50,945 nucleotides of DNA from Eubacterium sp. An11 (GTDB taxonomy: Bacteria > Bacillota > Clostridia > Lachnospirales > Lachnospiraceae), in the NCBI RefSeq assembly GCF_002161065.1, contig NZ_NFLV01000023.1:1-50945 (forward strand), given 5' to 3'. The notes under the pieces are model-generated. The model saw only the letters and a program-made list of their open reading frames with translations. It was not told the origin of the DNA and searched no databases. A program made the position numbers and the translations under genes. Of this stretch, positions 1 to 50,945 are shown piece after piece; within the stretch, counting starts at the first letter, position 1, and each line of letters begins with the position of its first letter.

Positions 1-440
1 TTTCTCCAGGTCTTAGACAGTCCTCCCTCACAGCTCGCGGTCGGAAACTGTATGCACTCCGAATGGCATCTGTATATTGGAAAAATCTTTGTTCCACCTT
101 TGCAAAAATCCTGTGCTACGCTGGCAAAACAGCAGTCTATGGCTACAGACAAATCAACTGATACCCAAATTTATGGTTGTGTCTGTCTGGTATAAACCTG
201 CAGAGCAGGCCACACAGGTAGCTCTTCTGTCGGTTTGAATCAGGTACTTTTGCTATAATCCGGGTGATGCAGGAGACAGGAATTTGCGGCACGGTAGAAT
301 CGTGATAGAAAAACGGATCAGGGAAGATCGACGACGACTGTGAGCGCAGGCGTCGATGGTAATTACCAAAAAGGAATCCGGTTACCAGCCTGCCGAAGTG
401 GAGGAGGAGACTTCCCTGACTGTGTTTTTCTATGATACAT
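1..440. repeat. Left-edge partial copy of a structured repeat; no gene
   Basis: Bases 1-119 are identical to 25193-25311, and similarity continues, more diverged, to about 248. A second shared module, GACGACGACTGTGAGCGCAG, lies near 331-350 here and near 25571 in the other copy. Bases 304-325 and 411-432 form an imperfect inverted repeat (arms built on TAGAAAAAC and CAGGGAAG) enclosing a smaller ATCGACG/CGTCGAT hairpin. I see no coding potential. The short reading frames in this stretch have no ribosome site and no recognisable product. The hairpin may end transcripts coming from the minus-strand gene at 514-3099. The element is cut off by the window edge. Confidence 0.7.
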
Positions 441-513
441 ATAAGACCGCAAATTCCGTCTGTTCTTCTTCGCCGGGATCATTTCAAAACCTATAGGTTC
501 AAAGCGACAAATC

Positions 514-3099
514 CTAATTCTCCTGTATTTTTCCGCACATGGCGTGATTAGATACTGCGTCAAATACAAAAGTAAATCCCCTGCTTTCTCTTACGGAGAT
601 CATTCCGGCAAGCTCCGGATATTCCGGGCAGATCTTCAGGAATATGTCCGGCTGGTCCAGGAGAAGTTCCGGGCGGAAGGACAGGGTTTTCTGATTATTC
701 CAGATGGCGCAGTAGATCATTTCCGCTTCCACCAGATCCTGGAACATATGGCTGCCATAACTGAGTTCCGGCATATAACCCACCCGATTGTCAGCCACTT
801 CGCAGATAATGGAAAAGTTTGAGATATCTCCAAAAGCTACTGGTACGCCCAGCTCAGGTGAGGAGGTGCCGATGCGCCCCGGTGTCATCAGCATAATGTT
901 ATCTTTAGTCCCTTTACGATCCTGATAATGGCGGTTTATTTTATGAATGGCAGATACCACGTCATACTTTTTGTTGTATGGATAGCTGTAATAGAGAACC
1001 GGATCTACCTGGATTACCACATCCACCGGGCGGCGGTCGGAGGCGCCCATGGAAGCGTCTTTAATGTCAAAGAAAATGTCGTCCCATTCTATTTTAGAAA
1101 AATCAACCTGTTTGCTCTTTTTGCTGGTATAAAGCGGACGGCACTGCAGAAGATTGACGACAAAATCCCCGGTTTCATCCATATTTACCGTATATTCGAT
1201 ATCTACCGGGTTATGGTATACCTTTTCAAGGGTGTGAAGAATGCACTGCATCAGTCCGGTAAACCCGGAGTTGGACAGAAGACCCTGACAGCTGACAAAC
1301 CACACATCCCGGTAAATACCCCGTTGCTGCAGGAGCATTTCCGCATCCCGGTCGTGTTCCAGAAGAAGTTTTTTGTACCAAAGCGGAAGAACAGGAAGAA
1401 GCTGATTTAAAGGAAGCTCACGGGCGCAGTTTTCCGTGCAGTCCAGCACATCGATATTACGCTGGGAATACCGGTGTTTCTGCTCTGTGGTGCTGTAAAT
1501 GGTGGCTGTAGGGCGGTCCAGGTTGGACAGACGTGGATAGTCTTCGGAGGTCCGGTCCACGGCTTTGGTGCCAAGACCCATGACGATGCGCAGCATTCCC
1601 GCAGAGGAATCCATATCCGGCATCCACTTGTAGGTACTGTGGCTGTAGCCGACTCCGGCGGCGCCGGGCATGAAATAATTGCCATATCCGGATCCGGACA
1701 CGCGCTGTACAAGAATTGCCATCTGTTCGTCCCTGGTATCCAGTCCGCGCTGGTAGCGGTATTCCAGAGCAGAATAATTCATGGTGCTGGCATATACCTG
1801 CCGCACAGCCTGTTCAAATTTCTCCAGACGTTCCTGAGGACTCCCCTGATTGACACAGAAGACAGATTCATATTTTCCTGCGAAAGCATTTCCGAAGCCG
1901 TCTTCCAGAAAACTGGAAGAGCGGACGATGATCGGACTCTGCCCGTAGTATTCCAGCATGTTCAGAAATTGTTCCCGGATATTGGCCGGAAACTGTCCGG
2001 TGAGCAGATGGTCCCGAAGTTCTCCGGCGGCGCTGAAATAGCCTTCTTTTGTCCGCTGCCGGATGCGGAGCCGCCAGCAGTCGTTGGACACAATGTAGGT
2101 ATAAAAAACGTCGGAGCCGATATAAAAAGAGTCATGGGGCTCGTTGTGTCCTGTGAACTCCGGGATCTCTGTCTCACAGATTTTCCGGGCGAGAACCATA
2201 CCACAGGCTTTGCCGCCAATGGCACCGCTGCCGATCATCCGGTTGCGGAGCAAAAAATAGTCATCCGGAGTGAAATACTGCCGGACCAGCTTTTTCAGCC
2301 GCTCGTCTTTTGTCATGGTGCTGTCGATGATCTGTTCCTCGGTATCTTCACTGAAGATTCCCCGGGTATATTCCATTTTTGCCAGATTAAAGAAACGGTC
2401 ATAGCTGTCGTAATTCTGGTCCGGATGATTTAAGGAAAGGTTCTGCAGAAGCTGATAATACCGACTCATGCCAACGCCGCCCTCCACCGGGCGGAACTGC
2501 CCGTCTTTTCTTGAAAAGTGGTGGGGCAGAAACATCTGGCCCGAATATCGGTTCCATACCTTGAGAGGATGCAGATAGATATCGTCCCCGCCGGAATAGA
2601 CGTCCAGCAGAAGCTGGGTGGTATCCCGGATCCTTGCCACGGCGTCGAAGGAATGTCGTCCCCGGAGCAGTGGAAAATAAGCCACCGTATCCAGCTCAAA
2701 CAGGTAGGGGCAGGTTACCCGGAAAAAGTTTCCCATCATCAGATCTGTATACCAGACAGACTGCAGTTCTGAGAGACAGTCAAACACATAGAACGCGTCC
2801 TTTCCGTGAAGAGTGATTTCATTGTGAATGGCCACGGTGAAAGCCTCAAAACCTTCATCCGGATTAAATCGTCGGACGGTCACACCGCTTAGATCTTTGA
2901 TGACCGGGTCATGATGCGCAAAGCGTATGTAAATGACATCCCGTTTATCTCTGACTGCCTGACGGACAAAAGGTTCCGCAAAGATACGAAATTCCTCCAC
3001 ATCGTCCACCTGCCAGACCACATTGTCTCCGAGACGGATGGAATCAAGCAATGCGTCGAGACCAGCATATCCGCTTCGTATTCTGTCAAAAGCTGCCAT
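514..3099 (-). CDS. PEP synthase/PPDK N-terminal-domain protein (PEP/pyruvate-binding)
   Basis: 861 residues from an ATG at 3099 that follows an AAAGGAG site; an in-frame ATG 15 codons upstream lacks one. The first ~300 residues are not recognised by me. From about residue 300 the protein carries the ATP-grasp-like fold of the pyruvate phosphate dikinase N-terminal domain: a Gly-rich segment (IGSGAIGGKACGM), then PIIVRSSSFLEDGFGNAFAG, and the closing LLQCRPL. The swivelling phospho-histidine domain and the TIM-barrel domain of full PEP synthase or PPDK are not visible, so it probably does not run the whole reaction. A C-terminal part of roughly 150 residues follows the PPDK_N end. It is transcribed alone, with a terminator of the upstream gene just before it. 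The family assignment is firm; the substrate is unknown. Confidence 0.85.
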   Translation of the reverse strand: MAAFDRIRSGYAGLDALLDSIRLGDNVVWQVDDVEEFRIFAEPFVRQAVRDKRDVIYIRFAHHDPVIKDLSGVTVRRFNPDEGFEAFTVAIHNEITLHGKDAFYVFDCLSELQSVWYTDLMMGNFFRVTCPYLFELDTVAYFPLLRGRHSFDAVARIRDTTQLLLDVYSGGDDIYLHPLKVWNRYSGQMFLPHHFSRKDGQFRPVEGGVGMSRYYQLLQNLSLNHPDQNYDSYDRFFNLAKMEYTRGIFSEDTEEQIIDSTMTKDERLKKLVRQYFTPDDYFLLRNRMIGSGAIGGKACGMVLARKICETEIPEFTGHNEPHDSFYIGSDVFYTYIVSNDCWRLRIRQRTKEGYFSAAGELRDHLLTGQFPANIREQFLNMLEYYGQSPIIVRSSSFLEDGFGNAFAGKYESVFCVNQGSPQERLEKFEQAVRQVYASTMNYSALEYRYQRGLDTRDEQMAILVQRVSGSGYGNYFMPGAAGVGYSHSTYKWMPDMDSSAGMLRIVMGLGTKAVDRTSEDYPRLSNLDRPTATIYSTTEQKHRYSQRNIDVLDCTENCARELPLNQLLPVLPLWYKKLLLEHDRDAEMLLQQRGIYRDVWFVSCQGLLSNSGFTGLMQCILHTLEKVYHNPVDIEYTVNMDETGDFVVNLLQCRPLYTSKKSKQVDFSKIEWDDIFFDIKDASMGASDRRPVDVVIQVDPVLYYSYPYNKKYDVVSAIHKINRHYQDRKGTKDNIMLMTPGRIGTSSPELGVPVAFGDISNFSIICEVADNRVGYMPELSYGSHMFQDLVEAEMIYCAIWNNQKTLSFRPELLLDQPDIFLKICPEYPELAGMISVRESRGFTFVFDAVSNHAMCGKIQEN

Positions 3100-3165
3100 A
3101 AATATTTTCCGCTCCTTTCTCCGGGCCGGTGCCGGCAAAGGCATCCGGCTGTTTTATTTTATGCG

Positions 3166-3208
3166 ATAAAAAACAGGACAAAGAAGTCACAAAACTTCTT
3201 TGTCCTGT
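3166..3208 (-). terminator. Intrinsic terminator of the Fe-ADH gene
   Basis: A perfect 15-bp stem (3173-3187 with 3194-3208), six-base loop, followed on the minus strand by six U and then AUC. It sits 80 bp after the stop of the alcohol dehydrogenase and just upstream of the next minus-strand gene. Confidence 0.9.
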
Positions 3209-3285
3209 TGCTGAAACTGTATTTATCATAGCATATCCGGCAGGGAGGCGCAAGCCTTCGCCGGATATGACGGCTGAAAAGCAGA

Positions 3286-4467
3286 CTAGAAATCTACCTC
3301 GGTTCCGTAATAGGTGCAGGTAAACAGACGTTCCATTTCAGCCGGAGTGATCTCACGAGGATTGGAACCAGTACATGCATCGCCAACGGCCAGCTCAGAG
3401 ATATTGGCGACCTTGCTCTTGAATTCTTCTTCATTGATGCCGAATTCTTTCAGAGTCTTTGGAATGCCGAGGATGACATTAAAGTCATCAATCTTTTTGC
3501 ACAGGCTGTTGATCAACGCCTTCTGGCTGGTGCCGTCCAGTCCCATGCGGCGGGCAATCTCAGCGTAGCGTGCAGCAGCTACCGGATCCTTTGCGTTATA
3601 TTTGATAACATATGGCAGATAGATAGCGTTGGCGCATCCGTGCGGAATATGTCCGGTGGAGAAAGCAGCGCCGGTCTTGTGTGCCATGGAGTGGACGATG
3701 CCCAGCAGCGCGTTGGAGAAAGCCATGCCGGCCAGACACTGTGCGTAGTGCATCTGTTCTCTGGCGTCCATGTTACCATGGTAAGAAGCCGGCAGATAAT
3801 CAAGAACCATCTCGATGGCCTGCAGTGCCAGAGGATCAGTGAACGGTCCGTTCAGAGTGGATACATAAGCCTCGATGGCGTGGGTCAGAGCGTCCATGCC
3901 GGTGTAAGCCACCTGTTTTGCCGGAAGTCCGGAAACCAGATCAGGATCTACGATGGCAACGTCCGGTGTGATATTGAAGTCAGCCAGCGGATATTTTACG
4001 CCGGTCTCATAGTTGGTGATAACGGAAAATGCGGTAACTTCTGTAGCGGTACCGGATGTACTCGGAATAGCGGCAAATTTAGCTTTTTGTCTCAGTTCCG
4101 GGAAATTAAACGGAATACAGAGATCTTCGAAAGTAGTATCCGGATACTCATAGAATGCCCACATAGCTTTTGCAGCGTCGATTGGTGAACCGCCGCCCAT
4201 GGAAACGATCCAGTCAGGCTCAAACTTGCGCATAGCCTCAGCACCGCGCATAACAGTCTCCACGGATGGATCCGGCTCAACGCCCTCAAATACTTCCACT
4301 TCCATACCTGCCTCTTTCAGATAGCCGACGGCTTTATCAAGGAAGCCCTGACGTTTCATGGAACCGCCGCCCACTACAAGGATGGCTTTTTTTCCTTTCA
4401 GGTTCTTTAATTCTTCCAGACTGCCCGGTCCGTGGTAAATATCTCTAGGTAAAGTAAAACGACTCAT
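3286..4467 (-). CDS. Iron-containing alcohol dehydrogenase
   Basis: 393 residues, the usual size for group III (Fe-dependent) alcohol dehydrogenases, which reduce aldehydes to alcohols with NAD(P)H in fermentation. The start at 4467 follows GGAGGAG; the longer frame adds 17 residues without a ribosome site. The nucleotide-binding signature GGGSPIDAAK lies at 91-100. D192, H196, H259 and H276 sit where the family places its metal ligands (DALTHAIEAY, VHSMAH, PHG). Single-gene transcript: a promoter is visible at 4517-4544 and a terminator at 3166-3208. The acceptor (butanal, acetaldehyde or another aldehyde) cannot be told from sequence. Confidence 0.93.
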   Translation of the reverse strand: MSRFTLPRDIYHGPGSLEELKNLKGKKAILVVGGGSMKRQGFLDKAVGYLKEAGMEVEVFEGVEPDPSVETVMRGAEAMRKFEPDWIVSMGGGSPIDAAKAMWAFYEYPDTTFEDLCIPFNFPELRQKAKFAAIPSTSGTATEVTAFSVITNYETGVKYPLADFNITPDVAIVDPDLVSGLPAKQVAYTGMDALTHAIEAYVSTLNGPFTDPLALQAIEMVLDYLPASYHGNMDAREQMHYAQCLAGMAFSNALLGIVHSMAHKTGAAFSTGHIPHGCANAIYLPYVIKYNAKDPVAAARYAEIARRMGLDGTSQKALINSLCKKIDDFNVILGIPKTLKEFGINEEEFKSKVANISELAVGDACTGSNPREITPAEMERLFTCTYYGTEVDF

Positions 4468-4516
4468 AACGCTCCTCCTCACATAAAAAAGAAAATGTGT
4501 TTTTTTTAACAATCTC

Positions 4517-4544
4517 ATTGTAACATAGAATTGTAAAAATACAA
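4517..4544 (-). promoter_or_regulatory. SigA-type promoter of the Fe-ADH gene
   Basis: On the minus strand TTGTAT (4539-4544), 16-bp spacer, TACAAT (4517-4522). The surrounding 4520-4730 is very AT-rich and holds no gene. Confidence 0.6.
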
Positions 4545-4734
4545 GTAAAATTAAGAAAAATTTTTATATTATTTTTGATAATGTGAAAAAATCCTAAAAA
4601 TGACAGGAGAAAATTTGTGAGATAGGAAAAAAATGTGAAGAAACAGGAAAGAAAAGAAGAAATATATATAAAATCCTGACGTTGAAATTGTTTTAAAAAT
4701 AACGAAAAATGCAGGAGTGAAAAGAGAAAATTGC

Positions 4735-4788
4735 AAAAAATTGGCCGCGAAGGGCAGCGCCTGCTGGAGGCGTCTGCCCTTCGCGGCC
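4735..4788 (-). terminator. Intrinsic terminator of the secreted C39-like gene
   Basis: A perfect 15-bp GC-rich stem (4743-4757 with 4774-4788) whose loop contains a second small hairpin (CGCC/GGCG), followed on the minus strand by AAUUUUUUG. It begins 15 bp after the stop codon at 4803. Confidence 0.92.
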
Positions 4789-4802
4789 GAAATATACGGA
4801 AA

Positions 4803-6308
4803 TTACCTGCCTGCCGCTTTGTCAGTCATTTCATTTTTTACAATGGATGCCACTGCCTGATGCACGGTCTGAGGTGCTTCCCTGGCAATTCGGAGATCAG
4901 ACAGAGGGATGGCCTTTTCACCGTCCGCCGTGGTCAGTGCTTCCCCGTTTTCGCCGGTGATGTAGGCTTTTCTGTTTTCAAATTTGACGATCAGCCCGTA
5001 AGTGCCGTTGTAAGAGACCTTATCTCCCAGATGGAAAGTGATAGACTTCTCGTCTTCACCATCTTTGACGTAGATGACGTAATCGTTCTGCGGAGATGTG
5101 TAGGTGACAGTTTCTTTGGCTTTTTTCTTCTTCTGTTTCGGTTTCGAAATCACCCAGAACGGTCCGCCGGCGCTGGCGCTCTTGGACTGAGCGATGATAT
5201 CGGAAAGCGCGTATTTATAGGCGGAACGTGTCCGGCTTCCCACATCGGCTACAGTGACATTGTCATCATCGTCGATGCCGATCAGCACCATGAAATGCCC
5301 TTTTCTTGTGAAATATCCTGGCCCCATGAGAGCAACCACCGGTTTTCCTTTTTTGAGAGCCTTTTTGATGGAAGCATAGTCGGTGCCGACGCCTTCACAA
5401 TTTAATCTGTAGGCCTCAGATATGGCGGGGATCAGTGCGTGGGCGGAACCGGCAGAAGAATAGTAGCCGTGCTCATATGCCCAGACCGTAGTATCCACCG
5501 GGGTCACCCACTGATCAGTGAGAGAGGAGATGACCACCGCCATGGAAGTCGGACCACAGCCGGCGGACGCGATCTGATATCCATTCTGGTTCCAGATACT
5601 GTCAGTCTGATTGAAATAAACGAAGTCCCCCATGTATTCCGCGTCATCTCTGGTGACAATCTGGGCGCTTCCGTAAATTTTTGGAATGATCGCGGAAGGA
5701 TCTTCATCTTTTTCCGCGGATTCCTCTTCGTCAATGACTGTGCCGTCCAGTTTCTTCAGCTCTTTTTCGTCTTCTGTGTTCTTTGCTTCATCTTTGGAAG
5801 ACTTTTTGGCATTCTTTTTGTCAGAAGAACTGTCTTTGTCAGAATCTTCAGAAGAAGTTTCTTCTTTTTTGGAAGTGGAGGCAGCCTTTTTGCTGCTGGT
5901 GGAAGTTTCGGAACTTTCACTGGAAGAAGTGTTCTTCGTCTCCTCTGTGTCTTCCTTTTTGTCGGTTTTTTCTGTGCTGCCTCCGGTGCCTGCTTCCGTG
6001 CTGGAAGAGGTTTCGGATTCAGAAGACGAACTTTCCGTGGTACCCTCTGTGGAGGATGAGGTGCTGGTTTCTTCGCCGCTGTCAGTATCATCGGAGCTTT
6101 CCGAAGAATCTCCTTTGGAATCAGGGGAATCCGGAGCAGACTCATCGTCCGGAGAACTTTCCTTTGACGGATTTTTTGTCTCTGATTTTGTGGTGGAATA
6201 TGTATCCGTTTCCTGAGCCGGAGTCTTTGCCGCATAGGTAAGAGCCGGCTGTGTCCCAAGCATGATGGCACAAAGCCCCCACACTGTAAAATGTTTTAAA
6301 AAGTGCAA
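4803..6308 (-). CDS. Secreted C39-like (papain-fold) cysteine peptidase with long Ser/Glu-rich stalk
   Basis: 501 residues if started at the TTG at 6308, which is 7 bases after GAAGGA and gives a normal signal peptide (HFLKHFTVWGLCAIMLG...). The frame stays open to a TTG at 6368, but the ribosome site there is badly spaced. Mature residues ~30-205 are low complexity, rich in Ser, Glu, Thr, Lys and Asp, a likely wall-spanning spacer. A peptidase_C39_2-type domain follows (~residues 235-390): AGCGPTSMAVV with the nucleophile Cys, GHFMVLIGID with the His, and VADVGS with the Asp. About 100 further residues follow, with a short Lys-rich stretch and an SH3-like beta region. I infer an extracellular peptidase or cell-wall-associated hydrolase; the substrate is unknown. 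It is a single gene with its own promoter and terminator. Confidence 0.8.
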   Translation of the reverse strand: MHFLKHFTVWGLCAIMLGTQPALTYAAKTPAQETDTYSTTKSETKNPSKESSPDDESAPDSPDSKGDSSESSDDTDSGEETSTSSSTEGTTESSSSESETSSSTEAGTGGSTEKTDKKEDTEETKNTSSSESSETSTSSKKAASTSKKEETSSEDSDKDSSSDKKNAKKSSKDEAKNTEDEKELKKLDGTVIDEEESAEKDEDPSAIIPKIYGSAQIVTRDDAEYMGDFVYFNQTDSIWNQNGYQIASAGCGPTSMAVVISSLTDQWVTPVDTTVWAYEHGYYSSAGSAHALIPAISEAYRLNCEGVGTDYASIKKALKKGKPVVALMGPGYFTRKGHFMVLIGIDDDDNVTVADVGSRTRSAYKYALSDIIAQSKSASAGGPFWVISKPKQKKKKAKETVTYTSPQNDYVIYVKDGEDEKSITFHLGDKVSYNGTYGLIVKFENRKAYITGENGEALTTADGEKAIPLSDLRIAREAPQTVHQAVASIVKNEMTDKAAGR

Positions 6309-6388
6309 GTGTGATTCCTTCTTTCCTATATATAGATGTAATGGTTTATAAATATCTCTCTGTTTCAAACTCCCTGGAAGGAGCTTAT

Positions 6389-6417
6389 ATTATACCATAA
6401 AAATAAAAGATTGTGAG
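6389..6417 (-). promoter_or_regulatory. SigA-type promoter of the secreted C39-like gene
   Basis: Minus strand: CTCACA (6412-6417), 17-bp spacer, TATAAT (6389-6394). Transcription would begin near 6382, leaving a 74-base leader to the TTG at 6308. The rest of the gap to 6716 is AT-rich. It holds one imperfect GCCGG/CCGGC hairpin near 6650-6676 and no convincing gene; I could not find a clear promoter for the dehydrogenase. Confidence 0.6.
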
Positions 6418-6715
6418 CGGTTTACGGTGAATTAATTGTGAAATTTTACGAAATAATGAATAAAAACATGGAAAAACTAGTATTTTTTCAGGAAAACATA
6501 GGAAATGTGTCCGAAAAGACATATTTAAAACCATTACACTTGAAAAATGTGACTAGGAGAGAACTTTTGCCGGATGACCGGTGCGGAAGTTTTAGGTGGA
6601 GAAAAGGAACGGGAAGTGATAAGATAGAAACAGAATAAAAATAAGCAGGCCGGAAATAAAAAAATTAAGAATCCGGCACAGAAATAAAAATATGTAATAA
6701 AAAAGGAGAATTGAT

Positions 6716-7690
6716 ATGAAAATTGTCATTTTGGACGGATACGCGGAGAATCCCGGGGATTTATCCTGGGAAGGTTTTGAAAAACTGGGAGAACTGACAG
6801 TATATGACCGGACGCCCCGGGAGGATGTGGAAGAGATACTCCGGCGGATCGGAGATGCGGAGATCATCTGTACCAACAAGACGCTGATCGGCAGAGAAGT
6901 CATTGAGAGAGCGCCGAAGCTTCGATATATCGGTGTGCTGGCGACGGGATACAATGTGGTGGATGTGGACGCAGCCGCAAAGCGGGGGATACCAGTGACC
7001 AATATTCCATCTTACGGTACCGCCGCTGTGGCTCAGCATGTGATGGCGCTGCTTTTGGAGATATGCAACCGGACCGGACACCACAGCCAGGCAGTTCATG
7101 AGGGAAGGTGGCAGCGGTCGGAAGATTTCTGTTTCTGGGATTATCCTCTGATGGAACTGGCCGGAAAAACCATGGGGATCATCGGATACGGACATATCGG
7201 AAAGGCTGCGGCCCGGCTTGCCGGGGCCTTTGGGATGAAAGTGATCGCCTGTCGCAGGCCGGGACACAGTGTTTTAGAAAATGTACAGGACGACGGGGTA
7301 TCCATGGTTACCATAGAGGAGCTGTTTGAGCGTGCGGACGTTATCTCGGTCCACTGTCCGCTGTTTCCGGAGACAGAAGGGTTGATCTGCCGGGAGAATA
7401 TTTCCAAAATGAAGGACGGAGTCATTATCATCAACACTGCGAGAGGGCCGATCGTGCAGGAGAAGGATCTGGCGGAAGCGCTGAACAGTGGAAAGGTGTA
7501 CGCCGCCGGCGTGGATGTGGTTTCCACGGAACCAATCCGCGACGACAATCCTCTGCTGACAGCCAGAAACTGTTTTATCACGCCGCACATCGCCTGGGCT
7601 TCCAGGGAGAGCCGGCAGAGACTGATGGATACAGCGGTGGACAATCTCCGGGCATTTCTTGCCGGAGAGCCGGTCAATGTGGTGAATTAG
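6716..7690 (+). CDS. D-2-hydroxyacid dehydrogenase (glycerate/hydroxypyruvate reductase-like)
   Basis: 324 residues, typical of the NAD-dependent D-isomer 2-hydroxyacid dehydrogenases, start 8 bases after AAAGGAG. The dinucleotide-binding motif GYGHIGKAAA lies near residue 157, followed by the catalytic set: Arg in NTARGPIV, Glu in VSTEP, and His in ITPHIAWAS. The overall pattern is closest to glycerate dehydrogenase (HprA), which interconverts hydroxypyruvate and D-glycerate. Other 2-keto acids are possible. It is 12 bp from the FUSC-family gene downstream and probably shares its transcript. Confidence 0.9.
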   Translation: MKIVILDGYAENPGDLSWEGFEKLGELTVYDRTPREDVEEILRRIGDAEIICTNKTLIGREVIERAPKLRYIGVLATGYNVVDVDAAAKRGIPVTNIPSYGTAAVAQHVMALLLEICNRTGHHSQAVHEGRWQRSEDFCFWDYPLMELAGKTMGIIGYGHIGKAAARLAGAFGMKVIACRRPGHSVLENVQDDGVSMVTIEELFERADVISVHCPLFPETEGLICRENISKMKDGVIIINTARGPIVQEKDLAEALNSGKVYAAGVDVVSTEPIRDDNPLLTARNCFITPHIAWASRESRQRLMDTAVDNLRAFLAGEPVNVVN

Positions 7691-7702
7691 AAAGGACGGG
7701 TT

Positions 7703-9649
7703 ATGGCAGAGCAGGTATCACAATGGAGAAAAACATTTTGGAAGTCCCTGCGGTCAACGTTTCCGGTGATTCTCTTTTTCCTCACCACATTTTTGAGCGT
7801 CTATTTTCTCTTTGGCATCCATTACGCGATGATGGTGTCCATCATCACAGTCTTTTTTAAGACAAGATATAAGAAAAATGATAATACGCTGATACGGTAC
7901 ATAAGACTTATTCTGGTGGGAAGCCTGCTGGTGGTGCTGGCCTATGTGAGTTCATGGAGTCTCTGGATGTGTGTTCTTTTGAACATCACTGTGCCGTTTT
8001 GCCTGGTATTTACCCAGAGTACACAGTTTAAACCGAAGGGATACTTTTCTTACGCCATGATTTTTGTGTTTTTGTCCCTGATCCCCCCGGATAACCTGGC
8101 GGGGCTGGGACAGGAGCTTACGGTTTTCTGGTTCTGTGTGATTTTGCTGGCGGTTTTCATCGGAGGATATTACCGGTTTTTTGCCCGGACTTCAACGCAG
8201 ACTCTGACGCTGGAGTACATTTTCTGTGAAGTTTCGGGCATGATGTTCCTGCTTTTTCAAAAGGGAAAGCAGAAAGAACTGGAACGGCGTTTTCAGAATC
8301 TGCTCCATGATTTCAACCAGACTTCTTACCATCAGAACTTTTTTTCCACCAGAACCAGAGAGAATCAGATTTATGATATGGTAAATACCCTGCTTCAGAG
8401 ATTTTCCTACCTGATCACAGACGAAGAATGGCGCAGCGAGATGGATGAGGAGGGCATTCTGCTGCTGGGGCGGATCGCCACTTTTTTGAGGGAGACGGCG
8501 GAACGGCTGGATCCTCCGGCAAGTGATAAGCAGATAAAAATCGCACAGATGTATCTGGACCGTATGGTGGTGCCGGAAGGAAGAATCCGGATCTTCTGCC
8601 GGAGCATGCTTCACATGATGATCCTGATTTTAAAGACGCGGAACAGAAAAAAGACGCCGATGGAAAGACTTCATCAGGTTAATTGGCGGGAAATCTGGCA
8701 GCAGATACGGATGCGTTTTTCACTGGAATCCTTTGAGACCCGTGTGGCTATGCGGGTTTCTGCTGTCATGACCATCAGTTGTGTGGTCAGCTATGTGCTG
8801 CCGGTCACACATTCCTACTGGATTCCCCTCAACGCGTTTCTTTTAGTGCAGCCCAGCTGCGAGGAGAGCAGTTACCGGATGAAGACAAGACCCATCGGGA
8901 CATTGATTGGCTGCTGTATTGAGTTTTTGCTGCATCCGTTTCTGCCGGGAATCGTCGGACAGCTGGCTTTTGCGCTGGTGATGATTTCGCTGATGTATTG
9001 TTCCACGCCGGGAACCTGGTATCATCCGATCTTTTCTACCTGCTATGCGCTGACGCTGGCGGGAATGGTCATGAATGAGACCACGGCTATCACTCTGCGG
9101 CTGCTGTTTCTCATGGCAGCGGTAGCGATTGTGTTTGTGGTGAACCGTTTCTTTTTCCCGGTGCGCAGAGACGCGCTTTTCCGCTATAATATTAAAGCGC
9201 TTCTGCGCTTAAACTGCAGCTATTGGAAAATCATCGAAAAAGGGTTGAAACGAGACATAGATCTGTCGGTGTCCGGAGAAATCCTCACGTATTTTCATAT
9301 GATCTATGAAGAATGTATCGGATATCTGAAAAAACATCCCGGACTGCCCACTTACGAGGGACTGCGGGTAATTCTTCTGACCCTGTGGCATATGTTTTCA
9401 GAACTGGAACAGATGCACTATCTGGTGAGTGCGGGGGTGATACATCCGGAGGAAAGGGAGCGTATCGAAGACTTTATAGAGAGAATGCGAAAAGCGTTGT
9501 ATCCGAAGTTTGACAATAAGGAGGTCGCGGCATTGCGCAGACAGGTGAGTTACCTGGAACCGGAAGTAAATTATGTGCTGAACAAATACGTACTCCGGGC
9601 GGAGCGGCTGGGACGATACCGGACATGTATTCCGGGAAATGAAAGATAA
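7703..9649 (+). CDS. FUSC-family inner membrane protein (aromatic-acid-exporter-like)
   Basis: 648 residues with the duplicated layout of the FUSC/YccS family: a first block of hydrophobic helices (~residues 18-160), a soluble helical segment (~170-350), a second block of helices (~352-480), and a soluble C-terminal tail of ~160 residues. Members such as AaeB and fusaric acid resistance proteins export aromatic acids; here the substrate is only a guess. A GGACGG-type ribosome site lies 6 bases before the ATG. It is probably co-transcribed with the dehydrogenase upstream and ends at a bidirectional terminator. Confidence 0.8.
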   Translation: MAEQVSQWRKTFWKSLRSTFPVILFFLTTFLSVYFLFGIHYAMMVSIITVFFKTRYKKNDNTLIRYIRLILVGSLLVVLAYVSSWSLWMCVLLNITVPFCLVFTQSTQFKPKGYFSYAMIFVFLSLIPPDNLAGLGQELTVFWFCVILLAVFIGGYYRFFARTSTQTLTLEYIFCEVSGMMFLLFQKGKQKELERRFQNLLHDFNQTSYHQNFFSTRTRENQIYDMVNTLLQRFSYLITDEEWRSEMDEEGILLLGRIATFLRETAERLDPPASDKQIKIAQMYLDRMVVPEGRIRIFCRSMLHMMILILKTRNRKKTPMERLHQVNWREIWQQIRMRFSLESFETRVAMRVSAVMTISCVVSYVLPVTHSYWIPLNAFLLVQPSCEESSYRMKTRPIGTLIGCCIEFLLHPFLPGIVGQLAFALVMISLMYCSTPGTWYHPIFSTCYALTLAGMVMNETTAITLRLLFLMAAVAIVFVVNRFFFPVRRDALFRYNIKALLRLNCSYWKIIEKGLKRDIDLSVSGEILTYFHMIYEECIGYLKKHPGLPTYEGLRVILLTLWHMFSELEQMHYLVSAGVIHPEERERIEDFIERMRKALYPKFDNKEVAALRRQVSYLEPEVNYVLNKYVLRAERLGRYRTCIPGNER

Positions 9650-9689
9650 AAAGGGAGCGGCAGCGTTTTGACTGCCGCCCTGTTTTTTT
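9646..9689. terminator. Bidirectional intrinsic terminator between FUSC gene and cotJC 3' part
   Basis: GGGAGCGGCAG (9653-9663) pairs with CTGCCGCCC (9672-9680). It is followed on the plus strand by seven U (9683-9689) and on the minus strand by five U (complement of 9648-9652). It serves the FUSC transcript and the convergent cotJ operon, whose stop codon overlaps the T tract. Confidence 0.85.
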
Positions 9690-10152
9690 ATCTCCGGCAG
9701 CGTCCGTTCCTGCAGCAGCCATTACTGTTTGCATTTACGCCTTTATCAAAGGCCGGGTTAAAGGCGTAGAAGTTCCGGCTGTCCAGATGATCCTGCACGA
9801 TCCTGAGACCTTCGCCGAATCTCTGGAAATGCACGATTTCCCGGGCCCGGAGGAATTTGATGGCGCCGTAGACGTCCGGGTCGTCTTTGACGAGACGGAG
9901 GATATTGTCGTACGTGATCCGGGCTTTCTGTTCCGCAGCCAGGTCTTCCGTCAGGTCTGCGATCGGGTCGCCGGTGGACTGGAAGGTCGCCGCGGAAAAC
10001 GGCACGCCGCTGGCGGCCTGCGGCCACAGACCGGTGGTGTGATCCACATAGTAATCGGCAAACCCCTGTTCTTTGATCTGTTCCACAGTGAGATTGCGTG
10101 TCAGCTGATGGACGATGGTACAGATCATCTCGATGTGATTTAACTCTTCTGT
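9688..10152 (-). CDS. cotJC: CotJC (spore-coat manganese catalase), C-terminal part of an interrupted gene
   Basis: From 10151 down to the stop this encodes TEELNHIE, then MICTIVHQLTR, then ~140 residues of the manganese catalase/CotJC family, ending in a Cys/Arg-rich tail (NGCCRNGRCRR). It holds the metal ligands: the ExxH of TEELNH, and REIVHFQRFGE. It has no start codon with a ribosome site and no first third; the only early ATG is in MICT with none before it. The missing 62 codons lie at 17284-17470 on the same strand directly after cotJB. Joining the two at the shared core gives an uninterrupted ~216-residue CotJC reading ...GILTDIG-TEELNHIEMIC... . In the unrearranged chromosome neither part can make an active enzyme. 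Confidence 0.93.
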   Translation of the reverse strand, partial: TEELNHIEMICTIVHQLTRNLTVEQIKEQGFADYYVDHTTGLWPQAASGVPFSAATFQSTGDPIADLTEDLAAEQKARITYDNILRLVKDDPDVYGAIKFLRAREIVHFQRFGEGLRIVQDHLDSRNFYAFNPAFDKGVNANSNGCCRNGRCRR

Positions 10153-10164
10153 ACCTGTATCGGT
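10152..10164. other. Attachment-site core at the cotJC 3' part (attR-like)
   Basis: TACCTGTATCGGT (plus strand). It matches TACCTATATCGGT at 17284-17296 at 12 of 13 bases in the same orientation. Element sequence lies to its right. TCGGTGACA (10160-10168) is one arm of the palindrome formed when the element circularises. Confidence 0.85.
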
Positions 10165-10224
10165 GACAAAACCGCTGTCAGGGAGCGGACGGATGCAGGG
10201 GGTGCGGCGAATGTTTGTGTTATT

Positions 10225-10749
10225 TTACTCTGCATGGAGCAGGCGGCGCACATGGGCTTTTTCCAGAGCCGCGGCGATGGCGTAGTAGGCGGCGATATTG
10301 ACAACGCCCTCCAGAATCAGGCCCGGTGCGGAGGCCAGTCCCGCAGGAATACTTCCATATAAAATACTGCCGACGACAACATAACCGATGACCATCCACG
10401 CCATGGAAAGCACAGCGGCGAACAGATTGCGCGGGTGCCAGAGACGGTAGCCGCCTTCTTTATCGAACATCAGCTGGCTGGCAATGAGTACGATGATGAC
10501 CTTGATGAAAAATGTAGGAATCACCCACTGGGTAAATCCCGTTAGAAGGTCGGCCAGAGAAGAGCCGATACCGCTGGCCCAGACGGCTTCCCTCCGTCCG
10601 AAGTATGCCACGCCCAGCAGAATCATCGCGTCGCCCAGATGTGCATATCCCAGAGGAATGGGAATCTGAATGACCATGGTCATGATGCAGACAAGGGCGG
10701 TCAGAAGGGCGCCGCAGCAAAGGGAAAAAGTACTGATTTTGTGTTTCAT
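10225..10749 (-). CDS. ECF transporter S component
   Basis: 174 residues, almost wholly hydrophobic, with about five to six membrane helices. The segment from PIPLGYAHLGDAMILLG through FGRREAVWASGIGSSLADLL is the signature layout of small ECF-type substrate-binding (S) subunits, which work with a shared EcfA/A'/T energising module encoded elsewhere. The vitamin or metabolite bound cannot be predicted. An AGGTGA ribosome site precedes the ATG. It is the gene nearest the right end of the cotJC-interrupting element, in the same direction as the recombinase 177 bp upstream of it. No riboswitch was seen in front of it. Confidence 0.82.
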   Translation of the reverse strand: MKHKISTFSLCCGALLTALVCIMTMVIQIPIPLGYAHLGDAMILLGVAYFGRREAVWASGIGSSLADLLTGFTQWVIPTFFIKVIIVLIASQLMFDKEGGYRLWHPRNLFAAVLSMAWMVIGYVVVGSILYGSIPAGLASAPGLILEGVVNIAAYYAIAAALEKAHVRRLLHAE

Positions 10750-10925
10750 GATGTCACCTCATTTTTCTTTTTTGTACATGTGCCACTATATCACAAAACT
10801 GGCATGTCATATAGAACCAATTCATGACAAATATAAAGGTCAGATTAGGAATCTACCGTCAGCGAAGAGATGGCTGGGGCAGGTCGGTCAGATGTTTTGT
10901 ACAGGTCAGATTGCATGGGATAGGT

Positions 10926-11792
10926 TCACGTTTTGGACGGACGACGCCGGGAGCGGCGGGCCAGTTCTTCCTGCGTCCGGTTCCAGAGCTCCCGATCGAT
11001 GATGGGCGCATGGTGGTCTGTGATGGTGATGAAAGCTTCCTCTCCGTGGTTGGATTTTTTCAGATGGGTGAGATAGTCGGGAGTGATAGTTTTTTTCTGA
11101 CAAAGATCGCCGACATATTTTTCATTTCTCAGAATCTTGATGATGACGCCGGGAGACCAGCGGGCGGCATATTTGGGCGAAAAGCCCTCTTCCAGCAATT
11201 CCGCTGCAATCCGGCGGGCGCTCTTTCCTTCTTCCGTATATTTGTGAAAAATGCGCCGGACGACGAAGGCCTCCGGTTCATGGATGGAAAGCCGGCCATC
11301 CCGCACGGTATAGCCAAGAAGATCCCGGCCGAAAACAACACCCTGCTCCATTCTCCTTTTCTGTCCCCATTTCACCCTCTCCGAGATCTTGCGGCTTTCT
11401 TCCTGGGCCAGGCTTGCCATGAGAGTGAGCCGCAGTTCCCCGTCGCAGTCTCTGGTGTCAATGTGATCCAGAATAAAAATCACGCCGATGCGACGTTCCC
11501 GAAGCATCCGCGTGTAGGCCAGAGCGTCTACCGTATTTCTGGCAAAACGGCTCACCTCCTTGGTGAGGATCAGATCGATCCGTCCATCCATGGCGTCGTC
11601 GATCATCCGGTTAAATCCCGCTCTTTTCTTTGTCTGCGTTCCGCTGATCCCCTCATCATAATAGACTTCGGTCAATGTCCAGTCCTCCCGCTGCCGGATA
11701 TAGTCCGCAAAGTACTGCTGCTGGCTGCGAAGAGACTGGGCCTGTTCTTCCCTGTCGGTGGAAACCCGGCAGTAGGCGGCAGTTCGCAACAT
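10926..11792 (-). CDS. Serine recombinase, compact form; probable excisionase of the cotJC element
   Basis: 288 residues. Residues ~3-150 are a resolvase-type catalytic domain with YCRVSTD carrying the nucleophilic serine and the SRFARN arginine motif. Residues ~158-265 are the 'Recombinase' DNA-binding domain (LGYTVRDG..., IHEPEAFVVRRIF, KILRNEKYVGD). The protein stops after a basic tail (RRSRRRP). Typical large serine recombinases continue with a zinc ribbon and coiled coil to ~500 residues; nothing in the 170 bp downstream encodes these in any frame I read. Two tandem ATGs follow AGGAG; the second (11792) has the better spacing. It sits inside the element about 0.8 kb from the attR-like core. 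No convincing sporulation-sigma promoter was found. Confidence 0.9.
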   Translation of the reverse strand: MLRTAAYCRVSTDREEQAQSLRSQQQYFADYIRQREDWTLTEVYYDEGISGTQTKKRAGFNRMIDDAMDGRIDLILTKEVSRFARNTVDALAYTRMLRERRIGVIFILDHIDTRDCDGELRLTLMASLAQEESRKISERVKWGQKRRMEQGVVFGRDLLGYTVRDGRLSIHEPEAFVVRRIFHKYTEEGKSARRIAAELLEEGFSPKYAARWSPGVIIKILRNEKYVGDLCQKKTITPDYLTHLKKSNHGEEAFITITDHHAPIIDRELWNRTQEELARRSRRRPSKT

Positions 11793-11878
11793 CATGAACT
11801 CCTGTGAATATGGTTATTACAAGAAATATGAAGAAGATAGGGGGAGTATTCCGTATTCCGGCCACTTAGTCTGAGAAA

Positions 11879-12604
11879 TTAATTCTTCTTTCTCGTGGCC
11901 GTGGTCTGAAAGGAAAAGTAGTCCGGGCGGTGGCGGGAATGGGTGTACTCAAACATGATGCCGTCGTCGTTGAAGGTCTGGCCGGTGACCACTGCCAGGC
12001 AGTTGTAATCGCCCAGTTCCAGAAAGGACTCGTCCGCCGGGGTGACGTGTTCCACGGTCATGGTCCTTCTGCTGGTCACAATGGCCATTTCCAGCTCATT
12101 TTCAATGTATTCGTAAATGGAAGTCTCGGCGATGGCTTCCGTGAGGCCGGGCACCAGACTTTTCAGAAAAAAGTTCGTGTCAAGAATCAGCGGTTTGCCG
12201 TCCAGATACCGGACGCGGCGCACATAATAAAGTTCGTCGCCAGGCTGAAAACCGGTGCGGCGGGAGAGCCGCTCGTCGCAGACAATCTCGTCAAATTGTA
12301 CTACTTTTGTCACCGTGGTCCGGTGATTGCGCCGGGCGGATTCCTGAAAGGATTCGATGCCGCCCATGAGAAAACTGTTGGTGTGGACAGGCTGGTAGAT
12401 GACGCGGACGCCTTTTCCGTGCAGCGGCTGCACATAGCCGTCATCGGTCAGCATGGAGACGGCGCGGCGGACCGTATTGCGGGAACAGTCATAGATATCC
12501 ACCATGGTGTTTTCCGACGGGAGCATCTGCTGATATTCATATTCGGACGTCTCTATCTTAGATTTTAAGTCTTTATATATCTCATTAAATTTTACTCTGG
12601 GCAT
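11879..12604 (-). CDS. treR: TreR, GntR-family trehalose operon repressor
   Basis: 241 residues: an N-terminal winged helix-turn-helix (1-75, with CSRNTVRRAVSML) and a C-terminal UTRA effector domain (~85-235). The closing EYTHSRHRPDYF and the IYEYIENEL segment match TreR of Bacillus well. TreR binds trehalose-6-phosphate and represses the tre genes. It is divergent from treP, and the shared control region holds four CTTGTTTAAACAAG palindromes, its likely operators. The ATG follows GGAG. The serine recombinase lies 87 bp downstream and could be on the same transcript. Confidence 0.92.
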   Translation of the reverse strand: MPRVKFNEIYKDLKSKIETSEYEYQQMLPSENTMVDIYDCSRNTVRRAVSMLTDDGYVQPLHGKGVRVIYQPVHTNSFLMGGIESFQESARRNHRTTVTKVVQFDEIVCDERLSRRTGFQPGDELYYVRRVRYLDGKPLILDTNFFLKSLVPGLTEAIAETSIYEYIENELEMAIVTSRRTMTVEHVTPADESFLELGDYNCLAVVTGQTFNDDGIMFEYTHSRHRPDYFSFQTTATRKKN

Positions 12605-12650
12605 AAAATCTCCTCTATTTTCTCATAGTAAATGTTTGGTAACTAATATC

Positions 12651-12678
12651 ATTATAACAGAAAAATGAAAAAATACAA
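12651..12678 (-). promoter_or_regulatory. treR promoter
   Basis: Minus strand TTGTAT (12673-12678), 16-bp spacer, TATAAT (12651-12656). The first TreR palindrome (12679-12692) abuts the -35 box, consistent with autoregulation. Confidence 0.65.
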
Positions 12679-12796
12679 CTTGTTTAAACAAGATAGAAAA
12701 ATGTTCTTGACTTGTTTAAACAAGTGTGCTATAAATAAATCATCAAACTTGTTTAAACAAGATAGATGCATAAATTCCGGAACTTGTTTAAACAAT
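12679..12796. promoter_or_regulatory. Four TreR operators
   Basis: Perfect palindromes CTTGTTTAAACAAG at 12679-12692, 12711-12724 and 12748-12761, plus CTTGTTTAAACAAT at 12783-12796. Spacing from start to start is 32, 37 and 35 bp, about three helical turns, allowing same-face binding. Site 2 overlaps the -35 and spacer of the treP promoter; sites 3 and 4 lie in the leader. Confidence 0.9.
12707..12735 (+). promoter_or_regulatory. treP promoter
   Basis: TTGACT (12707-12712), 17-bp spacer, TATAAA (12730-12735). Operator 2 covers its -35 edge and spacer. Confidence 0.75.
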
Positions 12797-12840
12797 AAAC
12801 CGATGCTTTATTCAAGGAGAAATGATAGGGAGGAATAGTA

Positions 12841-14847
12841 ATGGGAAGATATCAGGAAGATTCCAAAGAACTTTTGGAACTGATAGGTGGAAAGAGCAAC
12901 ATTGCCGCAGTATCGCATTGTATGACCAGAATGCGTTTTGTACTCAATGACCCGGGAAAGGCGGACATAGAAGGCATCGAAGCCATGAAGGTGGTCAAGG
13001 GAAGTTTTACCCAGTCGGGGCAGTTTCAGGTGATCATTGGCAATACGGTGGCAGATTTCTATAATGACTTTGTGGCGGTTGCCGGCGTGGAAGGCGTCAG
13101 CAAGGATCAGGTGAAACAGGCCGCCAAGCAGAATCAGAACGTGCTGCAGCGAATCGTCACAGCACTGGCGGAGATTTTCGCGCCGTTGATCCCGGCCATC
13201 ATCACCGGTGGTCTGATCCTCGGTTTCAGGAACTGCATCGACAGCCTTTATCTTTTTGAAAACGGAACGAAGACCCTCTGTGATCTGAGCCAGTTCTGGA
13301 GCGGCATGGACAGCTTCTTATGGCTCATCGGTGAAGCTATCTTCCACATGCTGCCGGTGGGTATCTGCTGGTCGGTGACCAAAAAGATGGGAACCACCCA
13401 GATGCTTGGTATTGTTCTTGGTCTGACCCTGGTATCCGGACAGCTGCTGAATGCTTACGATGTGGCAACCACAGCCGCAGCGGATATTCCGGCGTGGGAT
13501 TTCGGATTTTTTAAAGTGAACATGATCGGTTATCAGTCTCAGGTGATTCCGGCGATTTTGGCCGCATTTACTCTGGTATATCTTGAGAAGTTCTTCCGTA
13601 AGATCACGCCTGCGGTGGTTTCGATGATCGTCGTGCCGTTCTGCAGTCTGGTTCTCGCCGTCGTTGCGGCACATTTTATCCTCGGACCGATCGGCTGGAA
13701 GATTGGCTCTGCCATCTCCTCTCTGGTCTTCGCAGGTATCACCGGTTCCTTCCGTGTTGTATTCGGCGCTGTCTTTGGTTTCATATATGCGCCGCTGGTC
13801 ATTACAGGACTTCACCATATGTCCAATGCCATCGACCTGCAGCTGATCGCTGACTATCGCGGAACCATGCTCTGGCCGATGATTGCTTTATCTAATATCG
13901 CACAGGGCTCCGCAGTTCTCGCCATGATCGTTCTGCAGAGAAAGAATGCGGAAGCCCAGGAAGTCAACATTCCATCCTGTGTTTCCTGTTATTTAAGTGT
14001 AACGGAACCGGCCATCTTCGGTGTGAACTTAAAATATGTATTTCCATTTGTGTGTGGTATGATCGGCTCCGCCATTGCCGGCGTTGTCAGCGTGGCCACA
14101 GGCACCACAGCATCCGCCATCGGTGTCGGGGGACTGCCGGGAATCCTCTCCATTCAGACCCAGTCCATGCTCAGCTTTGCCATCTGTATGGTCATTGCCA
14201 TCGTGATTCCGTTTGTGCTGACTTTGATCGTGGGACAGAAGAAACTGACCGCTTCCCAGAAATACGGACCGGCTGTCATGGAAGGAGAAGACACTGCCGC
14301 TGCAGACGCACAGGGAGCAGGGAAGGACGAAATGTCCGATCATGAAGTTTCTGATGCAGGCAGTAATGCAGTTTCTGCCGCAAAAGAGATGCCGAAGGAG
14401 CTGGTTGCTTTCCTTGACGGAAAGGTGATTCCGGTAAAAGAAGTGGGAGACGGCGTGTTCTCCGAGGGAATCATGGGAGACGGCATCGCCATCATCCCGG
14501 AAAATGAAGTGCTGGTTTCTCCGGTGGCCGGTGAAGTTGCCGTGACCATGGATGAATCCCGCCACGCCTGCGCCATCAAGGCGGACAATGACATGGAGAT
14601 CCTGCTGCATATCGGTCTTGATACCGTGGATATGAACGGGGATGGTTTTGAGTATCTCATCACCAAAGGACAGAGAGTGGAAGCAGGCACGCCGCTGATC
14701 CGGTTCAACAGGGAGAAAATTCAGGCGGCCGGACACAGAGACGTGACCATGTGCATTATTTCTGATCCGGGCAGGGCAGAAAATATTCAGTATCAGTTTA
14801 CAGAAAATGCAAAGGCAGGCGAGACTGTCGTTGCCACATTTGAGTAA
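12841..14847 (+). CDS. treP: Trehalose-specific PTS enzyme IIBCA
   Basis: 668 residues in the order IIB-IIC-IIA. IIB (1-85) has the phosphorylated Cys27 in SHCMTRMRF. IIC (~105-480) is the membrane channel, including FIYAPLVITGLHHM. IIA (~520-665) is of the glucose type, with His575 and His590 (ILLHIGLDTV). It takes up trehalose and phosphorylates it to trehalose-6-phosphate. Bacillus TreP lacks a fused IIA and borrows one; here the system is self-contained. A GGGAGG ribosome site precedes the ATG. The substrate call rests on the adjacent treR and treC. The whole gene lies inside the cotJC-interrupting element. Confidence 0.92.
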   Translation: MGRYQEDSKELLELIGGKSNIAAVSHCMTRMRFVLNDPGKADIEGIEAMKVVKGSFTQSGQFQVIIGNTVADFYNDFVAVAGVEGVSKDQVKQAAKQNQNVLQRIVTALAEIFAPLIPAIITGGLILGFRNCIDSLYLFENGTKTLCDLSQFWSGMDSFLWLIGEAIFHMLPVGICWSVTKKMGTTQMLGIVLGLTLVSGQLLNAYDVATTAAADIPAWDFGFFKVNMIGYQSQVIPAILAAFTLVYLEKFFRKITPAVVSMIVVPFCSLVLAVVAAHFILGPIGWKIGSAISSLVFAGITGSFRVVFGAVFGFIYAPLVITGLHHMSNAIDLQLIADYRGTMLWPMIALSNIAQGSAVLAMIVLQRKNAEAQEVNIPSCVSCYLSVTEPAIFGVNLKYVFPFVCGMIGSAIAGVVSVATGTTASAIGVGGLPGILSIQTQSMLSFAICMVIAIVIPFVLTLIVGQKKLTASQKYGPAVMEGEDTAAADAQGAGKDEMSDHEVSDAGSNAVSAAKEMPKELVAFLDGKVIPVKEVGDGVFSEGIMGDGIAIIPENEVLVSPVAGEVAVTMDESRHACAIKADNDMEILLHIGLDTVDMNGDGFEYLITKGQRVEAGTPLIRFNREKIQAAGHRDVTMCIISDPGRAENIQYQFTENAKAGETVVATFE

Positions 14848-14908
14848 GGAAAAACATTTGCTGAGAAATGTCAGCATCCTCAAGACGAGAAAGAAATGGG
14901 TGAAAACA

Positions 14909-16576
14909 ATGAATAATTTCAGTGATAAAGTCATTTATCAAATATATTTGAGGTCCTTCAAAGATTCCAACGAAGATGGAATCGGAGACATCAGAGGAAT
15001 TACACAGCAGCTGGATTATCTGAAGGAACTGGGTGTGGATTATCTGTGGATTACTCCTTTCTTCGTATCTCCACAGAACGACAACGGCTACGATGTGGCT
15101 GATTACCGGAACATCGATCCGATTTTCGGCACCATGGAGGATCTGGAGGAGCTGATCCGGGAAGGCAAAAAACGGGGCATGGAGCTGATGCTTGACATGG
15201 TGTTCAATCATACTTCCACCAGCCATGAGTGGTTTCAGAAGGCCCTTGCCGGTGATGAAAAATATCAGAACTATTACATTTTCAAGGATGGAACACCGGA
15301 CAAAATCCCGACCAACTGGGAATCCAAATTCGGCGGCCCGGCATGGGAATACGTGCCGCATCTGAAAAAATGGTATCTGCATCTGTTTGATGTAAGCCAG
15401 GCCGACTTAAACTGGGAGAATCCGGAAGTGCGGGAAGAGTTGAAGAACGTCATTCGATTCTGGCAGAAAAAGGGGATCGGAGGATTCCGGTTTGATGTGG
15501 TAAATCTTATCTCCAAACCGGAGCATTTTGAGGATGACCATATTGGCGATGGCCGCCGTTTCTACACAGACGGCCGCCACGTCCATGAGTTCTTAAAAGA
15601 ACTGACCGCCGATACCGGTCTTGATCAGTATGTGACCGTGGGAGAAATGTCATCCACCACTCTGGATAACTGCATCCGCTACTCCAATCCGCAGGAGAAG
15701 GAACTGAGCATGTGCTTTAATTTCCATCATCTGAAGATTGATTACAAGGACGGAAAGAAATGGGAGTTGATGGAACCGGATCTGATGCGTTTAAAAGAGC
15801 TGTTTGAAACCTGGGGAACAGGTATGCAGGAAGGAAACGGCTGGAACGCCTTATTCTGGTGCAACCACGATCAGCCGAGAATCGTCAGCCGTCTGGGAGA
15901 CGAGGATCGTTACTGGAAGGAATCGGCCGAAATGCTGGCTGCGTCCGTACATTTGATGCGCGGCACGCCGTACATTTACCAGGGAGAGGAAATCGGCATG
16001 ACCAATCCGCATTTTGACGACATCCGCCAGTACCGCGATGTAGAGAGTCTGAATTATTACCGCATTCTGCTGGAACAGGGCAAAACCAGCAGGGAAGCCA
16101 TGGATATCCTTCAGGCGCGCTCCAGAGACAACGGCCGGACGCCGGTACAGTGGAACGCCGGGGAAAACGCCGGATTTACCACCGGCACACCGTGGATCGG
16201 CATTGATAAAAACTACCAGACCATCAACGCGGCCGCGCAGCGAAATGACCCGGATTCCATCCTGGCTTTTTATAAAAGACTGATTCAGCTTCGGAAGGAG
16301 AAAAAAGTGATTGCGGAAGGCGAGATTGCTTTCCTCGAGAAAGAGAATGCAAACGTGCTGGCCTACCGCCGTGTCCTCGACGGAGAAGAACTGATCGTGT
16401 TTAATAATCTCACCGGTCATCCGGCGGAGGTACATCTGGATGAAGCCTGGAAAAATTATTCTATACTGCTGACAAATTACGAAGGGGAAAAAAGCAGAAC
16501 GGAAGAAGCGCTGCATCAAGCTTCGGGAAATACATGGACCCTGCGTCCTTATGAGACGTTGACGCTGGAAAAATAG
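14909..16576 (+). CDS. treC: Trehalose-6-phosphate hydrolase (GH13)
   Basis: 555 residues, normal for TreA/TreC. It splits trehalose-6-phosphate to glucose and glucose-6-phosphate. GH13 landmarks: DYLWITPFF near the N-terminus, MVFNHTS, GGFRFDVVNLIS (nucleophile Asp), VGEMSS (acid/base Glu), and WCNHDQPRI. The long match around GDGRRFYTDG and RYSNPQEKELSM is specific to phosphotrehalases. Start: ATG at 14909, with GGGTG 7 bases before; the frame is open from 14807 but overlaps treP. 61 bp separates it from treP, so it is in the same operon. A terminator follows. Confidence 0.93.
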   Translation: MNNFSDKVIYQIYLRSFKDSNEDGIGDIRGITQQLDYLKELGVDYLWITPFFVSPQNDNGYDVADYRNIDPIFGTMEDLEELIREGKKRGMELMLDMVFNHTSTSHEWFQKALAGDEKYQNYYIFKDGTPDKIPTNWESKFGGPAWEYVPHLKKWYLHLFDVSQADLNWENPEVREELKNVIRFWQKKGIGGFRFDVVNLISKPEHFEDDHIGDGRRFYTDGRHVHEFLKELTADTGLDQYVTVGEMSSTTLDNCIRYSNPQEKELSMCFNFHHLKIDYKDGKKWELMEPDLMRLKELFETWGTGMQEGNGWNALFWCNHDQPRIVSRLGDEDRYWKESAEMLAASVHLMRGTPYIYQGEEIGMTNPHFDDIRQYRDVESLNYYRILLEQGKTSREAMDILQARSRDNGRTPVQWNAGENAGFTTGTPWIGIDKNYQTINAAAQRNDPDSILAFYKRLIQLRKEKKVIAEGEIAFLEKENANVLAYRRVLDGEELIVFNNLTGHPAEVHLDEAWKNYSILLTNYEGEKSRTEEALHQASGNTWTLRPYETLTLEK

Positions 16577-16597
16577 TTTCCGAAAAGGCAGTGCAAA

Positions 16598-16634
16598 AAT
16601 AAAACCGGGGGACGGGAAGTCCTCCGGTTTTATT
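16598..16634 (+). terminator. tre operon terminator
   Basis: AAAACCGG (16602-16609) pairs with CCGGTTTT (16624-16631), extended by GGAC/GTCC inside. It begins about 22 bp after the treC stop. The overlapping A/T ends allow weak bidirectional use, which would also end the small gene at 16677. Confidence 0.75.
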
Positions 16635-16676
16635 CTGCCATGAGAGTCATGACAGATAACTTTTCAGATAATGTCT

Positions 16677-16874
16677 TTATACTCTATACGCAATCAAAGC
16701 GATATTTTTTCCTGTTTCCTGACGGATGGAATCCTCCAGGGCACGAATCTTCTTCAGATATGTTTCTGAAAGAGACGCAACCGGTCTTGACTCAGTACCG
16801 TAAGCAAGAGCGGAATTGTTGGCAGTAGTTGGCGCTGCGTGATAGAGGACCTTCGATGAAGTCTTGTAATACAT
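16677..16874 (-). CDS. Small protein of unknown function (65 aa) inside the cotJC element
   Basis: The start ATG at 16874 follows AAAGGAG by 10 bases; an in-frame ATG 11 codons earlier lacks a ribosome site. The sequence begins MYYKTSSKVLYHAAPTTANN and has a charged amphipathic C-terminal half (LSETYLKKIRALEDSIRQETG). No Cys, no signal peptide. I do not recognise the family. It has its own SigA-like promoter. Directionality factors of sporulation elements (SprB of SP-beta, for example) are also small proteins encoded inside their elements, which makes this a candidate only by size and place. Confidence 0.65.
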   Translation of the reverse strand: MYYKTSSKVLYHAAPTTANNSALAYGTESRPVASLSETYLKKIRALEDSIRQETGKNIALIAYRV

Positions 16875-16931
16875 AATGCCGTCACTCCTTTCACAGATAA
16901 TATGCACAATGAAACTATTGCTATACAGTTA

Positions 16932-16960
16932 ATTATATCCAGCGAAAACCACCTGTGAAA
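16932..16960 (-). promoter_or_regulatory. Promoter of the 65-aa gene
   Basis: Minus strand TTCACA (16955-16960), 17-bp spacer, TATAAT (16932-16937), located between the tRNA 3' end and the small gene. Confidence 0.55.
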
Positions 16961-16969
16961 GCTGTAGAA

Positions 16970-17040
16970 AGCAGATAACGGGAGTCGAACCCGCCTCTTC
17001 GGCTTGGGAAGCCAATGTTCTACCGATGAACCATATCTGC
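16970..17040 (-). tRNA. tRNA-Gly (anticodon CCC)
   Basis: A full cloverleaf on the minus strand: acceptor GCAGATA/TATCTGC, D arm GTTC/GAAC, anticodon stem TTGGC/GCCGA with loop TTCCCAA, and T arm GCGGG/CCCGT with loop TTCGACT. Anticodon CCC reads GGG. The CCA end is not encoded. It lies inside the element that interrupts cotJC, about 0.25 kb from the attL-like core, and is transcribed from the promoter at 17144-17171. Confidence 0.95.
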
Positions 17041-17074
17041 ACACACCAGCCGGAGCGTGTTCCTCCGGGAAAAT

Positions 17075-17116
17075 CTAATGTGTGAACCGAGACACCTCCG
17101 ATACAGTGTAAACCAT
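17075..17116 (-). pseudogene. Remnant of a MerR-family N-terminus (13 codons)
   Basis: In the leader between the promoter and the tRNA, GGGAGGAG is followed one base later by ATG and the frame MVYTVSEVSRFTH then TAG. That is the conserved first turn of MerR-type regulators (xYTVSEVSxLT). Nothing downstream continues the family. It could be the stump left when the tRNA unit replaced a regulator, or a chance match of about ten residues. Confidence 0.4.
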
Positions 17117-17131
17117 ACTCCTCCCAGAACT

Positions 17132-17171
17132 GGTGCTATCCTCATTATAGCACCGGAAAAGAAAAATGCAA
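17132..17171 (-). promoter_or_regulatory. tRNA-Gly promoter with overlapping operator-like dyad
   Basis: Minus strand TTGCAT (17166-17171), 16-bp spacer, TATAAT (17144-17149). GGTGCTAT (17132-17139) and ATAGCACC (17147-17154) form a perfect 8-bp inverted repeat with a 7-bp spacer straddling the -10 box, the look of a repressor or MerR-type operator. Confidence 0.65.
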
Positions 17172-17182
17172 GGCTGCATTTC

Positions 17183-17470
17183 TTAGAAAAATTCGCCAAT
17201 TATATATTTTATATGAACCGGAAATTTATCCGAAAGACAAAATCCATGCGGATAAAACGGACGCAGTTTCCGTGTCACCGACATACCTATATCGGTCAAT
17301 ATTCCCATCACTTCCCGGTACGGCATGGCGAAGCGCTGGGAGAGATAGCGGAGGGAGGCGCCGGTCTCGCCATCCGGACCTCCGAACTGCGTAATGATCG
17401 CCTTTGCCATCTGCGCGTCTGTTCTCCGGATATTTACCGGGTACTGTAATCTTTTCTCATAATTAAACAT
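17183..17470 (-). CDS. cotJC: CotJC (spore-coat manganese catalase), N-terminal part of an interrupted gene
   Basis: The start at 17470 lies one base after the cotJB stop. Codons 1-62 (MFNYEKRLQYPVNIRRTDAQ ... MGILTDIG) are the normal N-terminus of CotJC. At the 13-bp core the frame enters the intervening element and ends after 33 unrelated residues at 17183. The break falls between LTDIG and the expected TEEL, one residue before the first ExxH metal motif, so this 95-residue product cannot bind the dimanganese centre. The rest of the gene is at 9688-10152. Operon with cotJA and cotJB. Confidence 0.93.
   Translation of the reverse strand: MFNYEKRLQYPVNIRRTDAQMAKAIITQFGGPDGETGASLRYLSQRFAMPYREVMGILTDIGMSVTRKLRPFYPHGFCLSDKFPVHIKYIIGEFF
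17284..17296. other. Attachment-site core at the cotJC 5' part (attL-like)
   Basis: TACCTATATCGGT (plus strand), direct repeat of the core at 10152-10164. TGTCACCGA at 17273-17281 on the element side is the second palindrome arm. Confidence 0.85.
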
Positions 17471-17471
17471 A

Positions 17472-17729
17472 TCAACAATCCCCCTCCCAAGGCCAAGGCT
17501 GTGTCGCCCATTTCCAGGTATCATCTGTCTGCGCGCCGTTTAAGGTCAGAGGACCGAAGCGGACAGCGTATTCGTGGAGCGCCTGCTGTCTTGCTTTGTT
17601 AAAATGATGAAAATATTCGAGAGCTTCCGCGTCGTTTGGATGGGTATCCAGGTACAGAGAGGCGTCCAGAGCCGCAAAACTCACCGCGTCAATATAAAAT
17701 AAAAGATTTTTCTGCTCCATTTTGGACAT
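17472..17729 (-). CDS. cotJB: CotJB, spore coat protein
   Basis: 85 residues from the ATG that overlaps the cotJA stop in TAATG; an ATG four codons earlier sits directly on the GGAAGGAG site and is less likely. The CotJB family pattern is clear: LLFYIDAVSFAALDASLYLDTHP, then EALEYFHHFNKARQQAL and the C-terminal WKWATQPWPWEGDC. CotJA, B and C form an inner spore-coat or outer-forespore-membrane set made in the mother cell. Tightly coupled between cotJA and the broken cotJC. Confidence 0.92.
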   Translation of the reverse strand: MSKMEQKNLLFYIDAVSFAALDASLYLDTHPNDAEALEYFHHFNKARQQALHEYAVRFGPLTLNGAQTDDTWKWATQPWPWEGDC

Positions 17730-17923
17730 TATTTCACACATCTCCTTCCGGTAAAAGGTAAATTGAGTTCTTCAAAAATGGTGCCTTCCATGAGAGCGTC
17801 TTCCGCTTTATATAAATTCCCCCAGCTTTGCCATGGAACGTAGGCCATGGCCAGAGGGAGTGAATCAACATTTTTTATGTCAGTCGGATGATGATGCTCG
17901 GAAAAAGTTTTTATTTCTTCCAT
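17729..17923 (-). CDS. cotJA: CotJA, spore coat-associated protein
   Basis: 64 residues, start 7 bases after GAGAGGAG. It carries the CotJA core PLAMAYVPWQSWGNLYKAEDAL, GTIFEELNLPF and the terminal GRRCVK. First gene of cotJABC. A promoter with the shape of a SigE site lies directly upstream (17957-17984). Confidence 0.92.
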   Translation of the reverse strand: MEEIKTFSEHHHPTDIKNVDSLPLAMAYVPWQSWGNLYKAEDALMEGTIFEELNLPFTGRRCVK

Positions 17924-17956
17924 GTCCGTCTCCTCTCGGATAATTTGTACAATATC

Positions 17957-17984
17957 AGTATATGAAAAAGCAGAGCAAATGCGA
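17957..17984 (-). promoter_or_regulatory. SigE-like (mother-cell) promoter of cotJABC
   Basis: Minus strand TCGCATT (17978-17984), 13-bp spacer, CATATACT (17957-17964). This fits the SigE consensus KMATATT/CATACAnT at 5 of 7 and 7 of 8 positions. cotJ of Bacillus subtilis is known to be SigE-controlled. Transcription would start about 27 bases before cotJA. Confidence 0.6.
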
Positions 17985-18026
17985 CACGGGAAAAAGAGGA
18001 TATCGGTTCGGGATGCAGAACAATGC

Positions 18027-18054
18027 TTGCATTTTTGAAAAAAAAGGTTACAAT
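18027..18054 (+). promoter_or_regulatory. SigA-type promoter of the CobW pair
   Basis: TTGCAT (18027-18032), 16-bp spacer, TACAAT (18049-18054). A cre-like TGTAAACGTTTTAA lies just downstream (about 18068-18081), one base off the CcpA consensus; its use is uncertain. Confidence 0.55.
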
Positions 18055-18101
18055 ATATTAGATGTTTTGTAAACGTTTTAAAATGGAAAGGACTGAAAAA
18101 C

Positions 18102-19244
18102 ATGACAAAGATAGATATTATCTCCGGCTTCCTGGGAGCCGGAAAAACCACATTGATCAAGAAGCTCATCGCAGAGGCGCTGCAGGGCCAGAAAGTTGTG
18201 CTCATCGAAAATGAGTTTGGCGAGATTGGCATTGACGGGGGATTCCTCAAGGAGTCCGGCATCCAGATCAATGAGATGAACTCCGGCTGTATCTGCTGCT
18301 CTCTGGTGGGTGACTTTAACGCGGCCCTCAAAGATGTGCTGTCCCAGTATGAGCCGGACCGGATCATCATCGAGCCGTCGGGCGTCGGCAAGCTGTCCGA
18401 TGTCATCAAAGCGGTGCAGAAAGTGGTTGACGGAGAAAATGTAGTGCTTGACAGCTACATCACTGTGGCGGACGTGAAACGTGCAAAAATGTATTTAAAG
18501 AACTTCGGTGAGTTCTACAAGAATCAGGTGCAGTACGCCAGCGCCATTATTTTAAGCCGTACCCAGGATGTGAAGGAAGACAAGCTGGAGAAGACCATTG
18601 AGTTGATCCGCACCCTCAACGACCGTTCCCCGATCGTCACCACGCCGTGGGAGGATATCACCGGCGGGCAGATCCTTGCCGTGATGGAAGGAAAGAATGA
18701 TTTTGCCGAGGAACTGCTGCGGGAGGCAGAGATCTGTCCGGAATGCGGCCACCATCATCATGATGGAGAACACTGCCATCATGAAGACCATGACCATCAT
18801 CATGAGCACCATGAAGATCACGACCACTGTCACCATGACGACCACGGACATGATCATGACCACTGTCACCATGACGACCATGACCATCATCATGAGCACC
18901 ATGAAGATCATGACCACTGCGGTCATGACCATCATCACGGTCATGAAGGCCATCATCATGCCGATGAAGTATTTACCAGCTGGGGTAAGGAGACGCCGAA
19001 GAAGTTCACAGAAGAACAGGTGCGGGGAATCCTTGAGAAACTGGCCGATGAGGACAGCAGAGAGTACGGTATTATTTTGAGAGCCAAAGGGATCGTTCCG
19101 GATGAGGAAGGCAGATGGCTGCACTTTGATCTGGTTCCTGGTGAGGAAGAAGTACGGTACGGTTCCGCAGAGTACACAGGAAGAATCTGTGTCATCGGTT
19201 CTGAACTGAAAGAAGATAAGCTTATGGAGCTGTTTGGCTTATAG
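18102..19244 (+). CDS. CobW/COG0523 GTPase with long His-rich metal-binding region
   Basis: 380 residues. The N-terminal GTPase domain has the P-loop GFLGAGKTTL (residues 9-18), the family metal-binding CICC motif (about 62-65) and EPSGVG. Residues ~215-290 are a His/Asp/Glu/Cys-rich tract with over 40 histidines, built from a DNA repeat of 90-bp period. A CobW C-terminal domain follows (EVFTSWGKETPKKFT...). COG0523 proteins are GTP-driven metal chaperones for zinc, cobalt, nickel or nitrile hydratase iron/cobalt. The His tract suggests metal storage or buffering; which metal is unknown. Start follows GGAAAGG. Operon with the next gene, 19 bp on. Confidence 0.9.
   Translation: MTKIDIISGFLGAGKTTLIKKLIAEALQGQKVVLIENEFGEIGIDGGFLKESGIQINEMNSGCICCSLVGDFNAALKDVLSQYEPDRIIIEPSGVGKLSDVIKAVQKVVDGENVVLDSYITVADVKRAKMYLKNFGEFYKNQVQYASAIILSRTQDVKEDKLEKTIELIRTLNDRSPIVTTPWEDITGGQILAVMEGKNDFAEELLREAEICPECGHHHHDGEHCHHEDHDHHHEHHEDHDHCHHDDHGHDHDHCHHDDHDHHHEHHEDHDHCGHDHHHGHEGHHHADEVFTSWGKETPKKFTEEQVRGILEKLADEDSREYGIILRAKGIVPDEEGRWLHFDLVPGEEEVRYGSAEYTGRICVIGSELKEDKLMELFGL
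18791..18920 (+). repeat. Internal repeat coding for the His-rich tract
   Basis: The stretch CATGAGCACCATGAAGATCA at 18791 recurs at 18881 (period 90 bp), with CACTGTCACCATGACGACCA repeats between. It likely grows and shrinks by slippage or recombination. Confidence 0.7.
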
Positions 19245-19263
19245 AATCTGACGGAGGATGCGT

Positions 19264-20235
19264 ATGCCGGGAAAGAAAGAAATGGAGATTCCTGTTTATG
19301 TGTTCATGGGATTTCTGGAGAGCGGAAAGACCACATTTATTCAGGAAACACTGGAAGAAGATTATTTTAATAACGGAGAGAGAACACTCTTGTTTGCCTG
19401 CGAGGAGGGCATGGAAGAGTATGATGAAGATCTGCTGAAGAAGACCAACACGACCATCGTATATGTGGAGGAGGAAGAAGATTTCAATAAGGATTTCCTC
19501 ATCAGTAAAGTGCTGCAGTATTACCCGGACCGGGTGATCATCGAATACAACGGTATGTGGTCGGTGGAGCGGATGCTCACGGAGATGGACAATACGCCGT
19601 TGTTGGTGTTCCAGACCATCGTCACGGTCAACGGAGAGACCTTTGATCTGTACATGAATAACATGCGCTCGCTGGCGGTGGAAATGTACAAGATTGCGGA
19701 AATGGTCATCATCAACCGATGCACGCCGGAGATGCCGCGGGCAACCTGGCGAAGGAGCATCAAGGCGGTGAACCGCCGGGTGCAGGTGCTCTTTGAATCC
19801 GTGGATGATGACGATATGGGAGAGGAAGATGATACTCTGCCATTTGATACCGAGGGCGATGAGATCCATCTGGAAGATGAGGATTACGGCATCTGGTTTG
19901 TGGATGCCATGGAACGGCCGGAGGTTTATAATGGAAAGACCATGGTCATGAAGACAAGAGTCTTTAAATCCATCCGTCTGCCGAAGGGCTGTTTTGTGCC
20001 GGGACGCCACGCCATGACGTGCTGTGCCGACGATATCCAGTTTATCGGATATCTGTGTCACACCAATCATGCCAAATCATCTACGATCAAATCGCTGAAG
20101 AATAAAATGTGGGTGAATCTGACAGCGGAAGTCCGCATTGAATATAATAAAGAATACGGAGAAGAAGGGCCGGTGCTTTACGCTAAAAGAGTGGAGGTGG
20201 CAGAGCCGCCGGAAGAGGAACTGGTTTACTTCTAA
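19264..20235 (+). CDS. CobW-like P-loop GTPase fused to a TIGR03943/DUF1980-like C-terminal domain
   Basis: 323 residues. The start is the second ATG, 6 bases after GGAGG; the first overlaps that site. The P-loop is GFLESGKTTF. The CICC motif of COG0523 is missing, and the middle is acidic (DDDDMGEEDD). The last ~95 residues (VFKSIRLPKGCFVPGRHAMTCC onward) resemble the C-terminal domain of the YcgQ/TIGR03943 family. That family's YcgR/YcgQ pair is often found with zinc-responsive CobW genes, so the fusion supports a metal-handling role with the preceding GTPase. Domain naming by eye is moderate. Confidence 0.75.
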   Translation: MPGKKEMEIPVYVFMGFLESGKTTFIQETLEEDYFNNGERTLLFACEEGMEEYDEDLLKKTNTTIVYVEEEEDFNKDFLISKVLQYYPDRVIIEYNGMWSVERMLTEMDNTPLLVFQTIVTVNGETFDLYMNNMRSLAVEMYKIAEMVIINRCTPEMPRATWRRSIKAVNRRVQVLFESVDDDDMGEEDDTLPFDTEGDEIHLEDEDYGIWFVDAMERPEVYNGKTMVMKTRVFKSIRLPKGCFVPGRHAMTCCADDIQFIGYLCHTNHAKSSTIKSLKNKMWVNLTAEVRIEYNKEYGEEGPVLYAKRVEVAEPPEEELVYF

Positions 20236-20244
20236 AAAGAGATA

Positions 20245-20282
20245 ACAAAAGCGCGGCGGGAAATCCCGGCCGCGCTTTTTGT
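20245..20282. terminator. Bidirectional terminator
   Basis: AAAAGCGCGGC (20247-20257) pairs with GCCGCGCTTTT (20269-20279), with T tracts on both sides. It ends the CobW pair and the convergent symporter gene. Confidence 0.85.
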
Positions 20283-21670
20283 CACTGTTTTTTGGAAAAA
20301 TATTCTTTGGTCAGCCGGAATACGGTGCCTGACAAGAGGAAGACAGCAATCAGATTCGGAATGACCATCATGCCGTTAAAGGTGTCGGCGATACTCCAGA
20401 GAAGACCCAGATCGACGGTGGCTCCCAGGATGGAAACCAGAGAGTAAACCACCAGGAACGGCCGTGTGCTTTTTGGCCCCAGCAGAAATTCGATACAGCG
20501 GGAGCCGTAGAGTCCCCAGCCGATGGTGGTGGAGAAAGCAAAGCAGCAAAGGGCGACTGCAGTAAAGATGGATACCCAGCTTCCGTAGGTGGAGGTGAAT
20601 CCGGCGATGGTCAGTTCTGCTCCGGCGGCAGCGCCGTACTGGAAATCAATCTGGCTGCACAGGATGACAAGGGCAGTCAGCGTACAGATGACAATGGTGT
20701 CAGCGAATACTTCGAAGATGCCAAAAAGTCCCTGCTGTACCGGATGGGCCACGTCGGCGGTGGCGTGGGCGATGGACCCGGTTCCCAGCCCGGCTTCATT
20801 GGAGAAAATGCCTCTGGAAACGCCGCGTTTCATGCTGACAAACATGGAGCCCACTACGCCGCCGGTGACGGCGGACGGCTGAAAGGCGCCCCGGAAAATG
20901 GACGCAAGTACTGCCGGCAGGTGCTGAATATTTAAGAAAACGACGCCCAGTGACAGGACGATGTATAAAATGGCCATGAACGGCACCAGTTTCTCGGAAA
21001 CCCGGCCGATGCGCTTAAGGCCACCCAGAAGGATCAGTGCCACAATGACGGCGATGACGATTCCAAGAATCAGATGGAATGTCGGCTGAAAATCCGCGGA
21101 CATCAGATGGTAGTTGAGCAGCGCGGAGTCAATGGCGGCGGTGATGGTGTTGACCTGAGTGGCATTTCCGGTGCCGAACACCGTGAGGATTCCCAGGACG
21201 GAGAATAAAATAGCCAGCCAGTACCAACGGCGGGACAGCCCGTTTTTGATATAGTACATCGGTCCGCCGACCCACTCGCCCCGGCTGTTTTTCTCCCGGA
21301 AATGCACGGCGAGAGTCACCTCGGAAAATTTAGTGCACATGCCGAGCAGCGCGGACACCCACATCCAGAAGACTGCGCCGGGACCGCCGATGGCGATGGC
21401 GCCGGCGACTCCCGCGATGTTTCCCGTTCCCACGGTGCTGGCAAGAGCGGTACAGACTGCCTGGAAAGGCGTCAGGGAGCCTTCGGCGGATTCTTTTTTG
21501 TCGAAGACTTTGCCAATGGTATGTTTCAGAGCGTAGGGTAGTTTGCGGATCTGGATGAATCCGGTCCGGATGCTCAGATAGAGTCCGATGCCGATGATGC
21601 AGATCATGGCAGGGAGACCCCAGATGAAATTATTGACGGCAGTATTTACATTTTCAATAACAGATAACAT
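20282..21670 (-). CDS. Alanine/glycine:cation symporter (AGCS family)
   Basis: 462 residues with about eleven membrane helices. AGCS signatures: the segment beginning LTPFQAVCTALASTVGTGNIAGVAG, then GGPGAVFWMWVSALLGM, SRGIFSNEAGLGTGSIAHA, and TIGWGLYGSRCIEF. It takes up alanine or glycine with sodium. GGAGG lies 6 bases before the ATG. It is transcribed alone and ends on the shared terminator. About 250 bp upstream to the thi promoter holds no gene. Confidence 0.93.
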   Translation of the reverse strand: MLSVIENVNTAVNNFIWGLPAMICIIGIGLYLSIRTGFIQIRKLPYALKHTIGKVFDKKESAEGSLTPFQAVCTALASTVGTGNIAGVAGAIAIGGPGAVFWMWVSALLGMCTKFSEVTLAVHFREKNSRGEWVGGPMYYIKNGLSRRWYWLAILFSVLGILTVFGTGNATQVNTITAAIDSALLNYHLMSADFQPTFHLILGIVIAVIVALILLGGLKRIGRVSEKLVPFMAILYIVLSLGVVFLNIQHLPAVLASIFRGAFQPSAVTGGVVGSMFVSMKRGVSRGIFSNEAGLGTGSIAHATADVAHPVQQGLFGIFEVFADTIVICTLTALVILCSQIDFQYGAAAGAELTIAGFTSTYGSWVSIFTAVALCCFAFSTTIGWGLYGSRCIEFLLGPKSTRPFLVVYSLVSILGATVDLGLLWSIADTFNGMMVIPNLIAVFLLSGTVFRLTKEYFSKKQ

Positions 21671-21879
21671 AAAAACCTCCTTTGTTGTTGATAATATTTC
21701 TGTAAGCTTTTCTGTTGAAGATTTACAGGAATTTCACGATTTTTTTACAAAGCGCGGGTTCTAGTTTATCACAAAAAAAGAAGGAAGTGTACTGTAAATA
21801 CAGAGATTGTATAAAAAATAATACAGGAATGGGTGACTTCTTCAGTAATTCCGTGGCAGACTTTATGAGAAATTCATTC

Positions 21880-21908
21880 TTGTCTTTTGTCAGAAAATGT
21901 ACTATACT
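21880..21908 (+). promoter_or_regulatory. Promoter of the TPP-regulated operon
   Basis: TTGTCT (21880-21885), 17-bp spacer, TATACT (21903-21908), about 20 bases before the riboswitch. Confidence 0.6.
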
Positions 21909-21925
21909 ATCCACAATTGGATAAT

Positions 21926-22014
21926 ATAAATCAGGGGAGCTTATGAATAAGCTGAGAGTAAGGTTAGACCTTAGACCCTTTTAACCTGTTGGATAATGCC
22001 ATCGTAGGAAGTAT
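21926..22014 (+). promoter_or_regulatory. TPP riboswitch (THI box)
   Basis: All conserved blocks are present in order: CAGGGGAGC, GCTGAGAGTA, the variable hairpin AAGGTTAGACCTT, AGACCCTTTTAACCTG, GGATAATGCCATCGTAGGAAG. Thiamine pyrophosphate binding should favour the terminator at 22029-22055 and shut down the operon below. Confidence 0.95.
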
Positions 22015-22028
22015 TTGTGATGTTTTTT

Positions 22029-22055
22029 GCGTCTGCATTATGCGGGCGCTTTTTT
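22029..22055 (+). terminator. Riboswitch expression-platform terminator
   Basis: GCGTCTGCA (22029-22037) pairs, with two G-U pairs, with TGCGGGCGC (22041-22049) around a TTA loop, then six T. Confidence 0.85.
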
Positions 22056-22119
22056 CTTTGATAAAAATTTCACTGTAATTTCCAAAAAATTTACTGATAA
22101 GAACAGGAGGAAAAGTAAG

Positions 22120-22416
22120 ATGAACGCAAGTGTTGCAATTCAGGTTTTACCAAATGTACAGGATGAGGATGAAGTAATCCGCATCGTTGATGAAGTGATC
22201 GATTATATTAAATCCACAGGTCTTCATTATTATGTGGGACCGTGTGAGACATCCATTGAGGGCGATTATGACCAGCTCATGGAGATTGTAAAGAACTGTC
22301 AGATCGTGGCTGCAAAGGCCGGCTGTCAGGCAATGAATACTTATGTAAAGATTTCTTATAAGCCGGAAGGAGACGTGCTGACCATTGACAAAAAGGTTAC
22401 AAAGCATCACCAGTAA
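22120..22416 (+). CDS. Thiamine-binding protein, MTH1187/YkoF type
   Basis: 98 residues, start 6 bases after AGGAGG. The small ferredoxin-like fold of the MTH1187/DUF77 family is recognisable (ASVAIQVLPNV, YYVGPCETSIEGDYDQLMEIV, YVKISYKPEGD). Relatives bind thiamine or its hydroxymethylpyrimidine part, and in clostridia they head TPP-controlled ABC operons as here. It may hand precursor to the pathway. It overlaps the permease gene by 32 bp. Confidence 0.9.
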   Translation: MNASVAIQVLPNVQDEDEVIRIVDEVIDYIKSTGLHYYVGPCETSIEGDYDQLMEIVKNCQIVAAKAGCQAMNTYVKISYKPEGDVLTIDKKVTKHHQ

Positions 22417-23176
22417 ACTGCCGGCGGCTGTGGCTCTGGCGCTGATCGTTCTGTTCTGGTTTGTGCTGAGTGAAACCGGCGTGGTGCCGGGCTACATGCT
22501 TCCGTCGCCGGTGGACGTGGTGAAGGCGCTGATCGGAGATTTTCCGATTATCATGGAACATGCGGGCGTGACGCTGCAGGAAGCCTTTTACGGTCTTGCC
22601 ATCGGAATTATACTGGCTTTTATCACAGCGACGCTGATGGATCATTTTCTGATGCTCAACAGGGCTTTTTATCCAATTATGATCATCACCCAGACCATTC
22701 CGACCATCGCCATCGCGCCGGTACTGGTTTTGTGGATGGGATTTGGGATGGCTCCGAAAATTACCCTGGTGGTCATCACCACCTTTTTCCCGATCACGGT
22801 GGGACTTCTGGACGGCTATAAGAGCGTGGACAGAGACTCCGTTGACCTGATGCGGGCTATGGGAGCCACGAAGCTTCAGATCTTCTGGCATGTGAAGATT
22901 TCGGCGGCGATGCCGCAGTTTTTTGCCGGACTCAAGATTTCCGCCTCCTATGCCGTAGTAGGCGCGGTCATCTCCGAATGGCTGGGCGGTTTTGTGGGAC
23001 TTGGCGTTTACATGACCAGGGTGAAACAGGCGTATGCCTTTGACAAAATGTTCGCTGTCATCATTTTTATCGTGGTCATCAGTCTGCTGCTGATGGCGGT
23101 GGTCAATGTGATACGGCGGGTATCCATGCCATGGCTGGCAGTGGAAGAAAGAGGAGAGAAAAATGAGAAAGAATAA
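22385..23176 (+). CDS. thiX: ABC transporter permease for thiamine precursor (ThiX-like)
   Basis: 263 residues. The reading frame begins at a TTG (22385) 12 bases after AGGAG, inside the previous gene; no better start is seen before the first helix. Six or so membrane helices with the EAA loop at DLMRAMGATKLQIFWHVKISAAMPQF. It belongs to the SsuC/TauC/ThiX permease group. With ThiY and ThiZ it should import a hydroxymethyl- or formylaminopyrimidine. The assignment is based on the riboswitch and partners. It overlaps thiY by 14 bp. Confidence 0.88.
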   Translation: MTKRLQSITSKLPAAVALALIVLFWFVLSETGVVPGYMLPSPVDVVKALIGDFPIIMEHAGVTLQEAFYGLAIGIILAFITATLMDHFLMLNRAFYPIMIITQTIPTIAIAPVLVLWMGFGMAPKITLVVITTFFPITVGLLDGYKSVDRDSVDLMRAMGATKLQIFWHVKISAAMPQFFAGLKISASYAVVGAVISEWLGGFVGLGVYMTRVKQAYAFDKMFAVIIFIVVISLLLMAVVNVIRRVSMPWLAVEERGEKNEKE

Positions 23177-24197
23177 CTGGAAAAAAGCAGTATCTGTTGT
23201 ACTGGGAACATCCCTGCTTCTGGGACTGACCGCCTGCGGCTCCGCCGGCAATGAGGCGTCTTCCACAGAGGGGAAGAAGGATCTGACAAAGATTACCTTC
23301 TGTCTGGACTGGACGCCGAACACCAATCATACAGGAATCTATGCGGCTGAGGCCCTCGGCTATTATGAGGATGCCGGACTGGATGTGGAGATCGTCCAGC
23401 CGCCGGAAAACGGAGCGGCGACCATGTGCGCTTCCGGACAGGCGCAGTTTGCCATCGAGGCGCAGGATACCATGGCGGCAGCCCTGGATTCCGATGAACC
23501 GCTGGGTATCACTGCTGTGGCAGCGGTGCTTCAGCACAATACTTCCGGTATCATTTCAAGGGCCGGCGAGGGGATCGACAGCCCGAAAGGACTGGAAGGC
23601 AAAACATATTCCACCTGGGAGTCCCCGATCGAACTGGCGACTCTGAAAACTGTGGTTGAAGAAGACGGGGGAGATTTCAGTAAAGTGACGCTGATTCCCA
23701 ACGATATCACAGACGAGCCGGCAGCCCTGGAGGCGCACCAGACCGATGCCATCTGGATTTTCTATGGATGGGGCGGCGTCAACGCCGAAATCCGCGGCAT
23801 GGATTTTGACTACTGGAACTTCCGGGACATTAATCCGGTATTCGACTACTACACACCGGTGATCATCGCCAACAACGATTTCCTGAAGGAATCTCCGGAT
23901 ACAGCCAAAGCATTTATGGAGGCCACAGCCAAAGGGTATGAATATGCGGTGGAGAATCCAAAGGAAGCAGCCGATATGCTTATGGAAGGAGACAATACCG
24001 GATCCCTTTCCGGCTCACAGGATCTGGTTTACGCCAGCCAGGACTGGATTTCCAAACAGTATGTGGCCGATGCGGACGCCTGGGGTGTCATTGATCAGGG
24101 CCGGTGGGACGCTTTCTACACCTGGTTATATGAAAATAAACTGACAGATAAGGATTTGACCGGTATCGGTTATTCCAACGATTATCTGCCGCAGTAA
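23163..24197 (+). CDS. thiY: Pyrimidine-precursor-binding lipoprotein (ThiY/NMT1-like)
   Basis: 344 residues, start 5 bases after GAGGAG. The lipoprotein signal ends LLGLTACGS with the lipobox Cys. The mature part is an NMT1/THI5-like binding protein: FCLDWTPNTNHTGIYAAEALGYY, then the substrate region (CASGQAQFAIEAQDTMAAA). THI5-like proteins bind N-formyl-4-amino-5-aminomethyl-2-methylpyrimidine or HMP. It is the external receptor of the thi ABC importer. Confidence 0.9.
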   Translation: MRKNNWKKAVSVVLGTSLLLGLTACGSAGNEASSTEGKKDLTKITFCLDWTPNTNHTGIYAAEALGYYEDAGLDVEIVQPPENGAATMCASGQAQFAIEAQDTMAAALDSDEPLGITAVAAVLQHNTSGIISRAGEGIDSPKGLEGKTYSTWESPIELATLKTVVEEDGGDFSKVTLIPNDITDEPAALEAHQTDAIWIFYGWGGVNAEIRGMDFDYWNFRDINPVFDYYTPVIIANNDFLKESPDTAKAFMEATAKGYEYAVENPKEAADMLMEGDNTGSLSGSQDLVYASQDWISKQYVADADAWGVIDQGRWDAFYTWLYENKLTDKDLTGIGYSNDYLPQ

Positions 24198-24208
24198 GGG
24201 AAGACGGC

Positions 24209-24973
24209 ATGACAGTATTAAAAGCGGAACATATCACAAAACAATATAGTGGACGGACCATCATCGAGGATATCAATATCGATCTGAGAGAAGGAGAGCT
24301 GGTTTCTCTTTTAGGCGTGAGCGGCGCGGGCAAAACCACGCTGTTCCACGTCCTCTCCGGCCTGGTTCCCCCGGAAGAGGGGCGGGTGCTTCTCTCCGGC
24401 GAGGACATCACGGCAAAGCCGGGCAGAATCAGCTATATGATGCAGAAGGATCTGCTTCTGCCCCACAAAAAGATCATCGACAACGTATCCCTGCCGCTGG
24501 TGTTAAAGGGCGAGAAGAAAAAAGAAGCCAGACAAAAGGCGGAACCGCTTTTTGAGGAATTTGGACTGGAAGGGACCCAGTATCAGTATCCCAGCCAGCT
24601 TTCCGGCGGTATGAGACAGCGGGCAGCCCTTCTCCGGACCTATCTGTCATCCAACGGCGTGGCCCTGCTGGATGAGCCATTCAGCGCGTTGGACACCATC
24701 ACGAAGTCCAGCATCCACCGCTGGTATCTGGACGTGATGGAGCATATTAAGCTGTCCACACTTTTTATCACCCATGATATCGACGAGGCGATCCTGCTCT
24801 CAGACCGTATCTACATCTTAAATGGAAAACCGGGCAGGATCACAGAAGAGATTGTCATTGAAGAAAAGAAACCGCGGCCGGCGGACTTTAATCTGACGGA
24901 CACATTCTTTCGTTATAAAAAAGAGATCATCAGTAAGCTGGCACTGGACAGATCACAGGAGCAGCGGCCATAA
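24209..24973 (+). CDS. thiZ: ABC transporter ATP-binding protein (ThiZ-like)
   Basis: 254 residues. Walker A is GVSGAGKTT, the signature is LSGGMRQRAAL, Walker B is GVALLDEPFSALD and the switch His is in LFITHDIDEA. It is the energising subunit of the thi importer and last gene of the TPP-controlled operon. The AAGACGGC stretch before the ATG is a weak ribosome site. The stop codon touches the edge of the 0.9-kb inverted-repeat element, so no separate terminator is present. Confidence 0.9.
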   Translation: MTVLKAEHITKQYSGRTIIEDINIDLREGELVSLLGVSGAGKTTLFHVLSGLVPPEEGRVLLSGEDITAKPGRISYMMQKDLLLPHKKIIDNVSLPLVLKGEKKKEARQKAEPLFEEFGLEGTQYQYPSQLSGGMRQRAALLRTYLSSNGVALLDEPFSALDTITKSSIHRWYLDVMEHIKLSTLFITHDIDEAILLSDRIYILNGKPGRITEEIVIEEKKPRPADFNLTDTFFRYKKEIISKLALDRSQEQRP

Positions 24974-25876
24974 ATTGGGATTTGTAAAGGTGGTAACAGA
25001 TTTCTCATATATCAGACGATGCCATTCGTTTTCATACAGTTCCTCCCGACTCGACCCTCACTCGGACTGCTGATGTTTTCTGATCAGCAGGGAGAAACCG
25101 CAAAGCGGTTTCGGCTGCGCCTTACAGGATGAAAAAAGGCCTGCTCCTCGTGTAAACACGAGAGATATCCCTTTTTTCATCCTGCTCCCTGCTTTCTCCA
25201 GGTCTTAGACAGTCCTCCCTCACAGCTCGCGGTCGGAAACTGTATGCACTCCGAATGGCATCTGTATATTGGAAAAATCTTTGTTCCACCTTTGCAAAAA
25301 TCCTGTGCTACATTGATAAAACAGCCGGTTATGGCTACAGATGAATCAGCGGATACCAAAATTTACGGCCGCTTCTGTCTGGCATGAACCAGCAGAGCAA
25401 GCTGCACGGGCAGCGCTTCTGTCGGTTTGAATCAGGTATTTTTGTTATCATCGATGGACCACAGTCAAAAACTGCCACAATCTGTTGTTTCGCCAGGGTA
25501 GCCAGGATTCTTTGTAAATCTCTATGCACGTAGACTGCATTTGGAGAAGACGAGGTATTGATATGGTTTGACGACGACTGTGAGCGCAGGCTGCCACGAA
25601 CAGCCGGATATCTTCATTATCAAATAGAATCTGTTGCTCTGCCAGCGTAGCACAGGATGTTTGTAAAGGTGGAACGAAGAGGATTTTCAATAGACAAATG
25701 ACGTTTTGGACACATACGGCTTTCGACCGCGAGCTGTGAAGGAGGACGAACGGAATCGTTTGATACAGGTATCTTTGACAGTCCGACTGAGGGTCGAGCC
25801 GGGCGGATCCGTATGTGTCCTTGCGTCATTGTCTGTTTGATCAGAGAACTGTTGCAACCTTTACAAATCCCTATTT
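24972..25876. mobile_element. 0.9-kb non-coding element with inverted arms (possible non-autonomous element)
   Basis: Ends are inverted repeats: AAATTGGGATTTGTAAAGGT at 24972-24991, and the complement of AAATAGGGATTTGTAAAGGT at 25857-25876. Further matched blocks follow inward in mirror order: TCGACCCTCACTCGGACTG with CAGTCCGACTGAGGGTCGA; CACAGCTCGCGGTCG with CGACCGCGAGCTGTG; GTTCCACCTTTGCAAAAATC with a GTAAAGGTGGAAC block. The arms are thus diverged inverted copies of a ~340-bp unit, also present at 1-248. No recombinase or other gene lies inside. From 25877 to the PadR promoter is AT-rich sequence with no gene. Confidence 0.75.
25087..25192. other. Branched palindrome inside the element's left arm
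   Basis: Outer stem GCAGGGAG (25087-25094) with CTCCCTGC (25185-25192). Inside is a first hairpin AAACCGC/GCGGTTT and a second long stem CAGGATGAAAAAAGG/CCTTTTTTCATCCTG topped by CTCGTG/CACGAG. This three-way-junction fold is absent from the right arm and lies exactly at the point where similarity to the left-edge copy begins (25193). Confidence 0.7.
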
Positions 25877-26074
25877 TTTCAATTCCTCAATCCAATGTTT
25901 CATTAGAGCATTTCCTTTTTTGTAAGACTCTTTTTCAAAATCTATATTCGATTAATTCAGTACAGTAATCCACATTGTATCAATTCCCTGTATGTTATTT
26001 TATAGAATATGAATCTTAAGCTATGCTGTCCATAGCAATGTCGCACCCCGTAAGAACTAGTAAAAATTTAGTAC

Positions 26075-26101
26075 TTGACTATACATAGTACCTAGTATAA
26101 T
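26075..26101 (+). promoter_or_regulatory. padR promoter with possible operator
   Basis: TTGACT (26075-26080), 15-bp spacer, TATAAT (26096-26101). ACTAT-AC-ATAGT (26079-26090) is a dyad between the boxes, a likely PadR autoregulatory site. Confidence 0.5.
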
Positions 26102-26145
26102 ATAGTATTCACAAGAAAGCAGTAGCCACGGAAAGGAGTGGATGG

Positions 26146-26466
26146 ATGAACGCACAATTTAAGAAAGGAGTTCTGGAGCTGATGGTCCTGGCGGCTGTTT
26201 CCAGCCGGGATATGTACGGCTATGAGCTGGTGGCGGAGGTTTCCAAGGTGGTCAATGTGAAGGAGGGGACTATTTATCCTATCTTGAAACGTCTGACCAA
26301 CGAGCATTATTTTGAGACTTATCTCAGAGAATCCAGCGAAGGGCCGCCGCGGAAGTACTATCATTTGACAGCGGCGGGCATCATGCATCTGGATGAGACC
26401 AGGAAGGAATGGAAAGAATTTTGCCAGAATGTCAATGAATTTTTAAAGGAGCAGGGATATGAATAA
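26146..26466 (+). CDS. PadR-family transcriptional regulator
   Basis: 106 residues, start after AAGGAGTGG. Compact PadR winged helix: KKGVLELMVLAAVSSRDMYGYEL, then KEGTIYPILKRL and PRKYYHLTAAGI. PadR proteins without a C-terminal extension commonly repress the two membrane-protein genes next to them. The gene overlaps the next by 8 bp, so translation is coupled. Confidence 0.93.
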   Translation: MNAQFKKGVLELMVLAAVSSRDMYGYELVAEVSKVVNVKEGTIYPILKRLTNEHYFETYLRESSEGPPRKYYHLTAAGIMHLDETRKEWKEFCQNVNEFLKEQGYE

Positions 26467-27160
26467 GAAGGAATTTTTAGATGTGATGGAGAGAAGGCTC
26501 TCGGTGCTGGAGGCGCAGGAGAGGGAAGATATGCTTTCGGAATACGAGCAGCATATCGAATTGAAGATGAAAAGCGGGATGAGCGAGCAGGAGGCTATCG
26601 AAGATTTTGGCGATATCGACAGTCTTATTGCGGAGATTCTGGAGGCATACCACATTGACCCGTCCTATAAGGGGGTACAGAAAAAGGGCGCCGCGGAAGG
26701 AATCGGCAAAAAAGCCAGTGGAGTGTTTAGCAAATCAAAACAATCTTTGTCGAACTTCATGGAACAGCAGAAAGAAAAGCAGGAGCAGAGAATGGAGCAG
26801 AAAAGGGAAGAAGATAAAGAAAAGCCGTCGCGCTGGAAACGGCCGGAGGGTGTGTTTGAGAGCGGCAGAGGAAGTGAGACTGCGAAGGCGGTAGGAAGAA
26901 AAACTGCAGATATTATTAAGAAGATTCTCATTTTCTGTATCAAGGTACTGCTGGTACTGGTGATGCTGCCGGCGGTGGCCGCCACACTGTTTTCTCTGTT
27001 TGGATTCGGAGTGCTGGTGATACTTCTGCTGCAGGGGTATCCTCTGGTGGGCGCCACCCTGGTCATGCTTGGATGTATTTTAGGTTTTGGCGCCTTCAGC
27101 CTTTTTGTATTAACCTTTATCACCAGCAGATGGAGTAAAAGAAAGGATGTGGAAGCATGA
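26459..27160 (+). CDS. DUF1700 (HAAS-type) membrane protein
   Basis: 233 residues. The N-terminal HAAS/DUF1700 helix bundle is clear: MNKKEFLDVMERRLSVLEAQ, then a segment ending EQEAIEDFGDID. A charged linker (~80-140) rich in Lys, Glu and Arg follows, then two hydrophobic helices near the C-terminus. This protein type nearly always follows a PadR gene and belongs to envelope-stress units. Its biochemical role is not established. It overlaps the next gene by 4 bp (ATGA). Confidence 0.88.
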   Translation: MNKKEFLDVMERRLSVLEAQEREDMLSEYEQHIELKMKSGMSEQEAIEDFGDIDSLIAEILEAYHIDPSYKGVQKKGAAEGIGKKASGVFSKSKQSLSNFMEQQKEKQEQRMEQKREEDKEKPSRWKRPEGVFESGRGSETAKAVGRKTADIIKKILIFCIKVLLVLVMLPAVAATLFSLFGFGVLVILLLQGYPLVGATLVMLGCILGFGAFSLFVLTFITSRWSKRKDVEA

Positions 27161-27984
27161 GCGACGGAAAGGCAGCAAATAGCAGAAAGATGATGGATAA
27201 CGGAAAGACAATGAATAAGAGGACAATAAAAAAGAACGAAAAGGGCATGGGCACAAGAAAGATGTTGGCCGTGGTGTTCTGCGCTGGTGCGCTCATATGC
27301 GGCGCTGGTGTGGGCATCAGTCTGGTGGAGTATTCTTCCTTTGAATTTCTCGGCGAGAAAAATATCGGCGGCAATGATGTGACGTCAAAGACCATCACGG
27401 AAGATCTTTACCGGGGAGCAAAAGGCAACGGTAAAGTATATATTCATTCTTATTACGGGGAAAATCAGCAGATGTCGCTGGAGACATCCAAGGATGTGCC
27501 GGAAGACCAGATTCAGTTCGTGGTGGAATATAACACAAATAATGTAAAAGATATTATTGTGGACCGGGAAGAGCTGGTAGGCAATGACCCGTATTATGAT
27601 GGATATTATGATTCCTATTACGGAGATGTGTACGACGGAGGAACCTACAGTGAATACGCTGCCTATGAGGGCGACGAGACAGCCATGGAAGAGGGAACGA
27701 CCGTACAGGCGGCGGATGCCCAGACGGACCAGTCTGGAGATACCCAGGCGGCTCAGCCGGAAAATACCCGGAACGGGCAGAAGGATCAGCCGCAGACCTA
27801 TATCACTTATATGGTCAATGCGGTGATGAGTCAGGAGAGCGGACTGGAGGTATTCTTCACTTATAAAGATGAGATATTGCAAAATATAAAAGAAAAAAGA
27901 TTTTATGAGTATGAATATCCGTCCATCACTTCTGTGAAAGTGCGGATTCATCCATCCAATAAAAAAATAGTTTCTTTGTATTAA
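27157..27984 (+). CDS. Membrane-anchored extracellular protein of PadR operon, unknown function
   Basis: 275 residues: a 35-residue Lys-rich cytoplasmic lead, one membrane helix (MLAVVFCAGALICGAGVGISL), then an outside part. The outside begins with short beta-like segments (GKVYIHSYYGENQQMSLETS) as in DUF4097-type adhesin folds, has a Tyr/Asp-rich and then Gln/Thr/Asp-rich low-complexity stretch (~140-200), and ends with a second beta region. Translation starts within the previous stop codon. Likely controlled by the PadR protein. I do not know its function. Confidence 0.8.
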   Translation: MSDGKAANSRKMMDNGKTMNKRTIKKNEKGMGTRKMLAVVFCAGALICGAGVGISLVEYSSFEFLGEKNIGGNDVTSKTITEDLYRGAKGNGKVYIHSYYGENQQMSLETSKDVPEDQIQFVVEYNTNNVKDIIVDREELVGNDPYYDGYYDSYYGDVYDGGTYSEYAAYEGDETAMEEGTTVQAADAQTDQSGDTQAAQPENTRNGQKDQPQTYITYMVNAVMSQESGLEVFFTYKDEILQNIKEKRFYEYEYPSITSVKVRIHPSNKKIVSLY

Positions 27985-28042
27985 AAAGAAGCTTGAGGCT
28001 TCGGGAAGAAAAGAGACGAAGCGGCACGAAAAAGTAAACCAT

Positions 28043-28086
28043 GAAAAAAGGATACCCTGCCGGGAAATCAGCAGGGTATCCTTTTT
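28043..28086. terminator. Bidirectional terminator
   Basis: AAAAAGGATACCCTGC (28045-28060) pairs perfectly with GCAGGGTATCCTTTTT (28071-28086). Ends the PadR operon and, on the other strand, the L,D-transpeptidase gene. Confidence 0.9.
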
Positions 28087-28133
28087 GTATAGGCTGTTCA
28101 TATTTTGATAAACGTTATGATCAGACTAATCTT

Positions 28134-29078
28134 TTAGTATTTCTTTTTGGTGTATTTTGGATCTGTCGGGTCGATCTTCGTGTTGCCCGGCAGCTTTCCT
28201 GTGGTATCATCCAGTGTAACTTTGCCGAAAGGTCCTTTGTCTTTGGAACGGAAAATGTTTACCCATACACGGGCCTTCGGGTTCGTCTTGGTCGCGATAT
28301 CGTAGATTAATTTAGCGTTGACTGCCTGCATACGGATACAGCTGGTAGTCTGGTCAGTACCAAGATAATTATATCCGTTGTAATGGTTCGGAGAAATTAA
28401 CTTGGTTGGGTCTGTGGTTGTATATAAGGTAGAGTGGAACCAGGAATCACTGCCCTTGATATGTACACCGTACTGATAGTAACGCCATGGGTTCGCCTTC
28501 TTGTAAATGAACCATCTGCGGGCGGAAGTCTTCTCCAGACGTCCTTTCTGTCCGGCACGGATCCTGGTACCGTTTTTGTAACGGGATGTAGAGCAGATGA
28601 CCGTCTTTGCCGGGATGCAGTATTTCTTCTTCTTCTGATCATAAAGATAGAAGGTCAGATTGTGTGTAGTCAGATTGACTTCGATGGTCATTGGTTTCTG
28701 GATCCATTTGTTATATTTTCCTTTGTAGTTAAACAGGTTGGTGACCAGAACGCCGTTTGGTTTGAAGCGGTATTTGTATTTGGTGCTGCCGCCGCTGTAG
28801 CTCTTTAAGTACTTCCAGCCTTTGACAGCTTTTCCCTTTTTGAAATAATAGATTTTACCGTTGATCTTCTTCCAGCCGGTGTAATCACTCTGTAAAACGC
28901 CGTTCTTATAATAAAGACGGTTGATCACCTGCTGTTTGTTTGTGGTGGTAGTGGTTGTGGTCTCTTCCTGTGAAGCAGTATCGTCAGTGGCAGCAGATGC
29001 GTACACTGTGCCCAGAGAAGTGCTGAGCATGATTCCCGCAAGAAGACAGGCAGACGCTGTTTTTACGTGCAATTTCAT
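28134..29078 (-). CDS. Secreted L,D-transpeptidase (YkuD) with cell-wall-binding repeats
   Basis: 314 residues, start after GAGGGAGGA. The signal peptide ends near VYASAA. A Thr-rich linker follows, then two to three choline-binding-like repeats (KNGVLQSDYTGWKKINGKIYYF, GKAVKGWKYL). The catalytic YkuD domain (~135-285) has TIEVNLTTHNLTFYLYDQ at its start, a His in YGVHIKGSD and the active-site Cys in TTSCIRM, although the family's usual SHGC is TTSC here. It forms 3-3 crosslinks in, or attaches proteins to, peptidoglycan. Between it and the next gene (29079-29565) I see only promoters. Confidence 0.88.
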   Translation of the reverse strand: MKLHVKTASACLLAGIMLSTSLGTVYASAATDDTASQEETTTTTTTNKQQVINRLYYKNGVLQSDYTGWKKINGKIYYFKKGKAVKGWKYLKSYSGGSTKYKYRFKPNGVLVTNLFNYKGKYNKWIQKPMTIEVNLTTHNLTFYLYDQKKKKYCIPAKTVICSTSRYKNGTRIRAGQKGRLEKTSARRWFIYKKANPWRYYQYGVHIKGSDSWFHSTLYTTTDPTKLISPNHYNGYNYLGTDQTTSCIRMQAVNAKLIYDIATKTNPKARVWVNIFRSKDKGPFGKVTLDDTTGKLPGNTKIDPTDPKYTKKKY

Positions 29079-29453
29079 AGTATCCTCCCTCTTTTGATGA
29101 AATGCTGCGGCTGCAGAAGACAGCCGGTTTACAGTTGCCCTGTGGCGGTACTTGGTACCATACTGTTTTGTAAGAAATAAAACATAAATGCGTCACAATT
29201 CTCCGGTGAAAATGATCAATGTGAAGAAAAAGTGACAGGATAATGTAAAAAATGTTAAGTATTTTATACCACAAGTTTATGACTGTAATATGATTGCGAA
29301 TATTTTTCTACTTTATCCTTAAATGAAAGAAATGTCAAGAGAAGGTGAACATTTGGAAAAGTTTCCACAAGATTTTACCGATATGAAAGAAAAGGGACAG
29401 AAAAAACTTGCGATTTGTACAGCAGGTCATCAAGAAATTATGTCTGTTAATGT

Positions 29454-29482
29454 TTGACCCTTTCCTGTGCAAATGTTATAAT
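29454..29482 (+). promoter_or_regulatory. SigA promoter of the reactivase-like gene
   Basis: TTGACC (29454-29459), 17-bp spacer, TATAAT (29477-29482). Leader of about 77 bases. The remaining 29079-29450 is AT-rich with no gene or clear RNA structure. Confidence 0.75.
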
Positions 29483-29565
29483 TTAAACAGATTTATATGC
29501 TTTTTTATTCAGACGTGTGCTGCACGAAAGATGGCTGAATAGCAGGCAGGAAAGGATGGAAACGT

Positions 29566-31386
29566 ATGAAGTTTGTAGCGGGTGTTGATATTGGCAATGC
29601 CACAACGGAAGTTGCTCTTGCCAGAATCGAGGGAAAAGATATACATTTTCTTGCCAGCGGTATCGGACCGACCACCGGTATCAAGGGTACATTGAAAAAT
29701 ATCAACGGCGTGTTCATGTCACTGAATAACGCCCTTAAAAAGGTAGGTCTTGAGTATTCAGATCTGGATGAGATCCGGATCAATGAGGCCGCACCGGTAA
29801 TCGGAGATGTGGCCATGGAGACCATCTCCGAGACGATCATCACAGAGTCCACGGTGATCGGACATAATCCGAGCACACCGGGAGGAACAGGAATCGGCGT
29901 TGGAACTTCAGTCCTGGTCACTGAGCTTTCCAAGATCACAGAGGAGAAGGATGTCATCGTGGTGATCCCGTCCAGCGTGGATTTCGCTGAGGCGGCCCGC
30001 CTGATGAACGAGGCGAAGAAGAATGTGACGATCAAGGGAGCCATTGCCCAGACCGACGACGGTACGCTTATTACCAATCGTCTGGACAAAAAAGTACCGG
30101 TGATTGATGAGGTGACCATGATCGAGAAGGTTCCTCTGGGTATGGAGTGTGCCATCGAAGTGGCCCCGATCGGAAGTGTTGTATCGGTGCTGTCCAATCC
30201 ATACGGAATCGCTACCTTATTTAATCTGTCTTCCGAGGAGACCAAGCGGGTCGTTCCGATTGCGCGGTCATTGATCGGAACTCGTTCCGGCGTGGTCATC
30301 AAGACACCGGAAGGCGATGTGAAGGAGCGGAGCATTAAGGCGGGAACGATCACCGTCATTGGCAGCAAAAAAGAAGTGGAAGTGGACGTTGACGAAGGAG
30401 CGGAAAGGATCATGGAAGGCATTGCATCCATCCCGGATATTGAGGATATCCAGGGCGAGGTGGGAACCAATGCCGGAAATATGCTGGACAAGGTGCGCCG
30501 GGTTATGGCGAACCTTACGGACAAGCACAAAAGAGATATCAAGATTCAGGATCTTCTGGCAGTGGATACCTTCAATCCTCAGAAGGTAAAAGGAGGCATT
30601 GCCGATGAATTTTCCCTGGAGAACGCTGTGGGTATCGCGGCTATGGTTAAGTCAGACCGCCTGCAGATGGAGATTATCGCCAGAGTTCTTTCTGAGAAGC
30701 TCAATGTGCCGGTTTACGTGGGCGGCGTGGAAGCAGACATGGCTATCAAGGGTGCGCTCACTACACCGGGAACCAGCACACCGCTGGCCATCGTGGATAT
30801 GGGAGCCGGTTCCACCGACGCTTCTATCATCAACCGGGAAGGAAAGGTGAAGCTGATTCATCTTGCCGGCGCCGGTAACATGGTATCTCTTCTGATTCAG
30901 TCTGAGCTGGGACTGGACGACTTTGATCTGGCGGAAGATATCAAGAAGTACCCGCTGGCCCTGGTGGAGAGTCTGTTCCACATCCGTCATGAGGATGGCA
31001 CTGCGCAGTTCTTTGACAAACCACTGGATACTTCCGTATTTGCCAAGGTGGTATTGGTAAAAGATGACGGAGAGCTTGTTCCGCTGGAAGGAATGGAATC
31101 CATGGAAAGAGTGCGCCAGGTACGTATGGAGGCCAAGAGAAAGGTCTTCGTGACCAATGCGGTTCGTTCCTTATCGAAGGTAAGCCCGACAGGCAATCCG
31201 AGAGATATTCAGTTTGTGGTTATGGTCGGCGGTTCAGCCCTCGACTTTGAGATCCCGAACATGGTAACAGACGCGCTGTCCGAGTATGAGATCGTTGCCG
31301 GACGAGGCAACATCCGTGGATGTGAAGGCCCGAGAAACGCGGTGGCGACAGGTCTTGCCCTCGCCTGTGTGGAAGAAGAGGAATAA
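29566..31386 (+). CDS. Diol/glycerol dehydratase reactivase, large-subunit (DdrA/PduG) homologue
   Basis: 606 residues, the family's usual length. Actin-like ATPase landmarks: VAGVDIGNATTEVALAR at the N-terminus (phosphate 1 loop), a segment ending NPSTPGGTGIGVG, AIVDMGAGSTDASIIN (phosphate 2) and VMVGGSALDFEIPNMV (adenosine loop). DdrA frees inactivated B12-dependent diol dehydratase of damaged cobalamin and needs the small subunit DdrB. Neither DdrB nor any dehydratase or microcompartment gene is in the 50 kb, so it stands alone. Monocistronic, with its own promoter and terminator. Confidence 0.9.
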   Translation: MKFVAGVDIGNATTEVALARIEGKDIHFLASGIGPTTGIKGTLKNINGVFMSLNNALKKVGLEYSDLDEIRINEAAPVIGDVAMETISETIITESTVIGHNPSTPGGTGIGVGTSVLVTELSKITEEKDVIVVIPSSVDFAEAARLMNEAKKNVTIKGAIAQTDDGTLITNRLDKKVPVIDEVTMIEKVPLGMECAIEVAPIGSVVSVLSNPYGIATLFNLSSEETKRVVPIARSLIGTRSGVVIKTPEGDVKERSIKAGTITVIGSKKEVEVDVDEGAERIMEGIASIPDIEDIQGEVGTNAGNMLDKVRRVMANLTDKHKRDIKIQDLLAVDTFNPQKVKGGIADEFSLENAVGIAAMVKSDRLQMEIIARVLSEKLNVPVYVGGVEADMAIKGALTTPGTSTPLAIVDMGAGSTDASIINREGKVKLIHLAGAGNMVSLLIQSELGLDDFDLAEDIKKYPLALVESLFHIRHEDGTAQFFDKPLDTSVFAKVVLVKDDGELVPLEGMESMERVRQVRMEAKRKVFVTNAVRSLSKVSPTGNPRDIQFVVMVGGSALDFEIPNMVTDALSEYEIVAGRGNIRGCEGPRNAVATGLALACVEEEE

Positions 31387-31478
31387 GGATTGACCGCCGC
31401 AAGGGGGATTACCATATAAAGATACATATATGATCGTGAAAAGTGGTCAGTTGGCATATCAGCTGAGAAACTGTGACA

Positions 31479-31518
31479 GAAAGAGGAGGAGACATATCGG
31501 TGGATCCTCCTCTTTTCC
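31479..31518 (+). terminator. Terminator of the reactivase-like gene
   Basis: AAGAGGAGGA (31481-31490) pairs perfectly with TCCTCCTCTT (31505-31514), then TTCC. Confidence 0.75.
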
Positions 31519-31729
31519 TGTAAGTTTGGATTTTTTTACAAAAAACATATTTTGTGGTTTTTCTGCTTCTATAATAATATTGTAGTTTTCTGCAGTTTTG
31601 AAAGGCCGGCGTTTGGATGACAGCATTCAGTGATGTGATGATATTATTCAGTGATTCAGATATATGCCGGCTCAGACGATGAGCCGTCGTCGCGGCCTGG
31701 CAGAATTTATTCCCGGAAGTTTCGCTGTG

Positions 31730-31758
31730 TTGACATAAAACAGGGGCTCCTTTATAAT
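31730..31758 (+). promoter_or_regulatory. SigA promoter of the DegV-SGNH-Big2 cluster
   Basis: A perfect TTGACA (31730-31735), 17-bp spacer, perfect TATAAT (31753-31758). A leader of ~90 bases follows. Upstream, 31520-31725 holds scattered GCCGGC repeats but nothing I can name. Confidence 0.85.
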
Positions 31759-31853
31759 ACTAAAGATAATGAAAACACTGTTTTATGACGTTTTCCGCCA
31801 ATAAAAAGCGGGGCGTTATTCAGCTGAGCAAAACAATGGAAGGATAGAAAAAT

Positions 31854-32723
31854 ATGGGGAAAATTCAGGTTATCACCGATTCAGCCAGTGACATTTCTTA
31901 TGAAAATGAAAAAAGATACAATATACACATTATTCCATTTCCGGTCGTTATAGGGGAGAAGTCATATCTCAGCAGAGTGGATATGGATAATGAAGGCTTT
32001 TATAAACTGATGGAGGAACAGGAAGATGTGCCAAAGACTTCACAGATCACCTCCTATCAGTTTGAGGAGCTGTATTATGAGTGTTATCAGAAGGGATGCA
32101 CAGATGTCATTCTTGTGATGATCAATTCTAAGGGGTCAGCCACCTATGAGAATTCACTGCTGGCCATCGACACATTTTTTGAGGAGCATCCGGAGTGTGA
32201 GGGTAAGATTTCTATTTACAGTCATGACGGGCGCAGTTATTCCGGCGCCTACGGCCAGCCGGTGATCAAGGCCTGTCAGATGGCGGAGGCGGGGGCATCC
32301 GCAGAGGAGATCAACCGGTATCTGGAAGATATCCTGGTGCGGCGCTGTGTTTATTTTGGCATTTATAATCTGAAATACGCCGGCAGATCCGGACGGATTC
32401 CGAGCGCCGCCGCCTTCGTTGGCGACAAGCTTGGGATCAAGCCGATCATGAAGATCTGGGATAGTGAGATCACCACCGCGGCCAAATGCCGGGGAGAAAA
32501 GAAAGTGGTGGCCAAAATTGCAGATATGACCGTGGCGGAAATGGAACCGGGATCGGAGTATCAGGTTGTTTACGGCAGCGATCAAAGCTGTGCGGACGAG
32601 ATGATCCAGAAGATGACGGAGAAGGTCGGCTACGGCCCGACGGAAGTCTATCAGATTGGCGTGGCAGTGGCAGCCAACGCCGGACCAAAGGTATCCGGAG
32701 TACTTTTTGACCGGAAGAAATAA
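31854..32723 (+). CDS. DegV family fatty-acid-binding protein
   Basis: 289 residues, start 8 bases after GGAAGGA. Two-domain DegV fold: VITDSASDIS at the N-terminus, the lipid-contacting PKTSQITSYQFEE, GKISIYSHDGRSYSGAYG and, near 180-195, GIYNLKYAGRSGRIP. DegV/FakB proteins hold a fatty acid for the kinase FakA, which is not in the window. First gene of a strongly promoted cluster. Confidence 0.92.
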   Translation: MGKIQVITDSASDISYENEKRYNIHIIPFPVVIGEKSYLSRVDMDNEGFYKLMEEQEDVPKTSQITSYQFEELYYECYQKGCTDVILVMINSKGSATYENSLLAIDTFFEEHPECEGKISIYSHDGRSYSGAYGQPVIKACQMAEAGASAEEINRYLEDILVRRCVYFGIYNLKYAGRSGRIPSAAAFVGDKLGIKPIMKIWDSEITTAAKCRGEKKVVAKIADMTVAEMEPGSEYQVVYGSDQSCADEMIQKMTEKVGYGPTEVYQIGVAVAANAGPKVSGVLFDRKK

Positions 32724-32748
32724 TGGAGAAGAAAGGGGAGGCTGAAGG

Positions 32749-33390
32749 TTGGAGATGCAGAAAAAAAGAATATCAATCCTGGGGGATTCCGTCAGTACAT
32801 TTGCCGGGTATACACCGGACGGAGCGCTTTTTTACGATTCGTGGAGACAGGGAGAGACCGGCGTGACCAGCCCGGACGATACCTGGTGGATGCAGGTGAT
32901 CCAGGGGTTGGGCGGCGTGCTGGGCGTCAATAACTCCTACGCCGGGAGTACAGTATCCGGCAGTCTTGCTTCCTCCGGAACATCGGAGCAGAGGCTGCAG
33001 GCTCTGGGAGCCGAGGGTGATCCGGATATGATTCTTGTGGCCATGGGCGCCAACGACTGGGGATTTGGCGTGAATCCGCAGGAGTTTGAATATGAATACC
33101 GGCGGATGCTGCAGCGCCTCAATCGTCTGTATCCGAAGGCGGAGCTTTGGTGCGCCACATTGCTGCGGGGCAGATCGGTGGAGGAAGAAGAAATGTTTTT
33201 CAATGTGGAGAGCGTTCTCTCTCCCGGTATTTATTCTGATATCATCAGGAAAACCGCTCTGGAAGAGGGAGTTCATCTGGCGGATCTCGCCGGCTATCAT
33301 GCGGAGTATGAGACCATCGACGGCGTTCATCCTAATAAAGAAGGAATGAAACTGATTTCCTGCCTGTGGCTGAAGGAACTGCAGAAGTAG
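32749..33390 (+). CDS. SGNH/GDSL hydrolase
   Basis: 213 residues from a TTG at 32749, 7 bases after GGGGAGG; the ATG at 32755 is an alternative two codons on. The SGNH blocks are visible: LGDSVST (Ser nucleophile), NNSYAGSTVSG (Gly/Asn block), MGANDWG (Asn) and DGVHPNKEGM (Asp-His). No signal peptide, so probably a cytosolic esterase or acyl-hydrolase. It lies 25 bp after degV and 23 bp before the next gene, suggesting one operon. Confidence 0.9.
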   Translation: MEMQKKRISILGDSVSTFAGYTPDGALFYDSWRQGETGVTSPDDTWWMQVIQGLGGVLGVNNSYAGSTVSGSLASSGTSEQRLQALGAEGDPDMILVAMGANDWGFGVNPQEFEYEYRRMLQRLNRLYPKAELWCATLLRGRSVEEEEMFFNVESVLSPGIYSDIIRKTALEEGVHLADLAGYHAEYETIDGVHPNKEGMKLISCLWLKELQK

Positions 33391-33413
33391 CAGGAAGGAG
33401 AAAGGAGACGGAT

Positions 33414-34865
33414 ATGAAGCGACATACGAAATGGCTGTTTGCCGCTCTGTTTGTACTTGCGGGAGTGTTGTTCCTGCCGAAAGCGCAGACAGAGGCGCAG
33501 GCAGCGGCGAGAATCAATTATACCTCGCTGAAATTAAAACAGGGAACCACCAAGAAGCTTAAGATCAAAGATTCATCCGCCAAGGTGCAGTGGTCCAGCA
33601 GCAAGCCGAATGTGGTCGCTGTAAATAAAAAGGGACGAATTACCGCTGTCAAGGGCGGCAAGGCGGTTATCACCGCAAAGACCAGGAAAAAAGAGTTTCG
33701 CTGCAAGGTGACGGTGACGGGGTTAAACACCAGCACCCTGACACTCAGCAAAGGAACAAAATATACGTTGAAGGCCAAAAATACAAAGGTCATCAGCTGG
33801 TCCAGCAACAATGAAAAGATTGCCAAGGTGAGCAAGAAGGGCGTGGTCAAAGCAAAGAAGACGGGGAAAACGGTTATCAAATGTAAGACAACGTCCGGAA
33901 CGCTGAAATGTAAGGTCTATGTGGCGGCCCTCAACACCACCTCTCTGCGGCTGGCTGTGGGCTCTCAGTATCAGCTTAGTGTCAGCAAAACAGGAGACGA
34001 CTGCCGGTGGTCTAGCGCCAATGCGTCGGTGGCTTCCGTGGACGCCAACGGAGTGGTCACAGCTAACGGATACGGCGGCACCACCACCATTACCTGTAAG
34101 ACCGGAAAGGCAGCCCTTCAATGTACGGTGAAGGCTGTATCGCCGGGGAATATCACCACGCCGATGAGCGCTCTGCCATCCACAAGCGTGGCAGATGTAC
34201 TGGATGTGACAGTGGAAAGTTACCCGGGAACAAGAACCTATACGGTATACAGGCAGTCCGCCAGCGTGAATAAGACCAGCGGCGATAACGGCGTATACTC
34301 TGGTTATATGCCTGCCCATGGATGTGCTGCCTGCGCAGTTTCCACCGTGTTGAGCGGATATTCAGGTATGAAGATGGGGCCAATCTACATGACCGAGTCC
34401 ATCGAGAGACGGATTTTCGGCACGGCATGGCAGGAGAATTACAGCAAAGCGCAGAGCAAACAGATGCCTGTTTCCCTTTACGGTATCACGAAGATTCTGG
34501 ACGCCTACAATGTGTCCAATGAATATGTGAGACAGTTTGATCAGGTTATGGCCGTTCAGCAGATCACGAATCATTTGAAGACCGGCAACGCCGTGATCAT
34601 TGAGGTGAAGAAGATTGGCAGTGACGCCAAATGGTCCAACAGCAAGCATACGCTGGTCCTGCTGGGCATGACCGATAACGGATATGCCATCGTGGCTGAT
34701 TCTGCGGACCGGGCCGATTATTTCGGCGATCAGAGAAGGATCAAATATGCCACTGTGATGGAGCTGGTACAGTACATGTTCCCATGTACAAACCCTACAT
34801 CCACTTCCGTATACTACACTTCAGAATCCGCTTGTGGCGGTTACATTCTGGTGAATCCGCAGTAA
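33414..34865 (+). CDS. Secreted protein: three Ig-like (Big_2) domains plus C39-like HGCxxC domain
   Basis: 483 residues, start 6 bases after AAAGGAGACG. The signal peptide ends near AQAAA. Three bacterial Ig-like repeats of ~70 residues follow (NYTSLKLKQGTTKKLKIKDS; LNTSTLTLSKGTKYTL; LNTTSLRLAVGSQYQL), each with a WSSS/WSSN-type core. The C-terminal ~210 residues form a papain-fold-like domain with YMPAHGCAACAVSTVLSGY (candidate nucleophile Cys), NSKHTLVLLGM (His) and VADSADR (Asp). The domain is paralogous to that at 39388-40287, sharing QMPVSLYGI. A cell-surface peptidase or hydrolase of unknown target. Confidence 0.82.
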   Translation: MKRHTKWLFAALFVLAGVLFLPKAQTEAQAAARINYTSLKLKQGTTKKLKIKDSSAKVQWSSSKPNVVAVNKKGRITAVKGGKAVITAKTRKKEFRCKVTVTGLNTSTLTLSKGTKYTLKAKNTKVISWSSNNEKIAKVSKKGVVKAKKTGKTVIKCKTTSGTLKCKVYVAALNTTSLRLAVGSQYQLSVSKTGDDCRWSSANASVASVDANGVVTANGYGGTTTITCKTGKAALQCTVKAVSPGNITTPMSALPSTSVADVLDVTVESYPGTRTYTVYRQSASVNKTSGDNGVYSGYMPAHGCAACAVSTVLSGYSGMKMGPIYMTESIERRIFGTAWQENYSKAQSKQMPVSLYGITKILDAYNVSNEYVRQFDQVMAVQQITNHLKTGNAVIIEVKKIGSDAKWSNSKHTLVLLGMTDNGYAIVADSADRADYFGDQRRIKYATVMELVQYMFPCTNPTSTSVYYTSESACGGYILVNPQ

Positions 34866-34985
34866 ACAGGGGCCGGAGGAGCGTTTGCGGTGAAGATATA
34901 TTTTACAGTGGAGATATATTCTTGTGACGATGCGGGCAATCTGTATCTGAGAAAATATCACGGATAATTGAACTACATAAAGACG

Positions 34986-35034
34986 CCGGGTAAAGGAACT
35001 GCAGTTGGCAGCAGACTTTACCCGGTTTTTTTTA
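34986..35034 (+). terminator. Terminator of the DegV-SGNH-Big2 cluster
   Basis: CCGGGTAAAG (34986-34995) pairs with CTTTACCCGG (35016-35025), followed by eight T. The 73-nt repeat starts in this T tract. Confidence 0.9.
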
Positions 35035-35103
35035 TTTCATAGAAAATTGCATTCCTATGAAATAAAAAACGCTCCGCGAGGATCGCACTGCGGCGGATAG
35101 GAA
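35031..35103. repeat. 73-nt repeat, copy 1
   Basis: A hairpin TTTATTTCATAG (35031-35042)/CTATGAAATAAA (35055-35066), then AACGCTCCGCGAGGATCGCA with a CCGC/GCGG hairpin, ending GGATAGGAA. Two more copies lie at 37177 and 40879. All three begin in a terminator's T tract. Confidence 0.88.
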
Positions 35104-35247
35104 GATGCAGGCGCCATCATAGAAATGCTGAGAGATATTTACAAGAATATTCAGGATATCGTACTGGATGGAGTGACGGAGGAAGAGCAGGAAGTGTTAG
35201 CCAGAGTCGCCAGAAAGGTAAACCAGAATATCAGCAGGGTACTGTAA
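35101..35247 (+). pseudogene. MarR-type regulator C-terminal remnant
   Basis: An open frame directly after repeat copy 1 reads ...GAIIEMLRDIYKNIQDIVLDG... and ends VNQNISRVL at 35247. This looks like the last dimerisation helices of a MarR-family regulator (the segment around TEEEQEVLARVARK). The DNA-binding part is missing, and the frame is closed upstream by the repeat. The ATG inside has no ribosome site. Family naming rests on about 40 residues. Confidence 0.45.
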
Positions 35248-35267
35248 TGGACACAGAGCGCATATGA

Positions 35268-35861
35268 ATGAATAAACCGATGGTAGTATTTTATAAAAAA
35301 GAAGAGGTGCAGGATATTTTGAAAAAACTGGTTATTTTTTATGATGACACAAAACAGAGTTGCTGCGATTATGTCAGTGAATTTGAGAAGCACGGGAACG
35401 TCGATGTCAGAAAGGCATCGGAACACCGGGACAAATCCATGATTTTTGCCACGGGCGCCAGCATCGGTCTGGTTTTTGAAAGTAAGAATGGAAAGATTCC
35501 TTATGAGATTTCCCATGTGATCTGGCGTCTCATTGCGGATAAAAAAGAATCCCACATGATTCTGGTAACCGGCGGAAGCAGAGAGTTAAAGGCCATACAG
35601 ACCGCGAAAAATGAGATGGAGCAGCGGGGATATCAGGTGAAGAATGTGTATTCCAAATATACTCTTCAGAAAAGGAAGCTGGAAGGAGCAGCAGCTGTGG
35701 AAGGCATCCTTGCAGATCTGGCAGAAGGACGGGAGCACATTTTCCCGAGAGAACGGTTCCGTCATATGACGAAGAAAGAGCGCAGGAGACATATGCGGAA
35801 CGAATTAAAAGCCTACCGCAAATATGTGAAGAATGAGGAAAAGAAATTAATGGAAGGCTGA
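35268..35861 (+). CDS. Flavodoxin-like hypothetical protein
   Basis: 197 residues from an ATG without a good ribosome site; an ATG four codons later is an equal choice. A first segment (VVFYKKEEVQDILKKLVIFY) precedes IFATGASIGLVFESKNGKIPYEISHVIW and HMILVTGGSRELKAIQTAKNEM, alternating strands and helices as in flavodoxin or EFR1-type proteins but without a ferredoxin part. The C-terminus (~150-197) is strongly basic (MTKKERRRHMRNELKAYRKY). No clear catalytic motif. The truncated MarR frame just upstream may be the remains of its former regulator. Confidence 0.7.
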   Translation: MNKPMVVFYKKEEVQDILKKLVIFYDDTKQSCCDYVSEFEKHGNVDVRKASEHRDKSMIFATGASIGLVFESKNGKIPYEISHVIWRLIADKKESHMILVTGGSRELKAIQTAKNEMEQRGYQVKNVYSKYTLQKRKLEGAAAVEGILADLAEGREHIFPRERFRHMTKKERRRHMRNELKAYRKYVKNEEKKLMEG

Positions 35862-35961
35862 CAAAATGTATGACAAAAAGGACAGTTTCCTTTTATTTCT
35901 TAGGCAAATGAAATATTAACTAAATTAAATTGCATTTTTTTCGAAACCTGCCGATAAATCA

Positions 35962-35990
35962 TGGAAAATCTGCAGAAACTGTGATACAAT
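35962..35990 (+). promoter_or_regulatory. ilvE promoter
   Basis: TGGAAA (35962-35967), 17-bp spacer, TACAAT (35985-35990). Confidence 0.45.
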
Positions 35991-36026
35991 GGTTGCAATT
36001 GCAGAGGCAGAAAGGAAGTTATAGTT

Positions 36027-37055
36027 ATGGAAAAGAAAAATTTAGACTGGAGTTCCATAGGATTTAATTATCGGCAGACAGATGCCAGATTTGTGGCAAA
36101 TTATAAAAACGGCGCCTGGGATGAAGGTACCATGACAGACGACGCCACAGTAGTGATCAGTGAATGTGCCGGTGTTCTTCAGTATGCACAGACATGTTTT
36201 GAAGGACTGAAGGCTTATACAACGGAAGACGGCAAAGTAGTCTGCTTCCGCCCGGATTTGAATGCAGCGCGTATGGCGGACAGCTGCAGAAGACTGGAGA
36301 TGCCTGTCTATCCGGAAGATAAATTTGTAGATGCAGTAGTGAAAACTGTGCAGGCGAACTTAGCTTATGTTCCGCCGTTTGGCTCAGGAGCGACTCTGTA
36401 TATCCGTCCGTATATGTTCGGATCGGATGCGGTCATCGGAGTAAAACCTTCCGAAGAGTATCAGTTCCGTGTATTTGTGACACCGGTGGGTCCGTATTTC
36501 CAGGGCGGTGCAAAACCGATCACCATCCGTGTCTGTGATTATGACCGTGCGGCACCTCACGGAACCGGACATATCAAGGCAGGTCTTAACTATGCCATGA
36601 GCCTGTATCCGATCGTGGAGGCGCATCGTCTTGGCTATGATGAGAACATGTATCTGGATGCTGCCACAAGAACCAAGGTGGAGGAGACCGGCGGAGCTAA
36701 CTTTATCTTTATCACCAAAGATGGTACCCTGGTAACACCGAAGTCTGACAGTATCCTTCCATCCATCACCCGTCGTTCCATCGTATATGTTGCAGAACAT
36801 TATCTGGGAATGAAAGTAGAGCACAGACCAGTATACTTTGATGAAGTAAAAGATTTCGCGGAATGTGGTCTCTGTGGTACCGCAGCTGTTATCTCTCCTG
36901 TTGGAAAGATTGACGACCACGGAAAAGAAATCTGCTTCCCAAGCGGTATGGATGAAATGGGTCCGGTAACGAAGAAGCTTTACGATACCCTGACCGGCAT
37001 CCAGATGGGCCACATTGAGGCTCCGGAAGGCTGGATCAAGGTAATCTCCGAATAA
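36027..37055 (+). CDS. ilvE: Branched-chain amino-acid aminotransferase
   Basis: 342 residues, fold type IV PLP transaminase of the longer bacterial/eukaryotic BCAT group. AGAAAGGAAG precedes the ATG. Landmarks: CFEGLKAYTTEDGKVVCFRP, SGATLYIRPYMFGSD, the PLP lysine region GTGHIKAGLNYAMSL, VEETGGANFIF and GTAAVISPVGKI. It transfers the amino group between leucine, isoleucine or valine and 2-oxoglutarate, for synthesis and for branched-chain acid formation. Monocistronic: promoter at 35962 and a terminator follow. No T-box or leucine-type leader was seen in the 165 bp upstream. Confidence 0.95.
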   Translation: MEKKNLDWSSIGFNYRQTDARFVANYKNGAWDEGTMTDDATVVISECAGVLQYAQTCFEGLKAYTTEDGKVVCFRPDLNAARMADSCRRLEMPVYPEDKFVDAVVKTVQANLAYVPPFGSGATLYIRPYMFGSDAVIGVKPSEEYQFRVFVTPVGPYFQGGAKPITIRVCDYDRAAPHGTGHIKAGLNYAMSLYPIVEAHRLGYDENMYLDAATRTKVEETGGANFIFITKDGTLVTPKSDSILPSITRRSIVYVAEHYLGMKVEHRPVYFDEVKDFAECGLCGTAAVISPVGKIDDHGKEICFPSGMDEMGPVTKKLYDTLTGIQMGHIEAPEGWIKVISE

Positions 37056-37121
37056 GATTCTCCCCGCACTGCCCCCACAGACATCATGGAGGGCATGAAA
37101 GAGAATAAAGAAACATAAGAT

Positions 37122-37179
37122 ACTCTGTCTGCAGAGAAATGTTTGAAAGGACATTTTTCTGTACAGACAGAGTTTTTTT
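37122..37179 (+). terminator. ilvE terminator
   Basis: ACTCTGTCTG (37122-37131) pairs perfectly with CAGACAGAGT (37164-37173) around a long loop that can itself pair (AGAGAAATGT/ACATTTTTCT), then seven T. Confidence 0.85.
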
Positions 37180-37249
37180 ATTTCATAGGAAATTGCATTC
37201 CTATGAAATAAAAAACGCTCCGCGAGGATCGCACTGCGGCGGATAGGAA
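37177..37249. repeat. 73-nt repeat, copy 2
   Basis: Differs from copy 1 at one position within the 73 nt (G for A in the first stem arm). Its stem is fully paired (CATAGGAA with TTCCTATG). It begins in the T tract of the ilvE terminator. The rest of 37250-37365 holds only the glgB promoter region with a TATACT box near 37328. Confidence 0.88.
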
Positions 37250-37365
37250 ATTGGATCCGGGGCTCTGGTTTTTATGCATAATAGCTAAAGATATGTAAAT
37301 TAAAGATGTTTTTTATGTCATTTTATGATATACTGTATTAAACCAAACGTAGGGAGGATTTACAG

Positions 37366-39312
37366 ATGCAGGATAGTAAACAGATAAAAAATAAAAAGCA
37401 GAATAGTGAGTCGGCTTATGATTTTATAACGGAGTTTGACCAGTATCTTTTTGGCCAGGGTACCCATTATGATTTATATAATAAGCTGGGCGCGCATCCG
37501 ATGACACTGGAGGGGCAGCAGGGGGTATTTTTTGCTGTGTGGGCGCCAAATGCTCAGAAGGTTTCTGTTGTGGGTGATTTCAATAAATGGGACAGAAAAG
37601 CACATTTAATGAAAAGAACAGAGCCGATGGGAATTTATGAACTGTTTATTCCAGATCTGGGAGAAGGGGAGATTTACAAGTACTGCGTCACAACCAAACA
37701 GGGCAACGATGTTTTGAAGACAGACCCTTATGCCTTCCAGATGGAAAAGAGACCGAACAACGCCTCCGTGGTAACAGATATTTCTGATTTTAAGTGGGGC
37801 GATAAGAAATGGATGGAACACCGGAGAAAGTTTGATGTGCGGAAAGATCCGATGTTTGTCTATGAGGTGCATCCGGGTTCCTGGAAGAAACATCCGATCA
37901 CCGATGAAGATGAGGACGGTTTCTATAACTACAGAGAGCTGGCAGTGGAGCTGGCGAAATATGTGAAAGATATGGGCTATACCCATGTGGAGCTGATGGG
38001 TATCGCGGAACATCCGTTTGACGGTTCCTGGGGTTATCAGGTGACAGGGTATTTTGCGCCGACATCCCGCCATGGTTCCGCACAGGACTTCCAGTATTTT
38101 GTGAATTACCTGCATGAACATAAGATCGGCATCATCCTTGACTGGGTTCCTGCGCATTTCCCTCGGGATGCCTTCGGACTGGCTGAATTTGACGGCACCT
38201 GCCTTTATGAGTATGCGGACCCGAGAAAAGGCGAGCATCCGGACTGGGGAACCAAAGTATTTGATTACGGCAAGACAGAAGTCAAGAATTTCCTGATCTG
38301 CAACGCTCTGTACTGGATCGAGAAATATCACATTGACGGCCTGCGTGTGGATGCCGTTGCGTCCATGCTGTACCTGGATTACGGCCGGAGAGACGGACAG
38401 TGGGTGCCGAATATTTACGGCGGCAATGAGAACCTGGAAGCCATTGAGTTCTTTAAACATCTGAATACCGTGGTGGAGGGACGGAATCCTGGCGCTGTGA
38501 TGATCGCGGAGGAATCCACCGCGTGGCCGAAAGTAACGGACAAGGCAGAGTACGGCGGATTGAATTTCAGCCTCAAATGGAACATGGGCTGGATGCATGA
38601 CTTCCTGGAATACATGAAGCTGGACCCGTATTTCAGAAAATATAACCATAACAAGATGACTTTTGCCATGATGTATGCTTATGCGGAGAATTATATGCTG
38701 GTACTCTCCCACGATGAGGTGGTACATCTGAAATGTTCCATGATCGAGAAGATGCCGGGACTTTACGATGATAAGTTCCGCAACCTGATGGTGGGTTATG
38801 CTTTTATGACCGGACATCCGGGCAAGAAGCTTCTGTTTATGGGACAGGATTTCGGACAGCATCAGGAGTGGAGCGAGGCCAGAGAGCTTGACTGGTTCTT
38901 GCTGGAGAAAGACAGAAACCGTCAGCTGCAGAACTTTGTGCGGGCGCTTCTGCACATTTACAATAAAAATAAATGCCTTTACGAGTATGACTGCTATCCG
39001 GAAGGATTTGAGTGGATCAACGCCAACGATGGCGACAGGAGCATTTTCTCCTTCACCAGACATTCCGAGAACGGCAAGAACAATCTGCTCTTCGTCTGCA
39101 ACTTTACGCCGGTGGCAAGACCGGATTACCGGGTGGGCACCACCTGCCGCAGAAAACATACGCTGATCCTGAACAGCGACGCTGCGGAATTCGGCGGTTC
39201 CGGAAAGAAACGTCCGGAAGTGTACAAGCCGGTGAAGAAGCCTTGCGATGACCGTAAATACTCCATCGCTTATGACCTGCCGGCATATGGAGTGGCGATT
39301 TTTAAATATTGA
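37366..39312 (+). CDS. glgB: 1,4-alpha-glucan branching enzyme
   Basis: 648 residues, start after GGGAGGA. An N-terminal CBM48 (FFAVWAPNAQKVSVVGDFNKWD) is followed by the GH13 barrel: YEVHPGSW, the segment LDWVPAHFP, GLRVDAVASMLYLDY with the nucleophile Asp, MIAEESTAWP with the acid Glu, and LSHDEVVH. It makes alpha-1,6 branches in glycogen. Unusually it stands alone, with no glgA, glgC or glgP nearby, a situation also common in Lachnospiraceae with dispersed glycogen genes. Confidence 0.96.
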   Translation: MQDSKQIKNKKQNSESAYDFITEFDQYLFGQGTHYDLYNKLGAHPMTLEGQQGVFFAVWAPNAQKVSVVGDFNKWDRKAHLMKRTEPMGIYELFIPDLGEGEIYKYCVTTKQGNDVLKTDPYAFQMEKRPNNASVVTDISDFKWGDKKWMEHRRKFDVRKDPMFVYEVHPGSWKKHPITDEDEDGFYNYRELAVELAKYVKDMGYTHVELMGIAEHPFDGSWGYQVTGYFAPTSRHGSAQDFQYFVNYLHEHKIGIILDWVPAHFPRDAFGLAEFDGTCLYEYADPRKGEHPDWGTKVFDYGKTEVKNFLICNALYWIEKYHIDGLRVDAVASMLYLDYGRRDGQWVPNIYGGNENLEAIEFFKHLNTVVEGRNPGAVMIAEESTAWPKVTDKAEYGGLNFSLKWNMGWMHDFLEYMKLDPYFRKYNHNKMTFAMMYAYAENYMLVLSHDEVVHLKCSMIEKMPGLYDDKFRNLMVGYAFMTGHPGKKLLFMGQDFGQHQEWSEARELDWFLLEKDRNRQLQNFVRALLHIYNKNKCLYEYDCYPEGFEWINANDGDRSIFSFTRHSENGKNNLLFVCNFTPVARPDYRVGTTCRRKHTLILNSDAAEFGGSGKKRPEVYKPVKKPCDDRKYSIAYDLPAYGVAIFKY

Positions 39313-39387
39313 TCGGAAAGTTCCGTCGATGGCAGTCCGTCGGCGGGATTTCTGTTTGTTCGATGATTTTTTATTTCCGGAGAAAAT

Positions 39388-40287
39388 ATGACAGATAACA
39401 AAGACAGAATAATTCTATATTGGAAAAAGGACGCTTCGGGGCGGTATTTTCTTTCGCCCGGAGGAAAGACCGGACGTCTCGACGGCCCGGAGCTGGAAGT
39501 TGTGATTAAAATGTCTGAGGAGGAAACGGAGAACCAGATGACCCGGGCAACGCAGACAACCCGGACAATCCGGGCAGCCCGGACCAAAACGGTGGTATCC
39601 GAAGACAGAGGAAGCGGCGGGAACGGACCGGAGGCCCGTGTGTTCCGCGTTTTTCAACAAAAAGCTGGAACTTATGGTGCGTACAGCGAATATATGACCC
39701 GGCATGGCTGTGCCTGCTGTTCGCTGACTACCCTGTTGGCGGCCTATGTGCCGCAGTATCTTGATTTGCGTCCCGATGAGACCATCGCCCGGGTGGAGAG
39801 AGAACATTTTGATGAAAAGGTCTGGCAGAAGAATTACAGCAGACATATCGCCAGACAAATGCCGGTTTCCCTCTATGGCATTTCCCGGATTCTTACGGAT
39901 TATCAGGTGCCGCACCGGTATGTGGGAGCCTTTGCGGATGACGAGGCCATGGAAGAGATTGGCGTGCATCTTCGTTCCGGCCGGCCGGTGGTGGTGGAGA
40001 CCAGCCGTATGAAAAGAGAGAACGGTCGGATTGTCCGGTGGTTTGACAAGCGGTTCGCCGGTTCGTATCATACCATGATTCTCCTGGGAGAGGATGAGAG
40101 CGGGCGGGTGATCTTCACGGATTCCGCCACCAGAGAGTGGTCGGGAGACTGGCAGCGGCTTAAGAAAGCAGAGCTTTCCGATTTGCTTTCTTATATGTTC
40201 CCTCAGCGGAATACAGAGGACACCCACGTGTATTTCAGCCGGAGACGGAACACCGGCGGTTATATTTTGGTAACCGTTCTGCCATAA
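39388..40287 (+). CDS. C39-like HGCxxC-domain protein without signal peptide
   Basis: 299 residues. The only site near the ATG is CCGGAGAA, 8 bases before. An N-terminal ~90-residue part includes a Thr/Arg-rich stretch (MTRATQTTRTIRAARTK). Then comes a domain paralogous to the C-terminus of the protein at 33414: SEYMTRHGCACCSLTTLLAAY, the shared QMPVSLYGI, YHTMILLGEDESGRVIFTDSATR and a closing NTGGYILVTV. The Cys-His-Asp pattern of a papain-like peptidase is kept. No signal peptide or membrane helix, so apparently cytosolic, which is odd for the pair. Function unknown. Confidence 0.8.
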   Translation: MTDNKDRIILYWKKDASGRYFLSPGGKTGRLDGPELEVVIKMSEEETENQMTRATQTTRTIRAARTKTVVSEDRGSGGNGPEARVFRVFQQKAGTYGAYSEYMTRHGCACCSLTTLLAAYVPQYLDLRPDETIARVEREHFDEKVWQKNYSRHIARQMPVSLYGISRILTDYQVPHRYVGAFADDEAMEEIGVHLRSGRPVVVETSRMKRENGRIVRWFDKRFAGSYHTMILLGEDESGRVIFTDSATREWSGDWQRLKKAELSDLLSYMFPQRNTEDTHVYFSRRRNTGGYILVTVLP

Positions 40288-40432
40288 TCGAGGAAACAGG
40301 CGCGCAGTGCCGGGTAAGCTGCATTAGCAGCGAGTTTCTGAGATGTCATGGCTGAACTGTTACATGTCCTGATGTAGCAAGTGCGTTGGAATTCCCGTTG
40401 GGTTAAAAGACTTCCGACTGGAAGATTTCTGG

Positions 40433-40461
40433 TTGACAAACCCTGTTTTTTTGCTTACAAT
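40433..40461 (+). promoter_or_regulatory. tyrS promoter
   Basis: A perfect TTGACA (40433-40438), 17-bp spacer, TACAAT (40456-40461). The T-box leader starts just after. The 40288-40430 gap before it shows small hairpins but no gene. Confidence 0.8.
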
Positions 40462-40469
40462 AGGTTACA

Positions 40470-40881
40470 TCAAAAATCATCCGATTGAGATAACAACCAC
40501 AAAGATGATAAAAACGGTGACGGAAACAAGTAGCTTTCGCAGGAATATCCAGAGAGCGGCCGGCTGGTGAAAGGCCAATAGGACTGTGGACAGTGAATAC
40601 ATTCCCGAGTTGCACACTGAACGGAGAGCCAAGAGACGGCGGATGCGTATGGCAGATGACGGACAGAAGGCTGCCGGAGATGCTTCCGGTTCCTGCGCAG
40701 GGACGAAGGAGAGCAGTCCTGGAGGATCTCCCTGTAGGCTGTGACGGGGTGGCGGGCGTTATTCCCGCTGAGACTGTGAATACGCAGCCTCATGAGACGG
40801 ACAGCGTAAGCTGTCAGTGAAATAAGGTGGTACCGCGAGAACTTTCGCCCTTATCTGTTTGAACAGATAGGGGCGTTTTTT
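40470..40881 (+). promoter_or_regulatory. Tyrosine T-box leader with terminator
   Basis: Stem I lies in ~40484-40640 with the specifier UAC (Tyr) at 40598-40600 in GTGAATACATTCC. The T-box AAGGTGGTACCGCG is at 40823-40836. The competing terminator is CGCCC...GGGCG (40846-40875) plus T tract. Uncharged tRNA-Tyr should stabilise the antiterminator and raise tyrS expression. Confidence 0.93.
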
Positions 40882-40951
40882 ATTTCATAAGAAATTGTAT
40901 TTCTATGAAATAAAAAACGATCCGCGAGGACCGCGCTGCGGCGGATAGGAA
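40879..40951. repeat. 73-nt repeat, copy 3, inside the tyrS leader
   Basis: More diverged than copies 1 and 2 (for example GATCCGCGAGGACCGCGCTGC). It begins in the T tract of the T-box terminator, between that and the tyrS start. Confidence 0.85.
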
Positions 40952-40979
40952 GATGCCGCAGATGCGGCTGCACTCGGCT

Positions 40980-41009
40980 CAGGAGTTCCATGTGGCAGAA
41001 CTCCTTTTT
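40980..41009 (+). terminator. Second terminator-like hairpin before tyrS
   Basis: AGGAGTTC (40981-40988) pairs perfectly with GAACTCCT (40998-41005), followed by TTTTT. It lies between the T-box terminator and the tyrS ribosome site, so transcripts that escape the T-box must pass it as well. Confidence 0.7.
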
Positions 41010-41037
41010 ACGCACTACAAATCAGGAGGAAAGAAAG

Positions 41038-42267
41038 ATGACATTATACGATGAATTAGTGGCAAGGGGACTTATTGCTCAGGTGACCAATGAAGAGGAA
41101 ATCAAAAAGATGATCAATGCGGGAGAGGCGACTTTCTACATTGGTTTTGACCCGACGGCGGACAGCCTTCATGTGGGACATTTCATGGCTCTGTGCCTGA
41201 TGAAACGTCTGCAGATGGCAGGCAATAAACCGATCGCCCTGCTGGGAGGCGGAACCGGAATGATCGGCGATCCGTCCGGACGGACTGACATGCGTCAGAT
41301 GATGACCAAGGAGACCATCAATCACAATATCGAGTGCTTTAAAAAGCAGATGAGCCGTTTTATCGATTTCTCCGACGGCAAGGCGCTGATGGTCAACAAT
41401 GCGGACTGGCTGCTGGATCTTAATTATGTGGATCTGCTCCGTGAAGTGGGAGCTTGCTTCTCCGTCAATAACATGCTTCGTGCTGAATGCTATAAACAGC
41501 GGATGGAGAAAGGCCTGTCCTTCCTGGAGTTTAACTACATGATCATGCAGAGCTACGACTTCTACGCATTATACCAGAAATACGGCTGTAATATGCAGTT
41601 TGGCGGCAATGACCAGTGGAGCAACATGCTGGGCGGAACAGAGCTGATCCGTCGTAAGCTTGGCAAAGACGCTTACGCCATGACTATCACCCTGCTGCTG
41701 AACTCCGAGGGCAAGAAAATGGGTAAGACTCAGTCCGGCGCTGTATGGCTGGATCCGAATAAAACTTCTCCGTTTGATTTCTACCAGTACTGGAGAAATG
41801 TGGCTGACGCCGATGTTATGAAATGTATCCGTATGCTGACTTTCCTGCCGCTGGAAGAAATCGACGCCATGGCAGACTGGGAAGGCAGCCAGTTAAATAA
41901 AGCCAAAGAAATCCTTGCTTACGAACTTACTAAACTGGTGCATGGCGAGGAAGAGGCAAAGAAGGCAGAGAGCGCAGCAAAAGCATTCTTCGTGCAGGGC
42001 AGCGCGGCAGGCGCAGATATGCCGGAATGTGTGCTGGCGGAGGAAGACTTTACGGACGGCAGCATTGATATCCTGAGTCTTCTGGTAAAAGCAGAGCTGG
42101 CGGCAACCCGTTCCGAGGCAAGAAGAAATGTAACCCAGGGCGGCGTTACCATGGACGGCGAGAAAGTAACGGATATCAAAGCTTCTTACACCATGGATGA
42201 TTTCCAGGGAGACGGTCATGTTTTAAAACGTGGCAAGAAGAAATTTAAAAAGATTCTTGCAAAATAA
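41038..42267 (+). CDS. tyrS: Tyrosyl-tRNA synthetase
   Basis: 409 residues, start 8 bases after AGGAGG; the frame open from 40990 includes the hairpin region and is not used. Class Ic synthetase: HIGH-type HVGH, GDPSGR, the tyrosine-binding QSYDF, GGNDQW, KMSKS-type KMGKTQSG and a C-terminal S4 domain (EARRNVTQGGVTMDGEKV). It charges tRNA-Tyr. Controlled by the Tyr T-box, which names the amino acid independently. No strong terminator follows. Confidence 0.97.
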   Translation: MTLYDELVARGLIAQVTNEEEIKKMINAGEATFYIGFDPTADSLHVGHFMALCLMKRLQMAGNKPIALLGGGTGMIGDPSGRTDMRQMMTKETINHNIECFKKQMSRFIDFSDGKALMVNNADWLLDLNYVDLLREVGACFSVNNMLRAECYKQRMEKGLSFLEFNYMIMQSYDFYALYQKYGCNMQFGGNDQWSNMLGGTELIRRKLGKDAYAMTITLLLNSEGKKMGKTQSGAVWLDPNKTSPFDFYQYWRNVADADVMKCIRMLTFLPLEEIDAMADWEGSQLNKAKEILAYELTKLVHGEEEAKKAESAAKAFFVQGSAAGADMPECVLAEEDFTDGSIDILSLLVKAELAATRSEARRNVTQGGVTMDGEKVTDIKASYTMDDFQGDGHVLKRGKKKFKKILAK

Positions 42268-42370
42268 TTTTCGGACAAAATACATTTGTCAGGAATACTT
42301 TTCAGGGGCATGGGTATACTGTTTCTGTCAGTTCACAGCGTAAAGCGTGAGCGGGAAAGGAGTAAATCTT

Positions 42371-42667
42371 ATGTCTAAAAATCAGAAAAACAGTCAGAAT
42401 AACGCAAAAAACCGTTCCGGAAATTCTTCCAGAAACAGCAGTCAGAACTGCCCGAGAAGTTCTTCAAAGAGCGGTTCTCAGAACAGTTCCCGGAATCAGT
42501 CTGATGATGAATCCGACGGGGACGGGCAAGGGCATCTGAGCAAAGGCGGGGCAGAGACAGTGCCGAAGGACAGCGATGATTTTTGGCGCCGGCAGAACGG
42601 GCAAATTTGCCGGATCCATAAAGGCGCGAGGAATTATCTGCCGTCCGGCACACGGTGGTGCTGGTAA
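42371..42667 (+). CDS. Small Asn/Ser-rich hypothetical protein, perhaps frameshifted
   Basis: 98 residues, start after GGAAAGGAG. The first 50 residues are almost only Asn, Ser, Lys, Gln and Arg (SKNQKNSQNNAKNRSGNSSR), followed by an acidic stretch. The last 30 residues change character abruptly. In the next frame 42620-42750 reads ...VVLVNVPQSPGCGGRCRK and then ends KTME just 10 bp before the terminator, so the natural product may continue there through a frameshift or sequencing error. No known function. Confidence 0.5.
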   Translation: MSKNQKNSQNNAKNRSGNSSRNSSQNCPRSSSKSGSQNSSRNQSDDESDGDGQGHLSKGGAETVPKDSDDFWRRQNGQICRIHKGARNYLPSGTRWCW

Positions 42668-42759
42668 ATGTGCCGCAAAGTCCGGGATGCGGTGGACGGT
42701 GCCGCAAAACTCATGGCACCGATGACTGTGTTGCGAAGACAATGGAATAAATGAGCATG

Positions 42760-42813
42760 GAGGCTGTATTGCCGGCAGAAGATTCAGACCGGCAGGCAGC
42801 CTCTTTGTTTTTT
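42760..42813 (+). terminator. Intrinsic terminator
   Basis: GAGGCTG (42760-42766) pairs with CAGCCTC (42797-42803), with an inner GCCGG/CCGGC stem, followed by TTTGTTTTTT. Confidence 0.88.
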
Positions 42814-42944
42814 ATTTAAGAAATACAGATGGGATTTGCTGTTAAGTAAAAAACTATCCGGCAGGGAGCGTGTCGCCATGGAACAGGAAACCGGGCAGTT
42901 TTGCTGCATAATATGATAGTAAAGGACAGGGGAGGAAACAGTTC

Positions 42945-43280
42945 ATGCTGAATTTTATTTCCGTATCGGATGCGCTCAGATTATGCTATGATAAGAAAGG
43001 GATTCTTGTGGACGTTCGTTCAGAAGAAGATTACAGAAACGGCCATCTTCCCATGGCGGAACATGTGCCGCTGGAAAAAATACTGCAGGGAGGATACAGG
43101 CCGGAGAACGGCATGCCGGTATTTTTATATTGCGACACAGGGGCAGCCAGCCTGCTGGCGGCCAAAAAGCTGGGAGAAGAGGGTGTGGAGGCATACAGCG
43201 TGGCCGGAGGCCTGACCTCTTACCGGGGATACCTGGAAAAAGAGGAGGATAAGCTCTGGACCATGGTATTTGTGGAATAA
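42945..43280 (+). CDS. Single-domain rhodanese-like protein
   Basis: 111 residues; GGGGAGGAAA precedes the ATG. Rhodanese fold: ISVSDALRLCYDKKGILVDVRSEEDY, GHLPMAEHVPL, the active-site loop LYCDTGAASLLAAKKL with the persulfide Cys, and VAGGLTSYRG. A sulfur carrier or sulfurtransferase; partner unknown. It stands alone, 140 bp before the methyltransferase gene. Confidence 0.9.
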   Translation: MLNFISVSDALRLCYDKKGILVDVRSEEDYRNGHLPMAEHVPLEKILQGGYRPENGMPVFLYCDTGAASLLAAKKLGEEGVEAYSVAGGLTSYRGYLEKEEDKLWTMVFVE

Positions 43281-43418
43281 AGGGTCCCTGCGGAGCCGGG
43301 GGATTGCAGACCGGAGGAGGCAAAGCGGGGATAGGAGTTGACACATTCCTGCGGAATCAGTAAAATACTTCTATATTATAGTTTACAGTGAATTTACAGC
43401 AGAGCAGATGGAGGAAGA

Positions 43419-44591
43419 ATGGAAGGCAGATATGAGTTTGTGGCGCCGTGTCATTTTGGACTGGAAGCGGTGAGCAAAAGAGAAATCAGCGATTTGGGAT
43501 ACGAGATTGTCCGGGTAGAGGACGGCAAAGTGACTTTTACCGGGGATGTGGAGGCTCTGGTAAGAGCCAATATTTTTTTGAGGACAACTCAGCGGATTTT
43601 GTGGAAGGTGGCGGAGTTTCGGGCTGTGACCTTTGAGGAGCTGTTCCAGGGGATTAAAAATATACCATGGGAGGAGTATTTCCCAAAGGATGCCCGTTTC
43701 TGGGTCACCAAAGCGACCTCAGTGAAAAGCACGCTTTTCAGTACTTCTGATATCCAGTCCATTGCCAAGAAGGCTATGGTGGAGAGGATGAAAGAGCATT
43801 ATCATATCAGCTGGTTTGCAGAGACCGGGCAGGAATACCCGGTGCGTATTTCCATTTATAAAGATATGGTGACCGTGGGACTGGATACTTCCGGCGAGAG
43901 CCTGCATAAGCGGGGGTACCGGAAGATGGTCAGCAAGGCACCGATCGAGGAGACGCTGGCAGCGGCTCTTATCAGGCTGACTCCGTGGAATAAGGACAGG
44001 ATTTTGGTCGATCCGTTCTGCGGCAGCGGTACATTTCCTATTGAGGCGGCCATGATGGGGGCAAATATCGCTCCTGGTATGCGCCGGACATTCCAGGGAC
44101 AGCAGTGGAAGAATCTTGTTTCGGAAGAAGTATGGCAGAGGGGTTTTGAGGAGGCGCAGGATCTGGTGGATACCAGTGTGAAGATGGATATCCAGGGATA
44201 TGATATTGATCCCCTTATCGTAAAGGCCGCCAGAGAAAACGCCGGCCGCGCCGGTGTGGCGGAACTGATCCATTTTCAGCAGCGTCCGATACATAAACTG
44301 CGTCATCCGAAGAAGTACGGTTTTGTCATCACCAATCCTCCGTACGGAGAGCGGATGGAGGAGAAAGAGGACATGCCGATTCTCTACCGGGAGATCGGCG
44401 AGGCGTTTTCCCATCTGGACGACTGGTCGGAATACATTATCACCGCCTATGAGGATGCCGAACGGTACATCGGCAGAAAGGCGGACAAGAACCGGAAAAT
44501 CTATAACGGCATGATGAAGACCTATTTCTATCAGTTCCTGGGACCGAAGCCGCCGCGGCGCAAGCGGCCGGAGCAGGCAGGCAAAGCGTGA
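43419..44591 (+). CDS. THUMP-domain class I RNA methyltransferase (YpsC/RlmL-like)
   Basis: 390 residues; GGAGGAAG precedes the ATG. The N-terminal THUMP region (~1-160) is followed by the SAM fold with VDPFCGSGTFPIEAA and the amino-methylating NPPY motif (VITNPPYGER). This pattern is shared by RlmL/RlmK N-terminal halves, which methylate guanine N2 in 23S rRNA, and Bacillus YpsC. First of several RNA-modification and repair genes here. Confidence 0.9.
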   Translation: MEGRYEFVAPCHFGLEAVSKREISDLGYEIVRVEDGKVTFTGDVEALVRANIFLRTTQRILWKVAEFRAVTFEELFQGIKNIPWEEYFPKDARFWVTKATSVKSTLFSTSDIQSIAKKAMVERMKEHYHISWFAETGQEYPVRISIYKDMVTVGLDTSGESLHKRGYRKMVSKAPIEETLAAALIRLTPWNKDRILVDPFCGSGTFPIEAAMMGANIAPGMRRTFQGQQWKNLVSEEVWQRGFEEAQDLVDTSVKMDIQGYDIDPLIVKAARENAGRAGVAELIHFQQRPIHKLRHPKKYGFVITNPPYGERMEEKEDMPILYREIGEAFSHLDDWSEYIITAYEDAERYIGRKADKNRKIYNGMMKTYFYQFLGPKPPRRKRPEQAGKA

Positions 44592-44666
44592 GGCGGCGGA
44601 TAATGTATGCATAAGAGCTTGTGGAAACGGTAAAATGCAGAAGAGTGAAAGGTGTGGATAAATAGA

Positions 44667-45251
44667 ATGAAAAAGAAACTGATATTTGCAACGGGAAACG
44701 AAGGAAAAATGCGGGAGATCCGCCAGATTCTCGGCGACATGGATTATGAGATCCTTTCCATGAAAGAAGCAGGCGTGGATGTGGAGATCGTGGAAGACGG
44801 CGAAACCTTTGAGGACAATGCCATCATCAAGGCAAAGACCGTCATGGAAGCTACCGGCTGTCTGACATTGGCGGATGATTCAGGGCTGGAGATTGATTAC
44901 CTTAACAAAGAACCAGGTGTGCTTTCCGCCAGATACATGGGAGAGAACACATCTTACCGCATCAAAAATCAGATTCTGCTGGACCGGCTTCACGGCGTGC
45001 CGGCGGCAGTGCGGGGCGCGCGGTTTGTCTGCGTCATCGCCGCCGCATTTCCGGACGGACACATTGAGACAAGGCGGGCTACCATCGAGGGACGGATTGC
45101 CGATGAACCTGCGGGAGAAAACGGTTTTGGCTATGACCCGATTTTCTATGTGCCGGAGCTGGGAAAGACCACCGCGGAGCTTTCCGAAGAAGAAAAAAAT
45201 GCCATCAGTCACAGAGGGAAAGCCCTCAGAATGATAAAGGAGATTTTGTAA
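44667..45251 (+). CDS. XTP/dITP diphosphatase (RdgB/HAM1)
   Basis: 194 residues. The ATG at 44667 gives the standard N-terminus; a GTG five codons earlier is less likely. Family motifs: FATGNEGKMREI, EDNAIIKA, LADDSGLEID, NGFGYDPIFYV and SHRGKALRM. It removes non-canonical purine triphosphates. Directly followed by the phosphodiesterase gene with no gap. Confidence 0.95.
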   Translation: MKKKLIFATGNEGKMREIRQILGDMDYEILSMKEAGVDVEIVEDGETFEDNAIIKAKTVMEATGCLTLADDSGLEIDYLNKEPGVLSARYMGENTSYRIKNQILLDRLHGVPAAVRGARFVCVIAAAFPDGHIETRRATIEGRIADEPAGENGFGYDPIFYVPELGKTTAELSEEEKNAISHRGKALRMIKEIL

Positions 45252-45758
45252 ATGAGAATTTTAGTGATCAGTGATTCTCATGGACGTAATGATGATGTGT
45301 CCGGTGTCATCCGTCAGGTTGGCCCCATCGACACACTCATCCATTGCGGCGATGTGGAACGCGGAGATGATTATATCCGTTCACTGGTAGACTGTCCGGT
45401 ATACATGGTCGCTGGAAATAACGACTACAATCTGGACCTTCCGCCGAAAATCATAACAAAGATCGGAAATTACCGGGTGATGATCGTCCATGGACACACC
45501 TATCATGTATACAGAGGCGTCGATTATCTGAAACGGGCAGCCCTGGAGGAAAAGGTGGATGTGGTCATGTTCGGCCATACCCATGTTCCTTTCATCGATA
45601 TCGGCCATACCCTCACGATCTTAAATCCGGGCAGTTTGTCTTATCCGAGACAGACATCCCGCAAACCAACCTTTCTCCTCATGGAGATTGATGAAAACGG
45701 ACAGGCTCACTACGGACATGGCTACTACAAATCAAAGTTCAGCGAGCTGACCATATAG
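45252..45758 (+). CDS. YfcE/MJ0936-type metallophosphodiesterase
   Basis: 168 residues; the ATG follows the rdgB stop immediately and AAGGAG lies within the end of that gene. Metal-binding motifs in order: ISDSHGR, HCGDVE, GNNDY, VHGHTYH, GHTHVP. It hydrolyses small phosphodiesters. The fixed rdgB-YfcE pair is common in Firmicutes. Confidence 0.94.
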   Translation: MRILVISDSHGRNDDVSGVIRQVGPIDTLIHCGDVERGDDYIRSLVDCPVYMVAGNNDYNLDLPPKIITKIGNYRVMIVHGHTYHVYRGVDYLKRAALEEKVDVVMFGHTHVPFIDIGHTLTILNPGSLSYPRQTSRKPTFLLMEIDENGQAHYGHGYYKSKFSELTI

Positions 45759-45792
45759 ACGAGTCAGAAAAACAGAATAGAAGGAGATGAAC

Positions 45793-47166
45793 ATGAAAAA
45801 AGGAGACATTTTAGAAGGAAAAGTATTGAAAACAGAGTTTCCCAACAAAGGGATCTTATATATAGAAGAGAAAAAAGTGGTCGTAAAAAATGCACTGGAA
45901 GGCCAGACCATCCGCTTCTCTGTCAGCAAAAAGCGAAAAGACCGGGTGGAAGGCCGCCTGCTGGAAGTACTTGCGCCGTCGCCTCTGGAGACTGCATCCC
46001 AGGACCGTGTCTGTCAGCATTTCGGTATCTGCGGCGGCTGCGCCTACCAGACTCTACCTTATGAGGAACAGCTGGCCCTGAAGAAACGCCAGGTGGAAGA
46101 TCTCATTGAAAAAGCCGGCTTTGATTTTCCTGTGGAAGATATCTACGGCAGTCCCATCGCCCGGGGTTACCGCAATAAGATGGAGTACACTTTCGGAGAT
46201 GAGGAGAAGGGCGGACCGCTGGCGCTGGGCATGCACCGGAAAAACAGCTTTTATGATATTGTCTCCTTAAAGGACTGTCACATCGCAGACCCGGATTTTA
46301 TGATTATTTTGCAGGCAGTCCTTCAGTATTTTACGTCCATCGGCGCATCCTACTACCACAAAATGCGAAAGGAAGGGTTCCTCCGTCATCTGGTGCTGCG
46401 CCGATCCGTCAAGACCGGCGATATTCTTGTAAATCTGGTCACCACCACTCAGTCGGAGCTGGATACCGACGTCTTTGTGCAGGCGCTCACATCCGCAAAA
46501 ATCGATGGAAAGATTGTGGGGATTCTCCACACCTTAAACGACAGTCCGGCGGACGTGGTGCAGAGCGACGAGACCCGTCTCCTCTACGGCCAGGACTATT
46601 TTTATGAATACCTGCTGGATATGCGTTTTAAAATCTCTCCGTTCTCCTTTTTCCAGACCAACACTCTGGGAGCGGAGGTTCTCTACGAAAAAGTAGGCGA
46701 GTACGTGGGAGATACAAAGGACAAGCTCATCTACGACCTTTACACCGGCACCGGCACCATCGCCCAGATGATGGCGCCATACGCCAGGAAAGTGGTCGGT
46801 GTGGAAATCGTCGAGGAAGCCGTGGAGGCTGCCCTCCTCAACGCCGGGGATAATCACCTGACTAATTGTGAATTCATTGCCGGCGATGTCCTCAAGGTTG
46901 TGGATAACCTCACCGAAAAACCGGACATGATCATCCTCGACCCTCCCCGCGACGGTGTCAATCCGAAGGCCCTTCGCAAGATTATCCGCTTCGGCGTCGA
47001 CGAGATGGTCTATGTCAGCTGCAAACCAACCAGCCTCATGCGCGATCTGGTGATGCTCCAGGAGGCCGGCTACGCCGTGAAGCGCTGCTGCTTGGTTGAT
47101 ATGTTCCCGATGACCACGGGAGTGGAGACTGTGTGCCTTCTTTCTCGCAAAAATCAGACGGTTTGA
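45793..47166 (+). CDS. 23S rRNA (uracil-5-)-methyltransferase RumA/RlmD family
   Basis: 457 residues. The second ATG (45793) is spaced 6 bases from AAGGAG; the first overlaps it. TRAM-like N-terminus, a 4Fe-4S set with CQHFGICGGC, the fold-back SPFSFFQTNT, the SAM motif YDLYTGTGTIAQMM, DPPRDG, and VYVSCKP with the catalytic Cys. It makes m5U in rRNA; it could be RlmCD-like, acting on two sites. The 240 bp after it hold only a terminator and the WYL promoter. Confidence 0.94.
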   Translation: MKKGDILEGKVLKTEFPNKGILYIEEKKVVVKNALEGQTIRFSVSKKRKDRVEGRLLEVLAPSPLETASQDRVCQHFGICGGCAYQTLPYEEQLALKKRQVEDLIEKAGFDFPVEDIYGSPIARGYRNKMEYTFGDEEKGGPLALGMHRKNSFYDIVSLKDCHIADPDFMIILQAVLQYFTSIGASYYHKMRKEGFLRHLVLRRSVKTGDILVNLVTTTQSELDTDVFVQALTSAKIDGKIVGILHTLNDSPADVVQSDETRLLYGQDYFYEYLLDMRFKISPFSFFQTNTLGAEVLYEKVGEYVGDTKDKLIYDLYTGTGTIAQMMAPYARKVVGVEIVEEAVEAALLNAGDNHLTNCEFIAGDVLKVVDNLTEKPDMIILDPPRDGVNPKALRKIIRFGVDEMVYVSCKPTSLMRDLVMLQEAGYAVKRCCLVDMFPMTTGVETVCLLSRKNQTV

Positions 47167-47289
47167 GCGTCAGAGCAATACCTCAAAATGCAACTTGTAT
47201 TTACCAAGTGAGAAAAAGTACTGCGAGAATTATAATTGTCAAATATAAAAAGATAAAATGTGTCAAAAAAAGTAAATGACCCAGGATCT

Positions 47290-47331
47290 GACCTGCGGGT
47301 ATCTTAAATAAGGTAACCGCGGGTCTTTTTT
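47290..47331 (+). terminator. Terminator downstream of the uracil methyltransferase gene
   Basis: GACCTGCGGGTATC (47290-47303) pairs imperfectly with GGTAACCGCGGGTC (47312-47325), then six T. It is 124 bp from the stop codon. Confidence 0.75.
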
Positions 47332-47357
47332 CGTATCTTCCAAAATGTTATGATAAG

Positions 47358-47398
47358 CATGACAGACAGTTGTCATGTTTGGATTGTTATGATACAAG
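47358..47398 (+). promoter_or_regulatory. Promoter and operator of the WYL regulator
   Basis: TTGTCA (47370-47375), 17-bp spacer, TACAAG (47393-47398). CATGACA (47358-47364) and TGTCATG (47371-47377) form a perfect 7-bp dyad over the -35 box, probably the autoregulatory site. Confidence 0.6.
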
Positions 47399-47410
47399 CG
47401 GGAGGGGCAA

Positions 47411-48343
47411 ATGAAAACAGATCGACTGATTGGTATTTTGTCGGTTCTTTTGAAGAAGGAGAAATGCACCGCTCCGGAGCTGGCGGAGAGGTTTGAGGTT
47501 TCAAGGAGAACGATTAACCGGGATATAGAGGCGCTGTGCAGGGCAGGGATACCTATCTGTACCATGCAGGGAGTCGGCGGTGGTATCCGCATTATGGACG
47601 GATACCGGATGGACAGGACATTGTTGACTTCCAGGGATATGCAGATGATTCTGGCGGGACTGCGCAGTCTGGACAGTGTCAGTGGCAGCAGTTATTACAG
47701 GCAGTTAATGGAAAAGCTGCAGGTGGGCGGAGCGGATTTCGTCAGCGGCAGGGATTCCGTGCTCATTGATCTGTCCTCGTGGTATAAGGAATCCCTAGCT
47801 CCCAAAATCGCACTGGTCCAGGATGCCATTGCCGAAAGAAAGCGGATTGCATTTCATTATTATGCGCCGGGAGGAGAGAGCATCCGGCAGGTGGAGCCGT
47901 ATTATCTGGTGTTCAAATGGTCCAGCTGGTATGTGTGGGGCTGGTGTCTGGCACGAAAGGATTTTCGTTTATTTAAACTGAACCGGCTGGATCGTTTAAA
48001 AATAATGGAGGAAGATTTTGCGCCCAGGCCGGTGCCGATGCCGGATTTGTCCAATGAAAGAATCTTTCCGGCGAATATCCGGGTAAAAGTTGCCTTTGAA
48101 TCAGATGCGAAATGGAGACTGGTGGAAGACTTCGGACCCGAATGTTTTGTGGAGCAGGAAGACGGGCGCCTTCTGTTTCAGATGGATTACACCGACGAGG
48201 AATCTCTGGTGGGCTGGCTGCTGACTTTTGGGGCAAGAGCAGAGGTTCTGGAGCCGGAAACAATAAGGGAGAAATTGCTGAAAACAGTGGAAGGAGTTAT
48301 ATCTGTTTACCAAAGAGAAGGAGAAAAGAAACGGGAGAAGTAG
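47411..48343 (+). CDS. HTH-WYL transcriptional regulator (YobV/YafY type)
   Basis: 310 residues; GGGAGGGG precedes the ATG. The HTH_11 domain covers 1-60 (LAERFEVSRRTINRDIEAL), the WYL ligand-binding domain ~135-215 (IAFHYYAPGGESIRQVEPYYLVFKW) and the WCX C-terminal domain to 300. It likely controls its own gene and the TfoX-like and GyrI-like genes that follow. Confidence 0.92.
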   Translation: MKTDRLIGILSVLLKKEKCTAPELAERFEVSRRTINRDIEALCRAGIPICTMQGVGGGIRIMDGYRMDRTLLTSRDMQMILAGLRSLDSVSGSSYYRQLMEKLQVGGADFVSGRDSVLIDLSSWYKESLAPKIALVQDAIAERKRIAFHYYAPGGESIRQVEPYYLVFKWSSWYVWGWCLARKDFRLFKLNRLDRLKIMEEDFAPRPVPMPDLSNERIFPANIRVKVAFESDAKWRLVEDFGPECFVEQEDGRLLFQMDYTDEESLVGWLLTFGARAEVLEPETIREKLLKTVEGVISVYQREGEKKREK

Positions 48344-48409
48344 GGCATACTGGTATGCCTGCGTGAGACAGTAAGACAATTAAAGCAGATGATAGCAGGA
48401 GGAAAATCT

Positions 48410-48754
48410 ATGGCACAAAAAGAACTGGCGCTTTATGTGGCAGAACAGCTGGAACCGCTGGAAGATATCCGATATATTCCCATGATGGGAGGCTGGCTGT
48501 TTTATTATCGGGAAAAGTTAATTGGCGGCATATACGAAGAAGGATTTGCTGTGAAGGATACATCGGCGTCCAGAAGATTTATGCCGGACTGCCGGAATGA
48601 GGTGTGGGAAAATACCCCGGCGGCTTTGCTGCCCTGCACTATTTTGGAAGACAGTGAGAAATTGTGTCAGATGGTAAGGGAAATGTATCCGGAACTTCCG
48701 GCTCCGAAGGCGAAGAAACCGGGAAAAAGAAGGAGGAAAACAGATGGCGTTTGA
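48410..48754 (+). CDS. TfoX N-terminal-domain protein
   Basis: 114 residues, start after GCAGGAGG. The TfoX_N fold is seen in ALYVAEQLEPLEDIRYIPMMGGWLFYY and GGIYEEGFAVKDT. A Lys/Arg-rich tail follows. Despite the name, stand-alone TfoX_N proteins in Firmicutes have no proven competence role. It overlaps the next gene by 11 bp. Confidence 0.88.
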   Translation: MAQKELALYVAEQLEPLEDIRYIPMMGGWLFYYREKLIGGIYEEGFAVKDTSASRRFMPDCRNEVWENTPAALLPCTILEDSEKLCQMVREMYPELPAPKAKKPGKRRRKTDGV

Positions 48755-49376
48755 TTATAAGAAAGAATACAAAGAATTTTATCTTCCGGGCAGGAAACCG
48801 CAGATCATAGAGGTTCCGAAAATGAACTTTATTGCCGTCAGAGGAATGGGCGATCCCAATGAGGAGGGCGGCGCTTATAAAGAATCCATCAGCCTTTTGT
48901 ACGGCATTGCATTTACCATTAAAATGAGCAAGAAAGGTAGCCGTCAGATAGAAGGGTATTTCGATTATGTAGTGCCGCCGCTGGAAGGATTCTGGCGACA
49001 GGAAGGCGTTCAGGGAATTGATTATGGGAGAAAAGACGAACTGCAGTGGATATCTGTCATCCGTCTGCCGGATTTTGTGGACAAAGAGGATTTTGACTGG
49101 GCAGTTGCGGAGGCAGAGAGGAAGAAAAAACAGGATTTTTCCAAGGTGGAATTTCTTACCATAGAAGAAGGATTGTGCGTCCAGTGCATGCATATCGGAG
49201 CCTTTGATGATGAGCCGGCGACCATTGATCTGATGGATACATTTCTTGAGAAAAAGGGTTATATAAACGATTTCTCCGATGAGCGGATGCACCATGAGAT
49301 TTATCTGTCCGACGCCAGACGTGTTCCGGTGGAGAAATGGAGGACAGTGGTGCGGCATCCGGTGAGAAAGGCGTGA
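48744..49376 (+). CDS. GyrI-like small-molecule-binding protein
   Basis: 210 residues; AAGGAGGAAA precedes the ATG. GyrI-like/SOUL-type fold: EVPKMNFIAVRGMGDPNEEGGAYKES, DYGRKDELQWISVIRLPDFV, VEFLTIEEGLCVQCMHIGAFDDEP, HHEIYLSDARR. Such proteins bind amphipathic drugs or cyclopropanoid compounds and often accompany a regulator, here the WYL protein. Confidence 0.88.
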   Translation: MAFDYKKEYKEFYLPGRKPQIIEVPKMNFIAVRGMGDPNEEGGAYKESISLLYGIAFTIKMSKKGSRQIEGYFDYVVPPLEGFWRQEGVQGIDYGRKDELQWISVIRLPDFVDKEDFDWAVAEAERKKKQDFSKVEFLTIEEGLCVQCMHIGAFDDEPATIDLMDTFLEKKGYINDFSDERMHHEIYLSDARRVPVEKWRTVVRHPVRKA

Positions 49377-49396
49377 CAGATTAAAATATGTTTTGG

Positions 49397-49873
49397 TTAG
49401 TTATTAAGTTCTGCAAGCATGATTTGTTCCAGACGAGTGATATCTGGAAACACAACTTTTTTGCCTCTTGCATGAAGCTGACGAAGCCGTTTCATGTTAG
49501 TGCTGACTTCTTTGTGGATGGAGTGTTTTACTGGTACGGGATTGTTATTGCGGGTATGTATATGATCCAGATAGTACTCCCGGACTGGAAACATATTCTG
49601 AAGGAGAAATGCAGCTTCACGCCCATCAAATTCACCAAGAACAATAGTGAGGCATCGGCCATATTTTTGTACCTGTTTATCATGAATCGCCCGAAATTTT
49701 TCCACACGGGTACTTAACGGGACCATCCATAGCAGGGAGGTTTTTTTGTCGCGGAGACAATAAAAGGTAGGACGATATGTGCCGTTTTCTTTATTCTGCA
49801 TCAGTCTGCTGTCATGCACTTTTTCGAAATATTCGTCTTTAATATGGTAAACATAACCTTCCTGATAAATCAT
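49397..49873 (-). CDS. Type III toxin-antitoxin endoribonuclease toxin (CptN/ToxN-like)
   Basis: 158 residues, start 5 bases after GGGAGGA. The upstream sequence holds 46-nt tandem repeats followed by a terminator, the diagnostic arrangement of type III toxins. The protein fits the compact ToxN/AbiQ fold: IKDEYFEKVHDSRLM, TSLLWMVPLSTRVEKF, a middle segment ending LTIVLGEF, AAFLLQNMFPV, and the conserved Lys/Ser/Val-rich segment PVKHSIHKEVSTNMKRL. It should cut RNA unless caged by its repeat RNA. CptIN is favoured by the repeat length; ToxIN or TenpIN are possible. The family call is moderate, the context strong. Confidence 0.82.
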   Translation of the reverse strand: MIYQEGYVYHIKDEYFEKVHDSRLMQNKENGTYRPTFYCLRDKKTSLLWMVPLSTRVEKFRAIHDKQVQKYGRCLTIVLGEFDGREAAFLLQNMFPVREYYLDHIHTRNNNPVPVKHSIHKEVSTNMKRLRQLHARGKKVVFPDITRLEQIMLAELNN

Positions 49874-49884
49874 TTTTCCTCCCT

Positions 49885-49913
49885 AAAAAATCAGCCCTGC
49901 CATGCAGCAGGGC
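49885..49913 (-). terminator. Attenuating terminator between antitoxin RNA and toxin
   Basis: Minus strand GCCCTGC/GCAGGGC stem (49894-49913) then six U (49885-49890). It sets the ratio of antitoxin RNA to toxin mRNA. Confidence 0.9.
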
Positions 49914-50038
49914 CGAGAATTTTCAAGCCGGACATTTATTAGACGCTTCCGGTGAGCGAGCCATATTTTCGAGCCGTTCATTTATAGGCCGCCAGCGGTA
50001 AGCGGACAATATTTTCGATGACAGGAATCCCTGCCTCT
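49914..50038 (-). ncRNA. Type III antitoxin RNA (CptI-like), 46-nt tandem repeats
   Basis: Two contiguous 46-nt units on the minus strand, 49973-50018 and 49927-49972, share TCGAAAATAT, CGCT-ACCG, GCG and TAATAAATG/TATAAATG with CGGC ends. A partial third begins TTGAAAAT at 49926 and runs into the terminator. The units should fold as pseudoknots and are cut out by the toxin. Transcription starts near 50038. Confidence 0.85.
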
Positions 50039-50044
50039 ATTATT

Positions 50045-50073
50045 ATTATATGTTTGAACATGAAATATGTCAA
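50045..50073 (-). promoter_or_regulatory. Promoter of the type III toxin-antitoxin locus
   Basis: Minus strand: perfect TTGACA (50068-50073), 17-bp spacer, perfect TATAAT (50045-50050). Confidence 0.9.
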
Positions 50074-50219
50074 TGAAAATAAGAAAAAAATATAGTATAA
50101 AGAATGTAATAATGATAAAAATATAAATGTTTTAATCTTATTCCTCTCGACAGAAAGTAAGGCAAAGCTGTATAATATTTGTGGTACAATACTTTTTGTG
50201 CTTTATATCAATGAAAAAA

Positions 50220-50339
50220 GACAAAGATAAAAACGCAACGTACGTCTTTTGGATGTGCCAGAGCCGGTAGGTAGCCCGGCCGTCCCGTTCGGTGAAACGG
50301 GGTAAGTAACCTGCCCCTCCGGGTTGTCCGTTCTTTGTC
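50220..50339 (+). promoter_or_regulatory. yjdF-motif riboswitch
   Basis: GACAAAGA (50220-50227) and TCTTTGTC (50332-50339) close a structured leader containing GCCGGTAGGTAGCCCGGC and CCGTTCGGTGAAACGG hairpins. It lies 20 bp before the ATG of yjdF. yjdF-motif RNAs sense azaaromatic compounds and usually act on translation. Promoter elements (TCGACA...TATAAT) are near 50147-50176. Confidence 0.75.
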
Positions 50340-50365
50340 CATAACACATTTTAGGAGGGAACGTT

Positions 50366-50782
50366 ATGGACAAGATAAGCGGAAAACTGACGGTATATTT
50401 TGAGGATCCTTTTTGGGTGGGAGTCTTTGAACGGATTTCCGATGGAAAATTATCCGTATGCAAGGTCACATTTGGTGCGGAGCCAAAGGATTATGAAGTA
50501 TGGGATTTCGTCCTCAGATGTTACAGCAGGCTTATGTTCAGTCCGGCTGTTGCAGCTCGGTTGAAACCGATTGCCAGGAATCCAAAGCGCAGGCTGCGGG
50601 ATGCTAAAAAGCAGACGCAGAGCGTCGGGATAGGAACAAAGTCTCAGCAGGCCCTGCAGATGCAGCGGGAGGAGAAGAAACTCAGCAGCAGAAAGGATAG
50701 CAGGACAGCGAAAGAGGCAGGAAAAGAGCAGAGATTCCAGTTAAAACAGCAAAAACGAAAAGAAAAGCACAGAGGACATTGA
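50366..50782 (+). CDS. yjdF: YjdF family protein (DUF2992)
   Basis: 138 residues; TAGGAGGGAACG precedes the ATG. The conserved N-terminal part is GKLTVYFEDPFWVGVFERISDGKL, then CKVTFGAEPKDYEVWDFVL. The C-terminal half is basic and low complexity (KRRLRDAKKQTQ, QRFQLKQQKRKEK). It is controlled by the riboswitch upstream. A link to resistance against aromatic heterocycles is known for the RNA class; the protein's chemistry is unknown. Confidence 0.92.
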   Translation: MDKISGKLTVYFEDPFWVGVFERISDGKLSVCKVTFGAEPKDYEVWDFVLRCYSRLMFSPAVAARLKPIARNPKRRLRDAKKQTQSVGIGTKSQQALQMQREEKKLSSRKDSRTAKEAGKEQRFQLKQQKRKEKHRGH

Positions 50783-50799
50783 ATGGCTTTTCTGTCATT

Positions 50800-50832
50800 A
50801 CCGGTTTGCGGTCATACGCAGACCGGTTTTTT
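50800..50832 (+). terminator. yjdF terminator
   Basis: ACCGGTTTGCG (50800-50810) pairs with CGCAGACCGGT (50817-50827, one bulge), then TTTTTT. Confidence 0.88.
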
Positions 50833-50835
50833 GGT

Positions 50836-50945
50836 ATGACGGGCATGCCGTCAGTCTGTGGTGAAAGTCCACAAGGGGCGTAGTTGCCGACGAACCCCAT
50901 AGCGACTCCCAAGGTTTACATCGTGAGGTGTGGGTGAGAAGAAGG
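50836..50945 (+). mobile_element. Probable 5' domain of a group II intron, cut by the window edge
   Basis: GTGGTGAAAGTCCAC, GGGGCGTAGTTGCCGACGAA, CCCCATAGCGACTCCCAAGG and GAGGTGTGGGTGAGAAG follow in the style of domain I of bacterial group II introns. The reverse-transcriptase gene would lie beyond the window. The intron's exact 5' end is not clear to me. Confidence 0.5.

Follow-up and report, generated by a model that had tools for sequence, protein, structure and literature searches.

How can a spore coat gene be kept when its coding sequence lies in two pieces more than 7 kb apart? The question is raised by a contig of Eubacterium sp. An11 (NZ_NFLV01000023.1; 50,945 nucleotides, hereafter the window), in which cotJC, a gene with a role in the spore coat, is cut by an element that carries a serine recombinase. 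Known programmed DNA rearrangement in spore formers concerns a handful of genes, and our literature search found no report of a split cotJC. We consider it highly probable that a cargo element lacking recognised phage structural genes, bounded by attL and attR and equipped with its own serine recombinase, is excised from cotJC in the mother cell during sporulation; we infer the excision, its timing and the cell type from the comparisons described below. In our counts, the genus is the gut-associated Anaerobutyricum, to which the window genome was assigned from its named near relatives.

Results

The cotJ operon of the window lies on the minus strand. Its first gene is an open reading frame at 17729..17923 (MEEIKTFSEHHHPTD...), named from its position and presumably cotJA-like by family resemblance. 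It is followed by cotJB (17472..17741; PF12652, E 7.7e-30) and by codons 1–62 of cotJC (17285..17470; PF05067 positions 1–63, E 2.0e-13). The 3' part of cotJC, from Gly62/Thr63 to the stop codon, is found at 9688..10155 on the same strand (PF05067 positions 57–197, E 3.2e-27), with the remainder of the protein, TEELNHIEM..., running from 10152 to 9688 and containing the ExxH motif downstream of the joint. Scored separately, both pieces exceeded the cut-off of 27 for this manganese catalase family, at 95.9 and 51.2 bits, and neither match contains an internal stop. The initial annotation had proposed that cotJC is interrupted by an element of about 7.1 kb and can be rebuilt exactly in frame. 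Both proposals were borne out: codons 1–62 and 63–216 are 7,132 bp apart, and joining the pieces at the shared GG of Gly62 yields FAMPYREVMGILTDIG-TEELNHIEMICTIVH, the CotJC family sequence, with no base gained or lost.

The further claim that an active CotJC requires the join holds for the split gene but not for the genome, because contig C39 carries an intact CotJC paralogue (66% identical) with its own cotJB. Such a second copy together with frame-breaking decay of the two parts had been named as an outcome that would speak against the proposal; the copy is present, and the decay is absent. Intact paralogues with their own cotJB were found in G000, G013, G022 and G006, and such a paralogue could cover for loss of the split gene.

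The attL site (17266..17296, minus strand) reads ACCGATATAGG followed directly by TATGTCGGTGAC in gene orientation, and attR (10140..10170, minus strand) reads GTCACCGATACAGG followed directly by TACAGAAGAG. The 13-bp core reported earlier is indeed present at both breaks in direct orientation, as TACCTGTATCGGT (10152–10164) and TACCTATATCGGT (17284–17296), but the copies agree at 12 of 13 positions, and identity around the joint is uninterrupted over AGGTA only. When both att sites are placed in the circle-junction arrangement, near-palindromic arms surround the GG, with symmetry at 11–16 of the 21 positions in each of four genomes. These inverted arms are better evidence of a recombination site than the shared 13-mer. 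Two runs that mapped joints imposed the reading frame (and one of them also the register), and therefore locate joints and sizes and are no test of frame. In the full-length recombinase family, the GG kept one codon phase, at 40 of 41 attR and 51 of 53 attL sites. Conservation of Gly62 would by itself favour a constant codon phase. The outer arms of the att sites of full-length relatives are missing from the sites of the window.

The recombinase gene (10926..11795, minus strand) encodes 289 amino acids with matches to PF00239 (E 4.9e-32) and PF07508 (E 1.2e-21) and none to the zinc ribbon PF13408 at E 0.001. Of the features of a large serine recombinase, the catalytic and recombinase domains are present, with conserved catalytic-domain columns, whereas the protein stops directly behind the recombinase domain and lacks the zinc ribbon and coiled coil. 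The zinc ribbon was likewise absent at E 0.01 from the recombinases of G020, G022, G013, G017 and G005, and a search for it in a nearby frame or separate open reading frame gave no convincing match (best E 0.5). Loss of the zinc-ribbon/coiled-coil part together with the outer att arms has occurred at least twice in Anaerobutyricum, with two losses well supported. Two additional cases, in G341 and G181 (one genome each), belong to other recombinase families. When the window genome was examined for another recombinase of the site-62 family, the closest proteins, on contig C9, were 45% and 40% identical; action in trans by another recombinase of the genome is possible but unsupported.

Four other genes between the cotJC pieces are metabolic cargo. 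They comprise an ECF transporter S component (10225..10749, minus strand; PF07155, E 1.7e-23) and a trehalose operon consisting of a repressor (11879..12604, minus strand; TIGR02404, 227 bits), a PTS EIIBC-A protein (12841..14847, plus strand; TIGR01992, 674 bits) and an alpha,alpha-phosphotrehalase (14909..16576, plus strand; TIGR02403, 844.7 bits), all three over cut-off. The element also carries a tRNA-Gly(CCC) gene (16970..17040, minus strand) that is the sole copy among the typed tRNAs (51 of 56 typed). Within the genus, 4 of 24 genomes had a phosphotrehalase that scored over cut-off, always within such an element. An open reading frame of 65 amino acids (16677..16874, minus strand) is conserved across the four elements of this type, with 62–69% identity in G020, G013 and G022; it matched nothing in any other locus compared (E <= 1e-3) and no protein family in profile searches. 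We regard its product as a candidate accessory factor, and as a recombination directionality factor it is a candidate only. PHROGs searches with five window proteins, the phosphotrehalase being left out, recognised no phage structural or replication gene as such: the recombinase matched integrase, invertase and transposase families, the GntR regulator matched families without a name and, weakly, two replication families, and the transporter, PTS protein and 65-amino-acid product gave no match. A prophage identity is thus unsupported.

A split cotJC proved to be widespread. Of 298 Lachnospiraceae genomes drawn, 190 gave a CotJC match, and 63 were selected because the match was weak. In 49 of these 63, the CotJC pieces tile the protein and the breaks fall at codon ~32, 62 or ~136. 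A split gene is also present in the isolate Lactonifactor longoviformis DSM 17459 (L091). A whole-length match was listed in one of the 63 genomes and in none of the 49. Assembly artefact was ruled out by the recurring break codons, by G005, a one-contig genome with the same break as the window (stretch L035), and by ribosomal protein L1, which was whole in all 63 genomes. Since the same break and a related recombinase within the element recur in other species, the split of the window gene is not a chance event. A cotJC piece was present in 69 of 80 named loci carrying the recombinase family of the window; of the remainder, seven have non-cotJC neighbours and three end beside the recombinase, and one locus of the family (L066) was scored with cotJC in another comparison. 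Those elements that could be delimited measure 1.6 to 14 kb, and some gaps between pieces on the same contig reach 40–50 kb. In 34 loci taken from viral contigs to look for free or phage-borne forms, CotJC matches were obtained in seven, one of them (L212) at E 0.009 only, and a crude outer-arm pattern gave eight hits in 12 viral loci tried. cotJC is a recurrent target that is cut at three sites in many related bacteria.

Although the gene is split, strong purifying selection acts across species on both cotJC halves and on the recombinase. The dN/dS ratio between split species was 0.00–0.10 for the 5' part and 0.05–0.06 for the 3' part; it was 0.09–0.13 for the recombinase and 0.04 for the second truncated recombinase lineage. 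These values argue against decay and for regular excision. Among G000, G020 and G022, dS was alike for element and flanks. Between G020 and G013, on the other hand, dS was 0.00–0.04 for the element and 0.75–1.5 for the flanks, which indicates movement between species and rules out purely vertical inheritance for this pair. The element therefore seems to be old and common to several species, with flank-like divergence and at least one interspecies exchange.

Discussion

The element of the window sits within a sporulation gene, carries the gene for its own serine recombinase and is bounded by att-like repeats whose joining restores the cotJC frame. The skin-like, recombinase-bearing element of the initial annotation is supported by the joint, the inverted att-like arms, the recombinase, the recurrence and the purifying selection on both halves. 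Given that the same gene is cut recurrently in relatives, it is probably repaired by deletion of the element at spore formation. The recombinase would join attL and attR at GG, with which the Gly62 codon begins, releasing the element as a circle and leaving an intact cotJC. The parallel with skin, SP-beta, gin and yin would place excision in the mother cell, so that the spore would retain the split gene and the element.

An unlikely alternative is that the element leaves and re-enters independently of sporulation, as a mobile island or phase switch, with cotJC a convenient attB and spores arising from cells that lack the element. A scan for sigma-E-type promoters in front of the recombinase genes gave a weak signal (4 of 61; 200 shuffles gave a mean of 0.59 and a maximum of 4), and G022 lacks the TTCATATTT box that the window shares with G020 and G013. 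The loci with non-cotJC neighbours and the near-identical elements of G020 and G013 also fit this alternative, a recombinase without the coiled coil could, according to the cited text, act in both directions (PMC10754689), and the excised form of yin is described as present at all time points (PMC10747680). The same account nevertheless describes greater yin excision at late times, SP-beta and C. difficile skin are described as excising during sporulation (PMC4191935, PMC5025042), and the elements of G000, G020 and G022 are as diverged as their flanks, which is not easily expected of a freely lost island.

It is very improbable that the split gene is a relic, killed by insertion and replaced in function by the intact paralogue. 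Paralogues do accompany it in the four genomes named above, and in G008 the 3' piece has one TGA within its profile match, yet the part past the joint is open; the low dN/dS between split species and the open frames of the window pieces rule out decay, and the tiling pieces in most of the surveyed genomes also argue against a relic. Even less credible is a split enzyme assembled from separately translated halves with no need for excision: each half has an open frame, and in G020 and G022 a frame with a possible start enters the 3' part, but past the att arms the codon-62 tail and the codon-63 leader vary between species with no conserved start, which does not suggest separate genes, and the first start codon in the 3' part of the window comes after the first ExxH motif.

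It is the zinc-ribbon/coiled-coil domain that keeps integration by large serine recombinases one-way. With this domain lost and the outer att arms missing, the element may be excised without a classical directionality factor. In the studied integrases described in the cited texts, deletion of the zinc domain or coiled coil lowers DNA binding or activity (PMC3783163, PMC10754689), so that the short form might depend on a partner or have low activity. We tentatively suggest, with slightly more doubt than confidence, that elements residing in cotJC, having turned into passengers of a sporulation gene, act as a natural nursery for minimal serine recombinases, in which the zinc/coiled-coil domain and outer att arms are repeatedly discarded, excision proceeds without a directionality factor and control rests wholly on host sporulation timing. 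Natural recombinases of ~290 amino acids with short near-palindromic sites would allow a direct test of one-way control in large serine recombinases and might serve as small genome-engineering tools. A gene cut at three sites in dozens of Lachnospiraceae genera likewise offers a statistical system for asking why such elements settle in sporulation genes and how they are kept, and many CotJC genes of this family that seem missing or truncated are probably intact genes that await rejoining.

Several known systems resemble that of the window, which shares the features named above with the class of elements intervening in sporulation genes (skin, SP-beta, vfbin, vrin, gin and yin). Skin in sigK of B. 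subtilis and C. difficile and SP-beta in spsM share a recombinase within the element, inverted-repeat att sites and in-frame rebuilding of the gene. They are described as prophages or prophage remnants with a large serine recombinase, a directionality factor accompanies both SP-beta and the skin element of C. difficile, and in the latter species CD1231 includes zinc and coiled-coil parts (PMC5025042, PMC4191935), whereas in the element of the window no phage structural gene was recognised and the recombinase is without the zinc domain. Deletion of the coiled coil from the LI and phiC31 integrases is described as an engineered change that leaves them weak or dead (PMC10754689, PMC3783163); in the window recombinase, the zinc and coiled-coil parts are naturally absent, under purifying selection and with shortened att arms. 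The phi027 element of C. difficile R20291 is also integrated at a cotJC-type gene, cotG, and is described as adjoining this CotJC homologue, the cited texts making no mention of splitting or rebuilding of cotJC (PMC11222575, PMC12122855). Yin of Clostridium botulinum splits the sporulation gene yabG at a 14-bp repeat, and both circle and rebuilt gene were detected by PCR; it is prophage-like and, according to its authors, confined to one strain (PMC10747680), whereas splitting of cotJC extends across genera. Gin in gerE of Bacillus cereus ATCC10987 is also non-phage, carries serine recombinases and splits a small sporulation gene; it is described as an element of 28.6 kb with three recombinases, and gerE as rebuilt during sporulation (PMC5595907). 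Gin differs from the cotJC elements in the gene that it interrupts and in that cotJC is struck at three sites in many genera. The element of the window belongs to a much larger pattern than was visible to the initial annotation: one gene, three sites and many genera.

Interruption of cotJC in the window

The cotJ operon of the window lies on the minus strand in the order cotJA-like ORF, cotJB (PF12652) and cotJC, and its flanking genes encode a FUSC-type transporter and a CobW-type GTPase. The cotJC frame departs from the family after codon 62 (Gly, GGT at 17287-17285), and the remainder restarts at 10155-10150 and ends with its stop at 9688, all on the minus strand. Both pieces exceed the PF05067 cut-off without an internal stop, and joining them across the 7,132-bp insert gives a protein that reads FAMPYREVMGILTDIGTEELNHIEMICTIVH around the joint. 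Besides a serine recombinase of 289 aa, the insert, hereafter the element, encodes an ECF transporter S component, an ORF of 65 aa, and treR, treP and treC, which each exceed their own NCBIfam cut-off. It also carries tRNA-Gly(CCC), the sole CCC glycine tRNA among the 51 of 56 genome tRNAs that were typed. Five window proteins were compared with PHROGs. The recombinase matched families of integrases, invertases and transposases; matches of the GntR regulator were to families without a name and, weakly, to two replication families; the remaining three proteins gave no match.

Among named organisms, the recombinases closest to that of the window were those of Candidatus Anaerobutyricum stercoripullorum, Eubacteriaceae bacterium CHKCI004 and Candidatus Anaerobutyricum avicola. 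In the genome of the window (G000), contig C9 bears five large serine recombinase genes, grouped in two tight clusters (24884-28553 and 79223-81556). Separately, two window ORFs (33366-34865 and 39388-40287) have a common stretch like YMxxHGCAxCxxxTxLxxY and by eye resemble related C39-type proteins.

Recurrence of split cotJC

Within the genus, to which a genome search also assigned G013, G020 and G022, PF05067 matched 14 of 24 genomes including that of the window, and in 10 of these 14 the pieces meet across a break. The break falls at codon 62 in G000, G020, G022, G005, G013, G017, G002 and G009, at codon ~136 in G008 and at codon ~32 in G007, with the pieces on separate contigs in G017, G002, G009 and G007. 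In G013 the gene is cut at codon 62 and apparently a second time at ~136, where the contig ends. G001 and G006 have a single piece of this cotJC; G004 and G018 have the whole gene alone. The FUSC-type and CobW-type neighbors are retained at the split locus in G020 and G022, and CobW also lies near cotJC in G005, G013, G008, G001, G009, G017 and G007. Element contents vary: treC was above cut-off in 4 of the 24 genomes, always within a cotJC element, and the G005 element has a different gene set that includes a phosphoesterase and an AAA-ATPase (Pfam names). The G008 and G020 elements have cargo genes in common despite the other site and different recombinase (29% identical) of G008.

Across the family, CotJC matched 190 of 298 Lachnospiraceae genomes drawn. 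A second search covered 63 of these 190, picked by eye from the match table for a best match weaker than about 5e-41; the counts below refer to these 63. Pieces tiled CotJC in 49 of the 63, including genomes with pieces on different contigs: 22 broke at profile position 64, 14 at 32 and 9 at 150 (codons 62, ~32 and ~136), and 4 had two breaks, one of which (G221) lay outside the tolerance for site 32. Among the other 14, G213, G131 and G190 tiled incompletely, eight had one piece, G343 was whole, G078 resembled an indel and G158 was a different match. As a control, ribosomal protein L1 gave a single whole match in all 63 genomes. In the wider order, cotJC of G052 lies in four pieces over three contigs, and three serine recombinases are encoded close to its breaks.

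More complex arrangements were also observed. In locus L070 (JALFLM010000126.1, 6928-11778), a split cotJC encloses a second, whole cotJC (7866-8459), apparently with small cotJ genes of its own ahead of it, so that an intact gene is present either in the element or in a tandem duplicate. The 3' part occurs twice in L069 (CANQVH010000038.1, 28-447 and 2398-2817) and in G099 (contig C68, 14708-15085 and 18245-18625), which suggests that insertion at one site was repeated or nested.

Site-62 elements and a recombinase family associated with cotJC

Searching genome contigs with the recombinase family of the window yielded 332 relatives. The best 80 were analyzed; these include three close window relatives whose recombinases were query members, and some others are near-copies of one another. 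The fetched DNA contained a cotJC piece at 69 of the 80 loci, in some not directly beside the recombinase, and one further locus, L066, has a short piece at a contig end. In three of the ten others (L085, L098 and L100) the sequence stops no more than about 140 bases from the recombinase gene, and the other seven have different neighbors. Delimited elements, for which the reading frame was imposed, measured between 1,591 and 14,083 bp, and same-contig cotJC pieces in the 63 re-searched genomes imply some of 40-50 kb. The small elements L101, L190 and L195 hold little besides the recombinase, and others carry one metabolic function each, as in the Blautia loci L080 and L083, whose cargo we take to be an L-serine dehydratase pair. 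The smallest delimited site-62 element (1.59 kb; L189, G341 contig C99, 1855-3456) encodes a short serine recombinase and has an ORF, presumably for a protein resembling the Spo0A C-terminal type.

Loss of the zinc ribbon and of the outer att motif

Pfam identified the catalytic and recombinase domains and no zinc ribbon in the recombinases of G000, G020, G022, G013, G005, G017, G341 (L189) and G181 (L192). The zinc ribbon was matched at E 1e-4 or better in all nine full-length recombinases scanned, three of them under the curated cut-off. Of the recombinases in the element loci scanned, 11 stop within 70 residues past the recombinase domain and 104 extend further; as three of the 11 come from duplicate loci, the short ones represent eight genomes. 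The two Anaerobutyricum groups of short recombinases lie apart in an 80-row recombinase tree, on which the short label needs two changes and the starred branches force two. No convincing zinc-domain remnant was detected near the short recombinase genes. For G341 and G181 decay is possible, because their recombinases belong to other families and to single genomes.

Of the att sites of the full-length family, 40 of 41 attR and 51 of 53 attL have the GG at codon 62, which by itself is modest evidence given that Gly62 is a conserved residue. The predicted circle junction of this family has two motifs, an inner one at positions 4-10 counted from the GG and an outer one, GCAATTTCG, at about 13-21. 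Its 91 arms, from which the consensus was itself built, scored means of 5.10 of 7 (inner) and 6.55 of 9 (outer). In eight arms of four short-recombinase elements the inner motif was kept (5.75 and 5.25 of 7) and the outer was not (3.00 and 2.00 of 9, versus 2.25 expected by chance); scored arms come from related elements and are hence non-independent. Arms of the second short lineage are symmetric at 13 of 13 positions in G005 and at 14 of the first 15 in G017, fading beyond. Published work on integrases describes both domains as contacting the attP half-site and the coiled coil as blocking attL x attR recombination (PMC3783163, PMC10754689, PMC5025042). Joint loss of the domain and the outer arm is therefore expected from integrase structure, and this pattern of sequence suggests that the short recombinases may be functional.

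Selection and inheritance

By NG86, dN/dS among G000, G020, G022 and G013 was 0.00-0.10 for the cotJC 5' part and 0.09-0.13 for the recombinase, and among G000, G020 and G022 it was 0.05-0.06 for the 3' part. The corresponding dS was 0.6-1.1, except for 0.03 between the recombinases of G020 and G013; most G005 pairs were saturated and gave no ratio. Both halves of cotJC are therefore constrained at the protein level while apart. Outside the att arms, the sequences by which the two halves extend past the breaks are dissimilar between species; an open frame that has a possible start continues into the 3' part in G020 and G022.

In comparisons among G000, G020 and G022, the element genes (treR 0.97-1.19, ECF gene 1.10-1.41, recombinase 1.07-1.13) had dS values similar to those of flanking genes (CobW 0.81-1.08, cotJB 1.09-1.38, FUSC 1.21-1.98), indicating that in these genomes the element aged together with its hosts. 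Element genes of G020 (L033, contig C35) and G013 (L037, contig C168) were near-identical (dS 0.00-0.04) between diverged flanks (CobW 0.75, cotJB 1.53), which argues that the element and the adjoining 3' part were exchanged between these lineages.

Proposed mechanism and relation to known systems

The sequences establish the joint, the sites, the recombinase, the recurrence and the selection. In the probable mechanism, excision would occur at the GG, would be confined to sporulation and to the mother cell, and for the short recombinases would be independent of an RDF. On sequence grounds, the best candidate for a recombinase partner is the 65-aa ORF. It is conserved at 62-69% identity across the four trehalose-cargo elements (G000, G020, G013 and G022) and absent from every other locus compared. 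For full-length recombinases, a candidate partner is the 43-66-aa ORF just upstream of many of them (L053-L132), with a C-terminal stretch like ...YKELHRRxxLSDxQLNxLL. A sigma-E-like pattern occurred upstream in 4 of 61 regions (mean 0.59, maximum 4, in 200 mononucleotide shuffles), and a TTCATATTT box is common to the window, G020 and G013 and absent in G022; as promoter evidence these features are weak.

We found no report of a split cotJC among the papers listed by our literature searches, which covered few subscription papers and no bioRxiv preprints, so that an earlier report is possible. Genes described as interrupted in the sources consulted are sigK, spsM, spoVFB, spoVR, gerE and yabG. 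The nearest precedent found is the C. difficile phage phi027, which is integrated beside a CotJC homologue.
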